From: Clostridia bacterium
GTDB taxonomy: Bacteria > Bacillota > Clostridia > Christensenellales > Borkfalkiaceae
Assembly: GCA_017456055.1 (NCBI GenBank)
Contig: JAFTKC010000006.1
Location: 124,001 to 188,000 of the forward strand
Length of the DNA stretch: 64,000 bases
Direction: 5' to 3'
The position numbers and the translations under genes were made by a program. Shown here piece by piece: positions 1 through 64,000 of the stretch (positions are counted from its first letter, which is position 1; the number at the start of each line of letters is the position of its first letter). Below the pieces are notes generated by a model, which was not told the origin of the DNA, made no database searches, and saw only the letters and a program-made list of their open reading frames with translations.

Positions 1-516
1 GATAGCAATAGATTAAGCGAGGCCATCGCAAATTATTGTGGAGTTTCTGTATCTAACGTAAACTCTTTCGTTTTAGGCGAACACGGCGATGCTTGTATGG
101 CGCCATACTCACTCGCAACTATTTGTGGATATCCAGTTAAAGAGTATTGCAAAAAATTCTTGAACGCAAAAGAAGAAGAACTTGACCAAAATCTTGCAGA
201 CATCTATGCGGGTATGGTTGCAGCAGGTTCAAAGGTAATAAAGGCAAAAGGAGCAACTTTCTACGCTATTGCGGCTTCAACCGTTCAATTAGTTAAGGCA
301 TTGTTCTCAGACGATAAGACCATTTTGCCACTTTCAACTCTTCTAAATGGGGAATATGGTGCAAAAGACATGTGCTTTGGTGTTCCTTGTATGGTTGGCG
401 CAGGTGGTTTTGAAAGAGTGGTAGAACTTCCTCTCAGTCAAGAAGAAAGCAAGGCTATGGCAGAGTGTATCGCTAAGTTCGACGCTACTTACGAAGCCTT
501 AGAATTAAGAAAGTAA
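1..516 (+). CDS. ldh: L-lactate/malate dehydrogenase, C-terminal part (cut by window edge)
   Basis: NAD-dependent interconversion of pyruvate and lactate (or oxaloacetate and malate) in the cytoplasm. The frame is open from base 1, so the N-terminal NAD-binding half lies outside the window. The fragment opens with DSNR, whose Arg matches the substrate-carboxylate-binding Arg of the family, and GEHGD at fragment residues 26-30 carries the catalytic His. The C-terminal end looks complete. The residue that best separates lactate from malate enzymes is in the missing half, so substrate is not fixed; lactate dehydrogenase is more likely in a fermentative clostridium. A hairpin with a T-run follows the stop. 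Confidence 0.88.
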   Translation, partial: DSNRLSEAIANYCGVSVSNVNSFVLGEHGDACMAPYSLATICGYPVKEYCKKFLNAKEEELDQNLADIYAGMVAAGSKVIKAKGATFYAIAASTVQLVKALFSDDKTILPLSTLLNGEYGAKDMCFGVPCMVGAGGFERVVELPLSQEESKAMAECIAKFDATYEALELRK

Positions 517-539
517 TATTAAAAAATAAAAAGTAGAGG

Positions 540-603
540 TTTACCATATTTAGTAATAACTAGACTTTTATCGTAATTATTTTTATGGTAAAAGTCTTTT
601 TTT
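540..603 (+). terminator. Terminator after ldh, with a competing upstream pairing
   Basis: Bases 562-572 pair with 587-597 (11 bp with one G-U) and are followed by seven T residues, a standard intrinsic terminator. Bases 540-548 can instead pair with 584-592 (9 bp), which would break the terminator stem. The layout could act as an attenuator for the permease gene that starts 17 bases later, or may simply end ldh transcription. Confidence 0.7.
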
Positions 604-619
604 GTTGCAGGAGAAAATT

Positions 620-1933
620 ATGGATAAAATAGTTATCTTATGCTTGTTTGTTTTAACCTACGTGCTTATAATCGCACTTCCAAACCACAAGACGTGGACG
701 ACTGGTGGGGTAGCGCTTGTTTCGGCGTTATTTTTGATTATCGTTGGAGTGACGGACGGGCTTGCACCGCTAAAAAGTATTAAATACGACGTAGTATTTA
801 TGCTTGCGGGTATAATGCTCACTGTGGGTGTTTTTGCTGATAGTAATATGCCAAACCTTATCGCAGATAAGATTATGAGTAAAATGCCCGGTGCAGTCAC
901 TGCGCTTGTTGTCGTTTCGCTACTTAGTGGTCTTATTTCGGCTTTCGTAGACAATGTTGCAACCGTTTTAATGCTCGCTCCAATAGGATTGGCTATTACG
1001 AAAAAATTAGGTGTTTCGCCTATTCCTGTGCTTATCTCTATTGCAGTTTCATCTAACCTTCAAGGTGCGGCAACCTTAATTGGAGATACCACGGCGATAA
1101 TGCTTGCAGATGCCGTGGGAATGGGCTTTTTTGACTTCTTTGTATTTAACGGAAGATTATCAATGTTTTGGTCGGTAGAACTAAGTGCTTTGGCAACCAT
1201 ACCCGTATTGATATTTGTGTTTAGAAAGCATAAGGGTAAACTCAATTACGCTAGTGAAAACGTTAAAGTAAAAAGCATAATTCCAACGATTATTTTATTA
1301 GTTAATTTGGGGATACTCGTTTGTACGAGTTTTTTGCCTGAAAGTTTTGATGTTAAACTTTTTGGAAAAAGCATTCTAAATGGTGTAATTTGTCTTACTT
1401 GTGGAATTGTTGCGGTAGTAGTTTACTCTCTCACCCAAAAGCAAAAGATTTTAGAAAGTGTAAATAAGTCTTTCGACTATCATACAATATTGTTCTTAGT
1501 ATTCTTGTTTATTATAATCGGTGGGGTAGAAAAGGTTGGAATTATACAAGATTTAGCAAATATATTTGCATCGTTAGGCGATAAAAACGTATTCTTGCTT
1601 TATACAGTAATAGTATTTGCTTCGGTGATATTTTCGGCGTTTATCGATAATATTCCGTACGTTGCAACAATGCTACCCGTAATTACGGGCTTATCTGGAA
1701 ACTTTATTACTCCTGAAGTGACCACTGCTCTATATTTCGGTTTGCTTATAGGTGCAACACTTGGTGGGAATATAACTCCTTTTGGTGCTTCTGCAAACGT
1801 TGTTGCAATAGGTGTGCTTAAAAAGGAGGGGTATTCCGTTAAGAACGCAGATTTCTTTAAGATTGGCATTCCGTTTACGCTCGTTGCGGTACTTGTCGGC
1901 TACGTGTATACTTGGCTCGTTTGGTGCTTATAA
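620..1933 (+). CDS. ArsB/NhaD-type ion or anion permease
   Basis: Polytopic inner-membrane transporter of the ion transporter superfamily (ArsB/NhaD/SLC13-like). The protein has about eleven or twelve hydrophobic segments and the two-fold internal repeat typical of the group: SAFVDNVATV followed by NLQGAATLIGDTT in the first half, and SAFIDNIPYV followed by TLGGNITPFGASAN in the second. The ATG at 620 is preferred over the in-frame TTG at 602 because AGGAG lies at 609-613. The transported ion cannot be told from sequence; sodium/proton exchange, dicarboxylate uptake and arsenite export are all known in the superfamily. It follows ldh, so a role with organic acids is possible but unproven. Confidence 0.82.
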   Translation: MDKIVILCLFVLTYVLIIALPNHKTWTTGGVALVSALFLIIVGVTDGLAPLKSIKYDVVFMLAGIMLTVGVFADSNMPNLIADKIMSKMPGAVTALVVVSLLSGLISAFVDNVATVLMLAPIGLAITKKLGVSPIPVLISIAVSSNLQGAATLIGDTTAIMLADAVGMGFFDFFVFNGRLSMFWSVELSALATIPVLIFVFRKHKGKLNYASENVKVKSIIPTIILLVNLGILVCTSFLPESFDVKLFGKSILNGVICLTCGIVAVVVYSLTQKQKILESVNKSFDYHTILFLVFLFIIIGGVEKVGIIQDLANIFASLGDKNVFLLYTVIVFASVIFSAFIDNIPYVATMLPVITGLSGNFITPEVTTALYFGLLIGATLGGNITPFGASANVVAIGVLKKEGYSVKNADFFKIGIPFTLVAVLVGYVYTWLVWCL

Positions 1934-1957
1934 TTAAAAATATAAATAGAAAATAAA

Positions 1958-1995
1958 CCTCCCCCACTCAAAACGAGTGAGGGAGAAGCTTTTTA
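1958..1995. terminator. Bidirectional terminator between convergent genes
   Basis: An 11-bp stem with one mismatch (1959-1969 with 1975-1985) has a T-run on the plus side and an A-rich flank that gives a U-run on the minus side. It serves the permease on the plus strand and the DUF1295 gene on the minus strand. Confidence 0.8.
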
Positions 1996-2001
1996 AATTA
2001 T

Positions 2002-2874
2002 TTATTTAGCGCTTTTAAATAAGGGTTTTTTGATAGGGAATAAAAGTCTAGTTCTACTTTTATATTCGGCGTAGCCGTCCTTGTTGCTTTGTCTTTTTTC
2101 AGCCATTGGAAGACTTACGCTTAAAAATAAAATAGTATTTAATACTGCGCCGACTAGCAGGTAATATTTGTCGGGCATAAGAGAAAATGCGCCTAATCCA
2201 ACGCCCCACCACGTGAGAATTTCGCCTAAATAGTTGGGGTGACGAGAATATTTCCACAATCCCGTTTCTATAAGTTTTCCAACGTTAGATTTTCTAAACT
2301 TGTGCATTTGAAAATCGGCGATGCCTTGCATTGAAAAGGCAAAGACGGAAAGACAAACGCAAACTAAAAACCACCAGTTAAGGTTAGGTTTATTTATCAT
2401 GATAAAAACTGCTGGCATAACGCAAGCGTAAACGACTAGAGTTGGAACTAAATGTATTCCTATAAAATTAATTATAGGGTAGATTACTTTAGTTTTTTCC
2501 TTTAGCATAAGATATCGCCAGTCTTGGTAGGAAAAATCTTTGAAGGTATATATCCAATTTGCCGTGAGTCTAATTCCCCAAAGAGAGACAACTATGAGAA
2601 TTATTATTCCACTTAAATTAAGAGAATACTTAATTGCAACGGCAACTAAAATAACTATCGGTTGAACGCTCCAATATGGGTCGTACACCGAAGCGTTATT
2701 AAATATTAAACTGAATATAAAAACGAGTATGGTTGCGCCTATATCGGCAAGTAAAATGTTTAGCCAAAAATCAAAGTTTAAAAAGTTAAATAAAAATATT
2801 CCTAGTGCCGTTGCTAATAAATATATAACACCGACGATTAAAAGTGACCATTTTCTAATGCAGAGTAAATTCAT
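2002..2874 (-). CDS. DUF1295 / steroid 5-alpha-reductase-like membrane protein
   Basis: Integral membrane protein of 290 residues with about seven to eight hydrophobic helices. The motif GLWKYSRHPNYLGEILTWWG in the C-terminal third is the signature shared by DUF1295 proteins, steroid 5-alpha reductases and isoprenylcysteine methyltransferases, which bind a nucleotide or SAM cofactor near this helix pair. The length is normal for DUF1295. The bacterial substrate is unknown; a lipid or isoprenoid is a reasonable guess from the fold. It is a single-gene unit, converging on the permease and divergent from the amidohydrolase pair. Confidence 0.8.
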   Translation of the reverse strand: MNLLCIRKWSLLIVGVIYLLATALGIFLFNFLNFDFWLNILLADIGATILVFIFSLIFNNASVYDPYWSVQPIVILVAVAIKYSLNLSGIIILIVVSLWGIRLTANWIYTFKDFSYQDWRYLMLKEKTKVIYPIINFIGIHLVPTLVVYACVMPAVFIMINKPNLNWWFLVCVCLSVFAFSMQGIADFQMHKFRKSNVGKLIETGLWKYSRHPNYLGEILTWWGVGLGAFSLMPDKYYLLVGAVLNTILFLSVSLPMAEKRQSNKDGYAEYKSRTRLLFPIKKPLFKSAK

Positions 2875-2951
2875 AATTTTTCCTTTGTTAAAAACGTTTA
2901 TTTTATTATATCATAAAAAATAAAAAAGAAAATAGAAAATAAAAAAACTTA

Positions 2952-2980
2952 TTGACTAGGCAATTAAAATAATGTAAAAT
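2952..2980 (+). promoter_or_regulatory. SigA-type promoter for the amidohydrolase pair
   Basis: TTGACT at 2952-2957 and TAAAAT at 2975-2980 are separated by 17 bases, a close match to the housekeeping consensus. The start codon lies about 30 bases downstream, with AAAAAGG as a modest ribosome binding site. Confidence 0.75.
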
Positions 2981-3010
2981 ACAAGTGAAAATAAAAAAAG
3001 GAAAATTAAA

Positions 3011-3829
3011 ATGAGTTTTTTTAAGTTTATTGATTTTCATACACACCCATTTCTTAGCGAAGATAATAATATTTGCAAGCATATAGAGAGCGCAAATATG
3101 AGCGTTAGTAGAACTAAAGAGATATATGAAAAACTTGGCAAAACCAAAATTTGTGGTTCAGTTCTATCAAAAAGTTTATTAGATAAGCCTGATACTAAGT
3201 GGGAAGACGTGCAAAAGTTAAACGACCTTGCTTTAGAACTAGAAAAAACTTACAACGGCTTTTATATTCCAGGCTTTCACGTTCATCCAAAATTTATTAA
3301 GGAGTCAATTGCAGAGATTGAAAGATTAAGCAAGATGGGCAAAAAACTTATCGGTGAACTTGAGCCGTATAGATTTTCTTGGGGAGAATTAAACTATGCG
3401 TCTAAAGAATTTTACGAGATTTTAGAGGCTGCTGAACACTATAAAATGGTGGTTAGTTTTCATACTAAAATCGACGATGAAGTGGCACAAAACCAAATTG
3501 ACCAAATGATATCTAGGTTTAAGAATTTAACTTTCGTTGGGGGGCATTTAGGTCCAAATTGGATAATACTTAGACACTTAAAAAGATTTTCCTTAAACGA
3601 TAATTTCTTAGTAGACGTTTCCGAGCAAGGGTTAACAAGACACGGCACTTTAAGAAGAGTTATTGACGTTGGTGGAAAAGAAAGGGTTCTATTCGGTTCA
3701 AATTTCCCTGCGTCTCATCCTGGTATGTGGGCGGGAGCAGTGCAACTTGACCAAGATATAACCGATGATGAAAAAGAGTACGTTTTCTATAAAAACGCCG
3801 AGAGAATATTGGGCGTAAGTTTAGACTAG
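3011..3829 (+). CDS. Amidohydrolase 2 family metal-dependent hydrolase, copy 1
   Basis: Predicted cytoplasmic TIM-barrel hydrolase or decarboxylase of the amidohydrolase-related family. Metal-site motifs run in order: DFHTHP near the N-terminus, GFHVHP about residue 90, SFHTK about residue 153, and GGHLG. The late motif that normally reads GSD(Y/F)P reads GSNFP here, so the Asp usually used as metal ligand and general base is Asn. The next gene is a paralogue (similar over its full length) that keeps GSDFP. The two are co-transcribed, 8 bases apart. A changed or regulatory activity for this copy is inferred; the substrate is unknown. Confidence 0.8.
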   Translation: MSFFKFIDFHTHPFLSEDNNICKHIESANMSVSRTKEIYEKLGKTKICGSVLSKSLLDKPDTKWEDVQKLNDLALELEKTYNGFYIPGFHVHPKFIKESIAEIERLSKMGKKLIGELEPYRFSWGELNYASKEFYEILEAAEHYKMVVSFHTKIDDEVAQNQIDQMISRFKNLTFVGGHLGPNWIILRHLKRFSLNDNFLVDVSEQGLTRHGTLRRVIDVGGKERVLFGSNFPASHPGMWAGAVQLDQDITDDEKEYVFYKNAERILGVSLD

Positions 3830-3837
3830 GAGGAGAT

Positions 3838-4650
3838 ATGAAAAAGTATAGAATAATAGATTTTCACACTCACCCTTTTACGAACGCTTACACTAATATT
3901 TGTGTAAACCAAGGCGAGTGTGATATGAGTAAAGAACTCTCTAAGAGTTGTTTAACTCAACTTGGTGTGGAGAAAATTTGTGGTTCGGTTATTTCGCCGT
4001 CTATTCGCAAGCATAAGCCTTTTTTATGGGAATATACCGAAGAATTAAATAATATGGCGCTAGAGTTAAGAGAGTATTATCAAGGCTTTTATATTCCTGG
4101 ATTTCACGTTCATCCTGGCTTTGTAAAAGAGTCCATAAAAGAAATTGAGAGAATGGATAAACTCGGCGTAAAAATTATCGGCGAATTAGTTCAATATATG
4201 TCTAAGTGGGACGGATATAATTACGCATCAAAAGAACTTTGGGAAATTCTAGAAGTTGCAGAGCATTATGGTATGATAGTTGATTTCCACTCTGGCGATA
4301 ACGAAGAGGGAATGGCTAGTATGGACGAAATGGTTAAAAGATTTCCTAAATTAATACTAGTTGGCGCACATATTGGTGGAGACTCTAGTTTAGTTCATCA
4401 CGTTAAAAGGCTTGAGTCTAGTGAAAATTATTACGTGGATATTGCAGCGAGTGGTCTAGGAGAATATGGTAGACTTCGCTTTTTGATGGATAGATTTGGG
4501 AAAGAACGTTTTATCTACGGTTCTGACTTTCCAACTTGCAACGAGAGTATGTTCGTATCAAGTCTTATGTTTGACGACTTATTTAGTGAAGAGGAAAAAG
4601 AGTACGTTTACTTTAAAAATGCTGCAAGACTTTTGAATATAAAAGATTAG
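3838..4650 (+). CDS. Amidohydrolase 2 family metal-dependent hydrolase, copy 2
   Basis: Second member of a tandem pair, 270 residues, clearly duplicated from its neighbour: shared blocks include DFHTHPF, ICGSV, FYIPGFHVHP and KEEYVY-like C-terminal text. Expected metal-site residues are present: HTH at the N-terminus, HVH in the middle, DFHSG, GAHIG and GSDFP near the C-terminus. AGGAG directly precedes the ATG. Such enzymes hydrolyse or decarboxylate small molecules; no specific substrate can be read from the sequence. It ends at a strong bidirectional terminator. Confidence 0.82.
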   Translation: MKKYRIIDFHTHPFTNAYTNICVNQGECDMSKELSKSCLTQLGVEKICGSVISPSIRKHKPFLWEYTEELNNMALELREYYQGFYIPGFHVHPGFVKESIKEIERMDKLGVKIIGELVQYMSKWDGYNYASKELWEILEVAEHYGMIVDFHSGDNEEGMASMDEMVKRFPKLILVGAHIGGDSSLVHHVKRLESSENYYVDIAASGLGEYGRLRFLMDRFGKERFIYGSDFPTCNESMFVSSLMFDDLFSEEEKEYVYFKNAARLLNIKD

Positions 4651-4659
4651 TTTAAAATA

Positions 4660-4700
4660 CAAACACCCCTTTGCAAAAACTGCAAAGGGGTGTTTGTTAA
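4660..4700. terminator. Strong bidirectional terminator
   Basis: A perfect 16-bp stem (4660-4675 with 4681-4696) with a 5-base loop. It lies between the converging amidohydrolase and germination operons and can serve both strands. Confidence 0.85.
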
Positions 4701-5918
4701 TTATTTTTGACCTGTGACTGAAATGGAAAGGTTAATTTTCATTTTATCAAGATAGTTGTCTTTATAGGTTTGATAGTAGTCGTTGTGAAACCTATATAGT
4801 TTTTGTTCTAATCCAAGTATATCACACTCCGTACTTTTGATTGTGTGGAAAAAGGTTAAAGCCTCATAATAAAGTTTATCCTTTAATTTATCCTTAATGT
4901 TTTCGGATAAGGGGTTGTTTTTTGATAGAGAGACGGAAGAACTTTTACTATTTTGGTCGGCGATTTTGCAATACACGTCAATCTTGGCGTTTAACGTTAT
5001 GGAATCGTCATCAATTTCAAAGTAGACCGACTTGGTGTTTTTAAATATTCTAAGCAAGTAGTTGGTAGAAGTTAAATCTTCGTCCTTTACGTCTTCGACG
5101 GCAATAGAACTATCAGCACAATCTTTGGTTAAAAGATTAAAAATCATAGTTCCACTCTCGTTTAACTCTCCAACTTTTATTCCGTTCTTAAAAAGAGCGG
5201 TGTTTTTTGCACTAAAAAGAGTTTTGCCGTTGTCACTAGAAGATTTTTCTTTCTGAGCGCCGGCGTTCATACTGCTCGATTGTCCTCCGCTTGAAGGACT
5301 TTCGCTATTAGAGGAATCTTCCTGTTTTATGGTGTTTATAATTGGCATATACGATGAAGATGCGTAGGAGTAATAATTCGAGCAAAACTTTTTAATGTTT
5401 ATCTCGGCAACGTCTTTATTAAAACCGGATTTTTTATAGAGAATTTTTTGCAAAGCAAAAGAAGAAATTGCGTCAAGTGGTGAAGACTCTTTTAGTAGGT
5501 CGCTTGCCTTTTCACTAGATAAAACGACGAGAGCCGAGTCTTGAATTCTTAGCGTCTTAGCAAAATAATCTAATACGGTTAAAACGTTTTCGCTAGAGTA
5601 ATCTTTGCCGATAACTAGAAGATTACAAAATACTAGTTGTGGATACCAACCGGTAATGTCGCTAATTTCTCTAATTGCGTCGCCAACGGTCACGCCCTTA
5701 CCAACTAAATGAGTTCTTCTTTTTTCGGTGTGTGATGAATCTTCTTCAGGCACGGCAATTTGTGCAGTGACCGAGTATAAATCATCTTCCTTGTCAATGC
5801 CGATTGCCGTTATTATCGCCATTTTCTCTATATCTACCGTGCCGAAACTATTATTAAAAAAAGATAGTAAAAGTAAGCCGATTAAAGCCATTAAAACGAA
5901 ACTTTTAATTTTTTTCAT
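4701..5918 (-). CDS. gerAC: GerAC-type spore germination protein (Ger(x)C family)
   Basis: C subunit of a nutrient germinant receptor in the spore inner membrane. The N-terminus is a signal-like hydrophobic helix followed by VDIEKMAIITAIGIDKE, which matches the start of the Ger(x)C domain; the C-terminal Ger(x)C lobe follows a low-complexity Ser/Asn-rich insert at about residues 195-235. Family members are usually lipoproteins with a Cys just before this block, but no Cys is present in the first 80 or so residues here, so lipid anchoring by a lipobox is not possible with this start. Last gene of the gerAA-gerAB-gerAC operon, overlapping gerAB by 14 bases. Confidence 0.85.
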   Translation of the reverse strand: MKKIKSFVLMALIGLLLLSFFNNSFGTVDIEKMAIITAIGIDKEDDLYSVTAQIAVPEEDSSHTEKRRTHLVGKGVTVGDAIREISDITGWYPQLVFCNLLVIGKDYSSENVLTVLDYFAKTLRIQDSALVVLSSEKASDLLKESSPLDAISSFALQKILYKKSGFNKDVAEINIKKFCSNYYSYASSSYMPIINTIKQEDSSNSESPSSGGQSSSMNAGAQKEKSSSDNGKTLFSAKNTALFKNGIKVGELNESGTMIFNLLTKDCADSSIAVEDVKDEDLTSTNYLLRIFKNTKSVYFEIDDDSITLNAKIDVYCKIADQNSKSSSVSLSKNNPLSENIKDKLKDKLYYEALTFFHTIKSTECDILGLEQKLYRFHNDYYQTYKDNYLDKMKINLSISVTGQK

Positions 5919-7002
5919 ATTTCTCCTTGTTTTTTGTAAAAATGAAAATTAAAGGGAATATATTGCTAAAAACTAGCAAAATAAAACTTAAAATATTCAA
6001 TATGAATCCTTTGATGGAATAATAATATTCTTCAAATATCCAAACGAATAAAAAGGTTAGCCCGATAATAATGAGAGGGGAAATAAATTTATTCTTTATA
6101 TTAAAGACTTGTTCTAAAATCTTGCAAGCGAGAAACAAGGGCAAAGCAGTGGAGATTATGCAAGGAAATAAAAGCGAGATTATTGCTAAATAATCTATTC
6201 TTCCCGTGTTAGATATAACGGTGGTATATTTAGCGATTTCAGTTAAAGCAAAGCGTTGCCTAAATGCTATGGAGGTAAAAATTCCGTAGAACACGATTAA
6301 AAACAATAAAACCATAACCGCGTTAACGAGATACGAGGCAACGATTTTAATTCCAAAACGCTTAGTTTTAATAAAATTTCCCAAAAAGAATACCATATAA
6401 ACGGCGTCGCCAAACCACGAAAAAGTGTGATACGAGCCTGCAAAAATATTTTTAAATCCCATTGCCCCAATAGGAAGAACGCTGGTAAAATCCACGTTGT
6501 TCAAAGATAAGAATATCAAGGTTAAAAAGCCTGATAGGGTAAAGGAAAACAAAACGTCAGAAAGTCTTCCAAGCACGCGCATTTTCTTGGTGGCAAGATA
6601 AAACGCCACTATAAAAAAGCCAAAGAAATATAAAAATGACGGCATTGAAAGATATAGAGTTGCTTCTAAATAATTTTTTTGCTCGGTGATTGGAACGATT
6701 GACTTAAGAAGAAAGAAAACGACGTACAAAGTGCAAATAATTTTAGCCCCTACGTTGCCGAAAAAATCTTTTAACATTTCAAAATAAGTTTTATCCGTTC
6801 TTTTTGCAACGGAAATTAAAAAGAATAAGGTTATTAAATCTATCACTACGTTAATTAACGCGCTAATCCATAAATCGTGGCTGGATAAAAGAGCCAAAAC
6901 GCTAGGCATTGAAAAGAGTTTCGTTAAAGGTGTAAAGGCAATAAAGAATAGGCAAATTTGCCTTGTTTTTAGTTGTTTATTATGGTTTATATTTTCTATC
7001 AT
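5905..7002 (-). CDS. gerAB: GerAB-type endospore germination permease
   Basis: B subunit of a germinant receptor: an amino-acid-permease-like membrane protein of 365 residues with about ten transmembrane helices, the usual size of the family. In characterised receptors the B subunit binds the germinant. The N-terminal block RQICLFFIAFTPLTKLFSMP corresponds to the first helix of the family. It overlaps gerAA upstream by 4 bases and gerAC downstream by 14, so the three subunits are translationally coupled. The germinant cannot be read from sequence. Confidence 0.9.
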   Translation of the reverse strand: MIENINHNKQLKTRQICLFFIAFTPLTKLFSMPSVLALLSSHDLWISALINVVIDLITLFFLISVAKRTDKTYFEMLKDFFGNVGAKIICTLYVVFFLLKSIVPITEQKNYLEATLYLSMPSFLYFFGFFIVAFYLATKKMRVLGRLSDVLFSFTLSGFLTLIFLSLNNVDFTSVLPIGAMGFKNIFAGSYHTFSWFGDAVYMVFFLGNFIKTKRFGIKIVASYLVNAVMVLLFLIVFYGIFTSIAFRQRFALTEIAKYTTVISNTGRIDYLAIISLLFPCIISTALPLFLACKILEQVFNIKNKFISPLIIIGLTFLFVWIFEEYYYSIKGFILNILSFILLVFSNIFPLIFIFTKNKEKYEKN

Positions 7003-8429
7003 TTAGTTTTCATCCTTTTTTTATTAAAATTGTTTAAACTTTTTGGTCTATATTCGTGTTCAATGAAAAATCCCTTATAAATACTATCTTTTAGGTCTTT
7101 TGTGATAAGTGGAGAAAATGGAGCGCAAAGTGGGGTGTTGTAAGTTTCAAAGGAAGTTATATAGATTAAGATTAAGAGCGCTGAGCAAATAAGACCGTAA
7201 GCCCCGATAGAGCCTGCGATTATCAAGAATAAAAATCTTAAAACCGAAAAGGTTTGCACTAACTCTGGAACGGTGTATAAACATATTCCTGAAAATGCAA
7301 CTATCATAAGAGTTGGGGCGGAAATTATACCTGCGCTAACTGCCGTTTCCCCTAAAACTAGACCGCCTACGATAGAAACGACCATACCCACGTATCTAGG
7401 CATACGAATACTCGCTTCGTTTAGTATTTCAAAGATTAAAAGTGTAAAAAACATTTCATAACTTGGCGAAAGGGGTATTCCTTTAATGCTGTTTTCTATG
7501 GTCAGTAGAAAGGCAAAAGGTATAAATTGCAAGTGAAAAAGTTCGCTTGCAACGAAAAAGGCGGGCGTAAAAAGGGATAGCATAACCGAAATAGCCCTAA
7601 TTATTCTAGATATCGTAGCGCTATAAGAGGAAGCGTAATAATCGGACGGGCTTTGAAAGTCCTCAATTAGTAGGTAGGGAACAGTGAGCGCAATGGGCGA
7701 GCCGTCTACAAAAACGGCAACTCTACCTTCTAAAATTTTAGCGGCTAAAATATCTGGTTTTTCGGTATTTCCAACCTGCTTAAAAATAGAACGTCTATGT
7801 TCGCCTAAAAACTTAGAAACGTAAGAAGAATCTAAAACGGCGTCGATATTTATTGCTTGTAGTTTTTTCTTTAAGGTTTCAACGAGATTTTTATCGGCAA
7901 TTCCATCAATATAGCAGATGGATACGGCTGTGTCGCTAAATCTTCCAGCCCTAAGGTTAATAAATTTTAGGTCGGGAGAGCAAATTTTTCTTCTCATCAT
8001 TGAAATATTTACGGGCAAACTTTCCACAAACCCTTCTCTTGGCCCTTTTATAACCGTAGAAGTAGGTGGCTCCATAATGGAGCGTTTTTCAAACTTTTTT
8101 AATCCAAAAGAAAAGGCGCTTTCTAGTCCGTCAACTAGCAAAACGCTGTTTCCGGTGACTACTTCTTCAACTATTTTTTCAATTTCTTCCACCTGTTTTT
8201 GCTCTGCGCACAAAAACACTTGCGAAAGAGAAGATAAATCAATTTGCTCTAACGCTTTTAGTGGTTTTAGAACTTCTTGGGAAAGTGCGTTTTTGTCGGC
8301 AATCTCGCCTGCAAAAATCAATGATCCCTTATTTTTCCCAACGTCAACGTCTAAAAAGATAATATCGTCTGACGCTAAAATCTCTTTTATTTTAGTTAGG
8401 TTTTCGTCTAAATTTTTTGATAAATTCAT
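6999..8429 (-). CDS. gerAA: GerAA-type spore germination protein
   Basis: A subunit of the germinant receptor. The soluble N-terminal region (about residues 1-260) contains the family hallmark VIKGPREGFVESLPVNISMM, followed by a membrane region with five to six helices and a short cytoplasmic tail. I start at the ATG at 8429 rather than the in-frame GTG at 8504, because the GTG lies inside the terminator stem of the preceding gene. No Shine-Dalgarno sequence is visible before 8429, and a SigG-like promoter abuts the ATG, so the message may be leaderless or nearly so. Confidence 0.88.
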   Translation of the reverse strand: MNLSKNLDENLTKIKEILASDDIIFLDVDVGKNKGSLIFAGEIADKNALSQEVLKPLKALEQIDLSSLSQVFLCAEQKQVEEIEKIVEEVVTGNSVLLVDGLESAFSFGLKKFEKRSIMEPPTSTVIKGPREGFVESLPVNISMMRRKICSPDLKFINLRAGRFSDTAVSICYIDGIADKNLVETLKKKLQAINIDAVLDSSYVSKFLGEHRRSIFKQVGNTEKPDILAAKILEGRVAVFVDGSPIALTVPYLLIEDFQSPSDYYASSYSATISRIIRAISVMLSLFTPAFFVASELFHLQFIPFAFLLTIENSIKGIPLSPSYEMFFTLLIFEILNEASIRMPRYVGMVVSIVGGLVLGETAVSAGIISAPTLMIVAFSGICLYTVPELVQTFSVLRFLFLIIAGSIGAYGLICSALLILIYITSFETYNTPLCAPFSPLITKDLKDSIYKGFFIEHEYRPKSLNNFNKKRMKTK

Positions 8430-8434
8430 ATTTT

Positions 8435-8464
8435 TAGTATTTAGAAAATAAAGGAAAATATACT
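8435..8464 (-). promoter_or_regulatory. Candidate SigG-type promoter for the gerA operon
   Basis: On the minus strand AGTATA (8464-8459) is followed after 17 bases by AATACTA (8441-8435). The forespore SigG consensus is TGMATA, 17-18 bases, CATACTA. The -10 element ends 5 bases before the gerAA ATG. Germinant receptor operons of Bacillus are known SigG targets. The match is partial, so the call is tentative. Confidence 0.45.
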
Positions 8465-8483
8465 CTTTTGTTTTTTGACAAAA

Positions 8484-8513
8484 AAAAGGAGCGTGGAAAA
8501 CCACGCTCCTTTT
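8484..8513 (-). terminator. Terminator of the 8518-9048 gene
   Basis: A perfect 13-bp stem (8484-8496 with 8501-8513) with an AAAA loop, followed on the minus strand by a run of T residues. It separates the membrane protein gene from the gerA operon. Confidence 0.85.
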
Positions 8514-8517
8514 AAAG

Positions 8518-9048
8518 TTATTTAAAGTTTTTGGTTGAATCGATTATTAGTTCTGTCAAGGCGGTTATTTGCTCTAAATCACACGGTCTAGAAAGATTGT
8601 CGTTAATATAAGCGCAAAGTTCATCCTTAACAAAATCTTTTTTATTTACGATTATAAGTATTTCACCTGCGACGTCGCTTTTTTTGTCATCTGAAATGTA
8701 ATCTTCGATAAGGGTTTCTATTAAGAGAATCTTAGAATCTTGCTTAATTGATTTTCCACTCGCTATTTTCTTAATCAAAGAATATACGGCTAGTGAACCC
8801 GAATAACTAATAAAAGCCGAAGTAATAGACTTTATGCTAAAACTTTCTAAACTCTTAAAGTATATTAGGGTGAAAACCAATTCAAACAAAACTGCGAAAA
8901 TAATTTCAAAATACGAGATGGTAATTCTACTTAATTTTTCCCCGCAATATTTTCTTAAAATTAACCTTAGTATACAAATTAAAATCATAGAAATTATTGC
9001 GTGAATCCCAAAATCCTTGTAAATACTTTCAAAAAAAGAATAATCCAT
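8518..9048 (-). CDS. Membrane protein of unknown function
   Basis: I do not recognise this 176-residue protein. It shows three hydrophobic helices (about residues 14-32, 44-64 and 72-92) and a soluble C-terminal half of about 80 residues predicted to face the cytoplasm, ending in a helix rich in Leu and Ile. AGAGGTG precedes the ATG. It lies upstream of a germinant receptor operon, from which a strong terminator separates it, and is divergent from sigK. That setting makes a sporulation-stage membrane role possible; this is guilt by location only. Confidence 0.6.
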   Translation of the reverse strand: MDYSFFESIYKDFGIHAIISMILICILRLILRKYCGEKLSRITISYFEIIFAVLFELVFTLIYFKSLESFSIKSITSAFISYSGSLAVYSLIKKIASGKSIKQDSKILLIETLIEDYISDDKKSDVAGEILIIVNKKDFVKDELCAYINDNLSRPCDLEQITALTELIIDSTKNFK

Positions 9049-9320
9049 AATTCACCTCTTTTTTATAAAAGGGGGAATATATAATTTCACCTTCTTTTTT
9101 GTATTTCACGGCTAAGCCTATCGAAAAAACGATAACGGTTTATATAATAATAGGTTTTAATTTTTTAGCCCCCCTTTTTTTGTTTTCCAAACGCTAGACG
9201 TATTATAAAAAACAAAATAAAAAAGTAAACTCCTTTATGACAAAAAATAGGATAGATTATTTAAATTTTTCCGTTATAAATAAAACTTCCTTTTCATAGG
9301 TTATAGAAAAAGGAGGGAAA

Positions 9321-10019
9321 ATGATGTTTTTTGAATTTTTATCATTTATTTTAGGGAAAATCGTATTTTTCACGGGGAGCGTTCTATCTAAAAATTCTTT
9401 TCTAAAGCCCCTTTCTCAAGAAGAAGAGGAAGAGTGTATCGATAGGCTAGAAAAAGGTGATATGGAAGCGAGAGAAAAACTAATAAACCACAATATGCGC
9501 CTAGTTGCACATATCGTAAAAAAGTATGCGGGAGCAGGCGAAACGGATGATTTGATTTCCATAGGAAGCATAGGGTTAATAAAAGCGATAAACACCTATA
9601 AAAAAGATAAGGGAACAAAACTTGCAACCTATACTGCAAGGTGTATAGAAAACGAAATATTGATGATGCTTCGCCATCAAAAAAAGTTTAGTAAAGACAT
9701 ATATTTATCAGACCCCGTAGGAAGCGACAACGAGGGCAACGAATTAACCCTTATGGATTTACTCTACGCAGAGGAAGACGCAGTATTTTTAGAGGTGGAT
9801 AAAAGTATTGAAAGAGAACGTCTAATTACATTTTTAAGAGAAAATTTAACTAAGAGAGAGTACGTAGTTATATGCCTAAGATTCGGGCTAAAAGACGAGC
9901 GAAACTACGCGCAACGAGAAGTGGCTAAACTTTTAAAAATATCTCGCTCCTACGTTTCGAGAATAGAAAAAAAAGCCGTAGAAAAATTAAAAATTGCCGT
10001 AAAAAAAGAACGTTTTTAA
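9321..10019 (+). CDS. sigK: RNA polymerase sigma factor SigK (pro-form)
   Basis: Late mother-cell sporulation sigma factor. Region 2 contains HNMRLVAHIVKKY and KGTKLATYTARCIENEILM, followed by KDIYLSDPVGSDNEGNELTL. These fit SigK better than SigE (for example the AHIVKK and the Asp-Pro-Val/Ile-Gly block). Region 4 ends with the helix-turn-helix text SRSYVSRIEKKAVEKL. The N-terminus is a hydrophobic stretch of about 25 residues before LKPLSQEEE, as in pro-SigK, which is cleaved by an intramembrane protease. The gene is intact, with no skin-like insertion. AAGGAGGG precedes the ATG. CATAGGTTA at 9295-9303 resembles a mother-cell -10 element but sits very near the start. Confidence 0.87.
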   Translation: MMFFEFLSFILGKIVFFTGSVLSKNSFLKPLSQEEEEECIDRLEKGDMEAREKLINHNMRLVAHIVKKYAGAGETDDLISIGSIGLIKAINTYKKDKGTKLATYTARCIENEILMMLRHQKKFSKDIYLSDPVGSDNEGNELTLMDLLYAEEDAVFLEVDKSIERERLITFLRENLTKREYVVICLRFGLKDERNYAQREVAKLLKISRSYVSRIEKKAVEKLKIAVKKERF

Positions 10020-10068
10020 TTGATTATACCTTTTAAATATGTTATTATAAATAAAAGGGGAAAAACAA

Positions 10069-10311
10069 ATGGAAAAAAAGATAGCCGTAGTTGCCGTAAT
10101 TGTCAGTAAAAGCGAAAGCGTAGCAAAAGTAAACCAAATATTTCACGATTTTAGCGACTACGTTTTAGGTAGGCTTGGAATTCCATACAAGGAAAAGGGC
10201 GTAAACGTAATTAGCATAGTTTTAGACGCGCCGAGTGAAATTTTAAATAGTCTATCAGGGAAACTTGGTATGGTAGACGGAGTGACGAGTAAGGTTATGA
10301 TAACCAAATGA
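10069..10311 (+). CDS. TM1266 family putative iron-only hydrogenase system regulator
   Basis: Small 80-residue cytoplasmic protein with the ferredoxin-like ACT/NikR C-terminal fold. The pattern VAVIVSKSESVAKVNQIFHDF, then LGRLGIPYKEKGVNVISIVLDAP, and a final GMVDGVTSKVMITK are characteristic of the TM1266 group, often next to [FeFe]-hydrogenase maturation genes. No hydrogenase or maturase lies in this window. Its stop overlaps the start of the next gene by 4 bases (ATGA), so the two are translationally coupled. Confidence 0.78.
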   Translation: MEKKIAVVAVIVSKSESVAKVNQIFHDFSDYVLGRLGIPYKEKGVNVISIVLDAPSEILNSLSGKLGMVDGVTSKVMITK

Positions 10312-11096
10312 TAGCGTATACTTTTATAAGTGGCGCTACGGGTGGAATAGGCAAAGCCTTTTCAAAAGAGTGCGTAAAAAAAGGATATAATCTTTTTTTG
10401 ACGGGAAGAAGTCAAGAAAAACTCGAACGCTTAAAATTAGAATTATTAAAAATAAATAACGTAGAAATAGATTATTTTGCTTGCGATATTGCTAGCCCTG
10501 ACGATAGAAGCAAAATGCTTGAATATATAGATAAAAAAGGCTATCTATTCGATAGAATAATCAACGTTGCGGGCGTAGATATTCAAAAGCCGTTTTTAGA
10601 GTATACTAGAGAAAAAATTCTATTTCAAACTAGAGTAAACGTAGAAGCGACTATAGACTTAACGTACGCTCTTTTAAATAAAAGGGCTCTAGGGCTTGAA
10701 GTTTTAACCATTTCGAGTATGTCTGGCGTTTCGCCTATGCCAAACTTTGCGCTTTATTCGGCAACTAAAAGTTTACTAACAAACTTATTCACGGCGCTTC
10801 ACTATGAACTTAAAAAAGATAAGATTAAGGTGACGGTAGTTTTGCCTGGTGGAGTGTACACGAGAGAAGATATTATAGAAGATATTAAAGGGCAAGGAAT
10901 TTGGGGTAAACTTTCGGCAAAAACTCCAGAATTCGTGGCGAGAAAGTCGCTGAAAGCATTAAGTAAAAACAAGGTAAAATATATTCCTGGGTTTTTTAAT
11001 AAATTACTTAATTTTTTAATGAAAATAGCGCCAAAAAAGTTAGTGCTTAATTTTATAGAGAAAAGATGGCGTAATAATAGAAAAGATGCCTTTTAA
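10308..11096 (+). CDS. Short-chain dehydrogenase/reductase (SDR)
   Basis: NAD(P)-dependent oxidoreductase with a Rossmann fold. The glycine motif GATGGIGKAF is near residue 10, NVAG replaces the usual NNAG, and the catalytic Ser and YxxxK appear as SSMSG and YSATK. The C-terminal region carries basic and hydrophobic segments after about residue 225 (FNKLLNFLMKIAPKKLVL), typical of SDRs that act on lipid or long-chain substrates and associate with membranes. The substrate is unknown. It is coupled to the TM1266-like gene upstream and followed 22 bases later by thyA. Confidence 0.82.
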   Translation: MIAYTFISGATGGIGKAFSKECVKKGYNLFLTGRSQEKLERLKLELLKINNVEIDYFACDIASPDDRSKMLEYIDKKGYLFDRIINVAGVDIQKPFLEYTREKILFQTRVNVEATIDLTYALLNKRALGLEVLTISSMSGVSPMPNFALYSATKSLLTNLFTALHYELKKDKIKVTVVLPGGVYTREDIIEDIKGQGIWGKLSAKTPEFVARKSLKALSKNKVKYIPGFFNKLLNFLMKIAPKKLVLNFIEKRWRNNRKDAF

Positions 11097-11118
11097 GGTA
11101 TACAAAAGGGGAAATAGT

Positions 11119-11949
11119 ATGAGTATTGCAGATGAAATCTTTATTAAAAATTGTAGAGATATTATAGACAACGGCGTGTGGGATACCGATTATCCAGTTA
11201 GACCAAAATGGCTTGACGGAACTCCCGCTCACACCGTTAAAAAGTTTTGTATCGTCAATAGGTACGATTTAAGAAAGGAGTTTCCTATCTTAACTTTAAG
11301 AAGAACTGCGTTTAAGTCTGCAATTGACGAAATTTTATGGATTTGGCAAAAGAAGTCGAATAATATTCACGAACTTAATAGTCACATTTGGGATAGTTGG
11401 GCAGATGAAACGGGTTCAATCGGTAAGGCGTACGGCTATCAGTTAGGTGTAAAGCACAAGTATAAAGAAGGGGAATTCGACCAAGTGGATAGAGTTTTGT
11501 TCGACTTAAAGAACAACCCGCACTCAAGAAGAATTATGACCAATATTTATACTTTTGCCGACCTTAACGAAATGCACCTTTATCCTTGCGCATACTCAAT
11601 GACCTTTAACGTTTCGGGAGATACTCTAAACGGTATACTAAATCAACGTAGCAACGACGTTGCCGTTGCAAATAACTGGAACGTTGTTCAGTATTCAATA
11701 CTTTTAATTATGATGGCGCAAGTTTCAGGATTGAAGGTTGGCGAATTAGTTCACGTTATTGCGGACGCACACCTTTACGATAGGCATATTCCGGTAGTTG
11801 AGAAAATGCTTAAAAATCCAACTTTCCCAGCACCAAAGTTAATCGTAAATAAGGACGTTAAGAATTTTTACGATTTTACGGTAGACGACTTTAAGTTAGA
11901 GGGCTACGAATATAATAAACTTGGCGATAAGTTTGAGGTTGCAGTTTAA
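11119..11949 (+). CDS. thyA: Thymidylate synthase ThyA
   Basis: Folate-dependent methylation of dUMP to dTMP. The catalytic Cys is C157 in the motif LYPCAYSMTF; the following residue is Ala where Escherichia coli ThyA has His, as in a group of Firmicutes ThyA proteins. QRSNDVAVANNWNVVQY corresponds to the phosphate- and dUMP-binding region, and HLYDRH to the conserved late block. The ATG at 11119 with AAAAGGGG upstream is preferred over the in-frame ATG at 11086, which overlaps the previous gene. The stop overlaps the folA start by one base, linking the two halves of the dTMP cycle. Confidence 0.94.
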   Translation: MSIADEIFIKNCRDIIDNGVWDTDYPVRPKWLDGTPAHTVKKFCIVNRYDLRKEFPILTLRRTAFKSAIDEILWIWQKKSNNIHELNSHIWDSWADETGSIGKAYGYQLGVKHKYKEGEFDQVDRVLFDLKNNPHSRRIMTNIYTFADLNEMHLYPCAYSMTFNVSGDTLNGILNQRSNDVAVANNWNVVQYSILLIMMAQVSGLKVGELVHVIADAHLYDRHIPVVEKMLKNPTFPAPKLIVNKDVKNFYDFTVDDFKLEGYEYNKLGDKFEVAV

Positions 11950-12446
11950 TGAAAGCCATCGTTGCCGTAGATAAAAATTGGGGAATAGGTAAAAACAACG
12001 ATTTACTATTCAGTATTCCCGCCGATATGAAGTTTTTTAGGCAAACTACGTTAAATAAAGTGGTGGTTATGGGGGCAAACACCTTGAAGTCTTTCCCCAA
12101 TGGCAATCCACTTAAAAATAGAGAGAACGTAGTGCTCTCAACAAAACTTAAAAGAGAAGACTGCGTATGCGTTGAAAGTTTAGAAAAACTCTTTGAGATA
12201 TTAAAAAACTATCAAACGGACGACGTTTTCGTTATAGGAGGAGCGAGTGTTTATAAAACTTTGCTCGATTATTGCGAAGAAATTTTAGTGACAAAAGTTG
12301 ATGCGGACGGAAAGGCAGACCTTTTCTTTCCAAATCTCGATAAACTCACTAATTGGAAACTTATAGATGAGAGTGAAAGTTTGATTGATAACGGATATTC
12401 AATTAAATTCACTAAATACAAAAACCAAAGCGTAAAATTATTTTAA
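11949..12446 (+). CDS. folA: Dihydrofolate reductase
   Basis: NADPH-dependent reduction of dihydrofolate, regenerating the cofactor oxidised by ThyA. At 165 residues it has the usual bacterial length. Recognisable blocks are AVDKNWGIGKNNDLLFSIP at the N-terminus, DMKFFRQTT with the active-site helix, VVMGANTLKSFP, and VIGGASVYKTLL binding the cofactor. It starts within the stop codon of thyA (TAATG), the common coupled thyA-folA arrangement. A short hairpin at 12449-12465 without a T-run follows. Confidence 0.94.
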   Translation: MKAIVAVDKNWGIGKNNDLLFSIPADMKFFRQTTLNKVVVMGANTLKSFPNGNPLKNRENVVLSTKLKREDCVCVESLEKLFEILKNYQTDDVFVIGGASVYKTLLDYCEEILVTKVDADGKADLFFPNLDKLTNWKLIDESESLIDNGYSIKFTKYKNQSVKLF

Positions 12447-12475
12447 TTGGAAAGCACGTTTCCAGGGTACAAAAA

Positions 12476-13861
12476 ATGTCTACGAAAATTATGCGAAAAG
12501 GAATGGATTTAACGGAAGGTCCGGTTTTTAAGAACCTTCTATTATATGCTGTTCCTTTTATTTTTACTAACATATTGCAACTCTTTTTTCACGCGGCGGA
12601 CGTTGCCGTAGTTGGTATCTTCGTTGGGGACGACGCAGTTGCCGCAGTAGGAGCAAATGGCGCACTAACAACTCTTTTCGTAAACTTATTCGTTGCGTTA
12701 TCTACGGGTGCAAATATCGTTTTATCCAAGTACGTGGGGGCAAAAAACGTAGATATGGCTAGAAAAACGGTGGGAACTTCTCTTCTTCTTGCGCTAATTT
12801 CAGGGTGTGTGTTATTGGCGATAGGTGTTCCATGCGCGGGGCTATTTTTAACCATTATGGATTGTGATCTAGAGATTGTGGAAGCGGCTAGAACCTACCT
12901 TAGAATTTACTTTTTAGGCGCGCCTATTATGATGATATATAACTTTTCTGCGTCTATTCTTCGCGCTACGGGGGACACTAAAAGACCACTTATTTTCTTA
13001 ACCATAGGTGGCGTGGTTAACGTTGTTCTTAACGTATTTTTCGTTGTCGTTTGCAATCTATCTGTTGCAGGCGTTGCCATTGCAACCGTTATCTCTAACT
13101 TTATTTCGGCTTTTCTGTGCGTATTAGTATTAGTTAGTGGAAAGGATGATTACGCAAAACTTCAATTTAAGTATTTTAGAATTTATAAGGACCAACTTAA
13201 AAGTATCTTAAAAATTGGTATTCCAACGGCTATACAAAGTTTGGCGTTTAGTTTATCTAACGTTTTAATTCAAAGCACGGTAAACGGATTCGGCAAGGTG
13301 GGAACTTCTGCCAATACGGCGGCGGCTCAAATTGACGGCATTATTTATACCGTAGGAAACGCAGTAAGTAATTCTTGTATGTCTTTCGTTGGACAAAACG
13401 TGGGCGCAAGAAAACCAGAACGAATTAAAAAAGGCATTAAGTCTGCAATTTTATTAACACTTATGTTGCAGTTTGCACTTGCCGTAATATTCCTTATTTT
13501 CGCCCCCGTACTGCTAGGCGTTTTCCTTGATAATCCCGAAGCTATTAGGATGGCAACGACAAGACTTGCAATACTTGGCTTGCCCTACTTCTTGTGTGGC
13601 TTTATGGAAATTTTCTCATACTCTATTAGAGCGATGGGTAAGCCCGTTATATCTATGATTGTTGGAATTCTAGGCTCGGTTGTGTTTAGAGTTGTTTGGA
13701 TGGAAGTCACCTTTGCAATTTGGCCTTTCTTCCACGTCATATTTATTTCTTATATGGCAAGTTGGATATTTACCGATACGATACTCTTGTTTATGATAAT
13801 TAAAACTTATAAAAAAGTTAAAAACATGATGGAAAATAATCAACTAGACTATAGTAAATAG
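12476..13861 (+). CDS. MATE family efflux transporter
   Basis: Cation-coupled multidrug/toxin exporter in the cytoplasmic membrane, 461 residues with about twelve helices in two six-helix halves. The N-terminal block GPVFKNLLLYAVPFIFTNIL, followed by AADVAVVGIFVG, and the second-half block ILKIGIPTAIQSLAFSLSNV are typical of the MATE/NorM-DinF group. The substrate cannot be deduced. It follows folA by about 30 bases and the next gene starts 10 bases after its stop, so it is probably part of the same transcription unit. Confidence 0.88.
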   Translation: MSTKIMRKGMDLTEGPVFKNLLLYAVPFIFTNILQLFFHAADVAVVGIFVGDDAVAAVGANGALTTLFVNLFVALSTGANIVLSKYVGAKNVDMARKTVGTSLLLALISGCVLLAIGVPCAGLFLTIMDCDLEIVEAARTYLRIYFLGAPIMMIYNFSASILRATGDTKRPLIFLTIGGVVNVVLNVFFVVVCNLSVAGVAIATVISNFISAFLCVLVLVSGKDDYAKLQFKYFRIYKDQLKSILKIGIPTAIQSLAFSLSNVLIQSTVNGFGKVGTSANTAAAQIDGIIYTVGNAVSNSCMSFVGQNVGARKPERIKKGIKSAILLTLMLQFALAVIFLIFAPVLLGVFLDNPEAIRMATTRLAILGLPYFLCGFMEIFSYSIRAMGKPVISMIVGILGSVVFRVVWMEVTFAIWPFFHVIFISYMASWIFTDTILLFMIIKTYKKVKNMMENNQLDYSK

Positions 13862-13871
13862 GAAAATATAG

Positions 13872-14888
13872 ATGATAAAAAGGAAATTCTTAAAAAGATT
13901 AGTTGTTATTCTTTTGAGCATAATTTTGGGTTTAGGCGTGATTTTAGGTGGTGCAATAGCCTACTTTCGTTTGCCTGTAAGTGCATACTACAAGGCAAGT
14001 GAAAAGGCGTTTATTATTCCCGACATAAAAAACGGGTACGTTCCACAAGGTATTCACTTCGACGAGGATAAGGAATTTTTTATCCTTTCGGGTTATTGGA
14101 ACGATCACTCGCCCTCGCCAATATATTTATTAGATAAAAAGGGCATAACCTTAAAGAAAGTGTTTTTAACCATATCTGGCGAGAAGTACGACGGGCACGG
14201 TGGTGGAGTTGCCGTTGCCAACGGATACCTTTATCTTGCAGGGGGAGAAAATGGTTGCATTTACGTTTTTTCTTATGAAGATTTGCTTTCTGTAGAGAGT
14301 GGAAATAGCATTGAAAGCGTTGGTAAAATAGACCTTTATCAATCTAAAAACGATTATTTGGGAGTTTCTTTTATAACGGTAAAAGGCGATAGGCTTATAA
14401 CTGGAGAATTTTATAGAGAAGGAAATTATCCCACCCTAGAAAGTCATAAAATTACAACGAAGTCAGGGGATTATAACCAAGCAATCGCTTTAGAGTATAA
14501 ACTTAACGTAGAATCGCCGTTCGGCGTAGAGCAAAAGCCGATAAAGGCATACTCCATGCCAAATCAAGTGCAAGGCTTGGCGATAAACGACGGAAAAATT
14601 TATCTTTCTACTTCGTGGGGCGTAAGTTTTTCCCGCCTTTACGAATATGATGAAGAGAATTTAGAATATCAAGGCGAGATAAATATTTTAGGAAAAACTT
14701 TGCCTTTATATTCTATGGATTCAAGCAGTTTAGTAAAAGAATATAAACTTCCGCCAATGAGCGAAGAGATTGTGTTTATAAACGATAAATTATACGTTTC
14801 TTGCGAATCGGCAAGTAGTAAATATTTATTTGGAAGATTAACGGGCGGAAAGTGGATATATAAAACCGATTTAACTAAAATAAAGTAA
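13872..14888 (+). CDS. Secreted or membrane-anchored beta-rich protein of unknown function
   Basis: 338 residues. The N-terminus has a basic start (MIKRKFLKR) and a hydrophobic helix of about 25 residues that could be a signal peptide or membrane anchor. The rest is rich in beta strands with repeating Gly/Tyr/Leu turns (for example GYLYLAGGENGCIYVFSYE and GLAINDGKIYLSTSWG), consistent with a beta-propeller. It has no catalytic motif I recognise. It is the last gene before a strong terminator, in the thyA-folA-MATE unit. Confidence 0.65.
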   Translation: MIKRKFLKRLVVILLSIILGLGVILGGAIAYFRLPVSAYYKASEKAFIIPDIKNGYVPQGIHFDEDKEFFILSGYWNDHSPSPIYLLDKKGITLKKVFLTISGEKYDGHGGGVAVANGYLYLAGGENGCIYVFSYEDLLSVESGNSIESVGKIDLYQSKNDYLGVSFITVKGDRLITGEFYREGNYPTLESHKITTKSGDYNQAIALEYKLNVESPFGVEQKPIKAYSMPNQVQGLAINDGKIYLSTSWGVSFSRLYEYDEENLEYQGEINILGKTLPLYSMDSSSLVKEYKLPPMSEEIVFINDKLYVSCESASSKYLFGRLTGGKWIYKTDLTKIK

Positions 14889-14911
14889 AAAAATTAAATA
14901 AAAATTGATTG

Positions 14912-14951
14912 CATCCTTACGCAACGATAGTTGCGTAAGGATGTTTTTTTA
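14912..14951 (+). terminator. Terminator before the phage-derived cassette
   Basis: A perfect 14-bp stem (14912-14925 with 14930-14943), a GATA loop and eight T residues. It isolates the cassette that follows from upstream transcription. Confidence 0.9.
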
Positions 14952-15029
14952 TTGTTTTTTTTCAAAAAAACGAAGAAAAAATTTTTTTAGGAAATTTTGT
15001 CATTAACTACTTTTTTATTTTTTTTGAGG

Positions 15030-15038
15030 TGCTATATT
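15030..15038 (+). promoter_or_regulatory. Possible extended -10 promoter of the capsid cassette
   Basis: TGCTATATT is an extended -10 element (TG, one base, TATATT) 30 bases before the terL ATG. No convincing -35 hexamer is present at 16-18 bases upstream; only T-rich sequence is found. I did not find a clear SigE, SigF, SigG or SigK match. Confidence 0.35.
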
Positions 15039-15068
15039 AACGGCGAAAAGGACTTTTGGTAAGCGTTT

Positions 15069-16502
15069 ATGGAAGATATTATCGTTAAAATTTTAAGTAT
15101 TGAAATAGAACTTGAAAAGAGAAAAAAACAAAATAAACTTTTAGAGTATAACGTGGGGGAAAGAGTTCATAAAAAACAAATAGAATTTCACAAAAACCCA
15201 AAGAAAAACAGGTGGGTGTTCGGTGGAAATAGAAGTGGAAAAACCGAGTGTGGCGCTGTAGAGTGTATTTATATGGCGCTTGGTATTCACCCGTATAGAG
15301 AAAATAGAAAAAAGGTTTTCGGGTGGGTGGTTTCGCTTTCTACCCAAGTACAACGTGACGTTGCGCAGAAAAAAATTCTCTATTATCTACCAAAAGATAG
15401 CATAGTGGATATAACTATGCTTTCGGGGAAAAAAGACAATCCCGAGTCGGGGGTAATAGACCAAATTTTCGTTAAAAACGCCTTTGGTGAGATTTCTATA
15501 ATAGGCTTTAAGTCGTGCGATCAAGGAAGAGAAAAATTTCAAGGAAGTTCTCTGGATTTCGTGTGGTTCGACGAAGAGCCACCAAAAGATATTTACGACG
15601 AGTGCAAGATGCGTGTTTTAGATAAAGACGGAGATATTTTCGGCACGATGACGCCACTTAAAGGGCTTACTTTTATATACGACGAAATTTATCTAAACTT
15701 AAACCAATCGAAAAACGTTTGGTACGAGTTTATGGAGTGGATGGATAATCCTTTTCTAGATAAAAAGGTGTTAGAAGAACTATCAACGAGTTTGTCTAGC
15801 GACCAACTAGAATCGAGAAGATACGGAAGATTTAAGCAAAACGAGGGGTTAGTTTATCCTGAGTTTGACGAGAATATTCACGTTATCGACCCCTTTCCAA
15901 TACCGAGCGAGTGGCAAGATATTCTATCTATTGACCCAGGACTTAACAATCCTTTGTCTTGCCATTGGTACGCCGTAGACTACGACAACGTAGTGTACGT
16001 CGTGGCAGAACATTTTGAAGCCAAAAAGGACGTTGCCTATCACGCTCAAAAAATAAAAGAAATTAGCGACACTCTTAATTGGAAAAAGAATAAGAACGGC
16101 TGTATAGAGGCTTTAATAGACCCTGCGGCAAATCAAAAGACGTTATCTTCTATAAAGAGCGTTAGCGAACTTTTTTACGAACACCAAATTGCAGTAAACC
16201 CATCGGTTAATAAGGATATGTTTTCAGGAATCTCAAGGGTTAGAGAATACCTAAAAGTAATTGACGGCAAAAGTAGAATTTACATTTTTAGAAACTGCGT
16301 TAACTTAATTAGAGAACTCAAAAGTTATTGGTGGGGAGAGGGCGATAGACCTAAAAAGACGGACGACCATGCGCTCGACGAACTTAGATATTATCTTATG
16401 AGAAAGCCGGAAAATACACCTAAAAAGCCTCAAAAAACGCTTATTCAAAAGGACAAGGAAAGATTGTTTAGGAAGATATTAAATGAAAGAAGACGACGTT
16501 AA
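15069..16502 (+). CDS. terL: Phage terminase large subunit
   Basis: Motor and nuclease that packages DNA into a procapsid through the portal. The N-terminal ATPase has Walker A GGNRSGKT at residues 52-59 and Walker B DFVWFDEEP at about 165-173. The C-terminal RNase H-like nuclease keeps three acidic positions: D289 in SIDPG, D351 in LIDPA and D437 in HALDELRY. At 477 residues it has a normal length, so both activities appear intact. The Shine-Dalgarno sequence is weak. It is the first gene of the cassette; the next gene overlaps its end by 20 bases. Confidence 0.92.
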   Translation: MEDIIVKILSIEIELEKRKKQNKLLEYNVGERVHKKQIEFHKNPKKNRWVFGGNRSGKTECGAVECIYMALGIHPYRENRKKVFGWVVSLSTQVQRDVAQKKILYYLPKDSIVDITMLSGKKDNPESGVIDQIFVKNAFGEISIIGFKSCDQGREKFQGSSLDFVWFDEEPPKDIYDECKMRVLDKDGDIFGTMTPLKGLTFIYDEIYLNLNQSKNVWYEFMEWMDNPFLDKKVLEELSTSLSSDQLESRRYGRFKQNEGLVYPEFDENIHVIDPFPIPSEWQDILSIDPGLNNPLSCHWYAVDYDNVVYVVAEHFEAKKDVAYHAQKIKEISDTLNWKKNKNGCIEALIDPAANQKTLSSIKSVSELFYEHQIAVNPSVNKDMFSGISRVREYLKVIDGKSRIYIFRNCVNLIRELKSYWWGEGDRPKKTDDHALDELRYYLMRKPENTPKKPQKTLIQKDKERLFRKILNERRRR

Positions 16503-16818
16503 AAAGGCTAAAAAAGCACTTATAAAAAGAGCGCTAGGATACGATGCTAAAGAAACCGTTGAAGAGTACGTCAAAGGAGAGGACGGAATAATATTAACCA
16601 AGAAAAAGGTGACTAAAAAGCCCGTTCCACCAGACGTTTCCGCCCTAAAGGTGCTACTTGAATTAGAGCCTGATAAGGCGATATCTAATATGAGTGAAGA
16701 AGAACTCGTTTTGGAAAGAGAAAGGCTTCTTAGAGAGTTAAGCCAAGCGCAAGAAAAGGAGGAAAAAATTTGCAAGAAGAAAAGCAAAAAGAACGAGAAA
16801 AGTTCTATGAAGAAGTAG
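16483..16818 (+). CDS. Small charged protein next to the terminase, unknown function
   Basis: 111 residues, very rich in Lys and Glu, predicted helical, with a highly basic C-terminal tail. The segment KKPVPPDVSALKVLLELEPD resembles the PPD-x-A-x-x-x-x-L stretch seen in some phage small-terminase-like or DNA-packaging helper proteins, so it may be the DNA-recognition partner of TerL; this is weak evidence and there is no clear helix-turn-helix. It overlaps terL by 20 bases and the portal gene by 49. Confidence 0.55.
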   Translation: MKEDDVKKAKKALIKRALGYDAKETVEEYVKGEDGIILTKKKVTKKPVPPDVSALKVLLELEPDKAISNMSEEELVLERERLLRELSQAQEKEEKICKKKSKKNEKSSMKK

Positions 16819-18602
16819 TTGAGGAAGTCACCCTAGACTTTAAGACTAGGCAGGAAAGGAGATTAGAGCAAGAAAGACAATGGGAGTTAAACGTTAATTT
16901 TCTAAACGGCAACCAATATTGTCAAATCAACTCTAAAGGGGAACTTTATGAGAAAGATGCAGGCGAATATTATTGGCAACAAAGGGGAGTTTACAACCAC
17001 TTAGCGCCAATAATGGAAACGAGACTATCAAAACTTTCTAGAATTTCACCAACCATTAGAGTAAGACCGAAAACGGACGACGATACCGACGTTTTAGGCG
17101 CAGATTTAGGGGCTAAAGCCATAGAGGGATTGTTCGACCAAATCAACGTAAAAGATATAGTTAAAAAGGTGACCTTGTGGAGTGAAAGTTGCGGAACGGG
17201 TTTTTATAAAATCGTTTGGGATAACGATGCGGGCGGGGACGTCGGCGTTGTTAACGGCAAGTCCATTAAGCAAGGCGACGTGAGAATTTATCCCGTTTCA
17301 CCTTTTGAAATATTTCCAGACGACCTATCTAAAGAAAATCTTGAAGATTGCTTTAGCATTATTCACGCAAGAAGTATATCGGTTAGAGAAATTAAGGAAA
17401 AATACGGAGTGGACGTAGAGCCTGAATCGGTGGAAGAATTCTCTCTTAAAGTTTCTAAAAACTATAGAAAAGCAGAAGAGAAAAAAGACTCGGTTATCGT
17501 TATGGAAAAATACGAAAAATCAACTGAAAAATATCCTAACGGCAGACTTATTACCGTGGCGGGTGGAAAGGTTTTATACTATGGAGAATTGCCCTATAAA
17601 AACGGGGAGGACGGAAAGAGAAGTTTTCCGTTCGTAAAGCAAGTTAGCATAAACGTTGGGGGAAGTTTCTTTGGACAATCGGTTATTGAAAGACTAATAC
17701 CAATTCAAAGAGCGTATAACGCCGTAAAAAATAGAAAGCACGAATTTATCAATAGGTTGTCTACGGGAATTATGATGGTGGAAGACGGATCTCTAGATAT
17801 AGACGATTTAGAGCAAGACGGATTGCCACCGGGAAAAGTTTTAGTGTATAGACAAGGTGGCGAAAAACCAGAGATGATGCAAGGGTTTAACGTTCCAACT
17901 GAGTTTAACGACGAAGAGGAAAAGTTAATTAGTGAATTCGTTATTATTAGTGGAGTGAGCGACGTTGCGTCCTCAACCAAAAACAACTACACCAAGAGTG
18001 GAACGGCGCTAGAAATATTAGTAGAGCAAGATAACGAGCGAATTTTGTCTTCTGCAGAAAACGTTAGAAACGCGTACGTGGAAATTGCGAAAAAAGTTAT
18101 TAGACTTTACGCTCAATTCTTAGCGGGAGTAAAGATGATTCGCTTTAGAGACGACACGGATAAAACTCACGTTTGTTATCTAGATAAAAAGGCTGTCAAT
18201 AGCGACGACGTTTACTTAATGGGTGAAAACGAACTATTAGAGAGCCCTGCAAAGAAAAAGGAAACTCTTCTAGCCCTTTACGAAAAGGGATTATTTAACG
18301 ACGAGGACGGAAGTATTAGAGCCGAAGTAAAGGAAAAACTACTCTCTATTCTAGGCTTTGCCGATCTCGACTATCAAAAGGGAATAAGTAGACTTCAAAC
18401 GGAAAAGGCTCAAAAGGAAAACGTCCTAATTAGAAAAAAGGGCTTGCCTATAGAAATTATCGACGACGATAAAATTCACGTAGAAGAGCACCTTAGATAC
18501 GTATTTAGCGAATACGACGAACTAGAAAAGGAAGAGAAAGAAAGGTTTTTTAGCCATATTGAAGAACATAAAAACAGAAATAAAATAAAAAAGGAAGTAT
18601 AA
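16770..18602 (+). CDS. Phage portal protein
   Basis: Ring-forming portal through which DNA enters the capsid. The 610-residue protein has the family layout: an N-terminal block (FLNGNQYCQIN, then YNHLAPIMETRLSKLSRISP), a central wing with VSPFEIFPDDLSKENLEDC, and a helical stem after about residue 300 (IERLIPIQRAYNAVKNRKHE, then GTALEILVEQDNERI). The start is TTG at 16770 with a strong AAGGAGG at 16757-16763 and good spacing. Sequence style fits portals of P22-like podoviruses and related Firmicutes phages. The protein begins inside the upstream charged-protein gene. Confidence 0.88.
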   Translation: MQEEKQKEREKFYEEVVEEVTLDFKTRQERRLEQERQWELNVNFLNGNQYCQINSKGELYEKDAGEYYWQQRGVYNHLAPIMETRLSKLSRISPTIRVRPKTDDDTDVLGADLGAKAIEGLFDQINVKDIVKKVTLWSESCGTGFYKIVWDNDAGGDVGVVNGKSIKQGDVRIYPVSPFEIFPDDLSKENLEDCFSIIHARSISVREIKEKYGVDVEPESVEEFSLKVSKNYRKAEEKKDSVIVMEKYEKSTEKYPNGRLITVAGGKVLYYGELPYKNGEDGKRSFPFVKQVSINVGGSFFGQSVIERLIPIQRAYNAVKNRKHEFINRLSTGIMMVEDGSLDIDDLEQDGLPPGKVLVYRQGGEKPEMMQGFNVPTEFNDEEEKLISEFVIISGVSDVASSTKNNYTKSGTALEILVEQDNERILSSAENVRNAYVEIAKKVIRLYAQFLAGVKMIRFRDDTDKTHVCYLDKKAVNSDDVYLMGENELLESPAKKKETLLALYEKGLFNDEDGSIRAEVKEKLLSILGFADLDYQKGISRLQTEKAQKENVLIRKKGLPIEIIDDDKIHVEEHLRYVFSEYDELEKEEKERFFSHIEEHKNRNKIKKEV

Positions 18603-18605
18603 ATT

Positions 18606-19022
18606 ATGGAAGAAATTATCAATGAACAAGCCCCTGAAATTCAAACTGCAGAGGCAGAGCAAGTAAAAGTGGAAGATAAAAAGGCCTCATTTGGTAAGTT
18701 TAAGAGTGCCGACGCATTGTTATCCGCTTACAATTCTTTACAAACTGAATTTACCAAACGCTGTCAGCGAATTAAGGAATTAGAAGATAGAATAACTAAA
18801 AGGGAAGTTGAGTCAACTTCTATTTCCACCCCGTCGGCAACGGGTATAACCCAAAAGGAAAAAGAAGATATCCTTAAGGACTACCTTATAGAAATAGTGC
18901 GTGGAAAAAGCGACGCGATAGTAGTTGACTCTCTAGGAACGGGCATAAAAACCCCATACTCAAAGCCGACTTCTATTGCAGAAGCAGGGAAACTTGCAAA
19001 AGAATTACTAAAAAAACAATAA
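18606..19022 (+). CDS. Putative capsid scaffolding protein
   Basis: 138 residues, acidic at the N-terminus with a central helical segment (GKFKSADALLSAYNSLQTEF, then coiled-coil-like KRCQRIKELEDRI), a Ser/Thr-rich linker and a basic C-terminal helix ending KELLKKQ. This pattern, a GKFKS-ALL-AY-LQ-EFT motif just upstream of the major capsid gene, is typical of phage scaffolding proteins that guide procapsid assembly and often leave before maturation. The assignment rests on position and composition. It starts 3 bases after the portal stop and is followed 13 bases later by the capsid gene. Confidence 0.68.
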   Translation: MEEIINEQAPEIQTAEAEQVKVEDKKASFGKFKSADALLSAYNSLQTEFTKRCQRIKELEDRITKREVESTSISTPSATGITQKEKEDILKDYLIEIVRGKSDAIVVDSLGTGIKTPYSKPTSIAEAGKLAKELLKKQ

Positions 19023-19035
19023 TTAAGGAGAAAAA

Positions 19036-20208
19036 ATGGCAGTAAATTTAACTAACGCGGACAGCGCGTTAAAATCATATTATTTAGACGTAGTAAAAGA
19101 CAAATTAAATTATTCGGTAAACCCCTTTTTAGCGGCAATTAAGCACAGCACGGAAGACGTTTACGGAAAGGACGTTAGAAAACTTGCAGTTCATGGATTG
19201 AACGGTGGTATTGGCGCAGGTACGGAAGACGGAAAACTTCCCGCATCTTCTAGCAACAACTACACTCAACTCGTTTCAACTCTTAAAAATATTTACGGCA
19301 CTATTGAAATTAGTGACAAGGCGATTAGAGCGTCGCAAAGTGATACGGGCGCTTTCGTTAGCTTACTAAATGCCGAAATGGAAGGACTTATCAATGCATC
19401 AACCTATAACTTTGGAAGAATGCTTTTTGGCGACGGCACGGGTAAAATAGCAAAAGTTGCTTGCGTAAACCCAGAAGGTGTTCTCGTTGATAGTGTGGAA
19501 AAACTTAAAGTTGGTATGGTGGTGGATTTTTGTACTTTGGAAGGGGAAATTATTCCAGGAGGTGCGTCAAGAAAGATTGCGGATATTGACGTGATTAACT
19601 CTACGTTTAACGTAGTGGGTGAGCCTTTGGCTAATGAAGACATTACCGCTGATTGCATTTTGACTGTACAAGGTTCTTGTAATAACGAAATTACCGGTTT
19701 AGGAGCAATTTTTGGAAACGCAAGTACTCTTTACGGAATTGATAGGGTAGGAAACGATTGGCTTAAGCCTTATAAGGCTCAAGTTAGCGATATCACTGAA
19801 AACGATATTCAAACGGCTCTCGACGAGATTGAAATCGCTTCTGGAAATTCTGTTAACTTTATCGTTTGTTCGTGGGGCGTTCGCCGTGCGTTAATCAAAC
19901 TTCTAAGCGAAAACAGAAGTAATATTCACACTATGGAACTCACGGGTGGCTTTAAGGCTATCAGTTATAACGGTATTCCTATCGTTGCAGATAGATTCTG
20001 CCCTAAGGGAACTATGTATTTACTTAACACCGACGATTTTTCTTTAAACCAACTTTGCGATTGGCAATGGATGGAAGGGGACGACGGTAAGGTATTAAGA
20101 CAAGTTCCTGGTAAACCCGTATATACGGCTACCTTGGTTAAGTACGTTGAACTTATGTGTTCACGTCCTTGTGGTCAAGGTATGATTTCAGGCATTAAAG
20201 AAGCCTAG
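19036..20208 (+). CDS. Phage major capsid protein
   Basis: Predicted HK97-fold shell protein of 390 residues. Recognisable features are NPFLAAIKHSTEDVYGKDVR near the N-terminus, a Gly-rich loop (HGLNGGIGAGTEDG), NFGRMLFGDGTGKIA around residues 118-132, and a C-terminal block that includes SWGVRRALIKLL and RFCPKGTMYLLNTDDF. These are typical of the P22/HK97-related coat proteins of Firmicutes phages. AAGGAG precedes the ATG, a strong translation signal. A terminator hairpin directly follows, so this gene would be the most abundant message end in the cassette. Confidence 0.9.
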   Translation: MAVNLTNADSALKSYYLDVVKDKLNYSVNPFLAAIKHSTEDVYGKDVRKLAVHGLNGGIGAGTEDGKLPASSSNNYTQLVSTLKNIYGTIEISDKAIRASQSDTGAFVSLLNAEMEGLINASTYNFGRMLFGDGTGKIAKVACVNPEGVLVDSVEKLKVGMVVDFCTLEGEIIPGGASRKIADIDVINSTFNVVGEPLANEDITADCILTVQGSCNNEITGLGAIFGNASTLYGIDRVGNDWLKPYKAQVSDITENDIQTALDEIEIASGNSVNFIVCSWGVRRALIKLLSENRSNIHTMELTGGFKAISYNGIPIVADRFCPKGTMYLLNTDDFSLNQLCDWQWMEGDDGKVLRQVPGKPVYTATLVKYVELMCSRPCGQGMISGIKEA

Positions 20209-20222
20209 TGAATAATTTTAAG

Positions 20223-20256
20223 TTTCGCCGAACAAATTTTGTTCGGCGAAATTTTA
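20223..20256 (+). terminator. Internal terminator after the capsid gene
   Basis: Perfect palindrome, 20223-20236 with 20238-20251 (effectively a 12-bp stem with a 5-base loop), followed by TTTTAT. It lies between the capsid gene and the three downstream genes and could raise capsid output relative to them by partial termination or 3-prime end protection. Confidence 0.72.
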
Positions 20257-20269
20257 TAAAAGGAGAAAT

Positions 20270-20827
20270 TTGATGAAGTTAAACGAAATTATTAAAACCA
20301 CGGCAACTCTTCTAGCGAGAGAAGACGTTTGCGACTATCTACATAACCCCGAAAATGAAACGCAAAGGCAAACCTACGAAACGGTTGACCTTCTAACAAG
20401 GCTTGCTAACCTAGTAATTAAAGAACTTGCCGAAGGATTTATATGTATGGTGGACGAGATAAAAGTTAACGATTTTAGCGTTAAGTTTTCTTCGCTAGAT
20501 AAATCTGTTCTCAGCGTTATCGGTGCTTACGATCAAAACGGAAATAAAATAGATTGCACTTTATCTAAGTTCGGCGTTAGTTCTAATTATAGAATAAGCA
20601 CCTTAAAGTATTCTTATATACCTGAAAACTACGGGCTTGAAGATACTATTGGGGAGTTCGAGAAAAAGGTGACGGCAGGCGTTTTATCTTACGGAGTGTG
20701 CGCAGAATATTGCTTGACTCAAGGCAAATTCGACGAGGCTATTATGTGGAATCAAAGATACGTAGATAGCGTGGACCTTCTCGTTAGACCTAAAAATGCA
20801 AACGTGAAGGGCAGGGCTTTTTTATGA
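20270..20827 (+). CDS. Putative head-completion/adaptor protein
   Basis: 185 residues, mostly helical at the N- and C-termini with a beta-rich centre (VNDFSVKFSSLDKSVLSVIG). Position right after the major capsid gene and size fit the adaptor that docks under the portal (gp4 in P22). I see no diagnostic motif, so function is inferred from gene order. AAAGGAG precedes the ATG. The next gene overlaps its stop by 4 bases. Confidence 0.55.
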   Translation: MMKLNEIIKTTATLLAREDVCDYLHNPENETQRQTYETVDLLTRLANLVIKELAEGFICMVDEIKVNDFSVKFSSLDKSVLSVIGAYDQNGNKIDCTLSKFGVSSNYRISTLKYSYIPENYGLEDTIGEFEKKVTAGVLSYGVCAEYCLTQGKFDEAIMWNQRYVDSVDLLVRPKNANVKGRAFL

Positions 20828-22014
20828 AAAGCGTAAGAATTAAAAAGATAGATTTACCACTTTTCGAAAAAAAGGTGAATTTATTCGACGGAGAATCTAA
20901 AAAAAGTGTTTTGAGTGCTAGTAAAATTTCGCCCGTAAACTTTAACGGGTGTATTCCCAAAAGACTTTACTCTTTGTTTGATAGAACCTATTGTTATGCT
21001 GAAGACGGCACTATTTATCAAATGGTAGAAAATGAATTTTTTCAAATAATGGAAAAGTCTTTTTCAAGCGAGCCTAATATTCTTTCCATGAGAAACCGTG
21101 CAGAAGAAACTTTGCTTATCTGCGACAATGAAAAGGGATACTTTCTAAACGACGAAGAAAATTCGTTAAAAGCGACTTATAGCAAAGTTTATTGCCACGC
21201 CTTTGGAAAAATAATATCTGCAAAGGGCAGAAAACTTATCGTGGAGCATAGTTTTAATCTGGTTAGCGATCAATATGAGTTCAAAAAAGAATTTTGTTTT
21301 ACTACCGAGGCGGACGAAGGGGATATAGTTGGAATTTGTCAATACGGAGAAGATATTTTACTTGTTTGTAAGCACAAAATAATTACTTTAAATCTCGTTA
21401 AAAACGCCTTTGGGGCACAAGTGGAGAGAGTTAATACGCCGCATATAAACGCCCTAGAAAATTCATTTAATCTATGTGGTGAAAACGCAATCTTTATTTC
21501 GGGCAACGAAATTGCAGTATACAATAATGGAAATCTCAGTTTTTACCCCTTTTCAAGCAAGGTAAACGAACTAAGTATTTTTGGCGACTGCAAGGAAATT
21601 GACGGAAAGTTTTACTTAATTCCATTTACGGTGGACGGGGAAAAGAGTATGCTTTGCTTTAGCCTAGACACACGTACTTTTTTTGAAATGAAAGGGGAAT
21701 TTAGCGCCCTTTCAAAAAACGGCGGGCTTTTCTATAAGGACGATAACCTTTATAAAATTAGCCAAGTGGCTACGAGTGGTAAACTAGACTTTGATTACCT
21801 AGGCGCAAAAACTCTATATAAAATAGAAATTAAGTGTGAAGGAAGAGCAAGGTTAATAATAGATGGTGATTTTTCTAAAAAGCAATTTGACTTAAAGGCT
21901 GGGCTAAATCAAATTTGTTGTAATTTAACTTCAAGTGAATTTGGATTTTCCTTTGATAACGCTTCTAGTGATTTTTGCATTTTAGAGTCAAAGGTCACCT
22001 ATACAAAAATTTAG
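20824..22014 (+). CDS. Beta-rich protein in the hub-protein position, unknown function
   Basis: 396 residues, no signal peptide or membrane helix. It is dominated by short beta strands with recurring turns (GDCKEIDGKFYLIPF, GGLFYKDDNLYKISQ, GNEIAVYNNGNLSFY), suggesting a beta-propeller followed by a small beta-sandwich (about residues 325-396). In P22-like phages this position holds the hub (gp10) that closes the head. No receptor-binding or enzymatic motif is visible. It is translationally coupled to the adaptor-like gene. Confidence 0.5.
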   Translation: MKSVRIKKIDLPLFEKKVNLFDGESKKSVLSASKISPVNFNGCIPKRLYSLFDRTYCYAEDGTIYQMVENEFFQIMEKSFSSEPNILSMRNRAEETLLICDNEKGYFLNDEENSLKATYSKVYCHAFGKIISAKGRKLIVEHSFNLVSDQYEFKKEFCFTTEADEGDIVGICQYGEDILLVCKHKIITLNLVKNAFGAQVERVNTPHINALENSFNLCGENAIFISGNEIAVYNNGNLSFYPFSSKVNELSIFGDCKEIDGKFYLIPFTVDGEKSMLCFSLDTRTFFEMKGEFSALSKNGGLFYKDDNLYKISQVATSGKLDFDYLGAKTLYKIEIKCEGRARLIIDGDFSKKQFDLKAGLNQICCNLTSSEFGFSFDNASSDFCILESKVTYTKI

Positions 22015-22029
22015 AAAAGGAGAAAAAAC

Positions 22030-22941
22030 ATGGCAATTCCAACATCCAAAGCGGAAATGTACGAGCAGTTAGAAGAGATATATTTAGAGTATAGAAGCAT
22101 AAACCACACGTTCGGCAATATGACGCTTGAACCCTTAAATATAGAGAGAATTGATTACACCCCAAAAACTGAAGAGAACTTATTAGAAGAAGCAAGGGTG
22201 CTCTTGCAACCTTGGTATAACGAAGAGTATGAAAAAAAATTATCTAATCTCGATACTCAATATAGAGTTTACTATATTAAAAAACAAGACCTTCTATCTA
22301 AAGAAACGGCAGAGCACGAAGCGCTTGGACAAAATATTGAAGAACGCACGGCAGACCTAGAAAAAAAGGCTTTAGAGCACGGCTTTGCAAACACTGATCT
22401 CTTTATGGACGCGTATGCAAAAATTACCGCGCAAAGTATTAACGGGCACGCTAAAATCACTTCTAAATACGACGATTTAAGAAAAGAAGTCACTAATAAA
22501 ATGACTGAAATTGAAGAAGAAAAGGCGGGGCTAGAAGAAAAATATCAAAACTATCTTAGTCACAAGATAAGCGCTAAAATAGTGGAACTTAGAGAGGAAG
22601 ATAAAAACCATACCATTGAAGTTTTGAAATACAACAATGGAGTAGAAGAGAAACTTCAAAGAAGTATAAATACTAATATTTCGTCAAATGCGTCGCTTAA
22701 ATTAAAGTTTATGGAAATAACTTCCGAAGGGTTTTCTAAAGACGACTTAATTCAAAGGGGTTATTACAAAAAAATAATTAATTGCGTATGTGACTTTTAC
22801 ACTTATAACTTTGGTACTTACGGAGCGGCGTACACGGATATACTAAACGAGCACAACCTTATGATTTACCTTGAAGACTACTACGTGGACGTTCTTGAAC
22901 TTTTAAGAATGAGAGCGCATACCGAAGAGGAAGCGATATAA
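22030..22941 (+). CDS. Coiled-coil protein ending the cassette, unknown function
   Basis: 303 residues, strongly helical and charged. A long coiled coil is likely from about residue 75 to 200, with heptad-like Leu/Ile spacing (for example EEKAGLEEKYQNYLSHKI). The C-terminal 80 residues are a more compact helical part rich in Tyr and aromatic residues. In P22-like gene order this slot holds the tail needle, also a coiled coil, but no sequence motif supports that identity. AAAAGGAG precedes the ATG. It is the last gene before the closing terminator. Confidence 0.55.
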   Translation: MAIPTSKAEMYEQLEEIYLEYRSINHTFGNMTLEPLNIERIDYTPKTEENLLEEARVLLQPWYNEEYEKKLSNLDTQYRVYYIKKQDLLSKETAEHEALGQNIEERTADLEKKALEHGFANTDLFMDAYAKITAQSINGHAKITSKYDDLRKEVTNKMTEIEEEKAGLEEKYQNYLSHKISAKIVELREEDKNHTIEVLKYNNGVEEKLQRSINTNISSNASLKLKFMEITSEGFSKDDLIQRGYYKKIINCVCDFYTYNFGTYGAAYTDILNEHNLMIYLEDYYVDVLELLRMRAHTEEEAI

Positions 22942-22944
22942 AAT

Positions 22945-22974
22945 AAAAAGCGACTTTAATACGGTCGCTTTTTT
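22945..22974 (+). terminator. Terminator closing the capsid cassette
   Basis: Stem 22945-22954 with 22964-22973 (AAAAAGCGAC with GTCGCTTTTT) followed by T residues. It separates the cassette from ispG. Confidence 0.85.
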
Positions 22975-22988
22975 AATTTAAACTAGAC

Positions 22989-23017
22989 TTTACAAATTAG
23001 ATTAAATGTGGTAAAAT
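22989..23017 (+). promoter_or_regulatory. SigA-type promoter for ispG
   Basis: TTTACA at 22989-22994 and TAAAAT at 23012-23017 with 17 bases between; TGTGG directly before the -10 matches the TRTGn extension of Bacillus promoters. The downstream ATG is 21 bases away. Confidence 0.75.
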
Positions 23018-23037
23018 TCTATATTAGGGAGTTAAAA

Positions 23038-24078
23038 ATGTCAAAAAGAGTTAAAATCGGTAATATTTACGTTGGTGGTGGGGAAAAGATTGCTATTCAA
23101 TCTATGTCTACCTATAAATTAGAAAATATTGAAGAGTGCATAAAAGAAGCCGTTCTTTTGGAAAAGAAGGGCTGTGATATTATGCGCTATTCGGTGCTAG
23201 ACGCTCTTGACGCTAAGAGTTTTAGCCAACTTAAAAAACATACTAAAATGCCACTCGTTGCCGATATTCACTTTGATTATAAACTAGCGCTTTTATCCAT
23301 TGACGGCGGGACGGATAAAATTAGAATAAATCCAGGAAATATCGGCTCGGAGCAAAAAGTTAGCGAAGTTGCTAGGGCAATCAAGCAAAATGGAGTTGCC
23401 GTTAGAGTTGGCTCTAATACCGGAAGTATTGACAAAGAGTTTTTAGATAAATATGGAAAAAACGAAATTTCACTAGGTGAAAGCGCGTTAAAGAACGTTG
23501 CTATTTTAGAAAAACAAGGCGTGGAAAATATCGTGGTTTCAGTAAAAGCATCTAGCGTTCCACTAATGATAAAGGCGTACGAATATTTAAGCGAAAGGAT
23601 AGAGTATCCACTTCATTTAGGGGTGACTGAAGCGGGCACGGAATACGTTGGAATTATAAAAAATTCTATCGGTATTGGCAGTTTACTCTCTAAAGGAATC
23701 GGCGATACGATTAGAGTTAGTTTATCTGCTGAGCCTATAAGAGAAGTAAAATGCGCCAAAGCCATCTTGCGTTCGCTAGGGCTAATAGAAGAGGGAGCAG
23801 AGATAATTGCTTGTCCAACTTGCGGAAGATGCGAGTGGGCTTGTATGGATATGGCTAAAAAGGTGGAAGAGTATCTAGACGGCGTAGATAAACCCTTAAA
23901 GATAGCCGTTATGGGTTGTGTGGTTAACGGACCTGGCGAAGCAAAGGACGCAGACCTTGGCGTTGCCGGTGGAAAGGATAAATGCGTAATATTTAAAAAG
24001 GGCGAAATTATAAAGAACGTAGATAAAAAGGACGTAGAACTTGAATTTTTCAAGGAGATTGATAAATGTATTCGTTAA
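23038..24078 (+). CDS. ispG: 4-hydroxy-3-methylbut-2-enyl-diphosphate synthase IspG
   Basis: Penultimate enzyme of the MEP isoprenoid pathway, a [4Fe-4S] reductase. Iron-sulfur ligands are visible as C259 and C262 in CPTCGRCEW, C294 in GCVVNGPGE and the following E301. The N-terminal TIM-barrel block is KIAIQSMSTYKLENIEECIKE. The ATG at 23038 with AGGGAG upstream is preferred over the in-frame GTG at 23008, which overlaps the -10 region. In Clostridia ispG typically precedes polC and rimP, as here. It overlaps the next gene by 13 bases. Confidence 0.95.
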   Translation: MSKRVKIGNIYVGGGEKIAIQSMSTYKLENIEECIKEAVLLEKKGCDIMRYSVLDALDAKSFSQLKKHTKMPLVADIHFDYKLALLSIDGGTDKIRINPGNIGSEQKVSEVARAIKQNGVAVRVGSNTGSIDKEFLDKYGKNEISLGESALKNVAILEKQGVENIVVSVKASSVPLMIKAYEYLSERIEYPLHLGVTEAGTEYVGIIKNSIGIGSLLSKGIGDTIRVSLSAEPIREVKCAKAILRSLGLIEEGAEIIACPTCGRCEWACMDMAKKVEEYLDGVDKPLKIAVMGCVVNGPGEAKDADLGVAGGKDKCVIFKKGEIIKNVDKKDVELEFFKEIDKCIR

Positions 24079-25589
24079 AAGATAGCGTGGAGTTTATCGA
24101 GGAAGTTAGGAGAGTTGACGAGTCGCTACAAAACGCAAGGTTAAACTCTATCGAGATTGACAGAGAAACTCAAAAAATAACCTATAATTTTATTTGCGAT
24201 CGTATGGTTAGCGAAGAAGTTAGAGATAGGCTACTAAAATCGGTTAGCCAGATGACTTTGCCTGCCTTTACGGAAGTTTCCGTAGTGGTTAAAAAAATCG
24301 TTAGCAACGACGAACTTATAAAAAACGCAATTTATAGATACTTAAAGGATAATTTCACTTCCATTTCCATATTCTTAAAACCTACCGACGTTATATCTAC
24401 TTGCGTTGGAAACACTGTAAAGTACGTTTTAAGGCTAACTAAAGACGGCGTTGAGTACGTAAACGTAAACGGAACGATAAGAAAGTTAAACGAATATCTT
24501 TCTAAAAATTTCTGCTCAGACTTTGCAGGAAGTACGGAAGTAAAAGAATTAGAAGAGACTATTAGTTTGATTTCAGAAGAAGTTTATCAAGCCGAACTAA
24601 AAAAGATAGAACATAGAACGATAAAAGTAAAAGACGTAGTGGTGATTGACGACGACACGATAGGCGACGTTGCCACGTATATAGAAGACGCTACTAACGG
24701 AGAAGTGACTCTTTGTGGAACGATTACCGACATAGCCGAGAGAGAGACCAAAAATGGCAAGCCGTTCTTTATAATTAAAATCGACGATACGACGGGTAAA
24801 ATCGGGGGAGTATATTTTTCTAAAAAGGGAACTCTTTCGAGAATAAAAGACTTGAAAATTGGGGACGATATAATCGCTAGGGGTTCGATAGGCGATTATA
24901 AAGGAGCGCAATCTCTAACTTACGATAAAATAAATAGGTGTACTTTCCCAAAAGATTTCGTAAAAAAGGAAAAGTATAAAAACAAAGCGCCAAAGCACTA
25001 TAAATTGGTGTTCCCAGAGCCTGCAAATACCATAAAAATGAACAGCGTTTTCGACGATTTAGAAATTCCTGAAGAACTTCTAAATAACACCTACGTGGTT
25101 TTCGATATAGAAACAACGGGGTTAGATTTAATGAACAACGGCATAACAGAAATCGGTGCTGTAAAGGTAGTTAAGGGCAAAATCGTGGAGCAATTTCAAA
25201 CGCTTATTAAACCCGACTACGCTATTAGTGAAGACAATATGGCAATCACGGGAATAACGCCCGAAATGGTAAAAGATTCGCCAAAAATCGGCAGTGTAAT
25301 TCCCGATTTTATGAAGTTTATCGAGGGAAGTATTATAGTTGCGCATAACGCAGAGTTCGACTGCAAGTTTATAAAGCGTTTCGCAGGGGCTGAAGAGTAC
25401 GACGTAAACAACAAAGTTTTAGATACTATGGAAATGACGAGAAAGTATTTGCCATTTTTAAAAAGAGCCGATTTAGCCACCCTTGCCGAACACTTTGGAA
25501 TAATATTCCACCACCATAGAGCATTGTCCGATGCGTACGCTACGGCTGAAGCGTTTATAGAACTTATGAAAATTAAGGCAAAGTCTTAA
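24066..25589 (+). CDS. polC: PolC N-terminal region, OB fold and DEDDh exonuclease without PHP or polymerase domain
   Basis: This gene sits where Firmicutes carry full-length polC (about 1,450 residues), but it encodes only 507. Residues 1 to about 205 resemble the PolC N-terminal region. An OB fold follows (starting near 212, GEVTLCGTITDIAERE), then a linker of about 50 residues, then a complete proofreading exonuclease: D347 and E349 in FDIETTGL, the Asp in AHNAEFDCKF, and the His and Asp in HHHRALSDAYA. The PHP motif HLHT is missing before the exonuclease and nothing polymerase-like follows. The stop is followed by a promoter and rimP. AAGGAG lies before the ATG. It could edit for a separate polymerase or act in repair. 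Confidence 0.85.
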   Translation: MYSLKDSVEFIEEVRRVDESLQNARLNSIEIDRETQKITYNFICDRMVSEEVRDRLLKSVSQMTLPAFTEVSVVVKKIVSNDELIKNAIYRYLKDNFTSISIFLKPTDVISTCVGNTVKYVLRLTKDGVEYVNVNGTIRKLNEYLSKNFCSDFAGSTEVKELEETISLISEEVYQAELKKIEHRTIKVKDVVVIDDDTIGDVATYIEDATNGEVTLCGTITDIAERETKNGKPFFIIKIDDTTGKIGGVYFSKKGTLSRIKDLKIGDDIIARGSIGDYKGAQSLTYDKINRCTFPKDFVKKEKYKNKAPKHYKLVFPEPANTIKMNSVFDDLEIPEELLNNTYVVFDIETTGLDLMNNGITEIGAVKVVKGKIVEQFQTLIKPDYAISEDNMAITGITPEMVKDSPKIGSVIPDFMKFIEGSIIVAHNAEFDCKFIKRFAGAEEYDVNNKVLDTMEMTRKYLPFLKRADLATLAEHFGIIFHHHRALSDAYATAEAFIELMKIKAKS

Positions 25590-25618
25590 AAAAGAGTTTA
25601 TAAAAACGTTAAAAACAC

Positions 25619-25647
25619 TTGCAAAAAGCAAAAAAAAATGTTAGAAT
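25619..25647 (+). promoter_or_regulatory. SigA-type promoter of the rimP-nusA-infB operon
   Basis: TTGCAA at 25619-25624 and TAGAAT at 25642-25647, 17 bases apart, placed between the shortened polC and rimP. Confidence 0.7.
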
Positions 25648-25673
25648 AATCATAGTAAGATTTAGACTTGACT

Positions 25674-25700
25674 TATGAGAACGGTTTTGCCGTTCTCATA
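25674..25700 (+). other. Leader hairpin upstream of rimP
   Basis: A perfect 11-bp stem (25674-25684 with 25690-25700) with loop TTTTG. It lies in the presumed 5-prime leader. The sequence after it (TTTCATT) is a poor T-run, so it may be a weak attenuator or an RNA-stability element. Confidence 0.5.
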
Positions 25701-25720
25701 TTTCATTAGTTGGGGTAAAA

Positions 25721-26185
25721 ATGAAAGTAAAAAGCAATAGTGAAATATTAGAGTTTTGTGCTAAAATCGGGCAAACGGTAGGCGTAGAAGTCGTAGAAGT
25801 GGAGTTTAAGCAGGGCAAAAATCCAACGCTAACCATCTTTATTGATAGAGAAGGCGGAATAGATTTAGACGCTTGCGAAACTTTTCATAGGGCGATAAAC
25901 GATCCGCTTGACGAGTTAGATCCAACGTTTGGCGAGCCGTACACGTTAAACGTTTCAAGTTTGGGAGCAGACAGACCTTTTAAGACGGAGAAAGATTTTA
26001 ATTCACATATCGGCAAGATGGTGGAAGTAAAACTAAACGTTGCAATAAAAGGCAAAAAGTATTACGAAGGAGAACTCCTATCTTACGACGGCGATAGAAT
26101 AGTTTTGAAAGTTGACGCTAAAAATACTCTCTCAATTGAACTAAAGAGCATAGTCAAAGTAAATTCATACATTGACTTTAATTAA
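25721..26185 (+). CDS. rimP: Ribosome maturation factor RimP
   Basis: Assists maturation of the 30S ribosomal subunit. 154 residues, the usual length, with the N-terminal domain containing VEVVEVEFKQGKNPTLTIFIDREGG and LDACETFHRAINDPLDELDP, then SSLGADRPFKTEKDF and a C-terminal SH3-like domain. It leads the conserved rimP-nusA-rnpM-ylxQ-infB-rbfA operon. A promoter and a hairpin lie in the 131 bases upstream. Confidence 0.93.
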   Translation: MKVKSNSEILEFCAKIGQTVGVEVVEVEFKQGKNPTLTIFIDREGGIDLDACETFHRAINDPLDELDPTFGEPYTLNVSSLGADRPFKTEKDFNSHIGKMVEVKLNVAIKGKKYYEGELLSYDGDRIVLKVDAKNTLSIELKSIVKVNSYIDFN

Positions 26186-26215
26186 AATTTAATAAACATA
26201 ATCAAGGAGAAAAAC

Positions 26216-27313
26216 ATGATCAATCAAGATTTCTTTATGGCGCTTGAAGTGCTAGACAAAGAGAAAGGAATTTCAGAACAAGAATTTATATCTGCTTTAG
26301 AAGAAGCAATGGTTATCGCAAACAAGAAGATGACAGGCTTTGCAAGCGACGTAAAAATTAAATTAAACCACGACAAAAAGTCAATAGAAATTTTCAGCGT
26401 TAGAACTATCGTTGAAGAAGTGGTTGATATCGATAAAGAAATCAGTTTAGAAGACGCTCAAAAGGTTAAAAAATCTTATAAACTTGGCGACCAATTCACC
26501 GTAGAAATTAAATCTAAAGATTTCGGCAGAATCGCAGCGCAAACGGCTAAGCAAGTTTTAACTCAAAAACTTCGTGAAATTGAAAGAGAAAACACCGTTA
26601 GCGAGTTTGAAGATAAAGAAGGCGAACTTATGGTTTGCACGGTTAGAAGAATTGAAAACGGCAACGTTTACGTGGAAATCGGCGGTAGTCAAATTGAGGG
26701 CGTTATGGTTGCTCGTGACCAAGTTCCTGGTGAAAAATACGAACTTAATCAAAGACTTAACGTTTTCGTTAAGAGAATTAAAAACACGGGTAGAAACGCG
26801 CAAATCGTTGTTTCTCGTACGTCAACCGGCTTAGTTAAGCGTTTATTTGAAAACGAAGTTCCAGAAATCAAGCAAGGCGTAGTAGTTATTAAGAGCATAG
26901 CGAGAGAAGCAGGTCAAAGAACTAAGATTGCTATCTATAGCGACGATCCAATGGTAGACGCTATCGGCGCTTGCGTTGGTAATAAGGGAACTAGAGTTAA
27001 CGCTATCGTTAGCGAACTCGGTGGAGAAAAAATAGACATTATTCCTTGGAGTGAAAACCCACTTGAATATATTTCAAGAGCGTTGTCACCTGCAAGAGTA
27101 TTAAAGGTAATACAAACTGGTGAAGATAGTGCAGTAGCAATCGTTCCAGACGATAAGTTGTCACTTGCAATCGGCAGAAGTGGTCAAAACGCAAGACTTG
27201 CAGTTAGATTAACCAATTGGAAAATTGACGTTAAGAGTCAAAGTAAAGCGCTTGCTGAACTTGGCGAAGACGTAGTTGCAGATATTCCACAAGATATTAC
27301 CGAAGAAGAGTAA
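26216..27313 (+). CDS. nusA: Transcription termination/antitermination factor NusA
   Basis: Binds RNA polymerase and controls pausing, termination and antitermination. The N-terminal polymerase-binding domain (about residues 1-125) is followed by an S1 domain (GELMVCTVRRIENGNVYVEI) and two KH domains, with GACVGNKGTRVNAIVSELGG and LAIGRSGQNARLAVRLT as the KH signatures. At 365 residues it is the short Firmicutes form without the C-terminal repeats of proteobacteria. AAGGAG precedes the ATG. Confidence 0.95.
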   Translation: MINQDFFMALEVLDKEKGISEQEFISALEEAMVIANKKMTGFASDVKIKLNHDKKSIEIFSVRTIVEEVVDIDKEISLEDAQKVKKSYKLGDQFTVEIKSKDFGRIAAQTAKQVLTQKLREIERENTVSEFEDKEGELMVCTVRRIENGNVYVEIGGSQIEGVMVARDQVPGEKYELNQRLNVFVKRIKNTGRNAQIVVSRTSTGLVKRLFENEVPEIKQGVVVIKSIAREAGQRTKIAIYSDDPMVDAIGACVGNKGTRVNAIVSELGGEKIDIIPWSENPLEYISRALSPARVLKVIQTGEDSAVAIVPDDKLSLAIGRSGQNARLAVRLTNWKIDVKSQSKALAELGEDVVADIPQDITEEE

Positions 27314-27325
27314 ATCGGGGGCTTA

Positions 27326-27586
27326 ATGAATAAAAAAATTCCAATGCGAACCTGTATAGTATGCAGAAAATCGCTACCTAAAAAAGAACTTTATCGCATA
27401 GTAAAAAGTGGTGAAGAAATTTTTCTCGATAAAACGGGCAAAGCCAACGGCAGAGGGGCTTACGTTTGCTCTGATCAAGAGTGCTTTAAGAAACTCAAGA
27501 AAGGAAAGATGCTAAATAAGGCGTTTTCTATGGAAGTAAAAGAAGAAGTTTACGATAAACTTTTGGAGGCACTAATTGGAGAATAA
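27326..27586 (+). CDS. rnpM: YlxR/RnpM family RNA-binding protein
   Basis: 86-residue protein with the YlxR signature: MRTCIVCRKSLPKKELYRIV near the N-terminus and GKANGRGAYVCSDQECFKK in the middle. In Bacillus subtilis the homologue (RnpM) binds RNase P RNA and modulates its activity. The position between nusA and ylxQ is conserved. Its 3-prime end overlaps the next gene by 11 bases. Confidence 0.9.
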   Translation: MNKKIPMRTCIVCRKSLPKKELYRIVKSGEEIFLDKTGKANGRGAYVCSDQECFKKLKKGKMLNKAFSMEVKEEVYDKLLEALIGE

Positions 27587-27896
27587 AACGAAGGCGCAAA
27601 CCTTTATCGGTTTTGCAATGAGAAAAGGCAGTTTTAAGATAGGCGTAAACGCAATTTACACCCTAAGGAGAGCGTCGCTACTAATAGTGTGCTCGACGGC
27701 GGGGGCTGATACCAATAGACAAGCGATAAAACTTGCGAGGAGATTTAATTGTAGACTTCTTAAGATTATACGTCCACTAAAAGAAGTGACGTATAGGGAA
27801 AACGCTAAACTTATGGCTATAACGGATATCGCGCTTGCAAACGCAATTATTGAAAACGGGAAAGAAGAGTTTATTGAGGTTGATTTAGGAGAGTAA
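27576..27896 (+). CDS. ylxQ: YlxQ, L7Ae/L30e-like RNA-binding protein
   Basis: 106-residue protein of the ribosomal L7Ae family (KINK-turn RNA binders). Recognisable text is [20 protein letters not shown] and [20 protein letters not shown]. The start is TTG at 27576 with GGAGG at 27565-27569 inside the end of rnpM. The gene order rnpM-ylxQ-infB is the standard Firmicutes one. The cellular role of YlxQ is not settled. Confidence 0.88.
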
Positions 27897-27898
27897 AA

Positions 27899-30433
27899 AT
27901 GGCAGAACAAACAAAAATGCGTATCGAAAATATTAAAAAAATCAGCGAAATTTTATCAAAGGGCACTATCAAAGACGTTTTGAATGCTTTTAGCGAAGAC
28001 GAATTAAAGACTAAAGAATTCAAAAAGTCGGTTGAGGAAAAATTAAATAATATAAAACTTCAAAAAGAACAAGCGGAAAAGGTAGAGGAAACTAAAAAAG
28101 TAGTTGAAACTCCAGTAGAAGTTGCCGAAGTAAAAGAAGAAAAGAAAGTTGAAGTTGAAGAAGAAATCAAAGAAGAAAAGGTTGAAGAGCCACTAAAGGA
28201 AGAGCCTAAACCCGTAGAGCCAACTCCCGCTGAAAAACCACGTCCATCGTTTATCGTTAGAAGAGCGGAGTTTACTCCTGAAAAGCCAAAGAGAGAAAAT
28301 CCACCGAGAACGGATAGACCTGATAGAAGAGAGGGTGGTAATTTCTCTAAAAATCGTGGTGCAACCAGCTTTAACAACGGCTTTAATAAGGGCGCGAAAC
28401 CCGAAGGTAGAACGGATAGGCCACAAGGCTTTAAAAAGCCTACTCAAAGCACCTACGTTGCCGCTCCTATAGTAATTAACGAAAACAACAAGAGAAATTC
28501 AAACAAGAAAAAGCAAAACGTAGATAGACAATTTGAAGATAAAAAGGCAGTTAGTAAGCGTTCTTTAATTAGGAGCGTTGATATCGACGATTTCGACGAG
28601 AATAAGACGGGCTATAGAAAAGTTCGTCCTGCAAAAAAGAATAAAGAACAAGTAGAAACTAACGTAATTAAGATTGAAAAAGCAGTAATCACTACCGAGA
28701 TGATTCCACTTAAGATATTGAGTGAAAAAATCGGTATTACGGCAGCGGAAATCACTAAGAGATTGTTTAAGGAAGGCATTATGAAAACCATAAACGACTC
28801 TATTGATTTTGATACCGCCGCATTTATTGCAGACGAAATAGGCGTGCAATTAGAACTTAAACTCGGCAAGACGGCGGAAGACGTTTTAAGCGAAGAGTTC
28901 GGCACGGAAGTTGACGACGAGGCAAGTTTAGTTCGTCGTCCACCGGTTGTCACCGTTATGGGACACGTTGACCACGGCAAAACTTCAATTCTAGATAGAA
29001 TTAGAAAGTCTAACGTGACGGCAGGAGAGGCTGGTGGTATTACACAACATATCGGCGCATATCAAGTTTCGGTTGACGGTCAACCAATAACTTTCTTAGA
29101 TACACCGGGACACGCTGCGTTCACGGCTATGAGAGCAAGGGGTGCTGAAGTCACCGATATAGCAATTCTAGTAGTCGCTGCAGACGACGGAATTATGCCA
29201 CAAACCGTTGAAGCAATAAGCCACGCTAAAGCGGCAGACGTTCCAATTATCGTTGCCGTTAATAAAATGGACAAGCCCGAAGCAAATATCGAAAGAGTTA
29301 AAACGGGCTTGACTGAAAACGGACTTCTCCCTGAAGAGTGGGGTGGAGATACTATCGTTTGTCCGGTATCTGCAAAAACGGGCGCAGGGTTCGACGACTT
29401 ATTAAGTAGCGTAAACGTAGTTGCCGAAATTAAGGACTTAAAGGCTAACCCTAATAGAAAGGCAAAGGGCGTAGTTATAGAGGCTAAACTAGACCAAAGC
29501 AAAGGTCCTATTGCAACCGTATTAGTTCAAAACGGAACGCTCAACGTTTCAGACAACGTAATTGTTGGAACGGTCACTGGTAAAATTCGTGCTATGACCG
29601 ACGATAAGGGTAGAAAAATCACCCACGCAGGTCCATCAACTCCAGTATCTATTATGGGACTTAGTGAAGTGCCTGAAGCAGGCGACGTATTGTTCGCAGG
29701 CGAAGAGGAAAAACTTATTAAGATGGTAGTCGAAGAGCGTAGAAATAAAGAGAGAGAAAGCATGATTAGAGCGTCTTCTAAAGTTTCACTTGACGAAGTA
29801 TTTAGTAAGATTGCCGAAGGCGAAATGAAAGTGCTTAATATGATCGTTAAGGCAGACGTTCAAGGCTCGGTTGAAGCAGTTAAACAATCAATGGAAAAAC
29901 TCTCTAACGAAGAAGTTAGAGTTAACGTTATCCACGCTGCAGCAGGCGCAATCAAAGAGTCGGATATTATGCTTGCAGAATCTTCAAACGCAATCATTAT
30001 TGGCTTTAACGTACGTCCTGATTCAAACGCAAAACAAATTGCAGAAAAGAGTGGCGTAGATATTAAACTTTATAGAGTTATCTACGAAGCAATCGAAGAC
30101 GTTGAAAAAGCGCTTAAAGGTATGCTTGCTCCTAAGTTTAGCGAAATTTACCTTGGTAAAGCCGAAGTTAGAGAAGTGTTTAAGATTTCAGGCGTTGGTC
30201 AAGTTGCAGGTTGCTACGTAGTAGAGGGTAAGATTTTAAGAAATAGTAAACTTCGTATTTATCGCGATGACGTTATGATTTGCGAAGGAAACGTATTGCA
30301 ATTAAAGAGATTTAAGGACGACGTTAAGGAAGTTGCTCAAGGCTTTGAGTGTGGTATTTCTATCGAGAGATTTAACGACATTAAGGTTGGCGACTTTATC
30401 GAAAGTTATCAAGTAGAAGAGAGAAAAGATTAA
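27899..30433 (+). CDS. infB: Translation initiation factor IF-2
   Basis: GTPase that places initiator tRNA on the 30S subunit. 844 residues. The N-terminal 240 residues are low-complexity, rich in Glu, Lys and Pro, then basic with Asn/Arg repeats, as usual. An IF2-N helical domain follows at about 265-320. The G domain has [16 protein letters not shown] and NKMD, and the domains that bind fMet-tRNA follow to the C-terminus. Two bases separate it from ylxQ and its stop overlaps the rbfA start by one base. Confidence 0.97.
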
Positions 30434-30807
30434 TGCAAAGAAGAAGATCTAACGTAAATCGTTCGGATAGAATAAACGCTGAACTTCAAAAAGAGATATA
30501 TGAAATTATATCTAGAAGGCTCAAAAACCCTTTAATTACCGAAATGTTTTCGGTATTAAAGGTGGATTGTGCTAAAGACCTTTCGTACGCAAAAGTGTAC
30601 ATTAGCGTTTATTCAAAGAACGAAGAAAAAAAGAGCGCTACTTTTAAGGCTATAAAAGAAGACGCAAAAAAAATTAGGTACGAACTCTCTAAAAGTATGA
30701 CGGTTAGAACCGTTCCCGAACTTAATTTTATTCTCGACGATTCGATGGACTACAGCGATAAGATGAATAAACTATTTAAAGAAATCAAAAAGGGTGAAGA
30801 TAATTAA
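30433..30807 (+). CDS. rbfA: Ribosome-binding factor A
   Basis: KH-like protein that binds immature 30S subunits and helps mature the 5-prime end of 16S rRNA. 124 residues with SDRINAELQKEIYEIISRRL at the N-terminus and DLSYAKVYISVYS in the middle, both typical. It starts within the stop codon of infB (TTAATG) and ends within the start of nrnA, so the three are tightly coupled. Confidence 0.93.
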   Translation: MQRRRSNVNRSDRINAELQKEIYEIISRRLKNPLITEMFSVLKVDCAKDLSYAKVYISVYSKNEEKKSATFKAIKEDAKKIRYELSKSMTVRTVPELNFILDDSMDYSDKMNKLFKEIKKGEDN

Positions 30808-31766
30808 TGAATTTTACTCTTATTAAAGACTTTGCGAATATTTTAAGAAAAGAAAAAAGCGTTGCGGTTATTTGCCATATCCGTCCCGATGGGGATGCGA
30901 TAGGTAGCGCCGTTGCGCTTTATCTCGGTTTAAATAGCATAAATATAAAAGCAGAAGTGTTTTGTGACGACAATATTCCACAAAAGTTTAACTTTTTAGA
31001 AAGCGTAGGCGATATTAAGAGAGAGTTTAAGGGCGAATTTTCGGCTATTATTTCGGTGGACTCTGCCGACATAACGAGAGTGGGCGATTTTGCGGGTACT
31101 TTCGATAGACACAAAAACACTTTTAACCTTGACCATCACGTTTCAAACAATCGCTACGCTAAGTATAATTTCGTTTTAGATTTAGCAAGCAACGCAGAAA
31201 ACGTATTTGCGCTATTAAAAGAGTTAAAAGTTAATATAACCAAAGAAATAGCAAATCTATTACTTATGGGGGTTATGACGGACACGGGTGGATTTAAGCA
31301 CAAAAACGTGACGGAAGAAACCTTAAAAACGGCAAGTGAACTAATTAAATACGGTGCTGACAACACCTTGATTTACTACAATTGCTTTACTAAACAAACT
31401 AAACAAAGAGCCAAACTTTTTGCTTTGACGATGAGCAAAATAAGGTATTTTTTAGACCAAAGGTTTGTAGTAATTTCAATATTTAAAAAGGATTTGCAAG
31501 AAACGGGCGCTACGCCGGATGAAACCGAGGGCTTTATTGATTTTATAATGGGAATCGATGGTGTGGAAGTCGGCGCAAGCGTTATGCAAATGGAAGAAAA
31601 TAAATATAAAATCAGTTTTAGAGGAAAAGAGACGGACGTTAACGCCGTTGCGCAAGCCTTTGGTGGTGGCGGACACGTTTTGGCGAGTGGTTGCCAAATT
31701 TACGGCGAATACGAAGAAGTAATAGATAAAATTTGCTACGCCGTTAAGGTTAATATAAGAGATTAA
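30807..31766 (+). CDS. nrnA: DHH/DHHA1 phosphoesterase, NrnA-type oligoribonuclease/pAp phosphatase
   Basis: Degrades short RNA fragments and dephosphorylates pAp. 319 residues with DHH motifs in order: ICHIRPDGDAIGSAVAL, SVDSADITR, NLDHHVSN (the DHH triad) and GVMTDTGGF, then the DHHA1 domain with the substrate loop GGGGHVLASG. Located between rbfA and truB as in many Firmicutes. The start overlaps the rbfA stop by one base. Confidence 0.92.
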   Translation: MNFTLIKDFANILRKEKSVAVICHIRPDGDAIGSAVALYLGLNSINIKAEVFCDDNIPQKFNFLESVGDIKREFKGEFSAIISVDSADITRVGDFAGTFDRHKNTFNLDHHVSNNRYAKYNFVLDLASNAENVFALLKELKVNITKEIANLLLMGVMTDTGGFKHKNVTEETLKTASELIKYGADNTLIYYNCFTKQTKQRAKLFALTMSKIRYFLDQRFVVISIFKKDLQETGATPDETEGFIDFIMGIDGVEVGASVMQMEENKYKISFRGKETDVNAVAQAFGGGGHVLASGCQIYGEYEEVIDKICYAVKVNIRD

Positions 31767-31768
31767 AA

Positions 31769-32617
31769 ATGAAAGGTTTTATAAACTTAATTAAGCCAAA
31801 GGATATGAGTTCGGCGTACGCAGTTGGGGCGGTAAAGAAAAAGTTTAATTTGCCGTGTGGACATATGGGCACGTTAGACCCTATGGCAGACGGAGTGTTG
31901 CCCGTAGGCGTACATAAAACTTCAAGGCTATTTAATTATTTACTAGATAAGAAAAAAACGTATATAGCAGAGTTTACTTTCGGGTATTCTACCGATACGT
32001 TAGATATAACGGGCAAAATAGAAGATAAAACGAGCGTAGTGCCAAGCGTAAGCGATATCAAAAAGGTGCTCCCAACCTTCATTGGGGAAATCGACCAAAT
32101 TCCACCAAAATATTCGGCAAAATGCATTGCGGGAAAACGTGGCTACGAACTAGCAAGAAAGGGTATAGATTTTACCTTAGAAGCAAAAAAAGTTAGTATT
32201 TTAGATGTAAAACTTTTAGAGCAAACGGGAGAAAATTCATATTCATTTCAAATAGAATGTAGGGGCGGTACGTATATAAGGTCGCTTGCAAGAGATATCG
32301 GCGAAGCAGTTGGCTCAATGGCAGTAATGAGTAAACTAACTACGAGTGTTTCGGGGATATTTACCTTAGAAAACGGCGTTTCAGTAGAAGAATTTAAGGC
32401 TAGTTCTAATCCTGAAAAATACCTAATTTCGCCCGATTTAGCCGTAGATTTTCCAAAAGTAGTTTTGACAAATAATCAAGCGACGAGAATACTAAACGGC
32501 TTATTTGATAAATACGAACTGCAAGACGGACTATATAGAGTATATAACGAAAACGAGTTTTGGGGCGTGGGTTCGAGCAAAAAAGGAGTGCTTAAAATTG
32601 ACGCGTACGTTAGATAA
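31769..32617 (+). CDS. truB: tRNA pseudouridine-55 synthase TruB
   Basis: Makes pseudouridine 55 in the T-loop of tRNAs. The catalytic Asp is in GTLDPMADGVLPV near residue 37, and the uridine-binding block KKTYIAEFTFGYSTDTLD follows. GGTYIRSLARDIGEAVG is the second conserved motif. 282 residues, normal for the family. The end overlaps ribF by 20 bases. Confidence 0.95.
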   Translation: MKGFINLIKPKDMSSAYAVGAVKKKFNLPCGHMGTLDPMADGVLPVGVHKTSRLFNYLLDKKKTYIAEFTFGYSTDTLDITGKIEDKTSVVPSVSDIKKVLPTFIGEIDQIPPKYSAKCIAGKRGYELARKGIDFTLEAKKVSILDVKLLEQTGENSYSFQIECRGGTYIRSLARDIGEAVGSMAVMSKLTTSVSGIFTLENGVSVEEFKASSNPEKYLISPDLAVDFPKVVLTNNQATRILNGLFDKYELQDGLYRVYNENEFWGVGSSKKGVLKIDAYVR

Positions 32618-33476
32618 AGTAGTAATTGCACTAGGCTACTTCGACAGTGTTCACGTAGGGCATAGAGAAGTGATAAAAAGGGCAAAAACTCTTGCAGAAA
32701 AACTTAATAGTAGACTAGTGGTTTTCACCTTTTCGGGAAATTTAAAAGCCGTGCTAAACGGGGAAGAAGAAAGGTGTATTTATTCTTCTAAAGAGCGTGA
32801 AATTTTGCTCAAGGAATTAGGCGTTAGCGAGATTTATTTTGCACCTACCGACCTTGATTTTTTGTCACTTGGAAAACTCGCTTTTTTAAATAAACTCAAT
32901 AGACTTTATAATATATCCGGCTACGTTTGTGGAAGAGATTATAAATTCGGTAGATTTGCAAAAGGAAGCGCAATCGACTTAGAAAGATACGCTAACTCTA
33001 AAGGTCAAGAATTAGAAATTGTAGATTTCGTTAATTTCGATAACGAGAAAGTTTCTACTTCCATAATTAAAAAATTGATTTCTCAAGGCGAAATTGAAAA
33101 GGTAAACGTGCTTTTAGGTAAAAACTTTTTTATCTTGGGTGAAGTTTTTAAGGATAGAGGGATTGGAAGCGAACTTGGTTTTCCAACCGTAAATATTAAA
33201 ATTAGCCCTCAAAAGCAGATGATAAAAAGTGGCGTATATGCGGGCAAAGTTAAATTTGACGGCAAAATATACAAGGCGCTAATTAACGTGGGGGGAAGAC
33301 CTACTTTTAATCTTGAAGAAAGACTAATCGAGGCGCATTTAATAGATTTCGACGGAGATTTATACGGAAAAACTTTAATCGTAGAATTTGATAAGTTTAT
33401 AAGAGAGTTGGTTAAATTTGATAAACCCGAAAAACTAAAAGAACAAATAGAAAAGGACAAAGAAAAGGTAAACTAG
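32598..33476 (+). CDS. ribF: Bifunctional riboflavin kinase/FAD synthetase RibF
   Basis: Makes FMN and FAD from riboflavin. The N-terminal adenylyltransferase domain shows ALGYFDSVHVGHREVI (with the HxGH motif) and SSKEREILLKELGV; the C-terminal kinase domain shows GIGSELGFPTVNI and YKALINVGGRPTF. I start at TTG 32598, which has AAGGAG at 32583-32588, giving 292 residues. The longer in-frame ATG at 32505 would add unrelated residues and lies deep in truB. Confidence 0.92.
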   Translation: MTRTLDKVVIALGYFDSVHVGHREVIKRAKTLAEKLNSRLVVFTFSGNLKAVLNGEEERCIYSSKEREILLKELGVSEIYFAPTDLDFLSLGKLAFLNKLNRLYNISGYVCGRDYKFGRFAKGSAIDLERYANSKGQELEIVDFVNFDNEKVSTSIIKKLISQGEIEKVNVLLGKNFFILGEVFKDRGIGSELGFPTVNIKISPQKQMIKSGVYAGKVKFDGKIYKALINVGGRPTFNLEERLIEAHLIDFDGDLYGKTLIVEFDKFIRELVKFDKPEKLKEQIEKDKEKVN

Positions 33477-34328
33477 ATGATAAAATTTGGACCGAGTGGA
33501 AATTCAACTGCATTTTTTGACGCGGGGAAAAGCAAAAGCGAGCAATCAGCCGTATGGGTTAAGGAAATGGGACTTGACTGCTTTGAGTATTCGTTCGGTA
33601 GGGGCGTGAATTTAAGCGACGAAAAGGCGCTTTCTCTAGGTGAGATTTTTGCCGAAAACGGAGTGGAGATTTCCGTTCACGCGCCGTATTATGTAAATTT
33701 TGCCAACGTAGACGACGAGATGGCTGAAAAATCTTATAGATACGTTTTAGACTCGGCGAAAAAGGTTAAACTACTAGGTGGAAAAAGAGTAGTTTTTCAC
33801 CCTGCGAGTCAAGGGCGACTTAAAAGGGAAGAAGCCGTAAATCTAACCAAAAAACGAATTGAAAGACTTTGTGAATTAATCTACGAAGAGGGGCTTGAAG
33901 ATTTAATTTTTTGTCCCGAAACGATGGGTAAGCAAGGGCAAATAGGCACTATAGAAGAGATTGCGTATTTTTGCCAAACGGATAAAGTTTTTACTCCGGC
34001 AATAGATTTTGGGCACGTTAACGCAAGGGAATTAGGAAGTTTAAAAACCAAAGAAGACTACTTAATTAGACTAAACTATATGATAGAAAAGTTGGGCGTT
34101 GAGAAAATGAAAAATTTTCACGTGCATTTTTCTAAGATAGAATACTCTGCTAAAGGGGAAGTAAAACACTTAACTTTTGAAGACCAAAAATACGGACCTG
34201 AATTTTCACCACTTGCAGACGCGCTTATCGAGTTAAAGTTAGAGCCTTATATAATTTGCGAATCAGCAGGCACTCAAGACGTTGACGCTTTGAAGATGAA
34301 AGAAATTTATTTTAATAAATTGGGCTAA
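33477..34328 (+). CDS. nfo: Endonuclease IV (AP endonuclease)
   Basis: Zinc-dependent TIM-barrel enzyme that cleaves DNA at abasic sites. Metal-ligand candidates appear in the expected order: SVHAPYY, VVFHPAS, FCPETMG, AIDFGHVNA, NFHVHFS, the His and Asp around KHLTFED, and the final IICES. The 283-residue length is normal. It directly abuts ribF (stop TAG then ATG), so it is part of the same unit. Confidence 0.92.
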   Translation: MIKFGPSGNSTAFFDAGKSKSEQSAVWVKEMGLDCFEYSFGRGVNLSDEKALSLGEIFAENGVEISVHAPYYVNFANVDDEMAEKSYRYVLDSAKKVKLLGGKRVVFHPASQGRLKREEAVNLTKKRIERLCELIYEEGLEDLIFCPETMGKQGQIGTIEEIAYFCQTDKVFTPAIDFGHVNARELGSLKTKEDYLIRLNYMIEKLGVEKMKNFHVHFSKIEYSAKGEVKHLTFEDQKYGPEFSPLADALIELKLEPYIICESAGTQDVDALKMKEIYFNKLG

Positions 34329-34352
34329 AAGGTATTTAATTATAAAAAGAAA

Positions 34353-34381
34353 TTGACTAATCTATTAAATTTTGGTAGAAT
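34353..34381 (+). promoter_or_regulatory. SigA-type promoter for pepP-efp
   Basis: TTGACT at 34353-34358 and TAGAAT at 34376-34381, 17 bases apart, 19 bases upstream of the pepP ATG. Confidence 0.75.
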
Positions 34382-34399
34382 AAAAGGGAAAAATATTTT

Positions 34400-35440
34400 A
34401 TGCTTGAATTCAATATAGAAAAAGATTCGGCTTTATTGCTTAAAGATAGAATAGATAGAAGATATTTTTCAGGGATAGATATTGCCGAGGGATATTTAAT
34501 TTATTCAAGTGAGAGCGCTTATTTTTCGGACAATAGATATTATCTAGATTTAAAAAGGAGATTGTCGAATAGTCCCATAAAGGCGGAGTTGTTTTCGGGG
34601 CTTCAAGACGTTGAGAAGTTTATAAAAGAAAAGGGAATAAAAAGAATTTATATTAACTTTTCTAAAGAAACCGTAGAAGATTACAATGCCTATAAAAATT
34701 GGGGAATTGAAATTTTAGACGGAAGGGAAATAATAAATTCTCTAAGAACGACTAAAAGCGAAAAAGAGATAGAGTATATAGAAAAAGCGTGTAAAATCGC
34801 TCAAAAGGCCTACTATAACGCTATAAAAAAAGTTAAAGAAGGTATGAGCGAAATTGAACTTAAAGAGATAATCGAAGAAAATCTAAAAAAACAAAACTCA
34901 ACTAGCGCTTTTGATATAATAGTTGCGTTCGGGAAAGGGTCTGCCGTTCCACATCACGAAACGGGCAAAACTAAACTAAAGAAAAACCAAGTAATTTTGG
35001 TAGATATGGGCGCAACCTATAAAGGCTATCTATCCGATATAACGAGAACGGCTTTTTTTGGAAAACCAAGTAAGGAATTTATTTTTGCCTACGATAAAGT
35101 TCTAAGGGCAAATTTACTTGCAGAAGAAGAAATCGAAGATGGATTTACTTGTTGTGAGGCAGATGCAGTTGCAAGAAATTACTTAAAAGAGCATAATCTA
35201 GATAAGTATTTTACTCACTCACTTGGGCACGGCGTAGGGCTAGAAATTCACGAAAACGTGGTTTTGTCCCCAAGGAGCGAAGAAAAACTAAGGGAAAACG
35301 CAGTGTTTACCATAGAGCCGGGCGTATATTTTGAAAACAAGTTAGGCATTAGAATTGAAGATACCGTTTGTATCAAAAATGGCAAGGTAAAAAGATTATT
35401 TACAGACGATAAAAAATTATTAATTATAAAAACAAATTAA
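34400..35440 (+). CDS. pepP: Xaa-Pro aminopeptidase (M24B family)
   Basis: Removes N-terminal residues before proline. A creatinase-like N-terminal domain (about residues 1-120) is followed by the pita-bread catalytic domain with all metal ligands: the two Asp in VDMGATYKGYLSDITRT, the His in HSLGHGVGLEIHE, the Glu in FTIEPGVY and the Glu in GIRIEDTV. 346 residues, short-form PepP. It lies directly before efp, the usual Firmicutes arrangement. Confidence 0.93.
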   Translation: MLEFNIEKDSALLLKDRIDRRYFSGIDIAEGYLIYSSESAYFSDNRYYLDLKRRLSNSPIKAELFSGLQDVEKFIKEKGIKRIYINFSKETVEDYNAYKNWGIEILDGREIINSLRTTKSEKEIEYIEKACKIAQKAYYNAIKKVKEGMSEIELKEIIEENLKKQNSTSAFDIIVAFGKGSAVPHHETGKTKLKKNQVILVDMGATYKGYLSDITRTAFFGKPSKEFIFAYDKVLRANLLAEEEIEDGFTCCEADAVARNYLKEHNLDKYFTHSLGHGVGLEIHENVVLSPRSEEKLRENAVFTIEPGVYFENKLGIRIEDTVCIKNGKVKRLFTDDKKLLIIKTN

Positions 35441-35452
35441 GGAGAAATTATT

Positions 35453-36019
35453 ATGATATCAGCAGGCGATTTTAGAAAGGGTGTGACTTTTGAATATGAA
35501 AATTCAGTATACACTATCGTAGACTTCCAACACGTTAAACCGGGTAAGGGCGCAGCGTTCGTTAGAACCAAGATGAAAAACGTTATGACCGGCGCAGTTT
35601 TGGAAAAAACTTGGAACCCAACCGAAAAGATTCAAGAAGCAACAATCGTCACCAAGAATATGAGTTATTCATACTATGACGGCGACCAATTCTATATCTT
35701 TATGGAAGACGATACTTTTGAACAAATCGAACTATCTTACGATCAATGTGAAGACGCGCTTAAATACATTAAGGAAGGCGACCACGTTATCGTTAAATTC
35801 TTTAAGGACGTACCTTTCTCAGTTGAGTGTGACAACTTCGTTATTCTAGAAGTGACCAAGGCAGACCCAGCGGTTAAGGGCAACACTGCAACCAACACCA
35901 CTAAGAAAGCAACCTTAGAAACGGGTATTACTATCGACGTTCCTATGTTCGTTGAAGAGGGCGAAAAAATTAGAGTAGACACTAGAACTGGTGAATACAT
36001 GGAAAGAGTTAAAGGCTAA
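35453..36019 (+). CDS. efp: Elongation factor P
   Basis: Relieves ribosome stalling at polyproline. 188 residues in three beta-barrel domains. The tip loop of domain I is [15 protein letters not shown], where the Lys after PG is the residue modified in many bacteria. [18 protein letters not shown] and the final GEYMERVKG are standard. AAGGAG precedes the ATG; the gene is 12 bases after pepP and ends at a hairpin. Confidence 0.96.
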
Positions 36020-36038
36020 AATTTAACCTAAAAAAAAG

Positions 36039-36069
36039 ATACCCACAAGTCGTCTTGTGGGTATTTAAT
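36039..36069 (+). terminator. Terminator after efp
   Basis: An 11-bp stem (36039-36049 with 36054-36064), TCGT loop, A-run before it and a short T-rich tail. Confidence 0.7.
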
Positions 36070-36090
36070 TAAAAAGATAAGGAAAAAAGT

Positions 36091-36828
36091 ATGAAAACAG
36101 CGTTGATAACGGGTGCGTCGGGTGCTATAGGACTCGAAATGGTTAAAATATTTGCAAGAAACGGATATTTTATCACTGCTCAATATAATAAAAAGGGCGA
36201 AAACCTTTTTAATCTTATAGAAGAACTAAAAAAAGAGAATATTGAAAATCAAATTATGCCCGTAAAAGCCGACTTTTCGGTAAGCCAATCGATTGAAAAT
36301 TTATATTTTGAACATATAAAAACCTACTCTCACGTTGACGTTTTAATAAATAACGCGGGGGTAGATTTTTACGCGCAAGTTCAAGATTTAAAAGAGTGCG
36401 ACTACCAAAGAGTTTTCGATATAAACGTGAAAGCCCCTATGCTTTTAACTTCACTATGCGCTAAAAATATGGTGGAGAGAAAGAGTGGAAAAATTATCTT
36501 TATTTCTTCGATATGGGGCGTAAACGGGGGAAGTTATGAGAGTTTATATTCGGCAAGCAAATCTTCTCTTATTGCTTATTCAAAAGCTTTAGCAAAGGAG
36601 TTAGGGCCTTCAAATATCAACGTAAACTGTATATGTCCCGGCGTTATCAAATCGCCTATGAACGACGGGTATACTGAAGAAGAAATTCAAGATTTAATCG
36701 ACAGAACGCCGTTGGGAAAAATTGGAAGCCCAAGTGACGTAGGTGAATTAGCCTTGTTTTTGTCGAGTGAAAAATCAAACTTTATTACGGGACAATCAAT
36801 AGTTATCGACGGCGGGTTTATTTTATAA
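36091..36828 (+). CDS. SDR family oxidoreductase (FabG-like)
   Basis: Classical 245-residue short-chain dehydrogenase, NAD(P)-dependent. Motifs: GASGAIGLEM, NNAGVDFY, ISSIWG with the catalytic Ser, YSASKSSL with the Tyr/Lys pair, CPGVIKSPM and the C-terminal ITGQSIVIDGGF. It resembles FabG (3-oxoacyl-ACP reductase), but it is not in a fatty-acid cluster, so the substrate is open. Its stop overlaps the malQ start by one base. Confidence 0.85.
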   Translation: MKTALITGASGAIGLEMVKIFARNGYFITAQYNKKGENLFNLIEELKKENIENQIMPVKADFSVSQSIENLYFEHIKTYSHVDVLINNAGVDFYAQVQDLKECDYQRVFDINVKAPMLLTSLCAKNMVERKSGKIIFISSIWGVNGGSYESLYSASKSSLIAYSKALAKELGPSNINVNCICPGVIKSPMNDGYTEEEIQDLIDRTPLGKIGSPSDVGELALFLSSEKSNFITGQSIVIDGGFIL

Positions 36829-38330
36829 TGCAAAGAGAAAGTGGAATTTTAATGCCGATTTTTTCTCTTCCTAATAAATACGGAATAGGGGACTTTGGCA
36901 AATCAAGTTATAAGTTTATAGATTTTTTAAGAAGCGCAAACCAAAGGGTTTGGCAAATTTTACCGCTAGTCCAAACGGGCTACGGCAATTCGCCATACTC
37001 TTCTATTGCGTCTACTTCGTTTAGTCCCTACTTTATTAGCCCAGAAATTCTTATGGAAGAAGGGCTTTTAACTAAGGAAGAATTAGAAACTTCTATAAAT
37101 GAAGAAAAGTACGTAGATTACGGCTTTTTGTTTTCGGTTAGATTTTCACTACTTAGAAAAGCCTTTTCTAGATTTGATAGAGAAAATAAAGAGTTTAATG
37201 GATTCGTTAAAGGAAAAACTTATTTAGATTACGCTCTATTTATGGCGTTAAAAGGCAAGTTTAACGATAAACATTTTTACGAGTGGAAAGATAAATATAA
37301 ATATCGCGATAAAAAGGCGCTACTTGAGTTTGAAAAAGAAAATAAAGAAGAGATTTTGTTTTGGCAATTCGTTCAATTTAAGGCAAAAACTCAATGGCAA
37401 AGCGTAAAAAAATACGCCAATAAAAATAAAATAAAGATATTTGGAGATTTGCCCTTGTACGTCGCGCTAGATAGCGTAGACGTTTGGTGCAATCCAAAAC
37501 TATTTAAGTTAAATAGAAAACTAACTCCTAAAAAAGTTGCGGGAGTTCCCCCTGATTATTTTTGTAGTGAAGGTCAACTTTGGGGCAATCCCGTGTACGA
37601 TTATAGAGAGCATAAAAAAGATAACTTTAAGTGGTGGACGAATAGAATTAAAACTAGTTTAAACAATTTTGATTTAATAAGAGTGGACCACTTTAGAGGT
37701 CTTGATAGATTCTATCAAGTAGATTTTGGCAAGGAAAACGCCATGGAGGGCGAGTGGGTAAAAGTGCCGTCTAAAGCACTGCTAAAGGCTATTCACGAAA
37801 AGGTGGATAAGGATAGAATTATTGCCGAAGATTTAGGCATCATCGACGACGGAGTGAGAAAACTATTAAATCACGCTGGATATCCAGGTATGAAGATACT
37901 ATCTTTTGCCTTTAACGGAGAGTGGAATAACCCCTATTTGCCCAAAAATATAGAAGAAAATTCGGTGTGTTTTACAGGTACGCACGATAACGACACCTTG
38001 TTATCTTTAATTCAAAACCAAAACGAGTGGGAGAGAAACAACTTATATTGGGGCGTAAAGAATAGTTTAATGGAGCAAAACATTTACGGAGAAGTGGACG
38101 GCGATTATTCGCTTGCTAGAAGCGTAATAGCGTTAGGGGCTTCTTCAAAAGCCAAACTATTTATACTTCCAATGCAAGATTTACTCTTAAAAGGTGGAGA
38201 TTATAGAATAAACGAGCCGGGAGTAGTGAAAGAGCAAAACTGGGCGATAAGATTTAAGGAAAACGATTTCGGCGAAAAGGAAGTAAATTTACTACTATCT
38301 CAAAACGCAAAATTCAATAGAAACAAATAG
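36828..38330 (+). CDS. malQ: 4-alpha-glucanotransferase (amylomaltase)
   Basis: GH77 enzyme that transfers maltooligosaccharide segments between glucans, used in glycogen or maltose metabolism. 500 residues. Recognisable blocks are GILMPIFSLPNKYGIGDFG at the N-terminus, VGVPPDYF-like text (AGVPPDYFCSEGQLWGNPVY), the nucleophile region RVDHFRGL, AEDLG with the acid/base and FTGTHDNDT. No other glycogen gene lies nearby. Confidence 0.95.
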   Translation: MQRESGILMPIFSLPNKYGIGDFGKSSYKFIDFLRSANQRVWQILPLVQTGYGNSPYSSIASTSFSPYFISPEILMEEGLLTKEELETSINEEKYVDYGFLFSVRFSLLRKAFSRFDRENKEFNGFVKGKTYLDYALFMALKGKFNDKHFYEWKDKYKYRDKKALLEFEKENKEEILFWQFVQFKAKTQWQSVKKYANKNKIKIFGDLPLYVALDSVDVWCNPKLFKLNRKLTPKKVAGVPPDYFCSEGQLWGNPVYDYREHKKDNFKWWTNRIKTSLNNFDLIRVDHFRGLDRFYQVDFGKENAMEGEWVKVPSKALLKAIHEKVDKDRIIAEDLGIIDDGVRKLLNHAGYPGMKILSFAFNGEWNNPYLPKNIEENSVCFTGTHDNDTLLSLIQNQNEWERNNLYWGVKNSLMEQNIYGEVDGDYSLARSVIALGASSKAKLFILPMQDLLLKGGDYRINEPGVVKEQNWAIRFKENDFGEKEVNLLLSQNAKFNRNK

Positions 38331-38340
38331 GGAGAAAAAT

Positions 38341-38829
38341 ATGGAAAACATAAAAAAACAACTTATAAAACTATTAACTGAAGACGCGAGATACACCTAT
38401 TCTCAAATGGCAAAGATGTTGGGAGAAAGAGAAGAAGTGGTAGAAAAAGCCGTAAAAGAACTTGAAAGTGACGGCGTTATCGTAAAATATTCGGCAGTAG
38501 TAAACGCAGAAGCGTTAAACGAGGAAAAAGTTCAAGCATTAGTAGAAGTAAAAGTTGCTTTGCAAAGGAACGTTTTCGATAAATACGCCGAAGAAATTTG
38601 CGCGTTTAAGGAAGTGACAGGGTTATATCTAATGAGTGGTGGTTTTGATTTAGCAGTATTCGTTGAAGGTAAATCCATAACCGATATAGCGAAATTTATT
38701 TCGGAAAAGTTAAGCGTAATAGATGGAATAGAAAGCGTTCAAACGCAATTTATTCTAAAGAGATTTAAAATAGAGGGGCAAACGACCAAGCCTAACGGCA
38801 ATGGAGAAAGACAAGTAATTCAAGCATGA
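38341..38829 (+). CDS. Lrp/AsnC family transcriptional regulator
   Basis: 162 residues: an N-terminal winged helix-turn-helix (LLTEDARYTYSQMAKMLGE) and a C-terminal RAM/AsnC domain (VEVKVALQRNVFDKYAE, then GLYLMSGGFDLAVFVEG), which usually binds amino acids and drives octamer assembly. The start of the next gene, an aminotransferase, overlaps its stop by 4 bases. This Lrp-aminotransferase pair is common in Firmicutes and suggests it senses or regulates an amino acid made or used by the partner. Confidence 0.9.
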   Translation: MENIKKQLIKLLTEDARYTYSQMAKMLGEREEVVEKAVKELESDGVIVKYSAVVNAEALNEEKVQALVEVKVALQRNVFDKYAEEICAFKEVTGLYLMSGGFDLAVFVEGKSITDIAKFISEKLSVIDGIESVQTQFILKRFKIEGQTTKPNGNGERQVIQA

Positions 38830-39995
38830 GAGATTTTCTAAGTGAAAGGGCTAAAAATATACAACCGTCGGGGATAAGAAAGTTTTTTGATATAGTTTCT
38901 AATCGCAAAGACGTTATTTCTCTAGGAGTGGGAGAACCAGATTTTATTACTCCGTGGGAAATAAGAGACGAGGCAATAAAGACCCTTAAGAGTGGATACA
39001 CTCAGTACACTTCAAACAAGGGTTTGCCTTTGTTGCGCCAAGAAATCTCAAACTATCTTTTGGATAATTTTTCGGTTGAATTTAACCCCGAAAATATTAT
39101 GATAACGGTGGGAGCAAGCGAAGCAATAGACCTTTCTCTTCGTGCCGTAATTAACCCAGGTGATGAAGTTTTAATTCCAGACCCAAGTTATGTTTCGTAT
39201 AAGCCTATAGTAGAACTTTTGGGTGGAGTTCCCGTCCCCGTGCCTTGTGGAGAAGATTTTAAATTAAAAAAGAATCTTTTAGAAGAAAAAATCACAGATA
39301 GAAGCAAGGTTTTAATATATTCATATCCAAACAATCCTACGGGCGCTATAATGACTGAAAGTGACCAAAGAGAAATACTAGACGTAATCGCTAAAAATGA
39401 CCTTTTGGTTATTGCAGACGAAATTTACGCAGAATTAACCTACGTAAAAGAAGGGCATTGTTCAATTGCAAAGTTTGAACAACTAAAAGATAGAGTAATT
39501 TACGTTAGTGGTTTTAGCAAGGCTTTTGCTATGACTGGGTGGAGAATAGGTTTTGCATGCGCTCCAAAGATGATTTTAGATACTATGTTAAAAATACATC
39601 AATATTCTATAATTTGCGCACCAATATTTTCACAATACGGCGCTTTAGCAGGGCTGAAGCAATGCAGAAGAGACGGCTATAAAATGATAAAAGATATGGC
39701 AACTGAGTACGACAAGAGAAGAAGGTTTATGTATAAAACCTTTTTGGAAATGGGGCTTTCTCTTCACGAGCCACAAGGTTCTTTTTACGTATTTCCTTGT
39801 GTAAAGAGTACGGGTATGACGGGTGAAGAATTTGCGACAAGGCTTTTAGATGAGAAAAAGGTTGCCGTAGTTCCTGGAGATGCTTTTGGGGAATTTGGAA
39901 AATATTACGTTAGATGTTCTTACGCATATTCAATGAAAACGCTTATTGAAGCAACTAGTAAAATCGCCGAATTTATCGACGAGTTAAAAAGATAA
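38826..39995 (+). CDS. Class I/II PLP-dependent aminotransferase
   Basis: 389 residues, fold type I. The N-terminal block SLGVGEPDFITPWEIRDEA and YTSNKGLPLLRQEI, the PNNPTGA turn, the DEIYAEL motif that holds PLP, and the Schiff-base Lys in SGFSKAFAMTGWRIGFA are all present. It is close to the PatA/AspC group acting on aspartate, aromatic or branched amino acids; the amino donor is not clear. Coupled with the Lrp-type regulator upstream and followed by a terminator. Confidence 0.92.
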   Translation: MRDFLSERAKNIQPSGIRKFFDIVSNRKDVISLGVGEPDFITPWEIRDEAIKTLKSGYTQYTSNKGLPLLRQEISNYLLDNFSVEFNPENIMITVGASEAIDLSLRAVINPGDEVLIPDPSYVSYKPIVELLGGVPVPVPCGEDFKLKKNLLEEKITDRSKVLIYSYPNNPTGAIMTESDQREILDVIAKNDLLVIADEIYAELTYVKEGHCSIAKFEQLKDRVIYVSGFSKAFAMTGWRIGFACAPKMILDTMLKIHQYSIICAPIFSQYGALAGLKQCRRDGYKMIKDMATEYDKRRRFMYKTFLEMGLSLHEPQGSFYVFPCVKSTGMTGEEFATRLLDEKKVAVVPGDAFGEFGKYYVRCSYAYSMKTLIEATSKIAEFIDELKR

Positions 39996-40026
39996 AAAAA
40001 CACTCTTAAATTAAGAGTGTTTTTTT
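39994..40026. terminator. Bidirectional terminator
   Basis: Stem 40001-40009 with 40011-40019 flanked by an A-run and a T-run, between the aminotransferase and the convergent histidine kinase gene. Confidence 0.85.
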
Positions 40027-40045
40027 GATTTATATTTTAGTTTAA

Positions 40046-41218
40046 TTACATAATAACGATCATTTCCATAGAGTCGTTATACTTTGGTTTAGCCTCGATT
40101 TTCCAGCGGTTTCTCTTGGCTAAACTCTTGGCGATTGAAAGCCCTAATCCACTGCCACCAAGGTTTCTAGACCTAGAAACGTCGGCTCTATAGAATCTTT
40201 CAAAGATGCGTTCGGTGTGATGATTTTCGACTTCACAACCATAGTTGAAAACGCTAAGAACGGTTTTTTTGCCAACTTTTTTAAGACTGACCGTTATTTC
40301 GGTATCTGGGGTTGCGTATTTAACGGCGTTATCAAGTAGTATTCCACAAATTTTAACTAAGTCTTCTCTATAGCCCAAAACTGAAAGATTTTCTTCCACG
40401 TCGAATTTAATAAACTTTTTATTTTCAAAAGCCACTGCATCAAAAGGTAGCAAGGTTTGAAGTACTGCTTCGTTTGCAAGGAAATGTTGCTTTTTTTGGT
40501 TTACAACCTTTTCGTCTAAACTGCTGAGTGTCAAAAGGTCGTTTACCAAAACGCCTATTCTTTCAGATTGAGATTTAATGTTTTTTAGATATTCGCTATC
40601 TACGTTATTACTTAAAACGTCTGCATTTGCTGAAATTATAGCGACGGGAGTTTTTAATTCGTGGCTAACGTCTGATAAAAATTGACGTTGTTTATATAGG
40701 TTTTGTTGTAATGGTTTAAAAACCCAAAAGGAAAAAAGCGAACTAAATAAGGAAATTAGTGATAAAATAACTAATAACCCCCAAAAAGTTTTTGAAACGT
40801 TTTGGTCGTGAACTTCTAGAATATGGGTAGCGTCAGTCGCGATAATCATTTGTGGGGTAGAGCCTGCAAGCACTAATTTATAGTACACGTTATCCACCGA
40901 GCCGAAAGGAATACCTTTATCTAGCGCCGTTTTAGTAAGGGATTTAATTTGTTCATCGTTAAAGCCCATACTTTTTTTAGGTGCTAAGGAATAGTCTTCC
41001 TGATTTTCGTAATCTAAAATTAGCGCTACGAAATGGTCGTGCGGGTAAGAAATATTTTCCTGTTGATATGAAAACTCTATTTCGTTTAACTTGTTTATTA
41101 TCTCGTGGTGAGTGCCGTTATTTATAATTGACGTAAATATACCAAAGACGACTGAGAAGAAAAGAAGCACGACCAATATCGAAAAGAGAACGTATTTGAG
41201 TTGCGCTTTTCTAATCAT
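40046..41218 (-). CDS. Two-component sensor histidine kinase
   Basis: Membrane sensor of 390 residues. Two helices (about residues 10-31 and 142-166) enclose an extracytoplasmic domain of about 110 residues. HisKA contains SDVSHELKTPVAIISANADV with the phospho-accepting His. The ATPase domain has the N box LLDNAVKYA and GGSGLGLSIAKSLAKRN. The cognate OmpR-type regulator is upstream and overlaps by 8 bases. The signal is unknown; no target gene is obvious next door. Confidence 0.92.
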   Translation of the reverse strand: MIRKAQLKYVLFSILVVLLFFSVVFGIFTSIINNGTHHEIINKLNEIEFSYQQENISYPHDHFVALILDYENQEDYSLAPKKSMGFNDEQIKSLTKTALDKGIPFGSVDNVYYKLVLAGSTPQMIIATDATHILEVHDQNVSKTFWGLLVILSLISLFSSLFSFWVFKPLQQNLYKQRQFLSDVSHELKTPVAIISANADVLSNNVDSEYLKNIKSQSERIGVLVNDLLTLSSLDEKVVNQKKQHFLANEAVLQTLLPFDAVAFENKKFIKFDVEENLSVLGYREDLVKICGILLDNAVKYATPDTEITVSLKKVGKKTVLSVFNYGCEVENHHTERIFERFYRADVSRSRNLGGSGLGLSIAKSLAKRNRWKIEAKPKYNDSMEMIVIM

Positions 41219-41885
41219 CTTTTTTACCCAAAGTGTAGCCTATTCCACGAATAGAGCGAATTTCCGTTTTAGAGCCGATTGCCGAAAGTTTTCTTCTCAA
41301 GAAAGAAACGTAAACTTCCACCGTATTATACTCGGCTTCGGAATCGAACCCCCAAATTTTCTCGATAAGGCGTTCTTTTTCGATAGTTTTTCCGTTTGCG
41401 AGCATTAGCATTTCTAAAATTTGAAATTCTTTTTTGCCAAGCGCTATTTCGGATTTACAAGATAGGGTAAACGTGTCTCTATCTAGCGTTATATCAAAGA
41501 ATTTAAGTTCGCTTCCGTTAAAGTTGTCCTTTCTGCGAAGAAGCGCTTTAATCCTTGCCAAAAGTTCGTCGGTATCAAAAGGCTTAGTTAAATAATCGTC
41601 CGCCCCTAAATTTAGCCCTACGATTTTATCGGCAACCTCACTTTTTGCAGTAAGTAAAAGAATAGGCGTGTCTATTTTTTTACTTCTTAAAATTTTAAGA
41701 AGAGTAAGCCCGTCCATTTTGGGCATCATAACGTCTAAGATAATAAGGTCGTAAATACCCGTTAGGGCAAAATCGAGCCCCTCTTCGCCGTCGTAAGCCC
41801 CGTCTACCGAATAGTTGTTTCTTTTTAATATGGTGGAAACGGCTGAAACCAACTGTTTCTCATCGTCAACGATTAAAATATTCAT
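41211..41885 (-). CDS. OmpR/PhoB family response regulator
   Basis: 224 residues. The receiver domain has the acidic pocket DDEKQ, the phosphorylated Asp in LIILDVMMPKMDG and the Lys in LTKPFD. The C-terminal winged helix contains RLIEKIWGFDSEAEYNTVEV. TATAAT lies 6 bases before the ATG with no Shine-Dalgarno sequence, so the transcript could start at or near the ATG. The partner kinase follows. Confidence 0.92.
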   Translation of the reverse strand: MNILIVDDEKQLVSAVSTILKRNNYSVDGAYDGEEGLDFALTGIYDLIILDVMMPKMDGLTLLKILRSKKIDTPILLLTAKSEVADKIVGLNLGADDYLTKPFDTDELLARIKALLRRKDNFNGSELKFFDITLDRDTFTLSCKSEIALGKKEFQILEMLMLANGKTIEKERLIEKIWGFDSEAEYNTVEVYVSFLRRKLSAIGSKTEIRSIRGIGYTLGKKDD

Positions 41886-41983
41886 AATTTAATTATAACT
41901 TATATTTATTGAATTTTGCTTAAAAAATTTTATTATTTAATTTTTTTCAAGATTTTTTCAAGGAATTTTTGTTAGTATATAGG

Positions 41984-42087
41984 TGTAGAAAGCAGTAAAA
42001 AGGTTTTCTACCATAAAAATTGCTCACACTCTCAATAAACTTTTTCCTTAGGTTAAGCACTGACTTTGTCGGTGCTTCTCCTTTTTT
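41984..42087 (+). ncRNA. Candidate small structured RNA
   Basis: Intergenic stretch on the plus strand between two minus-strand genes. GTAGAAA (41985-41991) can pair with TTTCTAC (42006-42012). A second hairpin, AAGCACTGAC (42055-42064) with GTCGGTGCTT (42068-42077, one G-U), is followed by CTCCTTTTTT, a good intrinsic terminator for the plus strand. TATATA at 41976-41981 could be a -10, but the -35 is poor. No ORF fits. I do not recognise an RNA family. Confidence 0.4.
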
Positions 42088-42097
42088 ATAAAAAATT

Positions 42098-42128
42098 AAG
42101 CCACTTAAAAAACGTAAGTGGCTTTTTT
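42098..42128. terminator. Bidirectional terminator
   Basis: AAGCCACTTA (42098-42107) pairs with TAAGTGGCTT (42115-42124), with T-runs on both strands. It serves the phosphoribosyltransferase gene on the minus strand and backs up the candidate small RNA on the plus strand. Confidence 0.8.
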
Positions 42129-42130
42129 TA

Positions 42131-42667
42131 TTATAGTAAAGGAATAGTTGCTAGATACTTAACGTCGTCTCTATCTTTTGAATCGCCCTCTGCTAGAACG
42201 AATAGTTTTTCGTAAACAATTCCTCCTGCTTTTTCAACGAGCGCTTCTAAGCCCTTTAGACTTTCGCCTGTAGAAATAACGTCGTCTACTATTGCCACTT
42301 TTTTGCCCTTAATTATATCGATATCGTGCTTAGATAAGAATAATTCTTGTGCTTTTCCCGTAGTAATTGAAGAACCATAACTAACGTTAATTCCATCTTG
42401 CATGTAGAGTTTCTTAGATTTTCTAGCAACTGCGTAGAAAGGCATATTTAATTCTCTTGCAACGACGTGTGCTAATTGTAAGCCTTTAGACTCAGCGGTA
42501 ATAATAACGTCGGCAGTGCAAAGTTTTGCTAGCGCTTTTCCGCAATGTTCGGTCATTTCTTGAGCGCCGTGAAGATTAAAAAAAGCAATCTTGATGCCTG
42601 ATGGCAAAGTGAGAATAGGGAGTTCGGCGTTAAAGCCAACGATATCAAGCTTAAAAACTTCGTTCAT
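42131..42667 (-). CDS. Purine phosphoribosyltransferase family protein
   Basis: 178 residues with a type I phosphoribosyltransferase fold. The PRPP-binding motif is KVAIVDDVISTGESLKGLEA, and an upstream loop ADVIITAESKGLQLAHVVA carries the hydrophobic base-site helix. Overall it is similar to adenine (Apt) or xanthine (Xpt) phosphoribosyltransferases, which salvage purines; the base cannot be settled. It has its own promoter and no riboswitch-like leader. Confidence 0.85.
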   Translation of the reverse strand: MNEVFKLDIVGFNAELPILTLPSGIKIAFFNLHGAQEMTEHCGKALAKLCTADVIITAESKGLQLAHVVARELNMPFYAVARKSKKLYMQDGINVSYGSSITTGKAQELFLSKHDIDIIKGKKVAIVDDVISTGESLKGLEALVEKAGGIVYEKLFVLAEGDSKDRDDVKYLATIPLL

Positions 42668-42701
42668 AATAATACCTTCTTTATAGTATATTTACCTACA
42701 T

Positions 42702-42730
42702 ATATTACCACAAATAAAAAAGTTTGTCCA
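42702..42730 (-). promoter_or_regulatory. SigA-type promoter of the phosphoribosyltransferase gene
   Basis: On the minus strand TGGACA (42730-42725) and TAATAT (42707-42702) are 17 bases apart, with TGTGG directly before the -10. Confidence 0.7.
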
Positions 42731-42791
42731 TAAGTAAAATCATATATTTATCCCCACAAGCATATTTTTTATTAGATAAAAAGGAGAGACT

Positions 42792-45482
42792 ATGAATTTT
42801 TACGCCTTAACACCCGAACAAGTTATAAAAACCTTAAAAAGTGACGCCGTAAACGGCTTAAAGAGAGAGCAAATAATAAAAAATCAAAACGAATATGGAG
42901 AAAACACTCTTTCTAAGAAGAAAAAGAAAGGTTTTTTTAGTAGATTTTTTTCGGCCCTTTTAGAACCTATGATGCTTATATTATGTTTTTCCTTGATTGT
43001 GGCGCTAGGCTCTAGCATAGGTCAATTTATAAAGAGCGGGCAAGCCGATTTTTCCGAAAGTTTAGGAATACTTGGCGCAATACTTCTATCCGTATTTATA
43101 ACGTTAATTATGGAGGGAAGTTCTGAAAAGGCTTTTTCCGCATTAAATAAAATTTACGATAACACTTCGGTAAAGGTAATACGCGAGGGGCAAGTAGTGT
43201 TTATTTCTAGGGCGCTTCTCACGGTTGGGGATATAGTGCTAATAGAGAGTGGGGATAAAATAGTTGCGGACGGCAGACTTTTAGAATCAAATCAGTTATA
43301 TATAAACGAATCTTCGTTGACCGGCGAGAGCAATCCTATAGAAAAACGCGCCGATTCGGTGCTTAAAGACGGCACTCCGTTAGCCGAGCGAGAAAACTTT
43401 TTATATTCAGGCACTTTCGTCACGTCTGGAAACGGAAAAATGGTGGTGACGGCGATAGGCGATTTAACCGAAATGGGTAAAATTGCAAAAGATATAAAAG
43501 AAAAAAAGAGCATACCTTCGCCGTTAGACCAAAAACTTTCTAAATTGGGAAAACGCATAACGGCAATAGGTTTTTTAGTTGCACTCGTCGTTTTTGTAGT
43601 ATCAATAGTTAGACTTGCTATTTCAGGTGGGTTAAATTTTTCAAGCGTGCAGAGTTTATTTATTGAAAGCGTTATTTTAATAGTGGCGGCAGTCCCCGAG
43701 GGTCTACCTACTATAGTTGCCGTATCTCTAGCGCTTAATATGATAAAACTCGCTAAAGAAAACGCCCTTATTAGAAAGATGGTGGCAAGTGAAACGGCAG
43801 GAGCGGTAAGCGTGATTTGTTCGGATAAAACGGGAACGCTAACGCAAAACAAAATGAAGGTAGAAAGTATATGCACGGGGAGGTTTTGCTACGCGCTAAA
43901 CGAGAATTTAAGCGAGTATATTTTAGAAAATATCATTTGTAATTCCACGGCGAAAGTTATGGAAGAAAAGGGCAAGCGAAAGTATTACGGAAACGGAACG
44001 GAGTGCGCCCTACTAGAGTGTCTATATTCTATAAAAAAGGGTGAGACTTGCCAAAGTTATAAAAAGTTATATAAACCGTTAGAAAGAGAGCCGTTTTCGA
44101 GCAAAAATAAATATATGAGCACGGTTATAGAAGTAAATGGCAAAAAGAGAAAATTATATAAGGGCGCGCCAGAGAAGATTTTACCACTTTGTTCACTTCC
44201 TGCGGATAGGCTAAAGGAAATAAATTTAGAAATAGAAAAAGAGCAAAAAAGGGCGAGAAGAATTATCGCTTTTGCACACGTTGATATAGACGGAAAAGAA
44301 GATTGTGTTTTCGACGGATACGCTTCAATAGTAGATCCTGTGAGAAAGGAAGTAAAAAAGGCTATTGAAGAGTGTAAAAGTGCAAAAATTAAGGTGAAAA
44401 TGCTAACGGGCGACAATATGTTAACAGCGTACGCCGTTGCAAAAGAGTTGGATATAGCCCAAGATGAAAGTCAAGTTGTGTCGGCAGTAGATTTAGAAAG
44501 ATTAGACGATTTAGCCCTTAAAAAAGCCCTTCAAAGAATAACGGTTATAGCAAGAAGTACGCCGTCTTTAAAATTGAGAATAGTCAAGATGCTAAAGGAA
44601 ATGGGTGAAGTAGTCGCCGTCACGGGAGATGGAATAAACGACGCGCCTGCAATTCGCCACGCCGACGTGGGAATAGCAATGGGTAAAAACGGAAGCGAAA
44701 TAACCAAAGAAGCGTCGGATATAGTTTTATTAGACGATAGTTTTTCTACCGTAGTAAAAGCGATAGCGTTTGGAAGAAACGTTTATAAAAACTTGCAAAG
44801 ATTTATACTCTTTCAACTATCGGTGAATTTATCATCATTGCTTTTTATAACGATAAGCGTTTTAATGGGGAGAGAATCTCCGTTTAACACCTTTCAACTC
44901 TTATGGATAAACGTTATAATGGACGGACCGCCCGCACTAACTTTAGGTATGGAGAGCGTAGATAAAAGCCTAATGAAGAGTAAACCCGTAAGAAGAACGG
45001 ATAGTATAGTTAATAAAACTATGCTATTTAGAATAATTTTTAACGCGCTATTTATTGGCGGAGTTATGATAGCGCAAGAGTTAACGAATTTTTTAGGCGC
45101 AACCATAGGCGAAAAAAGGAACGTTATATTTACTTTATTCGTACTCTTTCAGTTGTTTAACGCCTTTAACGCAAAGGAACTTGGTGGAAAAAGCATATTA
45201 AAGAGCATAGGCAAGAATAAAGTTATGCTATTTTCGTTTATTTTAGTCTTTTTAGTGCAAGTGGTAATGTCTCAATGCTTCCCGTTTGTTTTCGGTGGAG
45301 AAAAGATGAGATTTTTGTTGTGGGTAAAAATGATTTTAACATCAAGTTCAATAGTGGTTTTGTCTGAACTTGGAAAAGTAGTTTACAATTTTTTAAGAGA
45401 AAAGTTTGACGGATTCTTAACTTTTAGAAGTAAAGGACTAAAAAAAGCAAGGCTTATAAATAAAAATTCAAGGAGAGCGTAA
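42792..45482 (+). CDS. P-type ATPase, calcium-type cation pump
   Basis: Membrane pump of 896 residues. The N-terminal cation ATPase domain begins YALTPEQVIKTLKSD. The actuator motif is SSLTGES (TGES). AAVPEGLPTIVAVSLAL in helix M4 is the PEGL motif of calcium pumps. The phosphorylated Asp is in CSDKTGTLTQNKM, and the hinge is GDGINDAPAIRHADVGIAMG. Helix M6 contains NVIMDGPPALTLG, with Asn and Asp at cation-binding positions. About ten helices overall. Calcium is the likely cargo; manganese is possible. Confidence 0.92.
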   Translation: MNFYALTPEQVIKTLKSDAVNGLKREQIIKNQNEYGENTLSKKKKKGFFSRFFSALLEPMMLILCFSLIVALGSSIGQFIKSGQADFSESLGILGAILLSVFITLIMEGSSEKAFSALNKIYDNTSVKVIREGQVVFISRALLTVGDIVLIESGDKIVADGRLLESNQLYINESSLTGESNPIEKRADSVLKDGTPLAERENFLYSGTFVTSGNGKMVVTAIGDLTEMGKIAKDIKEKKSIPSPLDQKLSKLGKRITAIGFLVALVVFVVSIVRLAISGGLNFSSVQSLFIESVILIVAAVPEGLPTIVAVSLALNMIKLAKENALIRKMVASETAGAVSVICSDKTGTLTQNKMKVESICTGRFCYALNENLSEYILENIICNSTAKVMEEKGKRKYYGNGTECALLECLYSIKKGETCQSYKKLYKPLEREPFSSKNKYMSTVIEVNGKKRKLYKGAPEKILPLCSLPADRLKEINLEIEKEQKRARRIIAFAHVDIDGKEDCVFDGYASIVDPVRKEVKKAIEECKSAKIKVKMLTGDNMLTAYAVAKELDIAQDESQVVSAVDLERLDDLALKKALQRITVIARSTPSLKLRIVKMLKEMGEVVAVTGDGINDAPAIRHADVGIAMGKNGSEITKEASDIVLLDDSFSTVVKAIAFGRNVYKNLQRFILFQLSVNLSSLLFITISVLMGRESPFNTFQLLWINVIMDGPPALTLGMESVDKSLMKSKPVRRTDSIVNKTMLFRIIFNALFIGGVMIAQELTNFLGATIGEKRNVIFTLFVLFQLFNAFNAKELGGKSILKSIGKNKVMLFSFILVFLVQVVMSQCFPFVFGGEKMRFLLWVKMILTSSSIVVLSELGKVVYNFLREKFDGFLTFRSKGLKKARLINKNSRRA

Positions 45483-45491
45483 ACTAAGGAT

Positions 45492-46211
45492 ATGACTCAA
45501 GTAAATATAACTGAAAGTAAAGAAAACCAAGGTAATTTATACTATATTCAGTCCATTATATCCGAACTTTTAACTAATGCGAAGTGTAGCGTAAAGGAAA
45601 TATCTTTAGGAAAACGTAGCGTGCTTAGAATTGAATGCCCAGAGCATTACGCAGATATAATTAGGGCGGAAATCATAGATAAAATAGCCGAGATAATAGT
45701 AATCAAATATAAATATGATTTTTTCAAAAAAACTCTTTCAATCGGCGGTCTTAACTCTAATGAAAAAGAACTTTTGATAACTAGTTTAATAGCCGCCGAT
45801 TTTGAGGACGATAAAAGGTATTCGGTAGAAAGATTAAAGTCTATGGAAGAAATTGCCGTAGATGGAGTATATAATTTTAGATTATCCCCATTAAAGAGAA
45901 AATGGGAGGACGTTGTAAGTTATATGCCAGGGTGTTTTATAAGCAATCAACTTAAAGATTTTATAAGTTTTCTGCTTGAAAATAAGAAAAAAAGAGTATA
46001 TATCGATTGTGGAAAGGTTTACGATTGCCACTTTAGAAGACTTAAGAGAGCGAGTTTACTAGAAGGGGACGAACTAAAAATAACAAGGGAAGTATTGCTT
46101 TCTAATTGTGGGGAAATAGAGATAACTGGAGAACTTCCTAGTCTAGACGAAAAGTATATAAGAGAGTACTACGGAGATAAAATATTTTTTTCTAACGGGT
46201 ATTCTCTTTAA
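45492..46211 (+). CDS. ytxC: YtxC-like sporulation protein
   Basis: 239-residue soluble protein. The general make-up (N-terminal alpha/beta part, then RLSPLKRKWEDVVSYMPG and a helical middle, then a beta-rich C-terminal lobe) and the position directly upstream of the thrS T-box match the putative sporulation protein YtxC of Clostridia, which is often next to thrS. The biochemical role is unknown. It starts 9 bases after the ATPase gene. The match is by pattern and synteny rather than by a sharp motif. Confidence 0.6.
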   Translation: MTQVNITESKENQGNLYYIQSIISELLTNAKCSVKEISLGKRSVLRIECPEHYADIIRAEIIDKIAEIIVIKYKYDFFKKTLSIGGLNSNEKELLITSLIAADFEDDKRYSVERLKSMEEIAVDGVYNFRLSPLKRKWEDVVSYMPGCFISNQLKDFISFLLENKKKRVYIDCGKVYDCHFRRLKRASLLEGDELKITREVLLSNCGEIEITGELPSLDEKYIREYYGDKIFFSNGYSL

Positions 46212-46217
46212 AATGAG

Positions 46218-46246
46218 TTGACAAAAAAGACAATATAGGTTAAAAT
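46218..46246 (+). promoter_or_regulatory. SigA-type promoter of thrS
   Basis: TTGACA at 46218-46223 and TAAAAT at 46241-46246, 17 bases apart; perfect -35, near-consensus -10. Confidence 0.85.
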
Positions 46247-46252
46247 TAACGT

Positions 46253-46486
46253 ACAAATAAACGAATTGCCGATAAAAATTGAACAAGTAGCGTCTTTTTT
46301 GGTAATAAAGAGAGTGGGGGTAGGTGAGAGCCCCGCCTAGAAAAAGAAAATGCAAAACCATCAGTTTAGGCAAGGATTCCCTGCCATAAAGGGAAAAGAG
46401 TGGCTACTAATAAAAAAGTAGCAAATAAGGTGGAAACGCGGAATTTATTCGTCCTTATGTTCTAATAGAGCATAAGGATTTTTTTA
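46253..46486 (+). promoter_or_regulatory. T-box leader for threonine, upstream of thrS
   Basis: Senses uncharged tRNA-Thr and controls read-through. Stem I has the AAGAGAGTGGGG element (about 46308-46319) and an apical loop. ACC at 46357-46359, followed by ATC, is the likely Thr specifier. A stem pairs 46403-46408 with 46417-46422. The T-box core AAGGTGGAAACGCGG lies at 46428-46441, with TGGA able to pair with the tRNA 3-prime end. The terminator is 46452-46463 with 46467-46478 followed by T residues. Only the exact 5-prime end is approximate. Confidence 0.92.
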
Positions 46487-46500
46487 TAAAGGAGAAGATT

Positions 46501-48432
46501 ATGAAAATTACTTTAAAAGACGGTAGCAGTTTAGAATTTGAATCTAAAGTGACGGTTGCAGAAGTTGCAGGGGCAATTTCGGAAGGATTACTTAGAAACG
46601 CCGTATGTGGTAAAGTTGACGGAGAACTCGTTGACCTATCTTTTACTATTGAAAAAGATTGCGAACTTCAAATTATAACGCTAAAAGATAAAGAGGGTTT
46701 AGCGGTATATCGCCATACTACTTCGCACGTTTTGGCGCAAGCAGTAAAGAATATTTTCCCAACTAGTAAGTTGGCAATCGGTCCTACGGTTGAAAATGGA
46801 TTTTACTACGATATAGAATTTAAAACGCCTATTTCTCAGGACGATTTGGTTAAAATCGAAAAGGAAATGCAAAGCATAATTAAGAGCGATTTACCTATAG
46901 AGAGATTGACCTATTCTAAGAGAGAAGCACTTAAAATATTCAAAGATTTTTCAGAGCCATATAAGGTGGAATTAGTTCACGACTTGCCTGCAGGTCAAAC
47001 CATTTCATTTTATAAGCAAGGGGACTTTATGGATTTATGCCGTGGTCCACACCTTCCGTCAACGGGTAAAATTAAGGCGTTTAAGTTAACTTCAATAACG
47101 GGCGCATATTGGCGTGGAAACGAAAAGAATAAGATGCTCACTAGAATTTACGGCACTGCTTTTGCTAAAAAGAGCGAATTGGAAGAGTATTTAACTGCGC
47201 TAGAAGAAGCAAAAAAACGCGACCACAATAAACTTGGTAGAGAACTTGGAATATTTATGACTGAAGAAGTGGTTGGACAAGGCTTGCCACTACTTATGCC
47301 TAAGGGCGCAAAGATTATGCAAATTCTCACTCGTTTTGTTGAAGACGAAGAAGAAAGACGTGGCTTTATGATAACTAGAACTGCAAATATGGCAAAGAAC
47401 GACCTTTATCGTATTTCAGGACACTGGGATCACTATAGGGATAAAATGTTTATAATTGGAGATGAAAATTCTCCAGAAGCAATGGCGCTTCGCCCAATGA
47501 CTTGTCCTTTCCAATATCAAATTTATAAAAACGGCTTAAAGAGTTATAGGGATTTACCTTGTAGGTATAGTGAAACTGCAAGTCTATATAGAAAGGAAGC
47601 AAGTGGCGAAATGCACGGACTAATTCGTGTTCGTCAATTCACTCTTTCAGACGGGCATATCGTTTGTACTCCAGATCAAATTGAAGAAGAATTTAAGCGC
47701 TCACTAGACCTATCGTACTATTTCTTAGACTGTCTAGGTATGAGGGAAGACGTTTCGTTTAGATTCTCTAAGCGTGGAAAATCTAACAAGGAAAAATATA
47801 TAGATAACGACAAGGCTTGGGACGAAACCGAAGCACTTATGAAAAAGATTCTAGACAATATTGGTCTTGACTACGTTGAAGCGGACGACGAAGCGGCTTT
47901 CTACGGACCTAAACTTGACGTTCAATCTAGAAACGTATACGGAAAAGAAGACACTATTATTACTATTCAAATCGACTTTGCTGCAGCCCACTCTTTCGAT
48001 ATGACCTATATTGACGAAAACGGCGACAAGCAATATCCTTTCGTAATTCATAGAAGTTCAATCGGTTGTTATGAAAGAACTCTCGCAATGCTCATTGAAA
48101 AATACGCAGGTGCGTTCCCGTTCTGGATTTCACCAGTGCAAGTTAAGGTGTTAAGTCTAACCGAAAGAACGGCAGACTACGCTAAAGAAATAGTAGAAAA
48201 ACTAAAGTACGCAGGTTTGAGAGCAGAGGCAGATATTAGGAACGAAAAATTAGGTTATAAGATAAGAGAGGCGCAACTAGAAAAGATTCCTTATATGTTT
48301 ATAGTAGGAGATAAGGAAAAGGAAGAAAACGCAGTATCCGTTCGTTCTAGAAAGGAAGGGGATTTAGGCGTTATGAAACTAGAAGAAATTTTAGAAAAAC
48401 TTATTGAAGAAGACAAATCTAAAAAAGCCTAA
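46501..48432 (+). CDS. thrS: Threonyl-tRNA synthetase
   Basis: Charges tRNA-Thr. 643 residues, full length. The N-terminal TGS domain is residues 1 to about 62; the editing domain starts near 65 and contains HTTSHVLAQAV; the class II core has RGPHLPSTGKI, RPMTCPFQYQIYK, and RVRQFTLSDGHI; the anticodon domain begins around residue 540 (PVQVKVLSLTER). Regulated by the upstream T-box; GGAG precedes the ATG. Confidence 0.97.
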   Translation: MKITLKDGSSLEFESKVTVAEVAGAISEGLLRNAVCGKVDGELVDLSFTIEKDCELQIITLKDKEGLAVYRHTTSHVLAQAVKNIFPTSKLAIGPTVENGFYYDIEFKTPISQDDLVKIEKEMQSIIKSDLPIERLTYSKREALKIFKDFSEPYKVELVHDLPAGQTISFYKQGDFMDLCRGPHLPSTGKIKAFKLTSITGAYWRGNEKNKMLTRIYGTAFAKKSELEEYLTALEEAKKRDHNKLGRELGIFMTEEVVGQGLPLLMPKGAKIMQILTRFVEDEEERRGFMITRTANMAKNDLYRISGHWDHYRDKMFIIGDENSPEAMALRPMTCPFQYQIYKNGLKSYRDLPCRYSETASLYRKEASGEMHGLIRVRQFTLSDGHIVCTPDQIEEEFKRSLDLSYYFLDCLGMREDVSFRFSKRGKSNKEKYIDNDKAWDETEALMKKILDNIGLDYVEADDEAAFYGPKLDVQSRNVYGKEDTIITIQIDFAAAHSFDMTYIDENGDKQYPFVIHRSSIGCYERTLAMLIEKYAGAFPFWISPVQVKVLSLTERTADYAKEIVEKLKYAGLRAEADIRNEKLGYKIREAQLEKIPYMFIVGDKEKEENAVSVRSRKEGDLGVMKLEEILEKLIEEDKSKKA

Positions 48433-48439
48433 AAATAAA

Positions 48440-48470
48440 AAATCCACCAGATTAACTGGTGGATTTTTAC
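48440..48470. terminator. Bidirectional terminator
   Basis: An 11-bp stem (48440-48450 with 48456-48466), ATTAA loop, T-runs on both strands. The stop codon of spmB lies at its edge. Confidence 0.85.
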
Positions 48471-48970
48471 ATAATTTTACAAATTAAACAAGCAAAACAA
48501 CAAGAACAAAAAGAAGCGAAAAGAGAAATTATAATGGGTTTAGTTAAATTTCTCTTTTTTGCATTTACAAAGTAAACGCTAGATATGTAAAAAACTGTTT
48601 CCGAAGAGCCGTAAATAACCGAGGCGCAACGAGATAAATAAGAGTCTACGCCGTAGGTCGTATAGATTTCGCTTAGCGTTCCTAAAGCGCCACTTCCGGA
48701 AAAGGGCTTAATTAAAACTAAGGAACAGAGTTCTTTTGGAATTTGCAAAAAGGAAAAAACGGGTGATAGAAGTTTAACTAAAAAAGCAGATATTCCACTT
48801 TCTTCAAAAAGGTAGTTTAAAATAAAAATACAAGCAAGGTATGGAAAAATTCCTAAAGCAAAGGGGATAGCTCCTTTCGCCCCCTCTACGAACGAGTCGT
48901 ATAGGGGAATTTTTTTAATTATAGCGAAAATAAAAATAAAAGCGAATAATATAGGAATAACGTATTGCAT
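48467..48970 (-). CDS. spmB: Spore maturation protein B
   Basis: 167-residue membrane protein with a nucleoside-recognition (Gate) domain and about four to five helices. Text such as KGAIPFALGIFPYLACIFIL and KPFSGSGALGTLSEIYTTYG, followed by IYGSSETVFYISSVYF, matches SpmB. SpmA and SpmB act in spore core dehydration in Bacillus and Clostridium. It follows spmA with one base between them. Confidence 0.9.
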   Translation of the reverse strand: MQYVIPILFAFIFIFAIIKKIPLYDSFVEGAKGAIPFALGIFPYLACIFILNYLFEESGISAFLVKLLSPVFSFLQIPKELCSLVLIKPFSGSGALGTLSEIYTTYGVDSYLSRCASVIYGSSETVFYISSVYFVNAKKRNLTKPIIISLFASFCSCCFACLICKIM

Positions 48971-48971
48971 A

Positions 48972-49523
48972 CTAATCTTTTTTTATAAAAACTTTAACTA
49001 AAACGATGCCGATAACGGTCGATAAAAGAGTGGCTAAGATGGTTGGCAAAATTATGTCTGCGGGGGAAGAAGAATTTAGGCTTGAGCGAAGTGCCAAAAC
49101 GGAAGAGGGAATAACTTGTACGCTAGTTGCGTTAATAACGAAAAACATTGCAACGGCGTAGTCGGTGTTTTTATGCTTGTCAAGTTCAGCGATAGCCTTT
49201 ATTCCAAAAGGAGTAGTCGCTCCACTCATGCCTAGAATATTTGCCGAAAGATTGAGAGATATATAATCGTTCGCTTTTTCGGGTAATTCGCCGAATAGAT
49301 ATTTGTTTACAGGCTTTAGTAATTTAGCGAATTTTCTATCAAGTTTGCAATTTTCCATAATCTTAAAAACCCCAAGCCAAACGGCGTAGACGGCGGTGAG
49401 TTTTATGGTTAGTTCAAGAGCCTTTTCTCCACCTTCAAGCATAGAGGATAAAACTGCGTCGGGGTTGATAAAAATCAGCGCTATTATAGAAAAGGTGGTA
49501 GTTATGGCGAAAATTATATTCAT
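48972..49523 (-). CDS. spmA: Spore maturation protein A
   Basis: 183-residue membrane protein, with several helices and a Gate domain (AVWLGVFKIMENCKLDRKF, then SANILGMSGATTPFGIKAI). This is the partner of SpmB; the two form an operon here as in Bacillus subtilis. Divergent from metG. No clear promoter motif could be assigned. Confidence 0.9.
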   Translation of the reverse strand: MNIIFAITTTFSIIALIFINPDAVLSSMLEGGEKALELTIKLTAVYAVWLGVFKIMENCKLDRKFAKLLKPVNKYLFGELPEKANDYISLNLSANILGMSGATTPFGIKAIAELDKHKNTDYAVAMFFVINATSVQVIPSSVLALRSSLNSSSPADIILPTILATLLSTVIGIVLVKVFIKKD

Positions 49524-49548
49524 AAAATAACTTTATGCTAAAAACTTC

Positions 49549-49577
49549 TTGAATATGAAGAAAAAATGTGGTAAAAT
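49549..49577 (+). promoter_or_regulatory. SigA-type promoter of metG
   Basis: TTGAAT at 49549-49554 and TAAAAT at 49572-49577, 17 bases apart, with TGTGG before the -10. Confidence 0.75.
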
Positions 49578-49611
49578 ACTAGGTGAACTCATCAAAAAGA
49601 GGTGAATAAAA

Positions 49612-51555
49612 GTGAAAGAAAAATATTATATAACCACCGCCATTGCGTATACTTCGAGCAAGCCTCATATTGGCAACACCTACGAGGCGATTTTAACCGA
49701 TAGTATAGCAAGATTTAAAAGATATCAAGGCTACGAAGTGCTATTTCAAACGGGTACGGACGAGCATGGACAAAAAATAGAAGAAAAGGCTATTAAAAGT
49801 GGCAAAACTCCTAAGGAGTTTGTTGACGGCGTGGCAAACGAAATTAAAGGTATTTGGGATTTAGTTGGCGTTTCATACGATAAGTTTATAAGAACGACTG
49901 ACGAATATCACGAAAAAGAGGTGCAAAAAATCTTCAAAAAACTCTATGAGCAAGGCGACATCTATAAAGGCGCATACGAGGGTTGGTATTGCACCCCTTG
50001 TGAATCTTTCTGGACGGAAAGTCAACTTAAAGACGGCAAGTGCCCAGACTGTGGAAGACCTGTCACCAAAGCAAAGGAAGAAGCGTACTTTTTCAAGATG
50101 AACAAATACGCTAATAGACTATTAAAATACTACGAAGAACACCCCGATTTTATCGTTCCCGTATCGAGAAAGAACGAAATGGTAAACAATTTCTTAAAAC
50201 CAGGGCTTCAAGATTTATGCGTTTCAAGAAGCACGTTTAAGTGGGGAATCCCTGTGGATTTCGACGATAAGCACGTAGTTTACGTTTGGCTTGACGCACT
50301 AACTAACTATATCACGGGGTTAGGCTACGACACAGAGGGAAATCACGACCAAAAGTATAACGATTATTGGCCTTGTGGCGTTCACGTAATAGGAAAAGAT
50401 ATCGTGAGATTCCACACTATCTATTGGCCAATCTTCTTAATGGCTTTAGGAATTCCGTTGCCAAAACAAGTTTACGGACACGGCTGGCTACTTCAAGACG
50501 GCGACAAGATGAGTAAGAGTAAAGGAAACGTAATTTATGCGGACGACTTGGTTTCTTATTTTGGAAAAGACGCCGTTAGATATTACGTGTTAACTGCAAT
50601 GCCACAAGACAACGACGGACTTATTTCTTGGCAAATGGTAATCGACACCATAAATAACGAATTAGTTAACGTTTACGGCAACCTAGTAAATAGAACGGTT
50701 GCTATGATAAATAAATATTTTGGTGGAAAAGTTAAGTCTTTCGGCGAGCCTGAGGGAGTTGACGTGGAACTAATAGACCTAGCAACTTTGACGCCGGACA
50801 AGGTGAGAGAAAAGATGGATTCTTTCCGTATTGCAGACGCTATTGGAGATATCTTTACCCTACTTAGAAGGGCAAATAAGTATATCGATGAAACTGCTCC
50901 TTGGGTTTTAGCAAAGGAAGAAGATAAAAAAGAAAGATTATCAACCGTTTTATACAATCTTTCGGAAGTTATCGTGATTTCGGCAAGTTTACTCTCTGCA
51001 TTTATTCCAGATACTGCTAATAAAACGGTAAAACTCTTTAATCAAGAAATTAGAGCGTTTGACAAATTAAGAGAGTTTGCATTAGTTGAAGAATACTCGG
51101 TGACAGACGCACCCGAAAAATTATTCGATAGAATAGATGCAAACCTAGTTATGCCTAAAATCAACGCTATGATAGAAGAGAGAAAGACTCAAGCCCAAAA
51201 AGAAGAAAAGCCCAAAAAGGAGGGAAAACCCTTGATAGATATTACGGATTTTGAAAAAATAGAATTAAAGATAGCAAAAGTAATCGCTTGTGAAAAGGTA
51301 GAAAAGAGCAAAAAACTTCTTAAACTCACCGTAAAACTAGGCGACGAAGAAAGAACTGTAGTAAGTGGTATTGCAGGTGCATATTCTCCAGAATATTTAA
51401 TCGGCAAAAAACTAACTATGATAACCAATCTAAAGCCTGCAAAACTTTGTGGAATTGAAAGTCAAGGTATGATAATCTGCGCAGAGGACGAAAACGGCAA
51501 AATTGCTTTCCTTTCGCCTGAACAAGATATTGACGACGGAAGCGAAGTATTTTAA
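49612..51555 (+). CDS. metG: Methionyl-tRNA synthetase with C-terminal tRNA-binding domain
   Basis: Charges tRNA-Met. 647 residues. HIGN in SSKPHIGNTYEA is the HIGH motif and KMSKSKGN is the KMSKS motif. A zinc knuckle with two CxxC pairs appears as CTPCESF and CPDCGRP. An EMAP/Trbp111 OB-fold domain occupies about residues 545-647 (IDITDFEKIELKIAKV onward), giving the fused form common in Firmicutes. The start is GTG at 49612 with AGAGGTG upstream. The stop overlaps the tatD start by one base. Confidence 0.96.
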   Translation: MKEKYYITTAIAYTSSKPHIGNTYEAILTDSIARFKRYQGYEVLFQTGTDEHGQKIEEKAIKSGKTPKEFVDGVANEIKGIWDLVGVSYDKFIRTTDEYHEKEVQKIFKKLYEQGDIYKGAYEGWYCTPCESFWTESQLKDGKCPDCGRPVTKAKEEAYFFKMNKYANRLLKYYEEHPDFIVPVSRKNEMVNNFLKPGLQDLCVSRSTFKWGIPVDFDDKHVVYVWLDALTNYITGLGYDTEGNHDQKYNDYWPCGVHVIGKDIVRFHTIYWPIFLMALGIPLPKQVYGHGWLLQDGDKMSKSKGNVIYADDLVSYFGKDAVRYYVLTAMPQDNDGLISWQMVIDTINNELVNVYGNLVNRTVAMINKYFGGKVKSFGEPEGVDVELIDLATLTPDKVREKMDSFRIADAIGDIFTLLRRANKYIDETAPWVLAKEEDKKERLSTVLYNLSEVIVISASLLSAFIPDTANKTVKLFNQEIRAFDKLREFALVEEYSVTDAPEKLFDRIDANLVMPKINAMIEERKTQAQKEEKPKKEGKPLIDITDFEKIELKIAKVIACEKVEKSKKLLKLTVKLGDEERTVVSGIAGAYSPEYLIGKKLTMITNLKPAKLCGIESQGMIICAEDENGKIAFLSPEQDIDDGSEVF

Positions 51556-52325
51556 TGTATATCGACACTCACGCGCACTTATTAGATAAAAAACTTCCAA
51601 AAATAGAAGAAGTTATAGGAAATTATCTCTCGGTAGGAGTAGAAAAGGTAATCAATATGGCGTGCTGTCTTGAAACGGCAAGAGAGTGCGTAAAAATGGC
51701 TGAAAAATACGAGAGCGTATATTTCGGTTCGGGAATACACCCACAAGATATAAAAGACGTCACCGATAAAGACTTGGAAGAAATCGCCAAGATTGCCACT
51801 CACGAAAAATGCGTGTGTATAGGTGAAATAGGGCTAGACTACTATTGGGATAAAAGTTATAAAGAGATTCAAAAGGAAAAACTTATAAAGGAACTAGAGA
51901 TTGCAAAAGCACTTAAACTTCCCTTTTCCTTTCACAGTAGAGAAGCGACGTTAGACACCTTGACCTTGCTTAAAGATAATAGAGAAAAGATAGAGTTTGG
52001 CGGGGTATTGCATTGTTTTTCGGGTAGTAAAGACACGGCGAGAGAAGTTCTTAATCTAGGCTTAAAACTAGGCTTAGGAGGAACTGCTACCTTCAAAAAT
52101 GCCAAGTATATAAAAGAAGTTTTAGATTATGCTCCGTTGGATAGCATCGTGGTAGAAACCGATTGCCCTTATCTTGCGCCAGAGCCGTTTAGGGGAAGTG
52201 TAAACGAGCCTAAAAATATTCCTATAATCGTTAGATTTATTGCAAGTCAAAAAAATACGGATGAAATAGAAGTTGCGAAACTAATCTATAAAAATTCTTG
52301 CGAGGTATTTAAAAAACTCGTATAA
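51555..52325 (+). CDS. tatD: TatD family metal-dependent DNase
   Basis: 256-residue TIM-barrel hydrolase. Metal-site motifs in order: DTHAHLLD, GIHPQD, CIGEIGLDYYW, FSFHSREAT, LHCFSGS and VETDCPYLAPEP. TatD-type enzymes act on DNA ends or 3-prime DNA damage and on RNA. It starts within the metG stop codon; metG-tatD coupling is standard in Firmicutes. The rnmV gene that often follows is not present here. Confidence 0.94.
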   Translation: MYIDTHAHLLDKKLPKIEEVIGNYLSVGVEKVINMACCLETARECVKMAEKYESVYFGSGIHPQDIKDVTDKDLEEIAKIATHEKCVCIGEIGLDYYWDKSYKEIQKEKLIKELEIAKALKLPFSFHSREATLDTLTLLKDNREKIEFGGVLHCFSGSKDTAREVLNLGLKLGLGGTATFKNAKYIKEVLDYAPLDSIVVETDCPYLAPEPFRGSVNEPKNIPIIVRFIASQKNTDEIEVAKLIYKNSCEVFKKLV

Positions 52326-52327
52326 CA

Positions 52328-52358
52328 AAACAAAGCCAAGATACCCCTGGCTTTGTTT
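52328..52358 (+). terminator. Hairpin terminator after tatD
   Basis: An 11-bp stem (52328-52338 with 52348-52358) with a 9-base loop and only a short T-tail, so termination may be partial. Confidence 0.6.
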
Positions 52359-52457
52359 CGCTTTATAATTTCTCTTTGGTAAAAGAAAAGTAAGAGTTCA
52401 TCTTACTGATATTAGTATAAGTAGAATTAAAAAAACTATCCGTAAAAGGAAAAATAA

Positions 52458-53288
52458 ATGGAAAATTTAAATAAAGTTTTACAAAAACACGGCTTTTATT
52501 TTAAGAAAGCCTACGGACAAAACTTTTTAACTGATACAGCGCTTTTAGACGATATAGTTGAAAAGTCAATGGTAAATAGTGACGACGTAGTTTTAGAAAT
52601 CGGCTGTGGAGCAGGGGCGTTAACTAGAGCGCTTGCAAAAAAAGTAAAAAAAGTAGTGGGCTACGAGATTGACCAAAAGTTAAAGCCCGTTTTAGAAGAA
52701 ACTTTAGGCGAATTTAATAACGTGGAAATAGTGTTTGGTGACATACTAAAGCAAAACTTAGAATTAGTAGAGAAGAAACTCGGCGAAAAGTACGTTATGG
52801 TTGCAAATCTTCCTTATTATATAACAACGCCTATCGTAATGGAGTTTTTAGAGAAAGCCAAAAACATAAAAGCCATGGTAATAATGGTGCAAGAAGAAGT
52901 TGCTAATAGATTTTCGGCTGTTAAAGGCACGGCAGATTACGGAGCGATCACGGTGGCAATTAACCTAAGGGGAAGCGCAAGTATTATAAAAATGGTGGGT
53001 AGAGAAAAGTTTACTCCAATGCCAAACGTCGATTCTGCCGTAGTTAAGATAGATATTGAAGAAGGCAAGACGGACGGCATTGACTTATTAGCCGTTAGAA
53101 ACGCCGTTAGATGTGGATTTTCAAATAGAAGAAAAATGCTAGTGAACAACCTAATGAACACTTATAAAATTAGTAGAGCGCAAGCCGAAAAAGTTCTAAT
53201 TGAGTGCGATATTAGTCTAACTGCAAGGGGCGAAACTTTAGATTATTTAGAATATATCAAACTTTCTAACAAACTTAAGGAGAGTTAA
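52458..53288 (+). CDS. rsmA: 16S rRNA adenine dimethyltransferase RsmA (KsgA)
   Basis: Dimethylates two adjacent adenosines near the 3-prime end of 16S rRNA. 276 residues. The AYGQNFLTD block is near the N-terminus, SAM-binding EIGCGAGALTRAL follows, and the catalytic NLPYYITTPIV is in the middle. The C-terminal helical domain has CGFSNRRKMLVNNL. A hairpin at 52401-52419 (AGTAAG with CTTACT) lies in its leader. rdgB follows after 2 bases. Confidence 0.95.
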   Translation: MENLNKVLQKHGFYFKKAYGQNFLTDTALLDDIVEKSMVNSDDVVLEIGCGAGALTRALAKKVKKVVGYEIDQKLKPVLEETLGEFNNVEIVFGDILKQNLELVEKKLGEKYVMVANLPYYITTPIVMEFLEKAKNIKAMVIMVQEEVANRFSAVKGTADYGAITVAINLRGSASIIKMVGREKFTPMPNVDSAVVKIDIEEGKTDGIDLLAVRNAVRCGFSNRRKMLVNNLMNTYKISRAQAEKVLIECDISLTARGETLDYLEYIKLSNKLKES

Positions 53289-53290
53289 AA

Positions 53291-53866
53291 ATGGATAAGA
53301 AAATATTGGTGCTAGCAAGTGGGAATAAGGGTAAAATTAGAGAGATTTCTAATATGCTACCAAATTTTATCGTAAAGGGCTATAAAGAATTTGGTCTTGA
53401 TTTTGAGATAGAAGAAAACGGCGCTACCTACTATGAGAACGCATTTATAAAGGCAAAAACCGTGTCTAAAATATTAAATCTTCCCGTGTTGGCAGACGAT
53501 AGTGGACTATCGGTAGATTACCTTAACGGCGAGCCGGGCGTGTATAGCGCAAGATACGCAGGCGACGGGGACGACGAGCATAACAATGATAAACTATTAA
53601 AAAATCTAGAGGGAATAACCGATAGAAAAGCAAAGTTTATTTGCTGTATGGTTTACTACGTTAGTGAAGAAGAAAACTATTCGGTGACTGGTGAAACTAG
53701 TGGGGAAATTTTATATAAAAGAGAGGGAAAAAGCGGCTTTGGCTACGACCCAATCTTTTATAGTTATGATTTAAATAAGAGTTTAGGTGTCGCTACGGAC
53801 GAGGAAAAAAATAGCATTTCGCATAGAAGTAGAGCCTTAAAAGAGATAGTAAAATTTATTAAATAG
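53291..53866 (+). CDS. rdgB: RdgB/HAM1 non-canonical purine NTP pyrophosphatase
   Basis: Cleaves dITP and XTP to monophosphates, keeping damaged purines out of DNA and RNA. 191 residues. ASGNKGKIREI is the phosphate-binding start, DDSGLSVDYLNGEPGVYSAR carries the catalytic Asp, and GKSGFGYDPIF and ISHRSRALKEI are standard. Two bases after rsmA, four before cysK. Confidence 0.95.
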   Translation: MDKKILVLASGNKGKIREISNMLPNFIVKGYKEFGLDFEIEENGATYYENAFIKAKTVSKILNLPVLADDSGLSVDYLNGEPGVYSARYAGDGDDEHNNDKLLKNLEGITDRKAKFICCMVYYVSEEENYSVTGETSGEILYKREGKSGFGYDPIFYSYDLNKSLGVATDEEKNSISHRSRALKEIVKFIK

Positions 53867-53870
53867 AATT

Positions 53871-54803
53871 ATGAAAAAAGTATATAGCGACGTAATTGAA
53901 CTAATAGGGAATACCCCTTTATTAGAACTAAAAAAACTAAAAAAAGCCTACGGCTTAAAAGCCAATATTTACGCAAAATTAGAGGGTTTTAACCCTGCTG
54001 GAAGCGTTAAAGATAGGGTGGCTTTGTCAATGCTTAAAAAAGCAAAAGAACAAGGTTTAATCAATGAAAATTCCACTATAGTAGAGCCGACTAGTGGCAA
54101 TACGGGTATAGGCTTAGCAATGCTATGTAGCGTAATGGGGTATAAGTGCGTTATAGTTATGCCCGACACTATGAGTATTGAAAGAATAAAAATGATTGAA
54201 GCGTACGGAGCAAAGGTTATATTAACCGACGGAAAACTCGGCATGAACGGGGCAATAGAGAAAGCAAAAGAAATCCTTTCGTCAACAAAAGACGCTTTTG
54301 TGCCCTTGCAGTTTGAAAACAAGGCAAACCCACTAGCCCACTATGAAACTACTGGTAGGGAAATAGAAGAAGCGCTTGATGGTGAAGTTGATTTCTTCGT
54401 TGCGGGAATAGGCACTGGTGGAACGCTTTGCGGCTCGGCAAAATACCTAAAGGAAAAATTGCCTAACGTAAAGATTATTGGTGTAGAGCCTGAGAGTTCG
54501 CCCGTAATAACTAAGGGAGTTAGTGGGGCGCATAAAATTCAAGGCATAGGCGCGAATTTTATCCCTAAAAACTACGATAGTAGTTGCGTAGACCAAGTTA
54601 TGACTGCAAGCGACCAATCGGCTTTTGAATTTGCTAGAGAAGTTGCTAAAGTTGAGGGTGTTTTAGTTGGAATATCTTCGGGCGCAAGTTTAAGCGTAGC
54701 AGTAGAGATAGCAAAAAGAGAAGAAAACAAAGATAAAAACGTAGTTGTAATCTTTCCTGACTCAGGGGACAAATATTTATCCACCGAATTGTTTTGTAAA
54801 TAA
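53871..54803 (+). CDS. cysK: Cysteine synthase (O-acetylserine sulfhydrylase)
   Basis: PLP enzyme making cysteine from O-acetylserine and sulfide. 310 residues. The PLP Lys is in PAGSVKDRVALSML, TSGNTGIGLAM binds the substrate, and GIGTGGTLCGSAKYLKE binds the cofactor phosphate. It has no own promoter visible; likely co-transcribed with rdgB. No cysteine regulator or serine acetyltransferase gene is nearby. Confidence 0.95.
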   Translation: MKKVYSDVIELIGNTPLLELKKLKKAYGLKANIYAKLEGFNPAGSVKDRVALSMLKKAKEQGLINENSTIVEPTSGNTGIGLAMLCSVMGYKCVIVMPDTMSIERIKMIEAYGAKVILTDGKLGMNGAIEKAKEILSSTKDAFVPLQFENKANPLAHYETTGREIEEALDGEVDFFVAGIGTGGTLCGSAKYLKEKLPNVKIIGVEPESSPVITKGVSGAHKIQGIGANFIPKNYDSSCVDQVMTASDQSAFEFAREVAKVEGVLVGISSGASLSVAVEIAKREENKDKNVVVIFPDSGDKYLSTELFCK

Positions 54804-54855
54804 GCCAACTTTTAAATAAAAAAGGGCAAAAAGAAAAAAGAATAATAAAAAAAGA

Positions 54856-54885
54856 TTGCCTAAAAAACCAATGATGTGGTATACT
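54856..54885 (+). promoter_or_regulatory. SigA-type promoter of the NifU-like/GGGtGRT pair
   Basis: TTGCCT at 54856-54861 and TATACT at 54880-54885, 18 bases apart, with TGTGG before the -10. Confidence 0.75.
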
Positions 54886-54930
54886 TAGGTAGAACTGAAT
54901 TAACAAATAAATATGGAGGGCATAACATAT

Positions 54931-55632
54931 ATGCAATATTCAACAGAAGTAAATAAAATGTATTGCGTTTGCAAAGGTCCAAAACACGGACCTGCTCCAA
55001 TTCCTGAAGAGGGAAAATGGGTGCAAGCAAAGCAAATTAGCGACATTTCTGCGTACACTCACGGTGTAGGCTGGTGTGCTCCACAACAAGGCGCTTGTAA
55101 ACTTTCGTTAAACGTTAAAAACGGCATTATCGAAGAAGCGCTTGTAGAAACTATCGGTTGTTCTGGTATGACTCACTCTGCTGCAATGGCGGCTGAAATT
55201 CTTCCTGGAAAAACCCTTTTAGAAGCGTTAAATACCGACCTTGTTTGTGACGCAATCAATACCGCAATGCGCGAACTATTCTTGCAAATCGTGTACGGAC
55301 GTAGCCAATCTGCTTTCTCTGACGACGGCTTGGTAATCGGCGCAGGTATGGAAGACTTAGGTAAGGGCGAGCGTTCAATGGTAGGTACTATGTACGGCAC
55401 CAAAGCAAAGGGCGTTAGATATTTAGAAATGACTGAAGGCTACTGCACTAGAATGGCGTTAGACGAAAACGACCAAGTTATCGGCTACGAATTCGTATCA
55501 CTCGGCAAAATGACCGATATGATTAAGAAAGGCATTGAGCCAAACGAAGCATACGAAAAGGCAAAAGGCACTTACGGACGCTTTAAGGAAGAAGACGGGG
55601 CAGTAAAATATATTGACCCAAGAAAAGAGTAA
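54931..55632 (+). CDS. NifU-like iron-sulfur scaffold family protein
   Basis: 233 residues. The middle (KNGIIEEALVETIGCSGMTH, then MAAEILPGKTLLEALNTDL) has the NifU/IscU N-terminal pattern of a Gly-Cys followed by a helix and GKTLLEAL. Extra Cys residues occur at CVCKG near the N-terminus and WCAPQQGACKL. It is therefore a divergent scaffold-like protein rather than canonical NifU. GGAGGG at 54915-54920 supports ATG 54931 over the in-frame ATG at 54913. It pairs with the next gene, a GGGtGRT protein, as known in other anaerobes. Biochemical role unknown. Confidence 0.78.
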   Translation: MQYSTEVNKMYCVCKGPKHGPAPIPEEGKWVQAKQISDISAYTHGVGWCAPQQGACKLSLNVKNGIIEEALVETIGCSGMTHSAAMAAEILPGKTLLEALNTDLVCDAINTAMRELFLQIVYGRSQSAFSDDGLVIGAGMEDLGKGERSMVGTMYGTKAKGVRYLEMTEGYCTRMALDENDQVIGYEFVSLGKMTDMIKKGIEPNEAYEKAKGTYGRFKEEDGAVKYIDPRKE

Positions 55633-55645
55633 GGAGGAGATAAAA

Positions 55646-56656
55646 ATGGCACAATTTGAAGGTTATGAAAGAAGAGAAGCCAAAATCCTTGCAACTCTTA
55701 AGGAATATGGTATTAATTCAATAGACGAATGTAAAGATATATGCGAAGCAAAGGGAATTTCTCCATACGTTATCACTCAAGAAACCCAACCAATTTGCTT
55801 TGAAAACGCTAAGTGGGCTTACACCGTAGGCGCTGCAATCGCAATTAAGGAAGCAGAAAGAACTGGTAATAAGAGCGCTGCTGCAGCGGCTGCTAATATC
55901 GGTATCGGCTTGCAAGCATTTTGTATTCCAGGCTCAGTTGCAGAAAACAGAAAGGTAGGCTTAGGACACGGCAATTTAGGAAAAATGTTGTTGTCTGAAG
56001 AAACCGAATGTTTCTGTTTCTTAGCAGGTCACGAATCTTTTGCAGCAGCAGAAGGCGCAATCAAAATTGCGCTTAACGCAAACAAAGTTAGAGTAAAACC
56101 ATTAAGAGTTATTCTTAACGGTCTTGGCAAAGACGCAGCATTCATCATTTCAAGAATCAACGGCTTTACCTACGTAGAAACCCAATTTGACCCATATACT
56201 GAAGAAGTTAAGGTTTTAGAAGAAAAGCCTTTCAGTAATGGAGCAAGGGCAAAGGTTAAATGCTACGGCGCAGATAGCGTTCCAGAAGGCGTTGCAATCA
56301 TGAGATTAGAAAACGTTGGCGTTTCAATCACCGGAAACTCAACCAACCCAACTAGATTCCAACACCCTGTTGCAGGCACTTATAAGAAGTGGGCAATCGA
56401 AAATGGTAAGAGTTATTTCTCAGTAGCATCTGGTGGTGGTACGGGTAGAACCTTGCACCCAGATAACATGGCTGCAGGTCCTGCATCTTACGGCATGACC
56501 GATACTATGGGTAGAATGCACGGAGACGCGCAATTTGCAGGCTCTTCTTCAGTTCCAGCGCACGTAGAAATGATGGGACTTATCGGTATGGGTAATAACC
56601 CAATGGTAGGCGCTACCGTAGCAGTTGCAGTAGCAGTTGAAGAATGCTTTAAGTAA
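55646..56656 (+). CDS. GGGtGRT protein
   Basis: 336 residues; the motif SGGGTGRTLHPDN around residue 273 names this family of unknown function. The rest is Ala- and Gly-rich with conserved blocks such as KWAYTVGAAIAIKEAE, GHGNLGKML and SSSVPAHVEMMGLIGMGNNP. AGGAGGAG before ATG 55646 supports that start. Strong codon optimisation and the good ribosome binding site suggest high expression. It follows the NifU-like gene and ends at a terminator, so the two form a dedicated operon. Confidence 0.88.
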   Translation: MAQFEGYERREAKILATLKEYGINSIDECKDICEAKGISPYVITQETQPICFENAKWAYTVGAAIAIKEAERTGNKSAAAAAANIGIGLQAFCIPGSVAENRKVGLGHGNLGKMLLSEETECFCFLAGHESFAAAEGAIKIALNANKVRVKPLRVILNGLGKDAAFIISRINGFTYVETQFDPYTEEVKVLEEKPFSNGARAKVKCYGADSVPEGVAIMRLENVGVSITGNSTNPTRFQHPVAGTYKKWAIENGKSYFSVASGGGTGRTLHPDNMAAGPASYGMTDTMGRMHGDAQFAGSSSVPAHVEMMGLIGMGNNPMVGATVAVAVAVEECFK

Positions 56657-56673
56657 ATTTCAACAAAATCAAG

Positions 56674-56702
56674 AAAAGCGAGATTTAATCTCGCTTTTTT
56701 TG
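56674..56702 (+). terminator. Terminator after the GGGtGRT gene
   Basis: AAAAGCGAGATT pairs with AATCTCGCTTTT (56674-56685 with 56687-56698), followed by T residues. Confidence 0.85.
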
Positions 56703-56842
56703 TGGAATAAAATTAGTATTTTTTTTCAAGGCTAAAAAAGAAACAAAAAGGCAAAGGGGGTTGCGATTCCTCCTTTAACCCCTAAACGCTCTTTCAAAGG
56801 TATAAATTTTATGATTCAACTTCCCCTTAACTCAAAAAGATT

Positions 56843-57697
56843 TTATTTTTCTATTTTTCTAAATTCTTTAGGTGAAAGTCCCGTGTGTTTTTTGAAAAAT
56901 CTTGTAAAGTAATGTATAGAATCAAAGTTGAGTTCTTCGGCAATTTCCGTAAAGGTTTTATCGGTTGATAAAATCTTGTGCTTTGCAATCTCTAACTTTT
57001 TAAGATTTAAAAACTCGTTTATCGTTTTTCCGGTAAAATTTTTAAATTCACTACAAAGGGTGGAGCGATTGGTTTTGAAAATAAAAGCAAGTTCGTCGAG
57101 AGTAATTTTCTCGATAAAATTATCGCTCAAATAAGAAATAATTTGGTTTACCGAGAGTTTGTCGGGCGTTTCGATTTCTTCGCTTTTAGCCCCTGAAAAA
57201 TCCCTTAAAATGCCAATCAAAAAATACTCTAGTAGATTTTTAAGCATTTGTTCTGCGCCGAAAGTAATTTTCTTTTTTTTCTTCATATTGTATACGGGAA
57301 TATTGTAGGGTGGAGCAAAAACGTTTCGCCCTTCTTTTATAATTTCGGCGAGTTTCTTAACGTCGTCAGGGGAAAGGGTTAAAGGCAAATCGCAAATTTG
57401 TTCTAGAGAGTTTTCCTTGCAAGTAAAACCTATGATAATAACGGTGGGCGCGCTTTCACTTTCGCAAGAAAGAGAGTGCATTTCGTTTGGTTTATGTATA
57501 ACCATTTTGCCCTTGGTTAGTTCGCCGTTAAATCCGTCCGATTTAATGGTTAAACTTCCCCCCGAAAGATATACGAGTTCGTAAAAAGGGTGCGAGTCGC
57601 TCTTAGTATAAAAGTCAGATGGGAACTCAAAAAAGTGAAGATTTACAACGCCGGTCACGGACAGGCTATTTTTTAATTCTTTAACTGCAAAATTCAT
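56843..57697 (-). CDS. AraC family transcriptional regulator
   Basis: 284 residues. An N-terminal cupin-like ligand domain (HPFYELVYLSGGSLTIKSDG onward, with the double-psi barrel) and a C-terminal double helix-turn-helix (ITLDELAFIFKTNRSTLCSE, then FTEIAEELNFDSIHYFTRFF and the KHTGLSPKEFRK tail). It is divergent from the catabolic operon at 57840-61644, with a 142-base region holding a candidate direct-repeat operator. It most likely activates that operon in response to its substrate or product. Confidence 0.92.
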   Translation of the reverse strand: MNFAVKELKNSLSVTGVVNLHFFEFPSDFYTKSDSHPFYELVYLSGGSLTIKSDGFNGELTKGKMVIHKPNEMHSLSCESESAPTVIIIGFTCKENSLEQICDLPLTLSPDDVKKLAEIIKEGRNVFAPPYNIPVYNMKKKKKITFGAEQMLKNLLEYFLIGILRDFSGAKSEEIETPDKLSVNQIISYLSDNFIEKITLDELAFIFKTNRSTLCSEFKNFTGKTINEFLNLKKLEIAKHKILSTDKTFTEIAEELNFDSIHYFTRFFKKHTGLSPKEFRKIEK

Positions 57698-57735
57698 ATT
57701 TAAATTTTACACTAAAAGAAGTCTATTGTCAATAA

Positions 57736-57770
57736 AATAATTTACGATTGTGCAAAAATAATTGACGATT
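57736..57770. promoter_or_regulatory. Candidate AraC direct-repeat operator
   Basis: AATAATTTACGATT (57736-57749) and AATAATTGACGATT (57757-57770) differ at one base and are 21 bases apart centre to centre, two helical turns. AraC-type proteins usually bind such direct repeats. The second copy overlaps the -35 of the plus-strand promoter, the class II activator position. Confidence 0.6.
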
Positions 57771-57791
57771 AGATAAAGACAATTTTATTAT
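57762..57791 (+). promoter_or_regulatory. Promoter of the catabolic operon
   Basis: TTGACG at 57762-57767 and TATTAT at 57786-57791, 18 bases apart, about 50 bases before the first gene of the operon. Confidence 0.65.
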
Positions 57792-57839
57792 ATAGTAATA
57801 TAATAAAGAAAAAAATTTATAAAAAAGGGAGAAATTTTT

Positions 57840-59015
57840 ATGCAAAGAATATGTATTCCAGATTATGAATATCAAGAGAGAATCCAAAAGGCTGCAAAAT
57901 TAGTAGCAGAAAAAGGATTAGACGCAATGCTAGTAGTATCAACCGAAAGCGACTATGCAAACGCAAGATATTTTTCGGGCTTCTGGCCATTGTTTGAAAG
58001 AGCAGGCGTGCTAATTTCAGCAACCGGCAAGGCAGTATTATTAGTAGGTCCAGAATCAGCAATCTTCGCAAAGGACTTTGGTAAAATCGACAAGGTTATG
58101 GTATTAAAAGAATTCCGTGAATCAGCAGACCCTGCATATCCAGAATTAGTACCTGATACTTTTAAGGACGCATTTAATTACGTAGGCGTGACCGGTGAAA
58201 ATATTAAAATCGGTTTAGGTTCTTACGTTGAATGTACTCTTCCTATTATGGAAGGTTTAAAAGATACTTTCCCAAAAGCAGAAATTTCTATCTGTAGCGA
58301 TATTATGATTGCTCTTCGTTCAATCAAGAGTGAAAACGAACTTGCTTGTATTAGAGAAGGCTTTAGAATCGTAGAACTCGCTACCGACGAAGTTGTTAAA
58401 GCATTAAAACCTGGTGTGACCGAACTTCAAATGGTAGGTATTGCACAAAGAGTTATTTACGAAAACGGCGCAGAATACGAAGGACTTCCAATGTACGTAT
58501 TTAGCGAATCTTCAACTCGTCACGCAATCAGCCGTTCAACCTATAAGGTAATTGGCAAAGACGATATCGTTCAATTAAACCTTTCTGCTAAAATCGACGG
58601 ATATTCACCAGCAATCGGCTTACCTGTATTTATGGGCAAAGCGGAAGGCGAAAAGAAAGAACTTGTTGACTTCTGCTTAAAGATGCACAATTGGACCACT
58701 GAAAACTTAAAAGCAGGTATTCCTGCAGACGTTGTTCCTAAGAAGTTCTTACAAATGTTCAAAGACGCAGGCTACGAAAAGAACTACGTATACGGACCAT
58801 GTCACGGTACGGGTATGATCGAAGTAGAAGCACCATGGATGGAAACTTCTTCAAACTACGTACTACAAAAGAATATGACTTTCCAAGTAGATACCTTTAT
58901 TTCAGGCTCAACCTTTGGTTGCCGTTGGGAAAAGGGTATTGCTATTAAGGAAAACGGCGTAGAATCATACACCGATTATCTTGAAAAGCACGGCTTAATC
59001 GAACTTGGCTTTTAA
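57840..59015 (+). CDS. M24 family creatinase-like protein with lost metal ligands
   Basis: 391 residues: creatinase N-terminal domain followed by a pita-bread domain. Compared with the Xaa-Pro aminopeptidase at 34400-35440, the metal site is degraded. The position of the first Asp ligand is Asn (QLNLSAKIDGY), the second is Ala (YSPAIGLP), and the first Glu ligand is Asp (FQVDTFI). The His in CHGTGMIEVE and the last Glu (RWEKG) remain. Creatinase itself is metal-free, so a C-N bond hydrolase is more likely than an aminopeptidase. First gene of the operon under the AraC-type regulator; AAAGGGAG precedes the ATG. Confidence 0.85.
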   Translation: MQRICIPDYEYQERIQKAAKLVAEKGLDAMLVVSTESDYANARYFSGFWPLFERAGVLISATGKAVLLVGPESAIFAKDFGKIDKVMVLKEFRESADPAYPELVPDTFKDAFNYVGVTGENIKIGLGSYVECTLPIMEGLKDTFPKAEISICSDIMIALRSIKSENELACIREGFRIVELATDEVVKALKPGVTELQMVGIAQRVIYENGAEYEGLPMYVFSESSTRHAISRSTYKVIGKDDIVQLNLSAKIDGYSPAIGLPVFMGKAEGEKKELVDFCLKMHNWTTENLKAGIPADVVPKKFLQMFKDAGYEKNYVYGPCHGTGMIEVEAPWMETSSNYVLQKNMTFQVDTFISGSTFGCRWEKGIAIKENGVESYTDYLEKHGLIELGF

Positions 59016-59032
59016 TTAAAAGGAGCAAGAAG

Positions 59033-59395
59033 ATGAAAGTTGTAGGAAAGAAATATTGGATAATTCCAGACTGCGAACTTCCACCAGAAGGTGAAGGCGA
59101 ATTAAAAGGACACGAAAGCGTAGTTATCGTAAACGATAGCAATAAAAAAGCAGTAATCGACGTAAAGATTTTCTTTACCGAAGGCGCTCCATACACCAAC
59201 ATTAAGTGGGAAGTAGAGCCACAAACGGTTAAATGCTTTAGAATGAACAACGTAGAGCACATGTGCGGATACGTAGTTCCACTAGAAACTCAATACGCAA
59301 TGAAGTTATCAAGCAGTCAAAAAATCGTAGTTCAATACGGCAGACTTGACAATCGTCAAGTAAACCTAGCATACTACACCACTATGGCATTTTAA
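59033..59395 (+). CDS. Sensory rhodopsin transducer (ASRT) family protein
   Basis: 120-residue beta-sandwich protein of the Anabaena sensory rhodopsin transducer family. Typical blocks are KKYWIIPDCELPPEGEGELK at the N-terminus, SVVIVNDSNKKAVIDVKIFF, and the C-terminal IVVQYGRLDNRQVNLAYY. No rhodopsin lies in this window. In non-photosynthetic bacteria these small proteins occur in sugar-catabolism clusters, where a role in sugar-derivative binding or regulation has been suggested. AAGGAG precedes the ATG; an attenuator-like structure follows it. Confidence 0.85.
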   Translation: MKVVGKKYWIIPDCELPPEGEGELKGHESVVIVNDSNKKAVIDVKIFFTEGAPYTNIKWEVEPQTVKCFRMNNVEHMCGYVVPLETQYAMKLSSSQKIVVQYGRLDNRQVNLAYYTTMAF

Positions 59396-59430
59396 TTAAA
59401 AACAAGTAAAATCATTAGAATACCAAACTT

Positions 59431-59484
59431 GAAGCCATTAAGTAGTTATACTAAACGCGAAGTCTAAATGGCTTCGCGTTTTTT
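59431..59484 (+). terminator. Attenuator-like terminator inside the catabolic operon
   Basis: AAACGCGAAG (59453-59462) pairs with CTTCGCGTTT (59472-59481) and is followed by T residues. GAAGCCATT (59431-59439) can instead pair with AATGGCTTC (59467-59475), removing the terminator. The element lies between the ASRT gene and the isomerase gene, so it can tune expression of the last two genes. Confidence 0.7.
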
Positions 59485-59503
59485 ACGAATAAAAGGAAAG
59501 ACT

Positions 59504-60208
59504 ATGAAAAAAGATTATAAAATAAGCGAACCATTTTTTGAATACGGACCAAAATGTTATATGTACGGCGACACCTTGCTAAAGATTGCTAAGGGATTAG
59601 ATAAGCTTTCTAAAAAATACAAGGTAGACGTTATTTTAGACGTTCCCGATACGGAGATATACAATATTGCAAAGCATACTAAGAGAATTCACGTATACTC
59701 GCAACACATGGATAGTATACCTGTTGGAAAGGGTATGGGAAAAACTCTTCCCGAAGCAGTAAAGGCTGCCGGTGCAGTTGGAGTAATGCTCAACCATGCC
59801 GAACACAAACTTACTATTGAAGAAATAGAAAAGGCAATCAAGCGTGCCGACGAACTAGGTTTAGCAACTATGGTTTGCGCCGATTCAGTAGAAGAAGTAA
59901 AGCAAATTGCAAAACTAGGTCCAAATATTTTAGTAGCCGAGCCAACTGAGCTTATCGGTACGGGCAAACCTGCAGATAAAGAATACGTTGACGAGGTAAT
60001 TAAGGTAATTAGAGAAATTAACCCAGAAATTAAGCCTTTCCCATCGGCAGGAATTACCAAGGGAGAAGATTGCTATAATATTATAAAAGCAGGCGCATCT
60101 GCGTCTGGTTGTTCATCGGCAATCGCAAAGGCAGAAAATCCACTAGCGCTAGCAGAAGAAATGATAGCGGCAGTTAGAAAAGCCTACGACGAAAGAGTAG
60201 GAAAATAG
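59504..60208 (+). CDS. Triosephosphate-isomerase-like TIM-barrel protein
   Basis: 234 residues, close to archaeal-type triosephosphate isomerase. VMLNHAEHKLTIEEIEKAIK holds the catalytic His, VAEPTELIGTG holds the catalytic Glu region, and SAGITKGEDCYNIIKAGAS holds the phosphate loop. It is more likely to isomerise a sugar phosphate of this pathway than to be the glycolytic enzyme. I start at the ATG at 59504 (AAAGGAAAG upstream); the longer in-frame ATG at 59468 lies in the terminator. The kinase follows 8 bases later. Confidence 0.78.
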   Translation: MKKDYKISEPFFEYGPKCYMYGDTLLKIAKGLDKLSKKYKVDVILDVPDTEIYNIAKHTKRIHVYSQHMDSIPVGKGMGKTLPEAVKAAGAVGVMLNHAEHKLTIEEIEKAIKRADELGLATMVCADSVEEVKQIAKLGPNILVAEPTELIGTGKPADKEYVDEVIKVIREINPEIKPFPSAGITKGEDCYNIIKAGASASGCSSAIAKAENPLALAEEMIAAVRKAYDERVGK

Positions 60209-60216
60209 GAGTAAAA

Positions 60217-61644
60217 ATGAAAGGTTTACTTGGCGTAGATATAGGCACTACTTCGCTTAAAGCCTGTTTGTTTGATGAAAAAGGGAAAGAAATTGCATCT
60301 ACAACTAAAGCATATAAACTTATAACTGAGGGTGAGTACGTAGAATTTCCCGCCGAAAAATATTTTGAATTGTTTTTAGAAGCGTATAACGAACTAAAAG
60401 CAAAAACTCAAATAGACGCTTTAGCAATAGACACGCAAGGCGAAACTATTATCTTTTTAGATAAAAATGGTGAGCCTTTAATGAACGCAATCGTTTGGCT
60501 AGATAATCGTGCCGAAAAGGAAGCAAGGGAAATAGAGAAAAAGTTCGGCTTAAAAACTATTTACGAAACTACGGGGCAAACGGAAGTTCCCGCAGGTTAT
60601 CCCGCACCGAAAATAGCGTGGCTAAGAAAAAATAGAAAGGATATTTTTGATAAAATCGACAAAATTGTGCTTTTAGAAGATTATCTTATATATCGTCTAA
60701 CAGGTAAATTTTACGCAGAACGTTCACTTTACTCATCTACACTTTATTTAGATATTAGAACGGGCGAATATTTTAAGGAAATGCTTGATTTTATTGGAAT
60801 AACCGAAAATCAACTTCCAATATTAAAAGAGAGTGGAGAAAGGGTTGGTGAATATCAAGGCGTATCCGTTTCGATGGGTGCACTAGATCAAATTGCAGGA
60901 TTTACGGGTTCTGGAATAAATAAGGAAGGTATGATTTCTGAAATGACGGGAACTTGCCTAGCAGTTTGTGCTTTGTCAAATAGTATTCCGCCGTATTTTG
61001 ATGGGATAAAAGTGCCTGCCTATTACGTGGAAAAGGGCAAGTATTGTCTATTGATGTTTGCATCTACTGCAGGCATGGTAATGGAATGGTTTAGAAAGAC
61101 CTTTTACGATAATGCCGATTACAAGTTAATTGATGAAGATGCAAAGAGCGTAGAACTCGGCTCTGAGGGATTAACCTTTTATCCAAATATGTGTGGACAA
61201 GTTATGCCTGAAAACGACGCTTTAATAAAGGGTGGAATTTACGGCTTAGAATTAAAGCACGGAAAAGGTCATATAGCGAGAGCAATTATGGAATCGGTTG
61301 CCTATCTTCTAAGACAATATTTAGAATATCTAAATATTCCCGTAGAAGAAATCATCTCTATAGGTGGAGGGGCAAAGAGTCCGTTGTGGCTACAAATAAA
61401 GGCAGATATAACGGGCAAAAAAGTTTGCACCTTAACAAATAAAGAAACGGGGTGTCTAGGAACTGCAATCTACGCTGGTATTGGGCACGGCGTATATAAA
61501 GATCGAGATAGCGCTATGAACGGAATAATTGCAATCGACAAAACAATTTTGCCAAAAGTAGAAAGGCAAACGGCAGACAAGTTATATCAAAGATACTTAG
61601 AGCTAGATAGACTATTACTTTCAAGAAACAAAGAAAAAATATAA
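60217..61644 (+). CDS. FGGY family sugar kinase (xylulokinase-like)
   Basis: ATP-dependent sugar kinase of 475 residues in two actin-like domains. LGVDIGTTSLKACLFDEKGK is the first phosphate loop, IVWLDNRAEKEA is a sugar-contact motif, MSEMTGTCLAVCAL the adenosine region, and IISIGGGAKSPLWLQIKADI the FGGY C-terminal signature. Xylulokinase and related L-sugar or polyol kinases share these, so the exact sugar is open. The end of the operon; a terminator follows. Confidence 0.9.
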   Translation: MKGLLGVDIGTTSLKACLFDEKGKEIASTTKAYKLITEGEYVEFPAEKYFELFLEAYNELKAKTQIDALAIDTQGETIIFLDKNGEPLMNAIVWLDNRAEKEAREIEKKFGLKTIYETTGQTEVPAGYPAPKIAWLRKNRKDIFDKIDKIVLLEDYLIYRLTGKFYAERSLYSSTLYLDIRTGEYFKEMLDFIGITENQLPILKESGERVGEYQGVSVSMGALDQIAGFTGSGINKEGMISEMTGTCLAVCALSNSIPPYFDGIKVPAYYVEKGKYCLLMFASTAGMVMEWFRKTFYDNADYKLIDEDAKSVELGSEGLTFYPNMCGQVMPENDALIKGGIYGLELKHGKGHIARAIMESVAYLLRQYLEYLNIPVEEIISIGGGAKSPLWLQIKADITGKKVCTLTNKETGCLGTAIYAGIGHGVYKDRDSAMNGIIAIDKTILPKVERQTADKLYQRYLELDRLLLSRNKEKI

Positions 61645-61655
61645 AAGAATAAAAC

Positions 61656-61687
61656 AAAAAAATCCTACGAAATTTCGTAGGATTTTT
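61656..61687. terminator. Bidirectional terminator
   Basis: AAATCCTACGAAA pairs with TTTCGTAGGATTT, flanked by an A-run and a T-run; between the kinase gene and the convergent ceramidase-like gene. Confidence 0.85.
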
Positions 61688-61704
61688 TACTTTAAATAAA
61701 TAAT

Positions 61705-63054
61705 TTATTTAAGGTTTTCTAAAATCTTTTTGCCTTCTTCAATGATGATTTCGGCAGTTCCAGCCTTAAATTGAGATGTGTTTGCCTCGTAGCCACCTTC
61801 TTCATAAGAATCTTTAAGTGGGAAGTAGCCCATATATCCGTTAGTGATACAGCAAGGACAAATCATTTCCCAACCCTTTGACTTTTTAAGTTCAATTCCA
61901 ATGCCTGCGAAAGGCTCGCCTGGAATACCTGCAAATACGATAGGACCAATATAAGCAGTTGAGAATTTCAACGGCAATGATTCGGGCCAAGAAAGAAGTC
62001 TAATTTTTCTTTGAGCGCCTGCAACCATAGTAGTGAGCATCATTCCCTTATAAGGAAGTTCAGCATCTTTGCCTTCACGGTGCATTTTGTCTATATAATA
62101 TGCCTCTTCCATTTCTTCAGGCTTTGCTTTATTAGTTGGAACGTCGATAATAGTAATTTTAGAGCCGATATCCTCAACGTCAACGAACTTAACTTTTTCG
62201 TAAACGCACATAGCAGATGCAGCAACTACGTTAGCAACGTGTTTCGCGTGTGCGTAGCCCCTGGTCACGTCGTCGAAATCGTTGAACATGCCGTTCAAAT
62301 CTCCGTCTTTGGGGAAGACGTTAACGTGGTTTATATCACCTTGAGTTCCGTTAAAAGTGATACAAAGGGTGTTTTCGATAGCGTTTTCAAAAACTTTTCT
62401 CGTTAAAGCCGGCCAGTCACCACTAATTTTGTTTCCACCTATAGTATCTGGGTGGTCGGCAAAATTGATTAAAACAACGTCCTTTTTATTTTCACGAGCA
62501 AATCTAACTATGTTTACGCTTTCATCTAGAAGACCTATAGATTTAACTATATCTGGGTTATTAACACCAGGGTTAGTTTTTGTAGAGCCGTCTTTCATTA
62601 AATAACGGCGATTAAAAGCAACTCTTTCTGCTTTACTAATAGCGTATCCTGCTTTAGCAGGGCAAAGGTCGTCGATAGCCAATTTGCAAGCGCCTGCAAT
62701 TTTTAAGCATAAAAATTCGGTGTAGATTTTTTCAATTTCCGTTGCCGTATCGTCTACTGCAAGAACAGGGCCTTGGTGAGTGTGCGTTGAGTGTATAAAT
62801 AGAGAGTCTTCACAAATTTGCAAATTTTTAGCAACTAATTCTCTAATTTTATTGAGAACGTTATCTCTAAGACCAAGCATGTCTACCGAAATCATGATAA
62901 ATACTTTATCGTTTTTTGAAATGGCGAGAGCATTAGCATAAAGTTCGTCTAAAACTCCGTCGGCAATACGTTCAACGTAATATCCTGAGATTCTAATGCC
63001 TAAAGGGGGGGTAATATTTACTCTTGAAAAACCAACTTTAATATCGTAATTCAT
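61705..63054 (-). CDS. Neutral/alkaline ceramidase N-terminal domain family protein
   Basis: 449 residues. The N-terminal text KVGFSRVNITPPLGIRISGYY, then FIHSTHTHQGPVLAVDD with the metal-binding His pair, and FNGTQGDINHVN match the neutral ceramidase N-terminal domain. No signal peptide is seen, so it is probably cytoplasmic, unlike classical ceramidases. The true substrate is unlikely to be ceramide; the NagB-like gene upstream suggests an amide of an amino sugar, which is inference. Confidence 0.82.
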   Translation of the reverse strand: MNYDIKVGFSRVNITPPLGIRISGYYVERIADGVLDELYANALAISKNDKVFIMISVDMLGLRDNVLNKIRELVAKNLQICEDSLFIHSTHTHQGPVLAVDDTATEIEKIYTEFLCLKIAGACKLAIDDLCPAKAGYAISKAERVAFNRRYLMKDGSTKTNPGVNNPDIVKSIGLLDESVNIVRFARENKKDVVLINFADHPDTIGGNKISGDWPALTRKVFENAIENTLCITFNGTQGDINHVNVFPKDGDLNGMFNDFDDVTRGYAHAKHVANVVAASAMCVYEKVKFVDVEDIGSKITIIDVPTNKAKPEEMEEAYYIDKMHREGKDAELPYKGMMLTTMVAGAQRKIRLLSWPESLPLKFSTAYIGPIVFAGIPGEPFAGIGIELKKSKGWEMICPCCITNGYMGYFPLKDSYEEGGYEANTSQFKAGTAEIIIEEGKKILENLK

Positions 63055-63116
63055 AATTAAACCTCTAAAATTAAATCTTTAGCAGGATTCCCACCAAGGA
63101 TTTAAAAAATTCAATA

Positions 63117-64000
63117 TTAGTAGCCAACCTTTTCCCAACATTCAAATGGAGCAGCGAGTTCGTCGCTAACTAAAACTTGAGTTTTCATAGTTTGAAGCAT
63201 TGAAGATGGGATAAGAGGGGTGACAGGTCCGTGAAGAACGAGTCTTGAAGTCATTCTTTGCCAAGAAGAGAAAGTTCCGTTAGTTAAGAGTGCGTGAACT
63301 TCAATTCTTTCTCTAGCATTTTTAACGTCAACAGGGCCGATAGTAGCGGCTTTAGGTGGAACGTCTGCCATATAACCAGATTGACCGAAAACGCCGTGAA
63401 GCGAATTTTGAGCAACTGTTAGTGGGTGAAGTTCCACGATACGAGCCTTCATGTTTAGCCACTCGTCGATTTGCTCTTTAGTAGGTTCTTTATTTGGATC
63501 GAATCCCTTAGGGAAGAAATCAGGAACAGGGTCGATAAACGCCATATGTCCCGTCCAACCAGGAGAAGAAGAGCAAATATCAGCGCCACCTTCGCCACAA
63601 TCGGTAATCATATCAGAGTAAACTGAAATGTTTTTGTTGGTTGGGTAGTGAACGTTTTCCATAGGCATTCTTAACCTTTCGTCGATTTGGTAAACCAGAT
63701 ACTTTAGCATTGAATGAGCAAAACCTGCTTGATAAGTTTCAGGTGCAATATTGCCGTCTTGATCAGCCCATTCGTCCATAGCGAAAAGATGAACGTTTTT
63801 ACAATCAACCTTAAAATAATTGATGAGTTGAGCAAGAGGAATATAGGTGTCTGGTTCTGGGTTTCCTAAAATTAAGGTAATCTTCTTTCCTTTTTCACTT
63901 GCCTCTTTAATTCTTGCAAAAAGTGTAGCGATTAAAACAGGGTGGGGATTCATCATAACCTTAATATTGAAATCAGGGTTAGGGTGTTTTTCTAAATCTT
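63117..64000 (-). CDS. NagB/glucosamine-6-phosphate isomerase-like protein, N-terminus cut
   Basis: The frame runs off the right edge at 64000, so the first residues are missing. Within the window 293 residues show NagB-like features: ITLILGNPEPDTYIPLAQLI, then NVHLFAMDEWADQ with the D-E pair of the active site, and a late block HPLTVAQNSLHGVFGQSG. The family removes ammonia from or isomerises amino-sugar phosphates. It precedes the ceramidase-like gene by about 60 bases on the same strand and probably shares a transcript. Confidence 0.8.
   Translation of the reverse strand, partial: DLEKHPNPDFNIKVMMNPHPVLIATLFARIKEASEKGKKITLILGNPEPDTYIPLAQLINYFKVDCKNVHLFAMDEWADQDGNIAPETYQAGFAHSMLKYLVYQIDERLRMPMENVHYPTNKNISVYSDMITDCGEGGADICSSSPGWTGHMAFIDPVPDFFPKGFDPNKEPTKEQIDEWLNMKARIVELHPLTVAQNSLHGVFGQSGYMADVPPKAATIGPVDVKNARERIEVHALLTNGTFSSWQRMTSRLVLHGPVTPLIPSSMLQTMKTQVLVSDELAAPFECWEKVGY

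Follow-up and report, generated by a model that had tools for sequence, protein, structure and literature searches.

A podovirus-type head and packaging operon conserved across much of the Christensenellales probably belongs to a host-domesticated GTA-like system

Results and Discussion

The locus at 15069-22941 is best read as the operon for the structural and packaging proteins of a GTA-like system of podovirus type, domesticated by the host and passed on largely by vertical descent, that appears in 18 of the 33 families sampled, a reading drawn from sequence comparison to which we assign a probability of about 0.74. The same gene set has been passed down and maintained by selection in much of the order (Christensenellales, from the names of related records), which argues for a host-owned, DNA-carrying particle rather than a dying virus. 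We give even odds to a broader account, namely an ancient podovirus-type GTA that predates many of the order's families and is found also in at least one outside genus, and which would be a near-core trait kept in the 0.8-1.2 Mb genomes with a split operon, would have a dedicated trans-acting activator of HTH type and would be the source of the packaging seen for Christensenellaceae in stool.

The locus and its genes

The window, i.e. the whole 64-kb stretch of DNA analysed, carries eight intact, co-directional plus-strand ORFs at this position in the ORF list, with host genes on either side. The original prediction of an intact capsid and packaging gene set with unbroken frames among host genes was thus borne out for the source genome, with family matches for TerL, portal and major capsid protein (MCP). 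The products are TerL, a TerS-like protein, portal, a scaffold-like protein, MCP, a probable adaptor, a P22 gp10-like nozzle and a helical virion protein. The host-like composition, judged by eye in that prediction, also held, with a GC content of 0.35-0.40 in the block resembling the surroundings. The features, including the terminators proposed on both sides, are as follows.

14911..14944, plus strand, intrinsic terminator of the upstream host gene (found by the scanner; 15-pair stem, T tail)
14999..15038, plus strand, conserved promoter-like element GTCATWW-N5-TTK-N17-GNTANAWT upstream of terL (exact match in the window)
15069..16502, plus strand, terL, terminase large subunit, ATPase motor and headful nuclease (Terminase_6N 2.6e-15, Terminase_6C 3.7e-7)
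16483..16818, plus strand, terS-like gene, 111 aa (phrog_309, E 0.0031)
16770..18602, plus strand, portal (P22_portal 7.6e-22; phrog_156 1.6e-43; TTG start as listed)
18606..19022, plus strand, scaffold-like protein, 138 aa (position between portal and MCP, conserved in relatives)
19036..20208, plus strand, major capsid protein of podovirus/SU10 type (phrog_14242, the PHROG major head protein, 1.6e-57)
20270..20827, plus strand, probable portal-tail adaptor, 185 aa (position)
20824..22014, plus strand, tail nozzle, 396 aa, P22 gp10-like beta-propeller with C-terminal beta domain (predicted fold)
22030..22941, plus strand, DUF7934 helical-hairpin virion protein, 303 aa (DUF7934 3.1e-7)
about 22945..22975, plus strand, intrinsic terminator downstream of the module (seen by eye only)

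The scanner missed the downstream terminator because its 9-base loop exceeds the scanner limit. Domain scans covered the module, ispG and the gene at 13872-14888, and confirmed ispG downstream (GcpE 4.1e-133); the neighbouring MATE, thyA, folA, polC-like, rimP, nusA and infB genes were named by eye from the ORF list. No tRNA was found within the window. Neither the gene list, the module scans nor the host flanks showed an integrase, replication, regulator or lysis gene linked to the module; as is typical of GTAs, the eight genes, with host genes on both sides, thus form a cluster without functions for self-replication or integration. The order of TerL, portal, scaffold and MCP was identical in 20/20 loci from other genomes, hand-picked for long contigs and spread, a recurrence beyond chance; TerS was displaced in two of the 20.

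In TerL, the Walker A and Walker B motifs and the acidic residues of the nuclease are invariant among 19 sequences. The MCP matches the NCBIfam model capsid_maj_Podo (NF033394) with 264 bits against a cut-off of 80. The 138-aa protein gave no convincing family match, and its conserved position suggests a scaffold. The TerS-like protein of 29/30 relatives matches phrog_309 at E <= 0.1 (best 4.4e-8), and in the two members with the matched region shown only the C-terminal part of the profile is covered (198-243 and 199-241 of 319). The longer TerS (194 aa) of a phage relative covers positions 123-286, and an hhalign comparison of the TerS-like protein with it gave a weak match of 22 columns.

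Tail genes and the nature of the particle

The original prediction had seen only the parts needed to build and fill a head. No tailspike, receptor-binding protein, contractile gene or fibre gene was recognised in the operon. The downstream genes amend the prediction: they include a nozzle of the short-tail type and a helical virion protein of phage origin, so that the predicted particle is probably short-tailed rather than a bare head. The nozzle model has a pLDDT of 87, and every one of its 22 best Foldseek matches is a chain from a phage tail or virion (best E 1.4e-12). Two hallmarks of P22-like virions are hence present, the P22-type portal by profile match and the gp10-type nozzle by predicted fold. 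The 185-aa protein is probably the portal-tail adaptor, given its position; one ortholog matches SU10_adaptor below threshold (E 0.019). The 303-aa protein scores 30.4 bits for DUF7934 at a cut-off of 30 and is possibly an ejection or needle-like component, and DUF7934 itself thereby gains a virion origin.

That no receptor-binding protein was recognised in the operon would fit a domesticated particle which, whether it packs host DNA or acts as a killer of neighbours, delivers no usable DNA, similar to the contractile-tailed PBSX of Bacillus subtilis. We consider this improbable, since the TerL motor and nuclease, invariant here, would be needless for a pure killer, and the operon has no contractile or fibre gene. 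The authors of the report on FpGTA, the Faecalibacterium element discussed below, likewise keep this possibility open for FpGTA (PMC12946183). As that report describes PBSX, it resembles the present module in being a domesticated particle with host DNA in a Gram-positive bacterium, and differs in acting as a tailocin-like killer (PMC12946183).

Distribution and inheritance

TerL was found in 43/44 genomes of the genus and in 287/301 genomes of the family (167/173 of those of good quality, 17/18 genera); 19 of the 287 matches are partial (weaker than 1e-160, judged by eye), some of them at contig ends. Across the order, 176/297 genomes have a strong TerL, made up of 23/23 from the family of the source genome and 153/274 from outside it. 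By family, a count read by eye, strong TerL occurs in 18/33 of those sampled and is lacking in the other 15. Strong MCP matches are present in 151/274 genomes outside the family of the source genome, and both proteins are strong in 148/274. The underlying presence table was compiled by hand from search results, with the family's own 23 genomes excluded and with approximate thresholds of E <= 1e-60 for TerL and MCP and E <= 1e-9 for c8, a gene treated below. TerL identity is 58-77% among the matches listed; the top named phages are about 26-30% identical in TerL and 25-29% in MCP. TerL is full length in 101/102 loci with a TerL match and MCP in 91/91, counted over 107 loci (27 chosen stretches and the 80 best genome-collection matches) and therefore biased to good matches.

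A search of related genomes for the module at the same site located it upstream of ispG in four loci of the genus and in one near-genus locus with that flank, while in other genera it lies elsewhere in the chromosome. The module tree and the InfB tree, built from 24 genomes hand-picked for long contigs and spread, have 11/21 splits in common (at most 3 in 2000 shuffles), and none of the splits with support >=95 conflict. In a tree of TerL alone, supported splits around one pair within the family contradict the host tree. For the concatenated module, the Mantel correlation is modest at 0.469, compared with 0.462 for the best of 9999 permutations. GC3 of module and host correlate with r=0.96 over 20 loci. 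Together with the selection data below, these comparisons suggest largely vertical descent under purifying selection. Like a GTA cluster, the phage-derived head, packaging and tail genes thus appear fixed and vertically inherited, with losses and some broken copies.

The locus might instead be the structural module of a live phage or of a capsid-forming phage satellite. A phage-like relative does exist in the same gene order (the IMG/VR record behind L171/L223; TerL 53%, MCP 38%), complete with a replication initiator and the longer TerS, and two genomes of family f76 hold a second, more diverged set. Either is nevertheless very unlikely here: the TerL search, a check for the complete prophage elsewhere that the original prediction would have counted against itself, gave a single match in the genome; the module tree is largely host-like; no mobility gene lies at the locus; and the same host gene follows downstream in the genus loci compared.

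Selection, split operons and broken copies

Median dN/dS was 0.147 for TerL, 0.175 for portal, 0.173 for MCP, 0.226 for TerS, 0.292 for scaffold and 0.306 for the adaptor, calculated only for loci with a TerS match, from pairs at dS 0.1-1.2 and with each sequence used once; two pairs were available for the 396-aa nozzle and one for the 303-aa protein. The values lie well below 1, and the relaxed selection expected of a remnant was not seen. In six small genomes TerL is situated 38-103 kb from the remaining module genes, and the parts are still retained; genomes with such a split operon are about 0.8-1.2 Mb in size. Four extra loci were inspected because TerL matches listed as two separate parts hinted at breakage, which was borne out. 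TerL lies in two frames in G002 and also in G007, where damage extends over the scaffold-MCP junction, and in G049 about 8 kb carrying a DNA methylase gene and Thoeris-type genes takes the place of the segment from the TerL C-terminus through most of MCP. These copies indicate that the module is dispensable in places.

The broken copies, and the presence of only a subset of phage genes, with integrase, replication and lysis genes missing beside the module, are what a decaying cryptic prophage with head genes kept by chance would leave. We see very little chance of this and reject decay as a general account, since the same genes occur in 18 families with dN/dS of 0.15-0.31, frames are intact in the source genome and nearly all loci examined, the active sites are invariant, and parts are retained where TerL has split off. 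The preference of the original prediction for domestication over decay is thus strongly supported by conservation, tree agreement, dN/dS, GC3, the invariant TerL sites and retention after operon splitting. A protein compartment or other capsid use without DNA, conceivable in that capsid proteins can be reused as shells, as in encapsulins, is hardly credible with portal, terminase and nozzle co-retained under purifying selection.

Regulation, release and proposed mechanism

The promoter-like element occurs with <=1 mismatch in 13/28 terL upstream regions of the genus (0 expected from Markov controls), the motif having been derived from the very regions in which it was counted. A trans-encoded HTH-like gene, c8, is probably a regulator of the module, a candidacy based on co-occurrence. 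Outside the family of the source genome (f1), 118/120 c8-positive genomes carry the module and 116/118 module-less genomes have no c8; it is weak or absent in 38/156 module carriers outside f1, and also in genus g7 within f1. Its HTH assignment comes from sub-threshold matches (E 0.015), and the first test of c8 used 13 genomes hand-picked for long contigs and spread. In other families a holin (2.9e-10) and a second lysis-type gene stand at the operon end; these lysis genes were not found in 15 genomes of f1 (best match 2.8e-4).

For the GTA-like system we propose that a promoter with the conserved box drives the operon, probably under control of the HTH-like protein encoded elsewhere. By homology, MCP and scaffold would assemble a small procapsid around the portal, into which TerL would pump DNA by headful packaging. 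Packaging would start without sequence choice because the TerS-like protein appears to lack the N-terminal DNA-recognition part, and host DNA would be packed as a consequence. The adaptor and the P22 gp10-like nozzle would then close the head to give a short-tailed particle, as the predicted fold suggests. Release would need lysis genes, located at the operon end in other families and apparently missing or replaced in f1. The module may in this way serve DNA transfer.

Relation to known systems

To our knowledge, few GTA gene clusters are known outside the Alphaproteobacteria. RcGTA of Rhodobacter capsulatus is siphovirus-like, whereas the present module is P22-like with a short-tail nozzle. 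RcGTA and other known GTAs share with it, according to a review, a host-owned structural cluster with accessory genes elsewhere (PMC11841831). The TerS of known GTAs is described there as having no detectable DNA-binding domain, comparable to the present TerS-like protein, which retains only the C-terminal portion of the phage profile (PMC11841831). P22-like and SU10-like podoviruses, phages of the Arthrobacter phage Jasmine type and the L171/L223 record have the same portal, MCP and nozzle families and the same gene order; in contrast to them, the present locus has no replication, lysogeny or tailspike genes.

In our best reading, the closest system in kind is FpGTA, a GTA-like element of Faecalibacterium, also of the class Clostridia, described as most likely podovirus-like (Borodovich et al. 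2026, PMC12946183) and presented by its authors as the first GTA from the human gut and the first of podovirus-like type (PMC12946183). The likeness is one of gene content as described, the present module being known from its genes: an operon of about 10 kb with TerS, TerL, portal, scaffold, MCP and further phage-like genes, a TerS with no obvious DNA-binding domain, and no replication genes in the published description (PMC12946183). As described, FpGTA differs in having a further operon, which carries fibre, receptor-binding, holin and endolysin genes (PMC12946183), and in the place of its TerS gene, which lies upstream of TerL there and follows TerL in the present module. The system studied here, in turn, has the unlinked HTH-like gene and spans 18/33 sampled families of its order.

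GTA-like packaging of host DNA has been reported for Christensenellaceae genera in human stool. If our reading is correct, the module offers candidate genes for this packaging, and capsid-borne DNA exchange would rank among the basic traits of a large gut lineage, most of it uncultured, with retention of the module in genomes of about 1 Mb calling for an explanation. Viral databases list these host loci as viruses, and such entries call for caution.

Gene products of the module

The window covers 124001-188000 of contig C2. Its host genome (1.39 Mb, 94% complete, 26 contigs) carries eight intact, co-directional ORFs between host genes, and domain matches of TerL, portal and major capsid protein (MCP) agree with the capsid and packaging functions originally predicted:

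13872-14888, neighbouring gene
15069-22941, plus strand, module in the order terL, TerS-like gene (111 aa), portal gene, scaffold-like gene (138 aa), MCP gene, genes for 185, 396 and 303 aa
23008-24078, ispG

TerL contains the domains Terminase_6N and 6C. P22_portal matches the portal protein at 7.6e-22, and MCP matches a PHROG head family (1.6e-57) and scores far over the cut-off of the NCBIfam podovirus capsid equivalog. No self-propagation genes were found beside the module. For the 396-aa protein a structure model was built from 45 related sequences (pLDDT 87); its top 22 Foldseek matches in the PDB were all phage tail or virion chains (best E 1.4e-12), led by Pa223, P22 and VP1. In a second look general beta-propellers ranked beside phage tail proteins, but only the latter aligned about 360-375 residues. 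These matches point to a short-tail nozzle, which is probably present, so the original account of parts for a head holds for the head and packaging genes, but a tail part is probably there too. The 185-aa protein is a candidate adaptor by its position and only a sub-threshold SU10_adaptor match in one ortholog. The 303-aa protein has the predicted fold of a long helical hairpin and is of virion origin, since hhalign relates it (98.2%, 4.1e-14) to a protein encoded in the corresponding region of a phage-like relative; its Pfam family DUF7934 (PF25588; 22030-22941) can be given the annotation of a helical virion protein derived from a phage or a gene transfer agent (GTA). Inspection by eye also placed a spore-germination-like gene (6999-8504) close to one for a sporulation-type sigma factor (9321-10019).

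Nineteen TerL sequences from 10 families keep Walker A GGNR(S/T)GKT, Walker B VWFDEE and the acidic residues D289, D351, D433 and D437, whose roles we take over from terminases in general. Of 30 members of the TerS-like group, 29 match a TerS profile at E ≤0.1 (best 4.4e-8; window protein 0.0031). In the two members with the region shown, the match takes up 198-243 and 199-241 of 319, the C-terminal part only; the TerS of a phage relative covers 123-286 of the same profile. From its sequence, the TerS-like protein is apparently stripped of the recognition part.

Distribution, inheritance and selection

TerL was found in 43 of 44 genomes of the genus and in 287 of 301 of the family (167/173 of the good ones). 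Across the order, strong TerL matches (about 1e-60 or better) were present in 176 of 297 genomes (23/23 in the own family, 153/274 in others), spanning 18 of 33 sampled families; 58 further, weak matches are probably other terminases. The strong matches listed show 58-77% identity, usually at one place per genome. Outside the own family MCP was strong in 151 of 274 genomes, 148 of them carrying both, and a class search over 391 genomes found MCP in 26, of which 12 lie outside the order. The best 80 of >500 relatives in the genome collection were mostly 'Clostridia bacterium' MAGs from animal guts, together with Candidatus Borkfalkia stercoripullorum, Candidatus Coproplasma stercoripullorum and Christensenella sp. 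UBA1259. NCBI taxonomy places Borkfalkia in Christensenellales and Coproplasma in Eubacteriales incertae sedis; we take the order of the carriers to be Christensenellales.

The check proposed beforehand was for the same genes between the same flanks in relatives. The order TerL, portal, scaffold, MCP is kept in 20 chosen loci of 20 other genomes; TerS has moved in two of them (L045, L052), and genes at the end of the module could not always be recognised. Only the genus and a single near genus share the ispG flank. For 24 chosen genomes, the tree of TerL, portal and MCP shares 11 of 21 splits with that of InfB, where 2000 shuffles gave at most 3; six of nine well-supported splits are common, without supported conflict. 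TerL alone shares 8 splits, with supported conflicts inside the own family. Mantel correlations were 0.47 and 0.69. Third-position GC ranges from 0.24 to 0.81 and is closely matched between the module and adjacent genes (r 0.96, 20 loci), confirming the host-like composition first judged by eye.

Median dN/dS over independent pairs, a rough ratio because dS is moderately high, was well under 1 for TerL (0.147, 18 pairs) and MCP (0.173, 27), the two genes singled out beforehand, and likewise low for portal (0.175, 20), TerS (0.226, 24), scaffold (0.292, 24), adaptor (0.306, 9), nozzle (0.191, 2) and helical protein (0.205, 1); the largest single value was 0.556. Host thyA, nusA and ispG gave 0.064-0.121 from one or two pairs each, and the module is therefore under selection, but less tightly than host genes.

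Relation to phages and gene transfer agents

The top named phages share 26-30% identity in TerL and 25-29% in MCP. The nearest phage-like record, from IMG/VR (TerL 53%, MCP 38%), encodes a tail protein and a replication initiator, and its TerS, of 194 aa, lies upstream of TerL. Many short IMG/VR contigs (among L124-L169) hold the module operon, some with an SSB-like host gene, the small gene c8 and the divergent gene c9 adjoining it, so that host loci are entered among the viruses.

Domestication, preferred over decay in the original prediction, gains from the wide spread, largely vertical inheritance, purifying selection and conserved TerL motifs. Together with the TerS lacking its recognition part, the short-tail machine, the conserved motor and nuclease and the lack of self-propagation genes alongside, this fixed module would work like a GTA. 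No lysis genes were found in the 15 genomes of the own family searched, and we treat the module as a candidate GTA, not as a proven one. The nearest described system is FpGTA of Faecalibacterium, which forms ~40-nm particles holding ~9 kb DNA; the same study saw GTA-like packaging in Christensenellaceae genera (3/25 events) and, in the sections consulted, names no gene cluster for the latter (Borodovich et al., PMC12946183).

Broken and divided copies

Unbroken frames, noted at first for the module, were found in the window but not in all relatives: three examined genomes of the own family are broken. TerL is split over two frames in G002 and G007, and G007 has further damage where scaffold and MCP meet. 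The module of G049 has lost its middle to ~8 kb (L376:1578-9791) with a C-5 cytosine methylase, a Thoeris ThsA macro gene and two ThsB TIR genes, which makes this GTA-like locus the site of a defence island. A pair of partial matches in G092 resembles those of G049. In a further 107 loci, a sample that favours good matches, full length was kept by TerL in 101/102 loci with a match, MCP in 91/91 and portal in 93/102 (seven cut by an end, two short).

Six f28 genomes, 0.8-1.2 Mb in size (G405, G350, G370, G419, G431, G443), carry TerL and MCP on one contig but 38-103 kb apart, while in other f28 genomes TerL still adjoins the rest. The TerS-to-nozzle block is undivided in all six and followed by two lysis-type genes. 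DUF7934 was not recognised in two and is down to ~100 aa in four (L067:8115-8408, L068:8090-8386, L069:11566-11877, L377:3550-3852), where its neighbours are full length. G327 (f28, reported 100% complete) is without TerL and MCP. Another f28 genome, G388, has two tandem MCP genes in the operon (L070:8038-9204 and 9222-10364), which may give a mixed or otherwise altered shell. Outside the order, in genus g192 (family f76), three of five genomes carry TerL (≤7.2e-195) on a contig other than that of a scaffold-MCP-c10 cluster; these separate clusters (L056-L059, L362-L364) are a probable second split GTA-like system. Two g192 genomes (L060, L066) hold an additional, more diverged TerL-portal-scaffold-MCP set, which may be a real prophage.

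Candidate regulation

In many genera c8 lies before TerL. It shows sub-threshold sigma-region-4/HTH matches (E 0.015). The divergent c9 also precedes TerL in many genera; its product is secreted, anchored in the membrane and shows a weak SH3 match. In the host genome of the window both lie together 77 kb upstream (c8 at 61562-62032 of the contig). c8 is present in 13/13 chosen genomes. Among 274 order genomes outside the own family, the module is present in 118 of the 120 with c8, and c8 is absent from 116 of the 118 lacking the module, counts that are not independent because the genomes are related; 38 of 156 module carriers there have no c8 over threshold, and c8 is also weak in g7 of the own family. 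Reading unlisted as absent in the match lists, TerL, MCP and c8 are all missing from, among others, G327, two g67 genomes (f6) and three g33 genomes (f16).

A promoter-like element upstream of terL (14999-15038), exact in the window, recurs with ≤1 mismatch in 13 of the 28 genus loci on which it was itself defined (control 0), and 4 of 112 upstream regions from elsewhere contain it too; c8 may act on it. In L117 two proteins, by eye secreted and membrane-anchored, flank c8 (6758-9214, 818 aa; 10056-10784, 242 aa), the smaller of which adjoins TerL or c8 in many families.
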